From Bacteroidota bacterium (GTDB lineage: Bacteria > Bacteroidota > Bacteroidia > Chitinophagales > LD1), in contig JAOQAO010000137.1 in the NCBI GenBank assembly GCA_025963485.1, forward strand, positions 1-32,196: a stretch of DNA of 32,196 nucleotides, given 5' to 3'. Both the position numbers and the translations under genes were made by a program. Shown here one piece after another: positions 1-32,196 of this stretch (its first letter is position 1; each line of letters starts with the position of its first letter). The notes below the pieces were generated by a model, which was not told the DNA's origin, did not search any database, and saw only the letters and a program-made list of their open reading frames with translations.

Positions 1-3000
1 GTGCGCTGCATTCGTATCGCAGATCGAATAAACGAATGAGTCTATCGTGATCGGCGTCGTGAATGGTCCTGTAGGTGAATATACTACCTGGTTAGAAGCA
101 TTGTATCCGATATTACCGTGGGCCGTAGGGCCTGGGGTGATATTAGGGATAGTCAGCTGATCGCCATCCGGATCGAGGTCATTGGCCGCTACGTAAACTA
201 TGATGCCATGGGTAGTATCTGTCACCGCATAGTCCGTGTTAGCTACTGGCGCATGGTTAGGTGTACCTGTAGTATCGTAGATAGTTACAAATATTGTAGC
301 TGTATCGCAAAGTACATTCACGAAGTATGGTGAGTTGTCACATACTATTACTGTGAATGAATCTGAGCAAGTGCCACCTACCGGAGGGCAAGCCGGATCA
401 TTTGGTGTATAAACTCCTGTGCCATTGATGTGCGCATCAGGTGTCCATGTACCGTGTGAAGGACTGTTCGGATAGATATATGTGATCGGATCGCCGTTAG
501 GGTCAAATGCACCTGTAGAGATATTGACACCTACAGGGACACCCTTAGGAGTGCTCACGTGCTGATCCTGTACTACAGGCGGCTCGTTGCGTGGATCTAC
601 TACGATCGTGATATAGCTGGTGTCGCAGAGTGCCGGAGTACCATTATCACAAAGTATGATACAAGCATGGTCTATGCCGTAGAAGTTAGTATCCGGTTTG
701 TACGTCATGCACACCAGCGCAGGTGTATCGGTCACAGCCGGAGCTGAGATCCATATACCATGTGTAGGAGCGCAGAGCACACTGAACGTATGGTGATCGC
801 CGGCATCAGGATCTGTGTATGGCACACAGAAGGTGATGATACTGTCTTCCGGTACATGTACCAGTGTATCAGGTATCACCGGCGTATCGTTGACACATGT
901 TACGTTGACGAATACCAATCCAAGATCCCATGCTCTTTGGCCAGGGCACAGAGGTGATCCGTTCAGGCCGGTGATCTGGTACCCGAAGGTATCAGTACCG
1001 CAGAAGTCAGGATTTGGTGTGTAGATCAGTTGATTGTTCCACAACCTCAGCTTACCAAATGTAGGCTGTGCTGAGATGCTCACTGTGAGCGGATCGCCGT
1101 CTATATCGTAGTCATTTGCTACCACATTGATAGTATCTATATGGTCTTCGATCATAGTCGCGGTGTCATCCACTGCTACCGGAGCATGGTTTGTGATCAG
1201 GACATCCACTACCAGTTGAGCAGATGAACACATCACAGCACCCGCAGGGCATGTGCTGCATATCTGGTAGCTCACGGTATCCAATCCATGGAAGTAAGGA
1301 GCAGCCACATATTCTACATTGCCGCTTCTTGTGTTGAGGTAAGCAAATCCGTGGGCGCCATTAGCAGTTATGATGATAGTATCATTTCCAGAGTTGCCCG
1401 GATAATCATTGGCCAACACATTTGCACTGAGTATAGAACCTTCGCATACCGTATCGCGGTCATTGGCTGCGATAGGACCGACACAGGTATCCACTACGAA
1501 GATCGTGATGGTCGCAGTGTCATTGCAACGGTCAAGGCTATCAGTGACCCTGTAAAGGATATGATCGACACCTCTGTATCCGGCGGCGGCTGTGTAAGTG
1601 ATCGTTCCGTTAGCATTCAATACAGCAGTATTGCCCAGATCCGGTCCACTGAGTATCTGTACTGAGTAGCCTACTCCTATCACACCTACATACTGGTCGT
1701 TGATCAATTCGTTGATGACAACACCTATGCTATCACCATTGACGAAGTCAGCGACTGCATCAGGGCAGTGAGGTACATGGGTAACTACTATAGTCACAAT
1801 ACCTGTATCGCACAGTACCGGAGAACCATCATCACAAACTACATAACAGAATGAATCTGTACCGTAGAATGATGAAGCCGGAGTATAGTTGACACAACCT
1901 GTGCCTGAGATCACAGCCGTACCATGAGCAGGGCTGCATACTGCACCAACGGTGACTGACTGGCCCGCATCAGGATCGCTGAATGAAGGACAAACCAGTA
2001 TCGTCGAATCCTGTGGTATCGTCACAGTGGTATCAGGCGCATGAGGAGGATGATTGAGCAATGTGACATTGATATATACTGTAGCAGTCGCACAGAGTGG
2101 GCCACCCAATGCTACCGGAGTAGAATCGCAGATACTATACCTGAATGAATCTACACCTATGTATGTGCTGTTAGGCACGTATGTCACAGCACCTGTAGTC
2201 GGATCGATATTGGTCACGCTGCCCTGAGCAGGAGTAGAAACCAATGTAACTGAACCAGTATTCAGGTTGCCGTCAGGGTCTGAGTCGTTGCCAGCTACCG
2301 GGATCACTACCGGGGTCGACTGCGGAGTGGTAGCAAAATCAGTCACAGCCACAGGAGGATGCGGATTAGGAGTCACTATGACATATACTGTAGCTGTAGA
2401 GCACAGTGCCGGAACACTATTGTCGCATATAGTATAGCAGAAGCTATCCGTACCGAAGAATCCGTGTGTAGGTACATAGCAGATGTAGCCGTTAGGCGCT
2501 ATGCTGTTGGTACCGTGTGCAGGTGCACATGCTGATGTCACTTGTATCGGATTAGTGCCTGGTATATCGTTAGTGACCACGCGTACACAGACCGATGAGT
2601 CCTGAGGTATGCGTGCTGAGTCATTCACTGCTACCGGCGGCGTGCTCGGAGTACCAGTCACATTGATATAAACGATACCGGTATCACAAGTAGTACAAGC
2701 CGGATTCACACTGCATATAGAATATAAGAACTGGGCTTGTCCTACTGTTCCGTTAGGAGTGAACCTGATATTGGAACCTGATACTGCTACAGTACCAAGC
2801 GGAACCGGCTGAGTGAGTACGCTTACCACAAGTGCACTGGTAGTGTGGTTAGTATCATTCGCAGTTACATTGAGTGTAGCGCTTGATACCAGATGGAATA
2901 CAGTATATGAATCAACCACTGCTACCGGAGGTATACAAAGCGGAGTCACATGTATGTAGACCTTGTCAGTATCGCAGAGCGTAGGAACTACATTGTCGCA

Positions 3001-6000
3001 TATTACCACACATACTGTGTCATCACCTGTGAAGTCATGGTTAGGCACATAGGTGAGGCATGAGTCGCTGGTAGCGAATCCTACCGTACCATTGTTAGGT
3101 CCGCATGGGAATGATGTGACATGTACGCCATTACCATTAGCACCAGACACTGCAGGGCATATGGTGACCGGCGGTGAATTTTGCGGTATAGTATCATATG
3201 TAGGCGGTATATGCGGTGGATTGTGGATCACATGGATCGATACTAAACCTACATCGCAAAGCTGAGTATAAGTAGCACAGTACACAGCTGTAGGATTCAT
3301 CACATCGCACATCCTGTAGTAGAATGTATCGTCACCTGCATATCCTGCATCCGGTGTATATATGTATGAGTTGCCTACCTGAGTCGCCGTACCGTGTATC
3401 GGTGGAGTCACTACAGAGAGTGTAGTCGAGTCACCATCCGGTTCGAAGTCATTTGTAGTGACAGGGATATTGACAGCTGTCTGCATAGACGTGCTGGTCG
3501 TATCCTGTGCTGCAAGCGGCCTGTGGTTGATCAGGTTCACTGTATAGTGTACCCACGCTGTATCACAGAGGCTTGGAGTCCTGTTGTCACATACCTGGTA
3601 CTCGAGTGAATCCTGTCCAAAGAAGTACAAAGCAGGCAGGTATACTATAGAAGGACTGCTCACCGCTGCAAGGCCATGCGTAGGCGCTACGAGGATAGAG
3701 GTCACAGTAAGCGGATCTCCGTTTGGATCTATATCATTGCTCAATACATTGAGTATAGAGTAATCTTCCTCACAGAGAGTAGTGAAGTCATCTACCGCCA
3801 CAGGAGGCCTGTTGGTATGGATGATATTAGTATCAAACTTATTGATCGTGATATAAACGAAAGCCGTATCGCACAGTACATGTACGGTATGCAGTGCATT
3901 CGTATCGCAAAGTACGTAAGAGAATGTATCCACTACGATGCTGTCAGCGACAATAGCCGGTGCGGTGTAATTGACGGTATTGTTGATACCTATCGACACT
4001 GTACCTCCGAGAGATGTAGTAGCCGGAGTTACCACAGTCACGTTGATCGGATTACCATCCGGATCGCTGTCATTAGCCACGACATTGATATTGATGCTGG
4101 CGCCCGGAGCTGTAGATGTATGATCGTCCGTCGCTACAGGAGGATGATTCACCAGCGTATCGGCAGGGTTAGTCACATTGATGACCACATATGCCGTATC
4201 GCAAAGTACATGTACCGGATACGGTGATGTATCACAAACGCTGTAGGCAAATGAATCCACACCTATAAAGCCTGTAGGCGGGAAGTAGTTGACCGAACCA
4301 TTTCCTGTGACTACCACAGTACCACCTTGTGTAGTACCAGTACCATCAGGGTATGTATAGGTCAGCGGATCACCATTTGGATCGTATGCACCACTGGCTA
4401 CGTTCACACCTATTGGAGTGTTCTCAGGAGTGTTCAGGTAGATATCATTAGCTACCGGAGGCAGATTGAATCCCTGTACATAGATAAATGCCTTAGCAGT
4501 ATCGCAAAGTGGCGCAGGGCCATGAGCAGAAAGTGTATCGCAAATTACATATGTAAAGCTATCTACCGGCTGGCCGTTGATGCTGTGCAGATATGATACC
4601 GGAGTGTAAGTAACATCTCCGTTTGTAGCTACAGCGGTGATAGTTCCGTTTACCACACCTGTTATAATAACCGGCGTAGTCAATGGATTGCCATCCGGAT
4701 CGCTATCGTTAGCCTTCACATTGAGGGCATTGTTTGTTGAGTTCTCAGCTACTGTCAGGTGATCATCCACAGCCAGCGGTGGCCTGTTGCTTATCGGTGT
4801 ATCTACGACATTGTCGGTCACGATGAGCCATGCAGTTGCGCAAAGCGGTTGTGGAGCGACAGTAGTGATATCACATATCTGATAAGCTACACTATCATAG
4901 TATATGCCATTCGGCAGGCCACTGTTTGGTACAAGTGTAATAGTACCATCTGCATTCACTGTGAATGAGCCCGGTCCGTGCTGAGTGCCCGGGATCAGTG
5001 TAGGTATGGTCAGCGGGTTGCCATCTGGATCGCTGTCATTACCTCTCACATTTACAGTAGCCGGTGTAGCACCTGTCGTAGTAGCGTAGTCATTATTAGC
5101 TACAGGAGGATGATTAGGGCCTCCCGGAGTAGTGATCGTAGCTACGATCACACTTGTAGCGCAAAGTACATGTACCGGATACTGATCTGTATCACACACC
5201 TGATATGTGATGACATATGTGCCCGGTATAGAACCAGTGATGGTATATGCTCCGTTTCCTGTTTGGGTCACGGTCAGTCCCGATCCCGGAGGAATACTGA
5301 TTATCGAAATGGTCAGCGGATCACTGTTTGGATCGCTCACTGCCAGGAGGACATTCACATCATGTGGCGTATTTACCAGTTGTGTGTACCTGATAGTATC
5401 TGCAGTAGGAGGCAAATTCACCGGAGTTATATACACATACACCATTGCTGTATCGCAAAGCGGTGATGGTCCATGTATAGACAGCGTATCGCAAACACTA
5501 TAGCGGAAGCTATCGATCGGTTGGCCATTGACGCTGTGCACTCCTGTATTTGGTACATATACTACGTCACCATTGCTGCTCACAGATGTGATAGTGCCGC
5601 TGGTAGTCGCAGTCAATACTGTCGGCGTGCCGAGGGCATCACCATCAGGATCGCTGTCATTGCCTTTCACATTGATCGTGCTAGTAGTATTCTCAGCTAT
5701 TATCACGTGGTCATCCACAGCGAGTGGTGGCCTGTTAGCCGGAGTATCTATCACATTGGTAGTCACGATCAGGAGCGCACATGATGTGAGCGGCTGAGGA
5801 GCGACCGTAGTGATGTCATATATACAGTAGCTCACAGTATCATAGTAGATGCCCTGAGCCAGCGTTCCATTCGGCTGGAATGTCACTGTACCGTCCAGGT
5901 TCACTGTGAAGTGACCATGAGCAGTGACTGTACTTCCATTGAGTGCAGGAGTGCTGAGTGGGTCACCATCTGGATCGGTATCGTTACCTCTCACATTCAC

Positions 6001-6654
6001 GATAGCAGGCTGTATACCTGTAGTAGTAGCGTAATCATTGTTAGCTACCGGTGGATGGTTGACGGCTGTATTGACCGGGATGATATTTGCAAAGATCACG
6101 GCTGTATCGCACAGTACATGGACAGGATATTGATCTGTATCACATACCTGGTATACGATAGGGAATGTGCCTACAGTAGTACCAGTGACAGTATATGCAC
6201 CGTTTCCTGTCTGCGTGATAGTCAGCGTAGGATCATATGTGCCCACCAGACTGATCGTCAGAGGGTCTCCGTTAGGATCGCTGGTCGCCAGCAATACATT
6301 CACGTCATGCGGAGCATTCTGGAATGCAGTATAGCTGATCGTATCAGCTGTGGGAGGCAGGTTGCGAGGACAGATATAGATATATGCACGGCCTGTATCG
6401 CAATCGCTTGTACACTGCACATTGCATATCTGGTAAGTAACAGTGTCAAGGCCATGATAGCCGTATACCGGAGTGTAGCTTATGTTATTAGCTACAATAG
6501 TTGCAGTACCATAGTTAACCTTGAGGATACGAACAGTACTTACGTTACCTTCTGTGTCGGTGTCATTAGCCCTTACATCAAATGTAAATGATGTATTGAG
6601 GCAAGTGCTGTCATAGTCATCGTTGGCCACCGGTGGTTGATTGGTATGGATGAA
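1..6654 (-). repeat. Tandem-95 / cadherin-like domain array in the giant protein
   Basis: About 22 modules of roughly 100 residues each start with N(H/R/L)PPxAxxD, carry a calcium-type loop (NDSDPDGNPL or variants), and contain a paired-cysteine element such as YxVCD followed by LCDTA. Module starts lie near 6650, 6360, 6060, 5740, 5410, 5110, 4790, 4460, 4150, 3830, 3530, 3210, 2930, 2650, 2360, 2060, 1770, 1470, 1190, 880, 580 and 270. The DxDxDG-like loops suggest calcium-stabilised rods; this is inferred from the family. The array continues beyond the window. Confidence 0.85.
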
Positions 6655-9600
6655 TATGGTATCATTAAACGTACATCCCTGCAGTGAAGATATTACTGCA
6701 TAGTACCCGTGATTTATACGGGTAGGGCGTACAGTTATAGCATTAGGGTTATTAGTGATAAATGTTCCGTTCACATCATACCATAGTATAGTATTAATAA
6801 TCGGCAGTGATGCATAGTGAGGTGTCAATGTCGTAGCTGAGCCCTGGCAAACTGTATCGGCAGAAGCCGTGATCGTCATGGTCAGCGTTTTGTTCACCGT
6901 GATATTGACAGAAGCTGAATCCGAACATGCGCCTGCTGTGGCGATATGGTAGCGGATCGTGATCACAGTTGAGCTTCCATTAGGTATAGACACCAGGGAA
7001 GGATTAAACAATCCCGTCAGAGGGTTGATACCCGGACCTGACCATGTACCTCCTGCCGGAGTGCCGGTAAAGGTGGTAGCAGAATCCAGTGAGCAGTATG
7101 TGGCGCTATTGCCAGAGATGACCACGGTCGGAATTGTATCCACAACGACCTGCTGAGATGTATCATGTGTACATCCGTTTACGGTCAGGGTATAGGTGAT
7201 GTTATAAGTACCCGGTCCTACCTGTGCAGGGCGGAATACATAAATACCACCTCCTGTGTTCACCACACCGAAGCCGCTGAATGAACCACCCGGTATGCTC
7301 GCTGTGAGCGGCACTGATGCCACACTTGGGCAATAGTGAGCGTTGAGGCCTGTGATAGCAGGGTGAGGCAGAGCCTTCACTGTAATGGTCTTAGATTTGC
7401 TGGCCTGGCATCCGCTGGCGTCTGTCACGAGCACTGTGTATGGATAAGTACCCGCTACATCAGGGCTGGCCGTGACCACCTGAGAGAATGTATCAGACAA
7501 GAAGGCAGTAGGAGACCACAGATAGTTGTATGCTGCAACACCACCTGTGACATTGACCGTCAGGTCTACACTGCCACCGCTTCCTTCGCACCATGTGGTA
7601 GGACCATTGGTGCTGATAGTGATAGCGAGGGTCGCAGGAGTTACTATTACATTCATCGCATCACTGGCTGTACATCCATTGGTGTCAGTCACAGTTACTG
7701 TATATGTTGTATTAGCACCGAGGTGTCTTACATATGGATTGGCAGCAGTAGTATATCCATTGATACCAGCTGTAGGTGTCCAGCTGTAAGTGTAGCCTGG
7801 GGTACCCAAAGAACCGGTCGGTGATCCGCCTATCTGTATACTGTCTGTGCTACATGCAGGGATAGTATTATCCGGACCTGCATCAGCATGAGGCAGTGGA
7901 TAGACTACTACTGTATCATAGAGAGCAGGCGATGCACATCCGTTATAGTCGGCAGTATATGTAAATATAACCGTCAGCGGAGTGTTTGAAGGATTATTCA
8001 ATACCAGATTGACATTACCACCTATATTATTGAATCCTAATGTTGAAGTCCATCTGATCACTGCACCTGGTATGTTGGAGTGAACAGCTGCTACGTAATT
8101 CACGCCGCTACACAGATTGACAGGGAAGGAATCCACCACGAGAGTAGGTATTGGTTTGACCACTACAGGCACTCTGATGGTATCACTACATCCTCCCGGC
8201 ACTGTACCTACTACGGTATAGTAGATGAGGGAATCTGTAATTCCGTTATTGATCACAGTAGTAGCAGGTATGTTACCTGTTCCACTCGTTCCATTGGAGG
8301 CTGTCCATGAATATGTAGTAGACGCGAGGGATGAATTGAAGTTGACCAGATATGGGCTTCCGCTGCACACATTGACCGAGTCAGGTGTAGCAGTGATCTG
8401 AGGTGTTGGATTTACCGTCAGGTACATGGTATCATAGGCGCTTACAAATATTCCATTAGAGAAATAAGTCACTTTCAATACATACTGATAGACACCAGGG
8501 AAGTTGAGAATCACTGTAGGTTGTGCTATATTAGGAGAGTCAAGTCCCAATACAGGTGACCATGCATAAGTCACATTTAAGGTCTTGCTAAATCCTTGCA
8601 GTACCATAGGATTTCCGGCACAAACAAATGTATCCGGACCGGCATGTGCATCTGGCAGGCTCACTACCGTGACCTTCACAGAATCCACTCCTGAACACCC
8701 AAAATCATTGGTCACAGTCACATAGTAGACAGTGGTAATCACAGGGCTAGCTGTCGGGCTGGCACCGATATAAGAGCTGAGGCCCGGTATGTTGGCCCAG
8801 GTATATGTAGTGCCGCCGTTAGCACTCATCACTACACTACCCCCCAGGGCGATAGCTGTATCAGGTCCCGCATCTGCATGCACGACTGGGAAGCTGCTTA
8901 CCTGCACGTGAGAAGAATCAGTACAACCATATATGGTAGTCACAACCTGATAAGCGTCATGTACGGCAAACGAAGTATATACATAAGTAGGATTGCGCAG
9001 ATGTGAAGTATCTGACAATGTAGTGGTATCGCCAAAGTTGTAGAAGAATGAAGCAATAGGATCGGCAGATGTCGAGCGGTCCGTAAACTGAACGCGGTCA
9101 CCCACGCACTTCGTTTCAGCCTGGAAAGCAGAATTCGGCAAGCTATGTGTCACGACAAGCACAGTATCCGTACCTGAACAACCGGTGATCGAATCGGTGA
9201 TCACCACCCTGTATACAGTATTGCCTGGAGCTGGGGATGCCAGCGGGCTCGCACAGCTCACGCAGTTGAGGCCTGAACCAGGAGTCCAGCTGTAGCTATA
9301 GTTAGGGCCTAGCAGGTTGGGTACCAGGTGTACGCTGTCTCCTGCGCAAAGTGTCACCGGAGCGATATCCACGACCAGATTTGGTGTGATCCTCACCCGT
9401 ACAGTGTCGCTAGCCACGCATCCAAACTGATCCGTTCCCACCACAGTATATGTAGTGCTCGTATCTGGTTTTACGAATACGAAAGGTGAAGCACCGTTGG
9501 CCGGATTCATATGTACCAGCGGAGACCACTGGTATGACTGAGCTCCGGTAGCGATGAGCTGCGTTGTGGTTCCGAGGCATATACCCTGATCAGGGCCCGC

Positions 9601-12600
9601 ATCTACAGGAGGTGCATTATGCTTGGTGACCACTACTGAGTCAGAAGATGTACAGCCAGAAACTGCATCAGTCACTGTCACATAGTATGTAGTGGTAGTA
9701 GCCGTAGGTGTCACTGTAGGCGTGGCACTCGTAGAGTTGAAGCCTGCAGGATTAGAAGCCCACAGATATGTGTAGCTACCTGATCCGCCGGTGGCCACCT
9801 GGCCTATTTGCACAGATGTATCTGGAGCACAGAATGACTTATTCGGTCCTGCGTGAGCTACTGGCAGAGCGTAAACGTTTACGGTCTTAGTGGCACTAGC
9901 GCTGCAATTAGCTAAAGTATAGGTAACCGTATATGTAATAGTCGACGGTGGATTGACACTGATCGAAGCTGTATTGGCTGCGCTTGGAGTAATAAAAGCA
10001 TTCGGTGTCCACAGATAAGTACCTCCCGGAGGTGCACCTATAGCTGTGAGGGTAGTATTCTGACCTACGCACAGATTGGTATCAGCAGATGATATAGAAA
10101 CTGTCGACGTAGGATTAATAATAATGCGAGCTGAATCAGTAGCTGTACAACCTGATAAACTATCTGTCACCGTGAGGTGATATACAATATTGATAGCGGC
10201 GGTGTCAGCAACAGTAGGATTACCCGCTGTAGAGTCGCTCAGGTAGAGTGCTGGTGACCAGGTATAAATATAGTGGCCTGATCCGCCGGTAGCTGGTGGA
10301 TTATTACCTAGTGTAATACCTCCTGTGACAGGAAGACAGAAAGCCTGATTGCCTCCCGCGTGTGCAAATACCAGAGGATATACATGTACCGTCTGGAAAG
10401 CGGTATCATAACAGCCTGTGGCCTGAGTGATGGTATCTCCATCTTCATTTACAAAAGTGACAAACGTACCATACACCACGCGATAAATTACATCATTGCT
10501 GATCGGAGTAGTGGTGATCGTAGGAGTATTGCCCGCTGGCGGAGTGAAGAAACCTGAAGGCTGCCACTGATAGCTGCCTCCCGCTGGTGTACCAGAAGCT
10601 GTCAGCGTCGTAGTCTGACCGGCACATAAGCTGGTATCTGTGGAAGATATGGTCACAACCGGTTTAGGTGTGAGCGTAATGATAGCGCTATCAATAGATA
10701 TACAGCCGGTTATATTATCCGTAACTGTAACTGTATAGGTAACAGCGCCCGGAGTAGTCAGCGAATCCACACGAGGCCTGGCTATAGTGCTGTCGCTCAC
10801 ATATGTACCTGGAGACCACCTGTAGGTGAAGTTTCCTGATCCGCCTGTAGCAGGATTACCCACTCTGACGATAGATGGTGCAGGTAAGCAATATGTCTGA
10901 TTGCCGCCGGCATTGGCTACTGGCTGAGCATAGGTATGTACAGTGATCGCCGCTGTATCCCTACATCCATTGAGGTTATAATATACAAAGTAAGTCTGAG
11001 ATCCTGAAGCTGGTGCAACAGCCACCACCTGCGCATTTCCGTTTGCAGGAGTCATCGCGATGATAGGGTTCCACTGATAGTTGCCTCCTGCTGGGGTACC
11101 AATGGCTATGAGGATAGCTGATTCAGTGAGGCATATATCTGTCTTAGGGCTGGATACAGTGACTGTGGTCTGAGGAGCTATATTCAGCGTCATACTGTCT
11201 ACAGCTGTACAGCCAGTGACAGCATCTGTGACGAGCACATAATATTTGCGCGTGTCGGCTACGACAGAATCCAGTGATGGATTGGACGAAGTAGAATCAG
11301 TCAAATTAATATTCGGATACCATGCATAAGTGTAGCTTCCTGAACCACCGGTAGCAGTATTAACCGCACCGAGCGTCACTGAGCCAGAGACAGGTAAGCA
11401 ATATGTCTGATCACCACCGGCATGTGCTACCACCACCGGATAAACGTATACATTCTGATATGCCGTATCCCTACATCCATTTCTGGTGTATACTAACTGG
11501 TATACTTGATTTGAAATAGGCGATACAGTGACCGACTGCGTATTGCCTGTACCAGGATTGAGATAAATAATTGGTGCCCACTGGTAGCTGCCTCCGGTAG
11601 GATTTGCGACACCGGTCAGAACAGTGCTCTGCCCGAAGCACAGATTAGTATCTGTCACATTGATAGACAATGTCGCATGTGTATCTATAAAGAGATGTGA
11701 AGAGTCAACCGAAGTACAACCTGTAACATTATCTGTCACGGTCAGGTAGTATTCTATATTCGTGTTAACCTTAGTTACTATTGGATTTGGAGCCATCGAG
11801 TCACTCAGATTGGTAGTCGGTGACCAGTGGTAAGAATAGTTGCCCGAACCACCAGTGGCTGCGGAGCTAGATCCGAGGAAGATGTTGCCAGCAAATGGCA
11901 AACAGAATGACTGGTCAATACCCGCGTGAGCTATGACAGGTGTATAAACATTGACTGTCACAGCGGTAGAGCCGGCACATCCAGCTGCAGTATAAGTGAC
12001 CTGGTACCTCTGAGTACCTGATGGTGCGACAATAACAGAAGCTGTATTGCCCAATCCCGGATTCATATTGAATGTAGGACTCCACTGATAAGACCCACCA
12101 GCAGGTGAGCCAATGGCAGTAAGAGTGGTCGTCTGGCCCGAACAGATATCAGTATCTCCCGGAGCTATGGTCACCGTAGCAGTTGGATTGATGGTCAGCG
12201 TCATAGACGACACATCGGTACAACCGGAAACGGTATCTGTGACTGTGACGCTATATATAGTAGTACCCGCGACAGCTGTGGTGATCGTAGGATTAGCCAC
12301 AGTGGTGCTGCTGAGATTAGTAGCTGGTGACCAGGTATATCTGTAAATACCAGATCCCGATGAGGCAGTTGGATTGCCTCCAATAGTAATGGTAGAGGCC
12401 ACCGGTAAACAGAAGTTCTGATTAGGTCCTGCGCTGGCTACCGGAGTAGGGAAAACTCTGACGGTCTTGTATGCCGTATCGCTACATGATCCCTGGAAGT
12501 AAATGACCTGATATGTCTGTGTGCCGGTAGGTGTGACAGTCACTACAGCAGTGTTGCCTGCACCTGGTACTATATTGACCAGTGGTGCCCACTGATATGT

Positions 12601-15600
12601 GCCTCCACCCGGACTGCCTACTGCGGTCAATACAGCCGATTCGCCAGTACAGAGATCTGTATCGACAGACGATACAGACACTGTAGGCTGAGCCAGTATG
12701 GAAAGGTGTGTAGAATCAAGTGATGTACATCCTGTGACCACATCAGTCACCACAAGCCTGTATTCAAGGCTGGTAGCACCGCTGACTGTGACAGTAGGAT
12801 TAGCTGCGGTAGCACTGCTCAGGTTAGTAGCAGGTGACCACAAATATGAATAGCTGCCCGATCCGCCTGTGGCTGCCGGGCTCGCTCCAAGAGTGACCGT
12901 ACTGGTCACAGGGAGACAGATAGACTGATCAGTTCCTGCATGAGCTACAGGATTTGCGTTGACCGTAACAAACACAGAACTTGTGGCGCTGCAATTATGC
13001 AGATCTGTGACAGTCACAGAATATGGCGTATTGGTAGCAGGGGTTGCTATAGGATTTGCTATTGCAGTTGAGTTGAGCCCAGTACCCGGAGACCATGAAT
13101 AAACGAATGATCCTGATCCTCCGCTTGCGGTAGGGTTGCCGCCGATAGTATCTCCGAAGCCATTACATACAGCTACGTTAGGACCGGCACTGGCGGTCAC
13201 TGCAGGCCATACGTCGAGGCGAACAGTATCACTTGCGTTACATCCGTTACCGTCTGTGACATTGAGTGTATATACATAAACACCTGCTGCCGATGGATTG
13301 GCTACAGTAGATATTGCATTAGTAGGCGTGAGATTTGCAGTAGGTGTCCAATCATAAGTAAATGGCGGTGTGCCTCCCGTCAAAGTACCGTTAAATGTAG
13401 CACTGCCTCCGCTGTTTGCACAGTAGCTGGCATTCACGCCTGCACCGACCTGCATAGAAGAGGTGATGACATTGACCTTCACTGAAGCTACAGCCGTACA
13501 GCCCTTAGCATCAGTGACAGTCACTGTATAAGTAGTATTGGAAGCTATGTGGCTGACGTTAGGGTTGGATACATTAGAGAAATCCAATCCGCCGGTCGGG
13601 CTCCACAAGTATGTATATCCTGGTGTACCACCGCTACCAGTAGCAGGTGTACCACCTATGCTGACAGAAGCAGCACTACAATCAGTAAGTGTCTGCAGTG
13701 GACCTGCATCTGCTGAAGGTTTTGGATTGACAGTAACAAGAACAGAGCTAATGGCGCTGCAAGACTTGCTATCAGTTACGGTCAGGGTATAAGTAGTATT
13801 AACTATAGGCGAAGCTGTCGGGTTTGGAATAGTCGTACCGCTCAACCCTGTACCAGGTGACCAGCTGTAAGTAAGTGTACCCGTACCACCGCTGCCTGCC
13901 GGCAGGCCACCTATCGGCACGCCAGAACCGGAGCATACAGAAGTAGATGATCCCGCGTTAGCTATCACTGCGGGATTGAGGGTCAGGGTCATGGAGTCTA
14001 CAGATGAACAACCTGAGACATTGTCTGTGACAGTGACAAAATATTTTACGGTACTCGCTACATTAGATGTGAGAGTTGGGTTAGCGACATTGGTAGCGCT
14101 CAAACGTGTAGCTGGAGACCAGCTGTATGAGAAACTGCCTGAGCCTCCTGAAGCAGTGGGGCTGCCGCCAAGAGTAATAGTCGGAGCATAAGGCATACAA
14201 TATGTCTGATTGCCGCCGGCACTTGCTACTACTGCAGACACTACATTGACCGTCTTGTGTGCAGTCCCGCTACATCCTGTAGTGGTATAGGTCACATTAT
14301 ATGTCTGGCTGCCCACCGGAGGAGAAACAGATACCACGGCAGTATTGCCTGCACCCGGAGTCATATTGGTCAGAGGTGACCACTGATAGGTACCACCTGC
14401 CGGAGAGCCTGATGCAGTAAGGACTGCGGCCTGACCAGCACAAAGATTGGTATCAGGAGATGAAATAGACACTGTAGCCTGAGAATTGATAGTCAGAACC
14501 ATAGAGTCCACAGAAGAGCAGCCAGATCTGGTATCTGTGACGGTGACATAATATGTAATGCTGCTGGCAACAAAACTTGTAATAGTCGGATTGGCCACAG
14601 TCGTGCTGCTCAGGCGGGTATTAGGGGACCAGGCATAAGTGAATGTGCCGGATCCTCCATTGGCTGTCGGGCTACCACCTATAGATACAGGTCCGGCAAC
14701 GGGTAAGCAATAAGTTTGGTCTGCACCTGCATTTGCGGTAACGTTTGGATAGACGTTTACAGTTTTGGAAGCTGAGTTGGTACAGCCTGCCAGAGAGTAC
14801 ACCACAGTGTATGTCTGGTTAGCCGAAGGTGCTACAGATACTGTAGCTGTATTGCCAGCTGGTGGGGTCATGCCCACTGTAGGACTCCAGGAATATGCAC
14901 CGCCTGCAGGAGTACCTGTGGCAGCCAATGATGTAAACTGGCCAAGGCAAAGATCAGTATCTGAAGGTGCAATGCTGACAGTGACACTTGGATTGATAGT
15001 GAGCTTCATGGAATCTACAGAAGTACATCCTGTGAGATTGTCTGTAACGGTGACATAATAAGTGGTCGTGCTGGTCACTATCGAAGTGATGGTCGGGTTG
15101 GCGACATTGGTAGCACTCAGACGCGTAGGAGGCGACCATGCATAAGAGAAATTGCCGGAGCCACCTGATCCGGTCTGGAAGCCACCTATGGTGACTGTGG
15201 TACTCACATTGGAGCAATAAGTCTGATCGACCCCTGCATCAGCTGTGACGACAGGATAAACTGTCACCGTACGATTAGCAGAAGAATTACATCCGCCTAA
15301 GGAGTAAACTACAGTATATACCTGAGTGGACGCCGGAGATACAGTGACCGCTGCACCGACACCATTGGCAGGGACCATAGCTACGAGAGGTGACCACTGG
15401 AAGGTGCCTCCCGCTGGACTGGCGCTCGCTGTCAATACTGTGCTGTTTCCCACACAAATATTGGCAGTAGCAGGTGTGATCGTCACAGACCCCGGCTGCG
15501 TAGTCACTACCACATTGGCGGTATCGCTGCATCCGGTTGAGTTGGTCCAGAGGAAACGATAAGTACCCACAGCACTGAAACTGGAAATAGTCGTAGTCGG

Positions 15601-18600
15601 GCTCGTCGGTGTCGTAATAGTAGCTGTACCGGGATTGCCGGCTATAGCAAACCATGTACCTGAACCTGTAGCAGACATAGTAGCTGTACCGACGACGCAA
15701 ACCGTTTTGTCAGTACCCGCATCAGGCTTGATACATATCTGGTAATCTTCTACCTCACCTGCCTGTATCTCACCGGTATCGCTGACCGATGTCATCGCAC
15801 CATCCGATAAACGCAGGCGGAGGAATGTATTGCCTGTACCATAAACTACAGGCACTAATCCTGAAAAGTTTAAAGTAATTGTTTGCTGGCTCGTACTGGT
15901 TGGTACGTTTACCGTAGCATATTCTGTAAGATCAAAGATGTGGTTGTTATTAGCATCCAACCATCCTGCGAGTTGTACTGTACCTCCTGTATTATTGAAA
16001 GCAGAAACTGAAACTGAATAAGTAGTAGCACCGGTAGTCAACATCGGAACTACCGCTACGCCGTCCTCATCATCAGCTGATCCGGAATTATTAGCATCAT
16101 CTCCCGTAGCAGCAGTCGAGCTGAAAGGAGCAGACTCTGCATCTATCGTAGCGCCTAAATTCAGCTTGACACTGAGGGCCGATTTTGCAGGATGACCCTG
16201 CTCATAAGTAGATGGAGCATCACCATAATCAAAAGTATTTGGATCCCATTCAAAGATAAAGTGGTTGTCATTGCCACTGGCTCCTCCGGTTTTATCGAAA
16301 CCCGGAATATTTGTGATCCACTGAACCGGAACAGATGTTTCGTTTGAGTGTATAGTCGTACCGATATTGATGAGGCCTGTGGTCAAATTATAAAACAGGT
16401 GACCGCTACCTCTTAGTACACCAGTACTACCCAGATAATCATTACCACTACCACCGATGAATGTACCATAGCTCCTGATGGAAAGGTCATTGCTAAAGCT
16501 ACCATAGCTAATATCATAAGTACCGCCGCCAAATACATTCTGATAGTACGGGCTGGCAGGAGTAGTCTGCAGTACAGGAAAATCCGCGTTGGATGATGTG
16601 GTACCGAAAAGGAGTACATCACTGGAGCGGAAGTCTACTGCAATACCACCCACGAGATCCACTTTGGATCCACCATTATATGTAGAAGCAAAACCAGTAC
16701 CTGAAGTACCATTCCATGGTATCCTTGAGATAAACTCATCTATACCACCTTTAAGTGCAGGCTGCACACCAGTGGCTCTGCCAGGGATATCAGTAGAATA
16801 TGTATTGCCGCCTACGTAGAAATAATTATTGTCGGCGCATACTACCGCCTTATCAGACTGAGGCACATCACCTACGCGACCTTCATCACCACTACCTCCC
16901 AGATATGAGAATACTGAAAATGCTGTTTGCGGAGTAGCGCTGACAGGGATCACCCCGACGAGTACTTCCGTAGTACCGGCAGCACCCGGAGTAGCATCTA
17001 CTGCATTGGCAGTAGTGGCAGGGTAACCTGTACCTACAATAGTATGAACAGCAAAAGCCAGCTTGCTGTGATCATTAGAGAGTGCGATAGAGGCGAAACC
17101 TTCTGAGTTGCTTCCACCTACATAAGTACCCCATGTGGCCAACGGCGCTACCGGAGACGAATTAACGTTGGTAATACGCATGATGAGTCCCTCTGATGTA
17201 CCTGCAAAAGTCGGGTCTGGTGCATTGGCCGGAACGATAGTCGAATATGCCGAGGTAGTAACACCGCTTATATAAAATGTAGCGTCATCGACGATACATA
17301 CTGATTGGTAATTTGCATTGGCAGGTTTGGTGCCGGAAGAATTGACTGAACCTGTATAAAACTGGGCGGCAAGTGTATTTGAGTAGATCTGCACAAGGTC
17401 CTGGGAGTATGCCACGAGTACCCGTCCGTTTGGAAATATATCCAGGTCAGTAGGTACCAAAGGAAGCGGAGTGGTCTGACCGTTATTGACCGTGACTATG
17501 ATACCAGTATAAGTCCATGCCAGGATAGCTGTACCCGCAGTATTAAATTTGTATATGACACATTCTGAAGTCGTGCCACTCGTACCAGCACCTGTGCTGG
17601 AAGCAGTATAGCTGCCATTGAAACCAGCCGCCACACCGCTCATATAAGCAGATGACAAAGCCTGGTCAGTCACACCTGCGCAATATGTTTCACCAGCAGG
17701 GTTGGATGCTACAGCGTAGAGATATTCATCAAAGATATTGCTGGCATTCATCATAAATGATGACCAGATCATCACCGGGTCAATGACGAGCGGCATGTTT
17801 GGATCTATTTTGCCTGTGACCTTATAGCCTATGGTTTTGTCATCACCTGTTTTGACCACGCTGGCCTTGAGTATATTCTTATTGCCATCTATGATCTGGT
17901 AGGTCTCGGGAGTGATCATCTTCATATCATAATCATGAAGCTTGATCTCAAGGTTTCCTTCCTTGCCGATATTCAGGCCATCCTGGCCGTTGAAGTTGAT
18001 CTTTATTTTCTCATAGTCCGAAGCCTTGCTCACGAGCCAGTCAAACTCCATCGCACCTGCCTCACCGGAATATAAACGGAGGTCGATGCCTGGGTATACG
18101 TTTTTCAGCGTGATCTCATTATAAAGGTCAGGGTGCATACCCTTGCCATTTTCAAAATATGAACCAATGGTAGCTGATTTGCTGCCCGGCTGTACTGTCC
18201 AGTTGTTAGGTGACCCAGGGAAAGTGATATCTACTATATGAAGTTCAGTTTTATCATCCTCATCTTTTTCGATCTCGCCTGGATTTTCTCCCTCGCCCTG
18301 TCTGGTCACGAGACGGAGCTTATTGTGGTACACACCCATGCTACCGAAGTGAGTACGGAAACCATACATCACATCCGGATTGTGGAATTGCCCGGCGTTT
18401 TGCTCAAAGAATATCTGATTGGTACTTTTCCTCAGAACATTCATCATTGCCTGCTTTACATCAGGGGTCACATCACTCGATGTGTGTTCCGATTTGCCGG
18501 GAGCGTCCAGCTTCATACTTGAGGCACCGGTAGGCGTATAGGCCTGCGCGTAGGCGTACGATGACTGCTGCGCAAACATGGCGGTAGATGCCATCGCAAA

Positions 18601-18639
18601 TAGAAATGCCAGAAATCCGTGAGTAAACTTCTTCATCAT
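1..18639 (-). CDS. Giant secreted adhesin-like multidomain repeat protein (C-terminus beyond the window)
   Basis: One frame stays open from the ATG at 18639 to the window edge, giving 6,213 codons with no stop. I translated it at many points along its length and the phase agrees throughout, so there is no net frameshift. Residues 1-23 form a signal peptide (MMKK, hydrophobic core, cleavage after AMFA). Domains in order: DUF7948-like (about 75-290, with FEQNAGQ), SBBP-type propeller-like repeats (about 290-800, with YLGGSGDEG and FIGGSGNDY), GEVED (about 800-970, with FDYGDAPSTY and GEVEDYQICI), PKD/Ig-like repeats with VTVTDxxxGC (about 973-3995), and tandem-95/cadherin-like repeats with NDSDPDGNPL (about 3996-6213). 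No membrane segment follows the signal peptide. In Bacteroidota such proteins are usually exported by type IX secretion and act in adhesion or matrix building. The sorting domain that would prove this would lie beyond the left edge. Surface location and adhesion are inferred. The second ATG, at 18636, is an equally possible start. Confidence 0.93.
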   Translation of the reverse strand, partial: MMKKFTHGFLAFLFAMASTAMFAQQSSYAYAQAYTPTGASSMKLDAPGKSEHTSSDVTPDVKQAMMNVLRKSTNQIFFEQNAGQFHNPDVMYGFRTHFGSMGVYHNKLRLVTRQGEGENPGEIEKDEDDKTELHIVDITFPGSPNNWTVQPGSKSATIGSYFENGKGMHPDLYNEITLKNVYPGIDLRLYSGEAGAMEFDWLVSKASDYEKIKINFNGQDGLNIGKEGNLEIKLHDYDMKMITPETYQIIDGNKNILKASVVKTGDDKTIGYKVTGKIDPNMPLVIDPVMIWSSFMMNASNIFDEYLYAVASNPAGETYCAGVTDQALSSAYMSGVAAGFNGSYTASSTGAGTSGTTSECVIYKFNTAGTAILAWTYTGIIVTVNNGQTTPLPLVPTDLDIFPNGRVLVAYSQDLVQIYSNTLAAQFYTGSVNSSGTKPANANYQSVCIVDDATFYISGVTTSAYSTIVPANAPDPTFAGTSEGLIMRITNVNSSPVAPLATWGTYVGGSNSEGFASIALSNDHSKLAFAVHTIVGTGYPATTANAVDATPGAAGTTEVLVGVIPVSATPQTAFSVFSYLGGSGDEGRVGDVPQSDKAVVCADNNYFYVGGNTYSTDIPGRATGVQPALKGGIDEFISRIPWNGTSGTGFASTYNGGSKVDLVGGIAVDFRSSDVLLFGTTSSNADFPVLQTTPASPYYQNVFGGGTYDISYGSFSNDLSIRSYGTFIGGSGNDYLGSTGVLRGSGHLFYNLTTGLINIGTTIHSNETSVPVQWITNIPGFDKTGGASGNDNHFIFEWDPNTFDYGDAPSTYEQGHPAKSALSVKLNLGATIDAESAPFSSTAATGDDANNSGSADDEDGVAVVPMLTTGATTYSVSVSAFNNTGGTVQLAGWLDANNNHIFDLTEYATVNVPTSTSQQTITLNFSGLVPVVYGTGNTFLRLRLSDGAMTSVSDTGEIQAGEVEDYQICIKPDAGTDKTVCVVGTATMSATGSGTWFAIAGNPGTATITTPTSPTTTISSFSAVGTYRFLWTNSTGCSDTANVVVTTQPGSVTITPATANICVGNSTVLTASASPAGGTFQWSPLVAMVPANGVGAAVTVSPASTQVYTVVYSLGGCNSSANRTVTVYPVVTADAGVDQTYCSNVSTTVTIGGFQTGSGGSGNFSYAWSPPTRLSATNVANPTITSIVTSTTTYYVTVTDNLTGCTSVDSMKLTINPSVTVSIAPSDTDLCLGQFTSLAATGTPAGGAYSWSPTVGMTPPAGNTATVSVAPSANQTYTVVYSLAGCTNSASKTVNVYPNVTANAGADQTYCLPVAGPVSIGGSPTANGGSGTFTYAWSPNTRLSSTTVANPTITSFVASSITYYVTVTDTRSGCSSVDSMVLTINSQATVSISSPDTNLCAGQAAVLTASGSPAGGTYQWSPLTNMTPGAGNTAVVSVSPPVGSQTYNVTYTTTGCSGTAHKTVNVVSAVVASAGGNQTYCMPYAPTITLGGSPTASGGSGSFSYSWSPATRLSATNVANPTLTSNVASTVKYFVTVTDNVSGCSSVDSMTLTLNPAVIANAGSSTSVCSGSGVPIGGLPAGSGGTGTLTYSWSPGTGLSGTTIPNPTASPIVNTTYTLTVTDSKSCSAISSVLVTVNPKPSADAGPLQTLTDCSAASVSIGGTPATGSGGTPGYTYLWSPTGGLDFSNVSNPNVSHIASNTTYTVTVTDAKGCTAVASVKVNVITSSMQVGAGVNASYCANSGGSATFNGTLTGGTPPFTYDWTPTANLTPTNAISTVANPSAAGVYVYTLNVTDGNGCNASDTVRLDVWPAVTASAGPNVAVCNGFGDTIGGNPTASGGSGSFVYSWSPGTGLNSTAIANPIATPATNTPYSVTVTDLHNCSATSSVFVTVNANPVAHAGTDQSICLPVTSTVTLGASPAATGGSGSYSYLWSPATNLSSATAANPTVTVSGATSLEYRLVVTDVVTGCTSLDSTHLSILAQPTVSVSSVDTDLCTGESAVLTAVGSPGGGTYQWAPLVNIVPGAGNTAVVTVTPTGTQTYQVIYFQGSCSDTAYKTVRVFPTPVASAGPNQNFCLPVASTITIGGNPTASSGSGIYRYTWSPATNLSSTTVANPTITTAVAGTTIYSVTVTDTVSGCTDVSSMTLTINPTATVTIAPGDTDICSGQTTTLTAIGSPAGGSYQWSPTFNMNPGLGNTASVIVAPSGTQRYQVTYTAAGCAGSTAVTVNVYTPVIAHAGIDQSFCLPFAGNIFLGSSSAATGGSGNYSYHWSPTTNLSDSMAPNPIVTKVNTNIEYYLTVTDNVTGCTSVDSSHLFIDTHATLSINVTDTNLCFGQSTVLTGVANPTGGSYQWAPIIYLNPGTGNTQSVTVSPISNQVYQLVYTRNGCRDTAYQNVYVYPVVVAHAGGDQTYCLPVSGSVTLGAVNTATGGSGSYTYAWYPNINLTDSTSSNPSLDSVVADTRKYYVLVTDAVTGCTAVDSMTLNIAPQTTVTVSSPKTDICLTESAILIAIGTPAGGNYQWNPIIAMTPANGNAQVVAVAPASGSQTYFVYYNLNGCRDTAAITVHTYAQPVANAGGNQTYCLPAPSIVRVGNPATGGSGNFTYRWSPGTYVSDSTIARPRVDSLTTPGAVTYTVTVTDNITGCISIDSAIITLTPKPVVTISSTDTSLCAGQTTTLTASGTPAGGSYQWQPSGFFTPPAGNTPTITTTPISNDVIYRVVYGTFVTFVNEDGDTITQATGCYDTAFQTVHVYPLVFAHAGGNQAFCLPVTGGITLGNNPPATGGSGHYIYTWSPALYLSDSTAGNPTVADTAAINIVYHLTVTDSLSGCTATDSARIIINPTSTVSISSADTNLCVGQNTTLTAIGAPPGGTYLWTPNAFITPSAANTASISVNPPSTITYTVTYTLANCSASATKTVNVYALPVAHAGPNKSFCAPDTSVQIGQVATGGSGSYTYLWASNPAGFNSTSATPTVTPTATTTTYYVTVTDAVSGCTSSDSVVVTKHNAPPVDAGPDQGICLGTTTQLIATGAQSYQWSPLVHMNPANGASPFVFVKPDTSTTYTVVGTDQFGCVASDTVRVRITPNLVVDIAPVTLCAGDSVHLVPNLLGPNYSYSWTPGSGLNCVSCASPLASPAPGNTVYRVVITDSITGCSGTDTVLVVTHSLPNSAFQAETKCVGDRVQFTDRSTSADPIASFFYNFGDTTTLSDTSHLRNPTYVYTSFAVHDAYQVVTTIYGCTDSSHVQVSSFPVVHADAGPDTAIALGGSVVMSANGGTTYTWANIPGLSSYIGASPTASPVITTVYYVTVTNDFGCSGVDSVKVTVVSLPDAHAGPDTFVCAGNPMVLQGFSKTLNVTYAWSPVLGLDSPNIAQPTVILNFPGVYQYVLKVTYFSNGIFVSAYDTMYLTVNPTPQITATPDSVNVCSGSPYLVNFNSSLASTTYSWTASNGTSGTGNIPATTVINNGITDSLIYYTVVGTVPGGCSDTIRVPVVVKPIPTLVVDSFPVNLCSGVNYVAAVHSNIPGAVIRWTSTLGFNNIGGNVNLVLNNPSNTPLTVIFTYTADYNGCASPALYDTVVVYPLPHADAGPDNTIPACSTDSIQIGGSPTGSLGTPGYTYSWTPTAGINGYTTAANPYVRHLGANTTYTVTVTDTNGCTASDAMNVIVTPATLAITISTNGPTTWCEGSGGSVDLTVNVTGGVAAYNYLWSPTAFLSDTFSQVVTASPDVAGTYPYTVLVTDASGCQASKSKTITVKALPHPAITGLNAHYCPSVASVPLTASIPGGSFSGFGVVNTGGGIYVFRPAQVGPGTYNITYTLTVNGCTHDTSQQVVVDTIPTVVISGNSATYCSLDSATTFTGTPAGGTWSGPGINPLTGLFNPSLVSIPNGSSTVITIRYHIATAGACSDSASVNITVNKTLTMTITASADTVCQGSATTLTPHYASLPIINTILWYDVNGTFITNNPNAITVRPTRINHGYYAVISSLQGCTFNDTIFIHTNQPPVANDDYDSTCLNTSFTFDVRANDTDTEGNVSTVRILKVNYGTATIVANNISYTPVYGYHGLDTVTYQICNVQCTSDCDTGRAYIYICPRNLPPTADTISYTAFQNAPHDVNVLLATSDPNGDPLTISLVGTYDPTLTITQTGNGAYTVTGTTVGTFPIVYQVCDTDQYPVHVLCDTAVIFANIIPVNTAVNHPPVANNDYATTTGIQPAIVNVRGNDTDPDGDPLSTPALNGSTVTAHGHFTVNLDGTVTFQPNGTLAQGIYYDTVSYCIYDITTVAPQPLTSCALLIVTTNVIDTPANRPPLAVDDHVIIAENTTSTINVKGNDSDPDGDALGTPTVLTATTSGTITSVSSNGDVVYVPNTGVHSVNGQPIDSFRYSVCDTLSIHGPSPLCDTAMVYVYITPVNLPPTADTIRYTQLVNTPHDVNVLLAVSDPNSDPLTISIISIPPGSGLTVTQTGNGAYTITGSIPGTYVITYQVCDTDQYPVHVLCATSVIVATITTPGGPNHPPVANNDYATTTGATPATVNVRGNDSDPDGNPLTIPTLIPGTQHGPGSFTVNADGTITLVPNSGLPNGIYYDSVAYQICDITTVAPQPLCATAWLIVTDNVVDTPISNRPPLAVDDHLTVAENSTNNALNVKANDSDPDGNPLTTPVIITGVVNGTITAVATNGDVTYTPVSYLHSINGQPVDSFTYVICDTLSAHGPAPLCDTAKAFIYVQGFNLPPVANDIYLNTPENTPIGVNVASGAYDPNGDPLTYTYPDGTGTTQGGTVVVTGNGSVNYFPPTGFIGVDSFAYSVCDTSPYPVHVLCDTAYVVINVTNPADTLVNHPPVATDDHTSTAPGASININVVANDSDPDGNPINVTVVTPATTSLGGTVSIGINNTVNYTAPAIVADSIVVDTFSYVLCDTNALHTVHVLCDTAFVYITINKFDTNIIHTNRPPVAVDDFTTLCEEDYSILNVLSNDIDPNGDPLTVTSILVAPTHGLAAVSSPSIVYLPALYFFGQDSLEYQVCDNRTPSLCDTAWVHYTVNLINHRPLAAQDTTSTSMQTAVNIPVTTNDFEPDGDSTTLSVVTPPIHGTATQVGNSYIYTPDAGYAGDDTFYYRMCDVMNPTAVYCATYTQLCDVGLVSIHVIHNPPHIPPTYDTIPQNSPPVTICPAVSGANGNGVHVTSFPCGPNNGTVGFATSDSCLTYVPNHDFTGDDTVCVVICDNVVPTLCDTDKVYIHVTPLCIPPVAVVDSYTVFHLVSSATLNVTANDTNHTTSALVVSVLTQPVPLGTVAVSGSNIRFTPNGTVGQAQFLYSICSVNPACTTCDTGIVYINVTGTPSTPPVAVNDSARIPQDSSVCVRVVTNDIPGTNPIQVTSACAPAHGTNSIAPNGYICYVPTHGFFGTDSFCYTICDNSVPALCSTATVYVIVTPNPHPPVAVTDFATTPQSTPVVIPVAGNDSDPDGNLNTGSVTLVSTPAQGSVTNIDPTTGAVTYVPNSTYIGVDSFRYSICDSTPVALGGPLCATATVYINVTLLNHPPHAPDTTVTIPQDSTILVCPSFSDPDAGQSVTVGAVCSPAHGTAVISGTGCVNYTPASSFYGTDSFCYVVCDDGSPVLCDTGIVTIVVTHVPHCPDAVADFVNGDSIGVVINELINDQYVGVIGVGYSVQILSGPDLGNTAVLNANGTITYTAAAGYRGVDHILYRVTDSLDRCNDTATITIFVVDTCVGPIAANDRDTVCEGSILSANVLANDYPGNSGNDTIIITANGAHGFAYLNTRSGNVEYVAAPYFHGLDTVSYQICSTCPAGAVMCSSAQLVVDVLITNHAPVAVDDTATMIEDHIDTINVVANDYDIDGDPLTVSISAQPTFGKLRLWNNQLIYTPNPDFCGTDTFGYQITGLNGSPLCPGQRAWDLGLVFVNVTCVNDTPVIPDTLVHVPEDSIITFCVPYTDPDAGDHHTFSVLCAPTHGIWISAPAVTDTPALVCMTYKPDTNFYGIDHACIILCDNGTPALCDTSYITIVVDPRNEPPVVQDQHVSTPKGVPVGVNISTGAFDPNGDPITYIYPNSPSHGTWTPDAHINGTGVYTPNDPACPPVGGTCSDSFTVIVCDNSPYFVNVLCDTATIFVTIYDTTGTPNHAPVANTDYAVTDTTHGIIVYVAANDLDPDGDQLTIPNITPGPTAHGNIGYNASNQVVYSPTGPFTTPITIDSFVYSICDTNAAH
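3530..6360 (-). repeat. Three-domain super-repeat of about 950 bp, three copies
   Basis: Within the tandem-95 array the module openings cycle NLPP, NHPP, NRPP. Cycle starts lie near 6360, 5410 and 4460, ending near 3530, so periods are about 950, 950 and 930 bp. Copies 1 and 2 are the most alike: NLPPTADTI, NHPPVANNDYATTTG and NRPPLAVDDH recur in the same order. Copy 3 is more diverged. This indicates duplication of a three-module block rather than of single domains. Confidence 0.8.
9830..12935 (-). repeat. Two-domain tandem repeat of about 505 bp, long block
   Basis: A landmark encoding (Q/N)xx(Y/F)C recurs at 9830, 10337, 10889, 11399, 11903, 12410 and 12924. Successive spacings are 507, 552, 510, 504, 507 and 514 bp. 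Each unit is about 168 residues and has one module with LCxGQxTxLTAxGxPAGG plus one with GGSGxYxYxWSP and VTVTDxxTGCTSVDS. All spacings are multiples of three or nearly so, allowing for small in-frame indels. The 552-bp unit carries an extra insertion. Confidence 0.85.
14190..15500 (-). repeat. Two-domain tandem repeat of about 505 bp, short block
   Basis: The same landmark recurs at 14199, 14708 and 15214, so spacings are 509 and 506 bp. The modules match those of the long block at 9830-12935. The blocks are separated by about 1.2 kb of single, less similar PKD-like modules (about 12960-13970), which breaks the alternation. Confidence 0.8.
15725..16240 (-). other. GEVED domain of the giant protein
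   Basis: Residues about 800-970 begin with FDYGDAPSTYEQGHPAKS and include DDEDGV, GWLDANNNHIFD and the closing GEVEDYQI. These are the defining motifs of the GEVED domain, found in large extracellular proteins. It marks the junction between the propeller-like N-terminus and the PKD-like array. Confidence 0.85.
16240..17769 (-). other. SBBP-type beta-propeller-like segment of the giant protein
   Basis: Residues about 290-800 contain degenerate blades with the SBBP pattern: a GG(S)G-type turn, a central acidic stretch, then a (Y/F)xxG(x)T strand. Examples are TYVGGSNSEG, YLGGSGDEGRVGD with FYVGGNTYS, and FIGGSGNDY. I could follow roughly five to seven blades. A propeller fold is inferred from the repeat pattern. 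Confidence 0.6.
17770..18417 (-). other. DUF7948-like N-terminal domain of the giant protein
   Basis: This covers residues about 75-290. It starts with FEQNAGQFHNPDVMYGFR and ends near PLVIDPVMIW. That opening and ending are typical of the domain preceding SBBP beta-propeller repeats in large secreted Bacteroidota proteins. Its molecular role is unknown. Boundaries are approximate. Confidence 0.7.
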
Positions 18640-18681
18640 ATTAGAATTTGAATGTGTCGTGGAATAGGAATGATTCGTCGG

Positions 18682-18703
18682 AGGTGCAGCTTCGCCGTCA
18701 CCT
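18682..18703 (-). promoter_or_regulatory. Hairpin in the leader of the giant gene
   Basis: On the minus strand the leader can fold AGGTG-A-CGGC / GAA / GCTG-CACCT: two stems of 5 and 4 bp separated by a bulged A, including one G-U pair, with a GAA loop. It ends 42 nt before the start codon. It matches no riboswitch I know. Confidence 0.35.
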
Positions 18704-18794
18704 GACAAATTAGAATTTTGAGTAGGCAAAAAATGTAAATGGTTCTTATTCAAGGTCGATCGGGTTAGGTGAAGTATCTTTAAACTGACTTTTA

Positions 18795-18818
18795 AACATA
18801 AAATACACATTTTATGTT
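18795..18818 (-). promoter_or_regulatory. Perfect 10-bp dyad just after the predicted promoter
   Basis: AACATAAAAT and ATTTTATGTT are exact inverted repeats separated by 4 bases. The dyad begins about 9 bases downstream of the predicted -7 element of the giant gene. It would therefore lie at or just after the transcription start, either as an operator or as a 5' RNA stem. It lacks the GC-rich stem and U-tract of a terminator. Confidence 0.5.
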
Positions 18819-18827
18819 GTTAAGCCC

Positions 18828-18859
18828 CAAATATACACGGCGGGAATGAAAATGTCAAA
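18828..18859 (-). promoter_or_regulatory. Bacteroidota-type promoter of the giant adhesin gene
   Basis: On the minus strand TTTG (18859-18856) is followed after 20 bases by TATATTTG (18835-18828). This is a full match to the Bacteroidota consensus TTTG-N(about 19)-TAnnTTTG. Transcription would start near 18820, giving a leader of about 180 nt. Confidence 0.65.
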
Positions 18860-18934
18860 TAAAAGTGCCAATCGGGCCAATTTCTCGGCAAAAACAGGCA
18901 CATAAAAAATACACAAGGATAGACTAATGTGTCC

Positions 18935-18955
18935 AATTCGAACGTTGTTCAAATT
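18935..18955 (-). terminator. Weak hairpin downstream of pckA
   Basis: On the minus strand AATTTGAAC-AAC-GTTCGAATT forms a 9-bp stem with one G-U pair, 37 bases after the pckA stop. There is no U-tract after it, so a terminator role is only possible. Confidence 0.3.
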
Positions 18956-18992
18956 AAAGTAAATATCAATTAAATGATAATCAGAGGACTAG

Positions 18993-20615
18993 CTAAACAA
19001 CCTTGACCTCCACCTTTGGAGCGGCAGCTTTGATCTCATCCGAAGCCTGAGAGGCATATTTTTCAAAGTTTTTATTGAACTGGATGGCCAATTCGTTCGC
19101 TTTGGTATCATAAGCAGCTTTATCTGCCCATGTATTTCTCGGATCGAGGATCTCAGATGGTATTCCATCGCAAGACTCAGGAACCGAAATACCAAAGACC
19201 GGGTGTGTAGTATATTTTACATTATTGAGCTTACCGGAGAGAGCGGCAGTGATGAGCGCGCGTGTATGTGGAAGGCTCATCCGTTTGCCTGTGCCGTAAG
19301 CGCCGCCGACATAGCCGGTATTGAGCAGCCAGACATTGATATGGCTCTTTTCGTTGAGTTTCTCGCCGAGCAGCTTGGCATAGTCTGCCGGATGGAGTGG
19401 CAGGAATGCTGCTCCGAAACAAGCCGAGAATGTAGTTTGAGGTTCCAGTACTCCAACCTCGGTACCGGCCACCTTTGACGTAAAGCCGGAAAGGAAGAAA
19501 TACATAGCCTGTCCTACAGTGAGCTTTGATATCGGAGGCAAGACCCCGAAGGCATCATACGTCAGGAAGAATATATTCTGAGGCTCTCCCCCTTTGGATA
19601 CCGGGAGTGCATTTTCGATGAAATTGATAGGATATGATACGCGGGTATTTTCTGTCTTTGCCTTGCTGTGATAGTCTACCGTGCGGGTATCGCCGATGAA
19701 TTCTATATTCTCCAGGATCGCTCCGTGGCGAATAGCCCGGAAGATGTCCGGTTCTTTCTCGGCAGAGAGATCTATGGTTTTGGCATAGCAGCCTCCTTCG
19801 AAATTGAAGACCGAGTCGCTATCCCATCCATGCTCGTCGTCTCCTATGAGCGGACGGTTGGGATCGGCTGAGAGGGTTGTTTTGCCAGTGCCTGAGAGGC
19901 CGAAGAAAAGCGCTACGTCGCCGGCCTTACCCTGATTGGCAGAACAGTGCATGCTGAGCACCTTGCGGTCGTGCGGAAGTACGAAGTTCAATACACCAAA
20001 AATACCTTTCTTGATCTCGCCTGTGTAGGCAGATCCTCCTATTATAATAACCTTCTTAGTGAAATTGAGCAGGGTGAAGTTGTGCTGGCGGATGCCGTCC
20101 TTAGCGCCATCAGCATGGAAGCTGGGTGCCTGGATGATGAGCCAGTCATGCTCGAACCCGGCGATCTCGTCCCGATTTGGGCGAAGGAACATATTGCCTG
20201 CGAACATACTCGACCATGGGTTTTCTGTGACCACCCTTACTTTGAGCTTGTAGCTCTCATGTGCACAGGCCACGCAGTCGCGGACAAAGATGTCCTTGCC
20301 AGCGAGGTGAGCGGTTATCTTATTATATAGTCCATCGAATACTTCGGGAGTGATAGGCTGATTGAAATTACTAGCCCAATCCACCGATTCTTTAGTGATG
20401 CTGTCTTCTACGATGAATTTATCTTTTGGGGAACGTCCGGTGAACTCGCCGGTGTCTACTGCGAGAGCACCAGTGTCATTGAGTACCCCTTGTCCTCTTT
20501 TGATCGTTTCCTCGATGAGTTCCTCGGGGGTAAGATTCCAAAATTGGTTCGTTGCATTTTTGATTCCTACAGATGCCAGATCTACACTTTGATTTTTGTG
20601 GCCTACTATTGCCAT
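18993..20615 (-). CDS. pckA: Phosphoenolpyruvate carboxykinase (ATP)
   Basis: This 540-residue protein converts oxaloacetate and ATP to phosphoenolpyruvate, CO2 and ADP, the cytosolic entry step of gluconeogenesis. The length is normal for the ATP-dependent family. The P-loop GLSGTGKTT lies at 239-247 and is followed by LIGDDEHGW, which holds the metal-binding aspartate. The substrate-side motif TGRSPKDKFIV (59-69) and the GGSAYTGEIKKG segment (193-204) are intact, as is ENTRVSYP. The GTP-type enzyme is an unrelated sequence, so the cofactor call is firm. The ATG at 20615 sits 31 bases downstream of a TACATTTG element. The gene is divergent from the Xaa-Pro aminopeptidase gene, with about 120 bp between the starts. 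Confidence 0.97.
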   Translation of the reverse strand: MAIVGHKNQSVDLASVGIKNATNQFWNLTPEELIEETIKRGQGVLNDTGALAVDTGEFTGRSPKDKFIVEDSITKESVDWASNFNQPITPEVFDGLYNKITAHLAGKDIFVRDCVACAHESYKLKVRVVTENPWSSMFAGNMFLRPNRDEIAGFEHDWLIIQAPSFHADGAKDGIRQHNFTLLNFTKKVIIIGGSAYTGEIKKGIFGVLNFVLPHDRKVLSMHCSANQGKAGDVALFFGLSGTGKTTLSADPNRPLIGDDEHGWDSDSVFNFEGGCYAKTIDLSAEKEPDIFRAIRHGAILENIEFIGDTRTVDYHSKAKTENTRVSYPINFIENALPVSKGGEPQNIFFLTYDAFGVLPPISKLTVGQAMYFFLSGFTSKVAGTEVGVLEPQTTFSACFGAAFLPLHPADYAKLLGEKLNEKSHINVWLLNTGYVGGAYGTGKRMSLPHTRALITAALSGKLNNVKYTTHPVFGISVPESCDGIPSEILDPRNTWADKAAYDTKANELAIQFNKNFEKYASQASDEIKAAAPKVEVKVV

Positions 20616-20646
20616 ATTGCTTACGTTTTATTTAGAAAGAAGTCCG

Positions 20647-20654
20647 CAAATGTA
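20647..20654 (-). promoter_or_regulatory. -7 promoter element of pckA
   Basis: On the minus strand this reads TACATTTG, a full TAnnTTTG match ending 31 bases before the pckA ATG. I see no good -33 TTG at the usual distance; the nearest CAAA (forward strand, 20665) is only 10 bases away. Confidence 0.45.
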
Positions 20655-20682
20655 AAAAAAAGAACAAACTCGGACTGCTGAC

Positions 20683-20712
20683 TTTAATCTTAATTTGCTT
20701 TACCTACATTTG
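20683..20712 (+). promoter_or_regulatory. Promoter of the Xaa-Pro aminopeptidase gene
   Basis: TACATTTG at 20705-20712 matches TAnnTTTG exactly. A partial -33 element, TTTA, lies at 20683-20686, 18 bases upstream. The start codon at 20737 follows 24 bases later, implying a short leader. Confidence 0.5.
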
Positions 20713-20736
20713 CCCCATACACATTTCAAATTTAAC

Positions 20737-22029
20737 ATGAAATACGAGAAGATCGACAGCAAGCTTTTTGCAGTCAACCGCAAGAACTTTGTGAAGCAAA
20801 TGAAGCCAAAGTCTGTGGCTATCTTTGTGTCAAACGACCTGATGACCAAAAGCGCCGACTCCAGCTACAAATGGCGCCAAAATCCTGACCTGTTCTACCT
20901 CACAGGGGTGGACCAGGAGGACACTTTTTTGGTGCTATTCCCGGATGCTCCGCTGCCGGAGTGGCGTGAGATCCTCTTTGTCAGGAAGACAGATGAGCAT
21001 ATCCGCACCTGGGAGGGCAATAAGTTGGATAAAGCTGAAGCTGCCTCCGTGTCGGGCATCAAACAGGTGAACTGGTCGGACGCATTCCCCGGATCGCTGG
21101 CGCAGCTGATGTACCAGGCTCATAATGTATACCTCAATACCAACGAAAATGACCGCAGCGGTGATACCACTGAGTCGGGTGAATATAAATTTGCCGGTAA
21201 GCTGAAAAGCCGGTATCCCCTGCATAACTATTTCCGCTCAGCGCCTATCATGAGCAGCCTGCGCAGCATCAAGTCTCAATATGAAGTGGACCTGATGAAA
21301 AAGGCTTGTGATATCACAGAGAAAGGATTTCGCAGGTTGCTGAAATTCGTGAAGCCGGGTGTGTGGGAATATGAGATAGAGGCAGAACTCTCTCACGAAT
21401 ACCTGCGCAACCGCGCTACCGGCCATGCCTACGAGCCGATCATCGCCTCAGGCGAAAATGCCTGTGTACTACATTATATAGCCAATGACCAGCAATGCAA
21501 AAAGGGCGACCTGCTGCTGCTGGACTGTGCCGCTGAGTATGCTAACTATAATGCCGACCTCACCCGTACGATACCAGTAGATGGCAGGTATACCAAGCGC
21601 CAGAAGGAGGTATACAACGCCGTGCTCAGAGTGATGAAACAAGCCCGCAGTATGATGAAGGAAGGGATGGTGCTTTTTGAATTTAACAATGAAGTGGGCA
21701 AGATCATGGAGTCGGAACTGATAGGGCTCAAGCTGCTCAAGAAAGATGATGTCAAAAAGCAGGACCCGAAAGCGCCGCTCTTTAAGAAATATTTCCCGCA
21801 TGGTACCGGACACTTCCTCGGTATAGATGTACATGATATAGGTGATCGCTATGCGAAGCTCAAGGCAGGGGCAGTCCTGACATGCGAGCCCGGCATCTAT
21901 ATCCGTGAGGAGAGGATCGGCATCCGGATCGAAAACAACATACTCATCACTAAAGGTAAACCTACTGACCTCATGGCTACTATACCTATAGAGGCCGAAG
22001 AGATCGAGGAACTGATGAACAGCAAATAA
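20737..22029 (+). CDS. pepP: Xaa-Pro aminopeptidase (aminopeptidase P, M24B)
   Basis: This 430-residue dinuclear metallopeptidase removes the N-terminal residue from peptides with proline in second position. An N-terminal AMP_N-type domain (about 1-165, with RQNPDLFYLTG) precedes the pita-bread catalytic domain. The five metal ligands appear to be D263 (LLDCAAEY), D274 (NADLTRT), H359 (HGTGHF), E384 (CEPGIYI) and E399 (IRIENN). I chose ATG 20737 over the in-frame TTG at 20695 because the TTG lies upstream of a perfect -7 promoter element and would add a non-conserved leader. It heads a plus-strand run that continues with phosphatidylserine synthase after 61 bp. No signal peptide is seen, so it is probably cytosolic. 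Confidence 0.93.
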   Translation: MKYEKIDSKLFAVNRKNFVKQMKPKSVAIFVSNDLMTKSADSSYKWRQNPDLFYLTGVDQEDTFLVLFPDAPLPEWREILFVRKTDEHIRTWEGNKLDKAEAASVSGIKQVNWSDAFPGSLAQLMYQAHNVYLNTNENDRSGDTTESGEYKFAGKLKSRYPLHNYFRSAPIMSSLRSIKSQYEVDLMKKACDITEKGFRRLLKFVKPGVWEYEIEAELSHEYLRNRATGHAYEPIIASGENACVLHYIANDQQCKKGDLLLLDCAAEYANYNADLTRTIPVDGRYTKRQKEVYNAVLRVMKQARSMMKEGMVLFEFNNEVGKIMESELIGLKLLKKDDVKKQDPKAPLFKKYFPHGTGHFLGIDVHDIGDRYAKLKAGAVLTCEPGIYIREERIGIRIENNILITKGKPTDLMATIPIEAEEIEELMNSK

Positions 22030-22060
22030 ATTTGAAAATTCGGCGATTTGAAAATTTGAA
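22029..22060. repeat. Short AT-rich direct repeats TTTGAAAATT
   Basis: AATTTGAAAATT (22029-22040) and ATTTGAAAATT (22046-22056) are direct repeats, with a third partial copy (TTTGAAGATG) following at once. Similar TTTGAAAATT-rich intergenic stretches are, from general knowledge, common in Bacteroidota genomes. No function is assigned. Confidence 0.5.
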
Positions 22061-22090
22061 GATGGATACATCTCGCCTATCAACACATAC

Positions 22091-22861
22091 ATGAAACTCT
22101 TTAATCTCCCGAACTTACTAACGCTCGTTAACCTCTTTTGCGGATGTGGTGCATTGGTGCTGATCTTTTCGCCCAGCTCTCAGGTGGGTACACTGTCAGA
22201 GGGTTTGCAGTATGTGCCGTATCTTACGTTGATCTCGCTTGTTGCTGATTACTTTGATGGGATGGCGGCGAGGTTTGTGAGCAGCCCTACCGGTATCGGC
22301 AAGGAACTGGATTCGCTGGCAGATGTTGTGAGCTTTGGCGTAGTGCCCGGCGCAGTGATGTATACATTACTCACTTTCCATTTCAAATCTACGGGTATGC
22401 AAAATGACTGGCAGATCATGCTCAGCAGCAGCCCAGGATTTTTGGTGACTCTATTCTCAGCACTCAGGTTGGCTAAGTTCAATCTGGATGAAAGGCAGAC
22501 GGAAGGCTTCATTGGCCTGGCAACTCCAGCCTGTTCGATATTTGTGATGGGACTGTTGCTGGTATTTCTTAGGAATGATTTCGATCTCTCCCCTGTCCTG
22601 CTGAATCCTGTTATACTCTTCGGACTGGTGGGGCTACTCTCCTATCTGCTCATTGCAGAGATACCGATGTTCTCATTTAAATTTAAAAGCTTCGGATGGG
22701 CCAGCAATGAGGTGCGCTATGTGTTTATAATTGCTACGCTTGGTTTGCTGATAGGTTTTAAATTTGCAGGCATATCGCTGGCGGTGGTTTTGTATATACT
22801 GGCGTCGATAGTGCTTATATTTATGAAGAAGGATAGCCCAAAGAACATTTCAAAAAATTAA
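22091..22861 (+). CDS. pssA: CDP-diacylglycerol--serine O-phosphatidyltransferase
   Basis: This 256-residue integral membrane enzyme joins CDP-diacylglycerol and serine to give phosphatidylserine, the precursor of phosphatidylethanolamine. The CDP-alcohol phosphatidyltransferase signature is complete: D53-x2-D56-G57-x2-A60-R61-x8-G70-x3-D74-x3-D78 (seen as DYFDGMAAR and GKELDSLAD). The N-terminus NLPNLLTLVNLFCGCGALVL is typical of PssA, which separates it from PgsA. Several hydrophobic segments follow, ending in a lysine-rich tail. It lies 61 bp after pepP and 13 bp before purS, so it is likely cotranscribed with one or both. No phosphatidylserine decarboxylase gene is in the window. Confidence 0.93.
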   Translation: MKLFNLPNLLTLVNLFCGCGALVLIFSPSSQVGTLSEGLQYVPYLTLISLVADYFDGMAARFVSSPTGIGKELDSLADVVSFGVVPGAVMYTLLTFHFKSTGMQNDWQIMLSSSPGFLVTLFSALRLAKFNLDERQTEGFIGLATPACSIFVMGLLLVFLRNDFDLSPVLLNPVILFGLVGLLSYLLIAEIPMFSFKFKSFGWASNEVRYVFIIATLGLLIGFKFAGISLAVVLYILASIVLIFMKKDSPKNISKN

Positions 22862-22874
22862 ATCAATATCTCAT

Positions 22875-23129
22875 ATGAATTTCAGAGCAGAAATAGACGT
22901 GATGCCTCACAAGGAACTACTCGACCCGCAAGGAAAAGCAGTAGCAGCAAGCCTCCAGAAAATAGAATTCGCATCCATAGAAGATGTACGTATCGGAAGG
23001 CATATCACGATCAAGCTGAAAGCCAAATCGAAGGATGAAGCTACCCAGCATGTAGAGGACGCTTGCAAGAAGTTGCTGGCTAATGCGATCATGGAGGGAT
23101 ATAAGTTCGAGTTGCACGAAGAAAAGTAA
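22875..23129 (+). CDS. purS: Phosphoribosylformylglycinamidine synthase subunit PurS
   Basis: This 84-residue protein has the PurS length and pattern: a first strand with FRAEIDVMPHKELLDPQGKA, then VRIGRHITIKL and a C-terminal helix with ACKKLLANAIMEGY followed by FELHE. PurS bridges PurQ and the small form of PurL in the fourth step of purine synthesis, where FGAR becomes FGAM using glutamine. purQ and purL are not in the window. Its presence implies the organism has a three-subunit enzyme, although Bacteroidota often use the long single-chain PurL; checking for both would be useful. It starts 13 bp after the pssA stop. Confidence 0.9.
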   Translation: MNFRAEIDVMPHKELLDPQGKAVAASLQKIEFASIEDVRIGRHITIKLKAKSKDEATQHVEDACKKLLANAIMEGYKFELHEEK

Positions 23130-23135
23130 GGCTTT

Positions 23136-23160
23136 AGAGAATAACGAATAGAGATTAGTG
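23136..23160 (+). repeat. Left arm of an imperfect 25-bp inverted repeat flanking the four-helix-bundle gene
   Basis: This sequence matches the reverse complement of 23532-23556 at 22 of 25 positions. The arm ends exactly with the GTG start codon of the enclosed gene. Confidence 0.7.
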
Positions 23161-23520
23161 AGCGAAAGCAAAATCACAAAAGCTAAATCCCTGTCCTTTG
23201 CTATAAGAATAGTAAAGCTGTATAAACATCTCTGCGATACTCACAAAGAATATGTGCTAAGCAAACAGTGCCTGAGATCGGGAACGGCTATAGGCGCTAT
23301 GGTACGCGAAGCAGAATATGCGCAATCCAAACTAGATTTTATACATAAATTGAGTATAGCCAGTAAAGAGGCAAACGAGACATTGTATTGGCTTGAACTG
23401 CTTTTTGAAACAAAACATATCGATTCAAGCTCTTATGAATCAATAAAAACTGATGCCGAGGAGTTATTAAAACTTTTAACCGCAAGTATCAAAACCGCAA
23501 AGGCTAACCTGAAAAAATGA
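23158..23520 (+). CDS. Four-helix-bundle protein (23S rRNA intervening-sequence / S23 family)
   Basis: This 120-residue protein is rich in helix-forming residues. It carries the family pattern SFAIRIVKLYKHL near residue 15, then QCLRSGTAIGAMVREAEYAQS and KLSIASKEANETLYWLELL, ending in a lysine-rich tail. These are hallmarks of the S23 family, first seen in 23S rRNA intervening sequences and common as solitary genes in Bacteroidota. A related fold serves as Avd in diversity-generating retroelements, but no reverse transcriptase is present here. Its role is unknown; nucleic-acid binding has been suggested for the family. GTG is the only usable start, because an in-frame stop lies 9 bases upstream. 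It sits between purS and rsmI, neither functionally related, inside a 25-bp inverted repeat, which suggests a small inserted unit. Confidence 0.85.
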   Translation: MSESKITKAKSLSFAIRIVKLYKHLCDTHKEYVLSKQCLRSGTAIGAMVREAEYAQSKLDFIHKLSIASKEANETLYWLELLFETKHIDSSSYESIKTDAEELLKLLTASIKTAKANLKK

Positions 23521-23531
23521 ATTTTGCATTA

Positions 23532-23556
23532 CACTATTCTCTATTCCTTACTCTCT
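23532..23556 (-). repeat. Right arm of the 25-bp inverted repeat
   Basis: This is the partner of 23136-23160, with three mismatches. It begins 12 bases after the stop of the four-helix-bundle gene and ends 13 bases before the rsmI start. Confidence 0.7.
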
Positions 23557-23568
23557 AATCTCTGAATA

Positions 23569-24261
23569 ATGCTTTATATAATCCCTACCCCTGTCGGCAA
23601 TCTCGAAGATATCACGCTGCGGGCGTTGAGGATATTGAAGGAGGTAAAGCTGATCCTTGCAGAGGATACGCGCCAGACGCGTAAGCTGCTCGATCACTTC
23701 GAGATCAAAAACCACCTGCAGGCTTATCATAAGTTTAACGAACGCAAGTCATGTGAGCCGATCATCAATCAGCTTGCTACAGGCATGGACATAGCCATGG
23801 TATCTGACGGTGGTACGCCCTGTATCTCCGATCCGGGCTATATACTCGTAGAGGCATGCATCGAAGCTGGCATAAAAGTACAATGCCTACCCGGCGCAAC
23901 TGCTTTCGTGCCGGCGCTGGTGTCATCGGGATTTGATACATCGAGTTTTGTGTTTGAAGGCTTCCTACCGCACAAAAAGGGACGTGAGACCTTATTCAAA
24001 AAATACGCTCTGGAGGAGCGGACGATCATACTCTATGAGTCGCCTTATCGTGTGATCAAAACGCTGGAACAAATACTTCAATTCATCGGAGATGAAAGGC
24101 TGGTCTCTGTGTCCCGTGAGATATCGAAAATCTATGAGGAAACTGTGCGCGGTACGGCTTCGGCTCTTTTAAAACATTTCTCGGTCAAAGAGCCAAGGGG
24201 GGAGTTTGTCATGATCATCGGACCAAAGGACAACTCGCCGAAGAGGATGAAAGAAGAATAG
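23569..24261 (+). CDS. rsmI: 16S rRNA (cytidine(1402)-2'-O)-methyltransferase
   Basis: This 230-residue SAM-dependent enzyme methylates the 2'-hydroxyl of C1402 in the 16S rRNA decoding centre. It has the tetrapyrrole-methylase fold with RsmI signatures: IPTPVGNLEDITLRAL (5-20), AEDTRQTRKLLDHF (about 35-48), VSDGGTPCISDPGY (about 82-95), PGATAFVPALV, and the C-terminal VSREISKIYEE. It is slightly shorter than the E. coli protein, as usual outside Proteobacteria, because the C-terminal extension is absent. It is convergent with the secreted protein gene at 24267; only 5 bp separate the two stops, leaving no room for a separate terminator. Confidence 0.95.
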   Translation: MLYIIPTPVGNLEDITLRALRILKEVKLILAEDTRQTRKLLDHFEIKNHLQAYHKFNERKSCEPIINQLATGMDIAMVSDGGTPCISDPGYILVEACIEAGIKVQCLPGATAFVPALVSSGFDTSSFVFEGFLPHKKGRETLFKKYALEERTIILYESPYRVIKTLEQILQFIGDERLVSVSREISKIYEETVRGTASALLKHFSVKEPRGEFVMIIGPKDNSPKRMKEE

Positions 24262-24266
24262 TACCC

Positions 24267-24845
24267 TTATTTATCCTTATCTGCAAAGTATTTTGGATAC
24301 TCGGTTTGAATATCCACTGCGTTGATGATCTTAGGCATTCCATCCGGCCGGAACAGAATCACCAGCCAGCCCGGAGAGGCTTTAGCATGCTTATCAAAAA
24401 GTAATGCCGAGGAATTAGTACCAAACCTGATATAGCGCTCTGGCGACTCTACTACCCGCACGCCCTGGCCATTGGCGAAAGCACGCGCCTGCGTAAAGTA
24501 CCAATTGGCATCATCAGCCATCATGTAAAAATTTTCCTCACCCTTCCTGTGCTTCATGTCTTCTATCTGCGCGCTATCAGGTAGCGCCAGCACCACCGCA
24601 TTTCCTGAGACATTGATGCAGGTGCCGGGCATTACGGATTTAACGAGATAGTTCTCTACTACGCGGGAGGCCAGGTATCTTGCATTATCCAGCGAGTCAG
24701 CGATACGGAGCGAATCAGTAGCCCGTGCAAGTGAATCAACTGATGCAGCATGGATAAAATATGCAGCAGATACCTGCGCCGGCCAGGCCACCAATATAGC
24801 TACTACGCCCAGTACCAAGCCTGCGACCCATCCACTTTTCTTCAT
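24267..24845 (-). CDS. Secreted or membrane-anchored protein of unknown function
   Basis: I do not recognise this 192-residue protein. The first 30 residues hold a lysine pair and one hydrophobic segment (about 5-28) ending in VSAAYF, read as a signal peptide or single anchor. Residues about 35-60 form a serine/aspartate-rich, probably helical stretch (SLARATDSLRIADSLDN). The C-terminal third, with ERYIRFG and WLVILFRPDGMPKIIN, is the most distinctive part. That part is repeated in a truncated copy at 24920-25090, showing which portion is conserved. The start ATG lies 4 bases after a TACCTTTA element, so the transcript may have almost no leader. Confidence 0.8.
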   Translation of the reverse strand: MKKSGWVAGLVLGVVAILVAWPAQVSAAYFIHAASVDSLARATDSLRIADSLDNARYLASRVVENYLVKSVMPGTCINVSGNAVVLALPDSAQIEDMKHRKGEENFYMMADDANWYFTQARAFANGQGVRVVESPERYIRFGTNSSALLFDKHAKASPGWLVILFRPDGMPKIINAVDIQTEYPKYFADKDK

Positions 24846-24849
24846 ATTC

Positions 24850-24879
24850 TAAAGGTATGGTATTTATCGAAACGACCAA
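24850..24879 (-). promoter_or_regulatory. Likely promoter of the unknown secreted protein gene
   Basis: On the minus strand TTG (24879-24877) is followed after 19 bases by TACCTTTA (24857-24850), one base off the TAnnTTTG consensus. The ATG begins 4 bases later, so transcription would start at or very near the start codon. Confidence 0.45.
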
Positions 24880-24919
24880 GTGATAGAGACCAAAGTGTCG
24901 CGTCTATACGATTCATTAT

Positions 24920-25090
24920 TTACTTGCCAAAATAACTTCCGTATTCCGTACTGATGACAGCGGGATTGATAATCTTTGGCATACTGTCAGGGCGGAATAA
25001 AATCACCAGCCACGCTAAAGATCCTTTCGCCCGGGTATCAAAGAGTATGTCCGACGAGCGGCCCCGGAATTTGATATAGCGCTCAATAAA
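24920..25090 (-). pseudogene. C-terminal remnant of a paralogue of the unknown secreted protein
   Basis: The minus-strand frame ending at TAA 24920-24922 encodes about 55 residues that align with the C-terminus of the protein at 24267-24845. The block AWLVILFRPDSMPKIIN matches GWLVILFRPDGMPKIIN, and ERYIKF matches ERYIRF; by eye about 60% of the aligned residues are identical. No start codon exists at a sensible place: an in-frame stop lies a few codons upstream, inside the end of the TonB receptor gene. Similarity begins almost exactly where the receptor gene ends, as if an insertion or deletion joined the two. The reading frame is uninterrupted within the remnant, so the event may be recent. 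Confidence 0.8.
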
Positions 25091-25092
25091 GT

Positions 25093-27081
25093 TTACTTCA
25101 GGCTGACCCTAAACCCGGCAAATACCATAGCACCACGAAGCTGTCCCCATACTAATGACGCATCAAACTGCTTACTGAAGGGTGCGTCATTTGCGACAAT
25201 GGCATTCGATTGTGTCTGATTCAATATGTTTTCTGCACCGATATAGAAGTCCCATTTTTTGTGAAGCGTGTAAGTGATCTGGGCATTCATCAGGAAAAAA
25301 TCTTTGGAGACTAACGGTCGTTGGTTTGCGAGATCATTTGGGCTGGTGTCTGGTACGCGTGCTTTGCCGTACCATGTGAAAGATGTGTTGAAGCGCCATT
25401 GTTTATTCCGCGTGACATACTCCAGCGATGCCAGTCCCTTGTGTCGCGGATGAAATGGCGTTTGCCTTAAGACTCCGCTGTACGTGCTTTTGACATTATC
25501 GAATTTGTAAGCCAGCTTCACATCGAAACCCTTTATTATTTCATATTGCACTTCTGCCTGTACAGAATTGCTATATGACTTGCCTGAAAGATTATAAAAT
25601 CTCAATTGACGTGGGTCTTCCATGTCTACGATCAATTGATTCTCAAAATCGGTCCGATAGAAATCCACACTGATCGATCCTTCACGGAAATCGAGGAAGA
25701 ACTTATATGTCAGGCTGGCGCCGTAGTTCCAGGCGTGCTCAGGAAGGATGTTCTTCTGTAAAGTTATATCGCGGTTATTAGCAAGCATACCGAAGTTCTC
25801 CGCAAAAGGCACTGGCACATGATACCCGCGTCCCGCTGATACGCGAAGGCTGAGATAGTAGAGCATATTCCATTTCAGATTGAAACGAGGTGAGAGAAAG
25901 GGCCCGTATAGTGGATGGTAATCCGCACGCATCCCACCGATCAGGGTCAGCTTATGGTTGTATTCATACGTCAACTCAGCAAAGGCTCCGGGTATTATTT
26001 CCAGTCTCTTGTAAGCAAAAGTGTCAAAGCTCTCGGATGTTTGTCCTGTCTGGAGTGAAGCGCCTACCTTGATGACATTGTCGAGATCACTGGTGTAAGC
26101 GGTCTGATAAATAAAATTGAGGTAACCGAAATGCTCGCGACCGTGATAATCCTTACGGCCTATAAAGCCCGACTGATCGTGGTAGTAGTATTTATATTGC
26201 ACGCCGATACTGGACTTCTCATTGAGGGTAAAACCTGTCTTTGCGAAAGCGTCGGTATGAATGGTGCGCAGCTGCATTCCCCAATATGGTTGAAGCAGTT
26301 TGTCCTTGCCAAAATCAAACTGCATCTGTCCTCCCCTCCTATCCTCGCCCATCACATCAATAGCCGAGATGAATGTAAACCCTTTGCCGCTTTGATATGT
26401 CCAGCGGTTCATGATATTGCCTTCACCGATGAGTGGATTATCGAGAAACCGGTCATGATTGAGGTCCATTTTTAGCCAGTTGTATTGGCCGTGTGTGAGG
26501 AGCATTGTGCTCCACTTTTCGTTCTTCAGTTTGTGTGCTGTATAGATATTGGCTTCTGCACGCAGGTCTTGATTGAGGAAAACATTGGCGTAAAATTTCT
26601 CCGCCGTTTGGGGCTTCTTCAACTCTATATTGAGCTGACCGGTCATAGATTCAAAACCATTGACCACACTGCCCGCACCTTTATTGACCTGGATGCTGCT
26701 CATCCATGGGCCGGGGATATAGTTGAGCCCAAAGGCGCTGCCAAGGCCGCGGATGGCGGGTATATTCTCTATCATGATCTGCGAGTAGGCACCATCGAGG
26801 CCGAGTAGCCTGATCTCTTTAGCGCCGCTGACAGCATCGGAGTAGTTGACATCGACGGAGGCGGAGTTGACAAAGCTCTCGCTGAGATTGCAGCAGGCAT
26901 CTTTGACCAGCGCGCCGGAGTTGATGATCTCGATATTCTGAGCAGATGATTCTTTCCGCGTAGCCTGTTTACGCACTACATCCACAGCATTCATATGCTG
27001 GGTGGTGTCGAAAGCTGACTTCTGAGCGGAGGCGATGAGAGAAAGAACGCTCAGCGACACCAGGCAAAAGATTTTACTCAT
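25093..27081 (-). CDS. TonB-dependent outer-membrane receptor, probably metal-related
   Basis: From ATG 27081 the protein has 662 residues. MSKIFCLVSLSVLSLIASAQ is a clear signal peptide. The plug domain (about 25-155) contains DACCNLSESF, IRLLGLDGAYSQIMIENIPA and VVNGFESMTGQLNIELK. A beta-barrel with alternating aromatic strands follows to the C-terminus, which ends FAGFRVSLK. The N-terminal carboxypeptidase-like domain of many Bacteroidota receptors is absent. An in-frame ATG at 27177 would add 32 residues that block the signal peptide, so I rejected it. The chosen ATG overlaps the stop of the HMA gene by 8 bp, suggesting translational coupling. The cysteine pair in the plug and the HMA partner point to copper or another soft metal, but the substrate is inferred. 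Confidence 0.92.
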   Translation of the reverse strand: MSKIFCLVSLSVLSLIASAQKSAFDTTQHMNAVDVVRKQATRKESSAQNIEIINSGALVKDACCNLSESFVNSASVDVNYSDAVSGAKEIRLLGLDGAYSQIMIENIPAIRGLGSAFGLNYIPGPWMSSIQVNKGAGSVVNGFESMTGQLNIELKKPQTAEKFYANVFLNQDLRAEANIYTAHKLKNEKWSTMLLTHGQYNWLKMDLNHDRFLDNPLIGEGNIMNRWTYQSGKGFTFISAIDVMGEDRRGGQMQFDFGKDKLLQPYWGMQLRTIHTDAFAKTGFTLNEKSSIGVQYKYYYHDQSGFIGRKDYHGREHFGYLNFIYQTAYTSDLDNVIKVGASLQTGQTSESFDTFAYKRLEIIPGAFAELTYEYNHKLTLIGGMRADYHPLYGPFLSPRFNLKWNMLYYLSLRVSAGRGYHVPVPFAENFGMLANNRDITLQKNILPEHAWNYGASLTYKFFLDFREGSISVDFYRTDFENQLIVDMEDPRQLRFYNLSGKSYSNSVQAEVQYEIIKGFDVKLAYKFDNVKSTYSGVLRQTPFHPRHKGLASLEYVTRNKQWRFNTSFTWYGKARVPDTSPNDLANQRPLVSKDFFLMNAQITYTLHKKWDFYIGAENILNQTQSNAIVANDAPFSKQFDASLVWGQLRGAMVFAGFRVSLK

Positions 27082-27433
27082 GAGTACATTTGGCGCCGGC
27101 CCTATACTGGCAGCATTTAGCCAAACCATCGTATGCTTTCTCATCGGCTTTGACGAGATCCGTGTCGTAGCCAGCACCCGCTACGAGGTGATGTATCTTA
27201 TTAATGGTGATCACAGCAGGATCGTATTTGACCTGAAGTTTCTTTGTATCGGGATTCCAGATAGCGGCCTCGATGCCATCGACCTTGAGGCTGCCTTCTA
27301 TGGCCGTTTTGCACATGCCACAATTGCCTGATACTTTGAATGATTCCTTTTTGAATTTTCCGGCTGCAGAAATGGTATTGACAGAGAGAATGGCTATGAT
27401 CAATACGCTTATTATTTTGATATGTTTTTTCAT
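27074..27433 (-). CDS. Periplasmic heavy-metal-associated (HMA) domain protein
   Basis: This 119-residue protein has a signal peptide (about 1-23, ending NTISAA) and one HMA domain. The metal site is SGNCGMCKTAIEG, with the CxxC cysteines spaced as in copper chaperones (C-G-M-C). VKYDPAVITINKIHHLVAGAGYDT completes the ferredoxin-like fold. An extra C-terminal tail, KCCQYRAGAKCTHE, adds three more cysteines and a histidine, possible further metal ligands. It probably passes metal, likely copper(I), to or from a partner in the periplasm. It lies upstream of and overlaps the TonB receptor gene, and follows the HYC_CC_PP gene after 188 bp that include a palindrome and a -7-like element, so it may also have its own promoter. 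Confidence 0.9.
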   Translation of the reverse strand: MKKHIKIISVLIIAILSVNTISAAGKFKKESFKVSGNCGMCKTAIEGSLKVDGIEAAIWNPDTKKLQVKYDPAVITINKIHHLVAGAGYDTDLVKADEKAYDGLAKCCQYRAGAKCTHE

Positions 27434-27548
27434 TTTGTTTTTGATTTTTGTGATCCGGCAAACGGGAATGCTACGTGGATCAATAAATAATTAAACCTTT
27501 CCTTTACTGCTGAGCAGCGCTATACTTTTGATTACAGATTGCTTCGAC

Positions 27549-27576
27549 TTTTCACATGTTTATTTTCACGTGAAAA
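27549..27576. promoter_or_regulatory. Palindrome TTTTCACGTGAAAA with an adjacent half-site
   Basis: Positions 27563-27576 are a perfect 14-bp palindrome centred on CACGTG. A direct near-copy of its left half, TTTTCACATG, lies at 27549-27558, exactly 14 bp away. The cluster is about 115 bp before the HMA start. This looks like an operator for a dimeric regulator; no regulator gene is nearby. Confidence 0.45.
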
Positions 27577-27601
27577 AAGATATCGCAATGACGCGGGGAA
27601 A

Positions 27602-27609
27602 CAAAAATA
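27602..27609 (-). promoter_or_regulatory. Possible -7 element for the HMA-TonB pair
   Basis: On the minus strand this reads TATTTTTG, matching TAnnTTTG. No -33 TTG is seen at the usual distance. If used, transcription would start near 27595 and the palindrome at 27563-27576 would lie about 20-30 bases downstream. Confidence 0.3.
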
Positions 27610-27621
27610 CTGAAAGGATTT

Positions 27622-27996
27622 TTACAGACGGAAAACGCAGATCGCGATATTGATGTCTTTTTTGGGTGGCGGGGCGAAAGCCTCGCAGACTAACCCTGAG
27701 ACACAGGAAGTAGGATATGGATCAAAGCAGGTCTTGACTATGTAGCTGACCTGATAGAATATTTTGTCGAAAGAGGGGCTAAAGGTGATAACAGTTGAAG
27801 CGCTTTGTGTATCATCAATTTTATAAAATGCCAGGCGGTCGCTGCAACAGCCCTTTTTGCAGTCTTTTTCTTCGCTGGAATTCAGAACAAGATTAAGTGA
27901 TTGGAGTTTGCCACAGCAGTAATGCGCCTTGATAGCCACTCCCGAAGAAGAGATTATATAGAGCATCAATAATAAGATGGCGACCACTTTTCTCAT
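27622..27996 (-). CDS. HYC_CC_PP family protein
   Basis: This 124-residue protein has a signal peptide or N-terminal anchor (about 1-25) followed at once by HYCCGKL, then a cysteine cluster KDCKKGCCSD (about 45-54) and a late APPPKK. These are the motifs for which the HYC_CC_PP family of Bacteroidota is named. Members often lie next to HMA-domain proteins and TonB receptors, as here, and the many Cys and His residues suggest a role in metal handling outside the cytoplasm. The biochemical function is not known. It is the first gene of the HYC_CC_PP / HMA / TonB-receptor set and is divergent from the GH25 muramidase gene, with 134 bp between the starts. Confidence 0.85.
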   Translation of the reverse strand: MRKVVAILLLMLYIISSSGVAIKAHYCCGKLQSLNLVLNSSEEKDCKKGCCSDRLAFYKIDDTQSASTVITFSPSFDKIFYQVSYIVKTCFDPYPTSCVSGLVCEAFAPPPKKDINIAICVFRL

Positions 27997-28130
27997 TGCA
28001 GATTAAAGGTATTTATAAATTCTGAGCGGAAAAAATATTTTTTAACGTATTTAACTTCTTTTTAAAGATAGCGTTTACCCATTTTAGGGTATACTGAAAA
28101 CCCAAATATCCGTTATGTTTATAGCTCTGG

Positions 28131-28970
28131 ATGGCAAAAAAGAATAAACGGTGGGAAAAGGCGGCTGTGGCGGCATTGCTATTTATAGCATTGGCTTACG
28201 TCATCGTATATTACCATAAGCCCCTGACCCGGTACTGCTACAAAATATACAGAGTATACAAACGCCACCACCGCAAATCGGCAAAAGACAGCTTTCAGGC
28301 GATCAATTTCCCGGCGGGCTTTGCCATACACGGGATAGATATCTCGCATTACCAGGAAGATTTCAACTGGGACAACCTGCGTACCAAAACAACGGATGGT
28401 GACACGGTAGACTTTAGCTTCGCATTTATGAAGGCTACTGAGGGGCCGTGGAGAGAGGACCCGGCCTTTGCAGGAAACTGGGAAGATGCGCATGATCACC
28501 ATATATATTGTGGCGCTTATCACTACTTCCTGGCAGATAAGGATGCTAAAAGACAGGCAGATAACTTCATCTCCTCTGTCAATCTACACGAGGGTGACCT
28601 GCCTCCTGTGATCGACATAGAAGATACCCGGGGGAAATCCAAGCAGGAGATCGTGGATGGCGTGAAAACCATGTCAAGGCTGCTGGAGCTGAAATACGGA
28701 AGCAAACCGATCATCTATTCGAATATCAATTTCATCGAGGATTACCTTTCGGATGATTTTCCGGACCATTATTTCTGGGTAGCACACTTCTATGAGGAGG
28801 AGCTCGAGGTGTCTGATGAGATACACTGGCTATTCTGGCAGCATAATGACAAGGCGATGATGCTGGGCTATGACCAGAAGGTGGATGTAAATGTATTTAA
28901 CGGAAATACGATTGAACTCAGAAATATACTGATACATGAAGGGCCAAGGATACGGCCCAATCCGGAGTAG
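28131..28970 (+). CDS. Membrane-anchored GH25 muramidase (lysozyme)
   Basis: This 279-residue glycoside hydrolase of family 25 cleaves the MurNAc-GlcNAc bond of peptidoglycan. A lysine-rich N-terminus and one membrane segment (about 11-28) anchor it; a basic linker (about 29-52) follows. The TIM-barrel domain starts at HGIDISHYQ (D70 in the active site) and includes FAFMKATEG (98-105), GAYHYF and the catalytic pair region VIDIEDT (160-166, with E164 as the likely acid). WLFWQHNDKA near the end completes the family pattern. With the anchor, it would face the periplasm. It is convergent with the NadR-type kinase gene and the two stop codons touch with no gap. Confidence 0.92.
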   Translation: MAKKNKRWEKAAVAALLFIALAYVIVYYHKPLTRYCYKIYRVYKRHHRKSAKDSFQAINFPAGFAIHGIDISHYQEDFNWDNLRTKTTDGDTVDFSFAFMKATEGPWREDPAFAGNWEDAHDHHIYCGAYHYFLADKDAKRQADNFISSVNLHEGDLPPVIDIEDTRGKSKQEIVDGVKTMSRLLELKYGSKPIIYSNINFIEDYLSDDFPDHYFWVAHFYEEELEVSDEIHWLFWQHNDKAMMLGYDQKVDVNVFNGNTIELRNILIHEGPRIRPNPE

Positions 28971-29489
28971 TTATAACTTCATATGCTCCTCTATGGTGCT
29001 GATCGCATTGTCCAGGCGGAGCATCCCTTTGCCTGATATGACGCCAAAGTCGGCATCCAGCCTCTCCAGCTCCTCCTGAAACCGGTTGAAAAGCATCTCC
29101 CGGTCACCGGGATTTGCACGCTGACCATCGGCGACCCAGGGGATATCGATATCGGTCAGCAGGTAGAGGTCAAAGCGGTTCTTTGTAATATGATCTGTAA
29201 GCCATAAAGGCACCTCCCATGTATAAAAATCCAGCCATATTTTGTACGCGATCATATCGGTATCGGAGAATAATATGCGGTTTGCTTTGATGCTTTGTTC
29301 GCGCTCGAGTTCTATCTGGCCTTTAGCCATTTTCAGGACATCCTCGCGGGTATATTGCATGCCGTTTTTGTCCAGGTACTCCCGTGCATACTCGGGCACA
29401 TAAACAGTGTCGTAGAGTTCTGCCAATTGTTTGACGAGTTCGGTCTTACCGGTGGACTCTGGTCCTGTGACAGCTATCTTATACAGCAT
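28971..29489 (-). CDS. NadR-type ribosylnicotinamide kinase (P-loop ATPase)
   Basis: From ATG 29489 the protein has 172 residues. The P-loop GPESTGKTEL (9-18) is the specific form found in the kinase domain of NadR. The segment YVPEYAREYLDKNG and the acidic IPWVADGQRANPGDR further fit ribosylnicotinamide kinases. The nucleotidyltransferase and DNA-binding domains of full NadR are absent. It should phosphorylate nicotinamide riboside to NMN in the cytosol. A longer in-frame start at 29549 is disfavoured because the P-loop normally begins within about ten residues of the N-terminus. The start overlaps the end of the PnuC gene by 11 bp, so uptake and trapping of the same substrate are likely coupled. 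Confidence 0.85.
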   Translation of the reverse strand: MLYKIAVTGPESTGKTELVKQLAELYDTVYVPEYAREYLDKNGMQYTREDVLKMAKGQIELEREQSIKANRILFSDTDMIAYKIWLDFYTWEVPLWLTDHITKNRFDLYLLTDIDIPWVADGQRANPGDREMLFNRFQEELERLDADFGVISGKGMLRLDNAISTIEEHMKL

Positions 29490-30054
29490 TGGCGAGGTGT
29501 TTTTTCCATTTGAAATAGCCATAAATAGCCATGATCGTGTAGGCGCCAAAAAGGATAGGGTAAAACCAGCCCCCTTTCATCGCATAAAGTATCATCGCGA
29601 GTGGATCCGCTACTAACCAGAGGAGCCAGTTTTCGATATACTTTTTGGTAGACATCCAGGTGGCGAGAAAACTCAGGATGGTCACCCCTGCATCGAGATA
29701 TGGCAGGGAGTTGCTGGTGTAATGCTCTAGTACAGTGCCAAAGGCAAGGATAAGCAAAGCAGACAACCCGAGAAGGGCGATCAAAAGTGAAGGTTTGATC
29801 TTTGTGACAGGTATCTCGGCAGCTTTGTTTTCTCCACCCCAGAGGAACCAGCCGTAAATGCCGACTACGACATAATAAGAGTTGAGGATGGTATCCATAT
29901 AGAGATGCTGCTGGATATTGCTGGCGACAAAGAGGGCGGATCCAATGACGCCTACTATCCAGCCGATCCTTTTCTCCAGCGCAATAAGGATAACATAAAG
30001 AAAACCAAGCACTACGATAGTGATCTCGAGCAATGTGGCAAAGGAGACTGACAT
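29479..30054 (-). CDS. pnuC: PnuC-type vitamin transporter, probably for nicotinamide riboside
   Basis: From ATG 30054 this is a 191-residue membrane protein with about seven hydrophobic segments. Family signatures are present: EKRIGWIVGVIGSALF, NSYYVVVGIYGWFLW and ENWLLWLVADPL, the last with the conserved W-x2-W-x3-D pattern. PnuC transporters move the substrate by facilitated diffusion, and a kinase traps it inside. The overlapping NadR-type kinase gene therefore supports nicotinamide riboside as substrate. Some Bacteroidota PnuC relatives (PnuT) carry thiamine, and a thiamine-phosphate-synthase-like gene is divergent here, so thiamine is a weaker alternative. Other in-frame starts exist at 30117 and 30177; 30117 is compatible with the predicted promoter. 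Confidence 0.88.
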   Translation of the reverse strand: MSVSFATLLEITIVVLGFLYVILIALEKRIGWIVGVIGSALFVASNIQQHLYMDTILNSYYVVVGIYGWFLWGGENKAAEIPVTKIKPSLLIALLGLSALLILAFGTVLEHYTSNSLPYLDAGVTILSFLATWMSTKKYIENWLLWLVADPLAMILYAMKGGWFYPILFGAYTIMAIYGYFKWKKHLANAV

Positions 30055-30148
30055 GGACGTGAAGATAAATATAATAGCATCCCAACTCCTAAGGCGCGGA
30101 GCTAAAACAACTAACATCAGCAGTGATCTGTTAAGAAATATGGGCGTA

Positions 30149-30177
30149 CAAAAGATATGTTGGACGAAATGAAACAA
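30149..30177 (-). promoter_or_regulatory. Possible promoter of the pnuC-kinase pair
   Basis: On the minus strand TTG (30177-30175) is followed after 17 bases by TATCTTTT (30157-30150), one mismatch from TAnnTTTG, with a G next. Transcription would start near 30143, upstream of both candidate pnuC starts (30117 and 30054). Confidence 0.35.
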
Positions 30178-30267
30178 GCGACTATCTGCATCGTAAGTGT
30201 ATACGAGGCAAATCCCTTAACCCTATTAAACAAAAGAAACTGCATGCACACTTCGCGCAATACTCCG

Positions 30268-30915
30268 ATGAAACTGGTCATGATGACCAATCCAACCAAT
30301 ATTAAGTTTGAAACTGAGACCATTAACAGGTTATTCAGGGAGGGCCTGGACGAGTTGCATATACACAAACCGGATTTCGGAAAGGAAGCCTATATCAAGT
30401 TTCTGGACAATATTGATTCCGAATTTCATTCGAAACTGGTTTTGCATGACCACTATTCACTGGTGCATCTGTATGGCATCAACAAAATCCATGTCAGCAG
30501 GAACTGGGGAAATGGCGTGATGGCGGATTTCATCCTAAATCGCATCATACTGCGTGGTAAAAAAGTGATCAAGACCATCTGTACAAGCAGCTGTGTAGAC
30601 CTATATAAAGCTGTACGCGGCGAAGATGAGATCATGCTCGGACCGATCTTTGGCCGGTCTATGTATATGGTGAACAATCAACTTTTCAAAACTGAGGAGA
30701 TCGCACGTGCGGTCAGGCACTGCAAAGTGCCCGTACTAGGAATAGGCGGGGCGTCTCTGGAAAATATCGAGGTGTTTAAAAATGCAGGATTTGCAGGTGT
30801 CGTGTTACAGAAAAGTATCTGGGCAAGTGCTGATCCAATAGCTGCATTCATAGAACTGAGGGATAAGGTAAATGAAGTGATAGAGGAACCGCAGACACTG
30901 AGGATAGCGATATAG
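30268..30915 (+). CDS. Thiamine-phosphate-synthase-like protein (ThiE/TenI superfamily)
   Basis: From ATG 30268 the protein has 215 residues, normal for ThiE or TenI. The second half carries the phosphate-binding pattern of this TIM-barrel family: MLGPIFGRSM, VPVLGIGGASLENIEVFKNAGFAGVVLQKSIW. The first half differs from true ThiE: the QLRxK strand is LHIHKPD, the HVGQxD segment is KIHVSRNW, and the TxTK segment after GPIFG is missing. It may be an authentic but diverged thiamine phosphate synthase, or a TenI-like protein of another function. I chose 30268 because upstream codons (in frame from about 30157) show no family resemblance; an ATG at 30244 is possible. It is divergent from pnuC and I saw no THI-box in the gap. 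Confidence 0.75.
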   Translation: MKLVMMTNPTNIKFETETINRLFREGLDELHIHKPDFGKEAYIKFLDNIDSEFHSKLVLHDHYSLVHLYGINKIHVSRNWGNGVMADFILNRIILRGKKVIKTICTSSCVDLYKAVRGEDEIMLGPIFGRSMYMVNNQLFKTEEIARAVRHCKVPVLGIGGASLENIEVFKNAGFAGVVLQKSIWASADPIAAFIELRDKVNEVIEEPQTLRIAI

Positions 30916-30923
30916 GGTCCCTC

Positions 30924-30948
30924 TAAGTCTCCCCTTTGGGGAGACTTA
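30924..30948. terminator. Strong bidirectional terminator hairpin
   Basis: TAAGTCTCCCC and GGGGAGACTTA form a perfect 11-bp stem around a TTT loop, 9 bases after the ThiE-like stop and 32 bases from the LdcA stop. It lies between two convergent genes and can serve both, although U-tracts are short. Confidence 0.75.
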
Positions 30949-30979
30949 ACAGCCGAATACAATTTTCACACAATAATTA

Positions 30980-31876
30980 TTATGCAATAGACGCTCCTGT
31001 GGTGTCTATTTTCATGTGGGTGACCTTGCCTAATACAAGGGTGTTATTATCTGCTATATGCCCTGCCGGGAAACCGAAACATACAGGGTAATTGAATTCT
31101 GCCACATGTTCTAAAATGATCTCTTCCGCGTTTTTACCAAATGGAATGGTGCTGTCGCGCATGTCGGTCATGCCACCTACGATCAGGCCGGCCAGGTCAT
31201 TCAGTTTGCCTGAGCGTTTGAGGTTGATCATCATACGGTCGACGTGATAGAGGTACTCGTCGATGTCTTCGAGGAATAGTATTTTGCCGCCTGTGTTGAA
31301 GCCGGATTTGGTGCCTGTGATACTATAGAGGATGGAGAGATTGCCTCCGATGGTCACTCCTTTTGCTGTGCCCGCTCTATTAAGTGGATGAGGGGGCACG
31401 GTAAATTGTACTGGTTCTCCGAAGAGTTGTTTCCTGAAAGACTCGATGGCCTCTGATGTATTTTTTGGAAAAAAGACAGGGACAGATGAATGCAGCGTCT
31501 GCACGCCGAGGGTCTGATTGAGATGAATATGTATGTAGGTCATGTCGCTGAAACCGGCGAACCATTTAGGATGCTCCAGCATGCCCGTCCAGTCAATATC
31601 ATCCATCATGCGCACGGTACCATAGCCACCGCGTGCGCAGATGATGGCTTTGACCTCCGGATCATTGATAGCTTGCTGAAAATCAGACAGGCGCTCGGCA
31701 TCGGTACCTGCAAACTGATGATCAGCGAGGCCAATGGTTTTGCCAATTTTTACTTTCAGGCCCCAGCTTTCGAATACCTGAATGGAGAATGCCAGTTCCT
31801 CGTGAGTGATCTTGCGTGCTGTACTGAGGATGATGATGGTGTCACCTTTTTGTAGATATGGGGGGCGTAGGAGCAT
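30980..31876 (-). CDS. Muramoyltetrapeptide carboxypeptidase (LD-carboxypeptidase, S66)
   Basis: This 298-residue serine peptidase removes the terminal D-alanine from muropeptide tetrapeptides during cytosolic recycling of peptidoglycan. The N-terminus RPPYLQKGDTIIILSTARK is typical of the family. The catalytic triad can be placed at S110 (FAGFSDMT), E203 (FLEDIDEYL) and H273 (GFPAGHIADNN), and the ARGGYG motif (81-86) lies where expected. No signal peptide is present, which fits a cytosolic enzyme of the LdcA type. Its nearest functional neighbour is the GH25 muramidase at 28131, but the two are not in one operon. Microcin-immunity MccF proteins share this fold; length and motifs do not exclude that role. 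Confidence 0.92.
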   Translation of the reverse strand: MLLRPPYLQKGDTIIILSTARKITHEELAFSIQVFESWGLKVKIGKTIGLADHQFAGTDAERLSDFQQAINDPEVKAIICARGGYGTVRMMDDIDWTGMLEHPKWFAGFSDMTYIHIHLNQTLGVQTLHSSVPVFFPKNTSEAIESFRKQLFGEPVQFTVPPHPLNRAGTAKGVTIGGNLSILYSITGTKSGFNTGGKILFLEDIDEYLYHVDRMMINLKRSGKLNDLAGLIVGGMTDMRDSTIPFGKNAEEIILEHVAEFNYPVCFGFPAGHIADNNTLVLGKVTHMKIDTTGASIA

Positions 31877-31936
31877 GGGGACAAAGGAATAATTAATAGT
31901 TAAGAATTAATAATGGCACTCCAAGTAATTAAAGCA

Positions 31937-31961
31937 CACGGATGACACGGATAAAACGGAT
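31937..31961. repeat. CACGGAT short tandem repeat
   Basis: CACGGAT occurs at 31937-31943 and 31946-31952, and a shortened ACGGAT at 31956-31961. From general knowledge, similar GATxxCACGGAT sequences are scattered between genes in many Bacteroidota. Function is unknown. Confidence 0.5.
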
Positions 31962-31987
31962 CTGATTCCAGAATTTTAAACCCGAGC

Positions 31988-32005
31988 CATTAGATTAGTC
32001 TAATG
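31988..32005. other. Perfect 7-bp hairpin at the right edge
   Basis: CATTAGA and TCTAATG are exact inverted repeats around a TTAG loop, followed on the plus strand by ATTTT. It could be a weak terminator for a gene outside the window or part of a repeat element. Confidence 0.35.
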
Positions 32006-32196
32006 ATTTTGAAGCCTGATGGAATAGGTCAGAAAGTAACGATTTTTCAATGGGTATTGGCTGAAAGGGCATGGGTCATGGCTTTCACCGCCGGGTGGGG
32101 TGAGCGTAAAGGAGGTCGGTACGCTTCCAGTCGGAAAGCGGTGCATATTACTCATCTCACCCATCTCGTCATCTTCACATCCGCGCATGAGCATAT

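Follow-up and report, generated by a model that had tools for sequence, protein, structure and literature searches.

A reading frame that fills more than half of a contig and then leaves it without a stop codon raises the question of whether it belongs to a real gene and, if it does, where that gene ends and what its product is for. The window considered here, 32,196 bp from an uncultured member of the Bacteroidota, makes up the whole of contig C7, in an assembly of 279 contigs (4.5 Mb, 91% complete). The frame lies on the minus strand and runs from an ATG at 18639 to base 1, comprising 6,213 codons with no stop, before passing off the left edge; in 20 shuffled windows of equal composition the longest frame was no more than 223 codons. 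This agrees with the preliminary description, in which 1-18639 had been read as a single unfinished frame of over 6,200 residues. The frame is already open before 18810, upstream of this ATG. The product begins MMKKFTHGFLAFLF..., and the congeners keep an identical 'THSNSNMMKKFT' context, which supports the start first proposed, at 18639.

The gene is unfinished in the window because the end of contig C7 cuts it. When the final 800 residues of the frame are searched against the genome, a 42-residue match, 100% identical, appears right where contig C239 begins, and bases 1–127 of the window, read on the minus strand, are identical to bases 1–127 of that contig. This overlap is exact, and C239 holds the sole other copy of the 127-mer in the assembly; 127 bases is a typical assembler k-mer. 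Other continuations of the C7 end were rejected, as the 127-mer has no further copy, and of the examined contigs with tandem-95 repeats near an end none besides C239 overlaps C7. The frame goes on in C239 to a stop that ends at base 2605, the remaining 825 codons lying there. The 5′ part of the gene (1–18639, minus strand, 18,639 bases, supported by the open frame, the exact overlap and the collinear orthologues described below) and its last 2,478 bases (C239, L043:128–2605) together give a gene of 21,117 bases and a product of 7,038 residues, with a predicted mass of about 728 kDa after removal of the signal peptide. The join is based on the one k-mer overlap and on comparison with orthologues.

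Two congeners carry uninterrupted orthologues on single contigs, of 7,022 residues in G005 and 7,004 residues in G006, the latter on a 780-kb contig. A three-way alignment is collinear over the full length, with approximately 70% identity, few gaps and no disruption at the junction between the two contigs. The flanks also agree, with a phosphoenolpyruvate carboxykinase gene upstream and genes for a PorP/SprF-like shuttle and a PorE-like protein downstream. Collapse of repeats is unlikely, since the sequence of the gene contains no N bases and no tandem arrays at the DNA level, and its exact internal repeats reach 24 bp at most. Estimates of dN/dS are between 0.04 and 0.20 for the head, the GEVED domain, both repeat arrays and the sorting domain (0.04 for the head between G005 and G006), ratios that are approximate, dS being near saturation in several comparisons. 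Given the collinear orthologues, matching flanks, lack of long repeats and low dN/dS, we conclude that the gene is intact and under purifying selection.

It could still be argued that the long frame as a whole, or else just the join of C7 with C239, is an assembly artefact, or that the gene is a decaying pseudogene: the contigs are short, a contig end interrupts the gene, and in one congener, G002, the equivalent locus encodes only 1,986 residues. Set against two intact single-contig orthologues that are collinear over about 7,000 residues, an overlap that is both exact and unique, the absence of any exact internal repeat longer than 24 bp and the selection acting on the folded blocks, this explanation is hardly credible and we reject it. 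An internal stop or collapsed or misjoined repeats, named in the preliminary description as findings that would overturn it, are likewise made unlikely by the collinear orthologues. The gene is real and conserved, its product has about 7,000 residues, and the window holds its first nine-tenths.

Upstream of the giant gene, at 18993–24258, are housekeeping genes for PEP carboxykinase, aminopeptidase P, a CDP-alcohol phosphatidyltransferase and a TP_methylase (RsmI-like), conserved in order in the congeners; PEP carboxykinase adjoins the giant gene also in a member of another genus (G014). Further along, the gene for a heavy-metal-associated (HMA) domain protein (27074–27433, minus strand) overlaps the 5′ end of a gene for a TonB-dependent receptor (25093–27177, minus strand), which suggests a putative metal uptake pair. 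Two genes are murein-active by family, one for a glycosyl hydrolase of family 25, of lysozyme type (28131–28967, plus strand), and one for an LD-carboxypeptidase of family S66 (30983–31876, minus strand).

The N-terminal 25 residues of the giant protein (MMKKFTHGFLAFLFAMASTAMFAQQ; 18565–18639, minus strand) form a probable Sec signal peptide, with n, h and c regions that appear typical by eye and a hydrophobic character that is conserved in the congeners. Beyond it the head begins with a DUF7948 domain (residues 78–289; 17773–18408, minus strand), matched by PF25778 at 128 bits (E 5.6e-37). In its ENKGQ-type motif the N, G and Q are invariant in 70 homologues. The following residues, about 292–800 (16240–17766, minus strand), are predicted to form a beta-propeller of SBBP-like type, on the basis of an AlphaFold2 model, its structural alignment and a profile match. 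The model covers residues 60–800, was built on 70 homologues and has a pLDDT of 83 and a pTM of 0.71; it supersedes an earlier prediction that used 12 sequences and reached a pLDDT of 57. The preliminary description had assigned a DUF7948-like segment with an SBBP propeller. The first of these is borne out by the Pfam match and the propeller by the predicted model, but Pfam SBBP itself gives no match at E 0.01 in the giant frame.

Comparisons with known propellers place the predicted fold closest to CylK. Superposition with VIA-align gives a Z score of 33.5, with an rmsd of 2.5 over 373 aligned residues, against 28–29 for other propellers, so that CylK stands approximately 4 units above unrelated ones, and the profile of the 70 homologues matches CylK at E 1.6e-36. 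In the model, and by profile similarity, the head fits the SBBP/CylK-type propellers. CylK is an alkylating enzyme, and these same two matches are what speaks for an enzymatic head. The CylK match is limited to the propeller (CylK residues about 250–652), however, and the family consensus has Gly rather than His in the column of CylK His391, with an uncertain repeat register; a single-sequence search also found nothing. We therefore disfavour a CylK-like enzyme, principally on the Gly at the His391 column, and regard it as very improbable. Heads of the DUF7948 and propeller type occur also in frames of about 1,200 residues in Chitinophagaceae and other Bacteroidota (L114, L118, L127, L142, L144 and others), which sometimes adjoin one another as paralogues.

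The head is followed by a GEVED domain (residues 890–968; 15736–15972, minus strand; PF20009, 47 bits) and then by two long repeat arrays. The first, of PKD-like and Ig_7 domains, extends over residues about 971–3990 (6670–15729, minus strand); PF22352 and PF19081 score above cut-off, the array was also followed with an iterative HMM, and its PKD-like domains are K319L-like by Pfam and NCBIfam. The second is a tandem-95/Big_9 array that occupies residues 4000–6213 in the window (1–6642, minus strand) and extends to about residue 6935 on C239, with 22 Big_9 copies on C7 and 6 on C239, 28 in all. PF17963 scores 756 bits over this array, and the tandem-95 model NF012211 gives 428 bits in the C7 part and 139 bits in the C239 part; with both above the cut-off of 90 bits, the giant is a tandem-95 repeat protein. 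The domain databases are thus in accord with the arrangement that had been read from the translation, in which GEVED, PKD-like and tandem-95 segments follow one another in a single chain. Near the end of most tandem-95 units are paired cysteines, 7–15 residues apart, whose spacing suggests a putative local disulfide. Repeats of the SprB type (PF13573) appear in the giant frame only below cut-off. Altogether about 60 beta-sandwich domains, PKD/Ig-like and then the 28 tandem-95 units, probably make up a stalk of 0.2–0.3 micrometre, a length estimated from domain type alone.

The extreme C-terminus, encoded on C239 and ending at the stop, carries a type B sorting domain of the type IX secretion system (T9SS) at residues about 6950–7038. 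Its final 85 or so residues score 81 bits with CHU_C (cut-off 27) and 52 bits with TIGR04131 (cut-off 35), and the orthologues have the same domain in the same place. The preliminary description expected the sorting signal and partner genes to lie to the left; of the two kinds of signal it named, the gliding-motility type is the one present, and Por_Secre_tail is not the sorting signal of this protein. The M1 peptidase encoded three genes downstream of the giant carries a type A tail.

The partner genes are indeed found on C239. A 337-residue protein of the PorP/SprF family is encoded 73 bp downstream of the giant gene (PF11751, 221 bits; TIGR03519, 218 bits, cut-off 90.55), and after this shuttle comes a 735-residue PorE-like protein with the domain order TPR, PD40, CarboxypepD_reg, OmpA. 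The latter falls below the curated cut-offs for PorE (359 of 600) and CHU_0125 (507 of 620), and inspection of its N-terminus revealed no lipobox. The association extends to related genera: giant and PorP-like genes occur together in all 10 complete loci compared, and a protein of PorE-like size, position and C-terminus comes next in each of the 9 loci whose contig continues. The genome also encodes SprA (TIGR04189, 2,453 bits, cut-off 200), with 34 CHU_C matches, 14 PorP-like matches and GldJ-like sequences. With its type B domain and partner genes, the protein fits the preliminary reading of a secreted Bacteroidota protein of adhesin type. A second large type B/tandem-95 protein (L046, C3:20311–24604) reaches towards the end of its contig and has its own PorP/SprF-like gene downstream (C3:19264–20247), 52% identical, and contig C276 also begins inside a CHU_C tandem-95 gene.

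Published work shows that export of a type B domain requires a cognate PorP/SprF shuttle, whose gene commonly stands immediately downstream; both SprB and PG1035 have been found bound to their own shuttles (PMC12618676, PMC9143113). The mobile adhesin SprB of Flavobacterium johnsoniae has the shuttle SprF, in which a Cys-X-Cys motif in the C-terminal tail forms a disulfide with GldK in the gliding track and is required for that linkage (PMC12635249). The mobile substrates of F. johnsoniae have no porE-like neighbour (PMC12618676, PMC9143113), whereas Fjoh_3952 does have one, is static, and has been proposed to be tied to the cell wall through the PorE-like protein (PMC12618676). A complex of PorE, PorP and a type B protein has been identified in Porphyromonas gingivalis (PMC9143113).

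The shuttle encoded here has no cysteine in the window's genome or in four congeners, and no Cys-X-Cys motif in 16 homologues. As it lacks this motif and a PorE-like gene adjoins it, we consider it likely that the giant is a 7,038-residue surface adhesin, exported as a type B T9SS substrate and statically anchored to the wall. While the domains, sorting signal, partner genes, SprA gene and conservation, with the accompanying purifying selection, are read from sequence, the export route, shuttle pairing and static anchoring are modelled on the F. johnsoniae and P. gingivalis systems. The protein would leave the cytoplasm by Sec through its N-terminal signal; its C-terminal type B domain would be read by the T9SS and the chain would pass the SprA translocon, after which the PorP/SprF-like protein would receive the type B domain and keep the giant at the outer membrane. 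The PorE-like protein could then tie the shuttle to peptidoglycan, leaving the filament static and not driven along gliding tracks. Such tethering is proposed by analogy, since the PorE-like protein scores below the cut-offs and has no lipobox, whereas PorE is a lipoprotein. The stalk would hold the DUF7948 and propeller head off the cell, where, to judge from its domain type, position and fold, it would bind a surface, a polymer or a neighbouring cell.

Comparisons with named systems show where this arrangement is familiar and where it departs from them. The closest likeness is to Fjoh_3952/Fjoh_3951/Fjoh_3950 of F. johnsoniae, a static adhesin with its shuttle and PorE-like protein (PMC12618676), which has the same gene order and a type B domain; the likeness is one of gene order and sorting domain, the head and stalk domains of the giant not being known to match. 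In the PG1035/PorP/PorE system of P. gingivalis (PMC9143113) a type B protein is likewise held by PorP, which binds the peptidoglycan anchor PorE, but the PorE-like protein here is under the curated cut-off and has no lipobox. The SprB/SprF pair of F. johnsoniae (PMC12635249, PMC9870892) resembles the present one in that a giant type B substrate gene is followed directly by one of the SprF family, and differs in the shuttle tail, the adjacent porE-like gene and the SprB repeats, which are below cut-off here. Salmonella SiiE (595 kDa; PMC6272769) also has a stalk built of many Ig-like domains in a row, although it uses type I secretion and is anchored differently.

Two alternatives to a static adhesin have to be weighed. 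The giant could be mobile and serve in gliding as SprB does, with its PorP/SprF-like shuttle moving it on GldJ/GldK tracks, and the type B domain of the giant, its adjacent SprF-family gene and its size near that of SprB would suit this role, as would the GldJ-like sequences in the genome. What speaks against it is the cysteine-free shuttle, which can have no Cys-X-Cys tail, together with the porE-like gene, which has no counterpart beside the mobile substrates of F. johnsoniae (PMC12618676, PMC9143113). The motif is absent, moreover, from the last 60 residues of all 14 PorP-like ORFs (2 of them fragments) of this 91%-complete genome, and the sub-threshold SprB repeats point the same way. We consider gliding quite unlikely. 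Several of the PorP-like paralogues (L206, L208, L210, L211, L213 and L215) have a short tail with a single cysteine and no Cys-X-Cys, the cysteine often standing before proline (CPIF, CPKF, CPRF).

The other alternative is that the giant is a structural matrix or surface coat, or a released protein, whose function lies in bulk and spacing and not in ligand binding. Repeats do make up most of the mass, genera differ in the order of the blocks and in length, one congener retains a short form, and the identity of the head drops to 23–31% outside the genus. Yet every complete homologue examined has a related head with an ENKGQ-type motif, the head is strongly constrained between G005 and G006, and partners of PorP-like and PorE-like type suggest that the protein is anchored rather than released. 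This alternative is unlikely as well, and a statically anchored adhesin remains our preferred interpretation.

Comparisons across genomes show how the parts of this adhesin have evolved. Complete homologues with a PorP-like gene downstream have 7,071 residues in G021, 7,449 in G013, 8,345 in G057, 7,028 in G007, 7,286 in G011 and 6,235 in G014. Size and order had been thought to make the protein an outlier. Its size does not, because lengths are comparable in relatives of the same genus, family and order (6,235–8,345 residues) and SprB itself has 6,497 (PMC9870892). As to the order of the arrays, among the genomes compared only those of the window's genus place PKD-like domains before tandem-95; elsewhere the segment that best resembles the PKD block follows tandem-95 repeats (for example residues 3739–5790 in G021, against about 1036–3084 here). 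Within the genus, the window's genome, G005 and G006 retain the same stalk, one unit after another. The head is matched nearly in full (about residues 60–968) at 32–36% identity in G008, G013, G018, G021, G023, G024, G026 and G057, and more weakly or partially elsewhere. In the set of complete homologues the last 138 residues are 43–82% identical, and the best head alignments outside the genus reach 23–31%.

Length is not strictly conserved even in the genus. The congener G002 has the same neighbours around a protein of only 1,986 residues (G002:C309:15876–21848, L191), which consists of the head as far as approximately residue 646, a set of 12 tandem-95 repeats and the sorting domain; the PKD block is missing. 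PKD-like stretches elsewhere in G002 are at most 49% identical among the best matches, and some are on contigs with their own shuttle genes. The short form could reflect either a genuine reduction or a fault of the assembly; because the locus is kept with a protein that lacks the PKD block, full length is perhaps not essential.

Among the papers searched, none describes a family with the architecture of the giant; apart from its great size, the protein is an ordinary new member of a class of bacterial adhesins already known. We suggest, tentatively and at somewhat less than even odds, that an uncultured family of Bacteroidota retains a static, wall-anchored filament of 6,000–7,500 residues, encoded next to PEP carboxykinase in the window's genus and in one other, which combines a fixed anchor module (C-terminal domain, shuttle and PorE-like protein) with a diverging head and a stalk whose blocks are reordered or lost between genera and mostly frozen within a genus.

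What looked like an endless frame running off a contig has proved to be a genuine gene of 21 kb, and an uncultured lineage gains a conserved giant adhesin and its partner set. The locus lends itself to testing a recent proposal, namely that static type B adhesins can be told from gliding ones by a porE-like neighbour; by extension, absence of the twin cysteines of SprF would likewise mark the static ones. The comparisons also document the evolution of a giant repeat protein that is nearly frozen within a genus and rearranged between genera. If the proposed family is real, it would constitute a surface system with a fixed anchor and a changeable arm.
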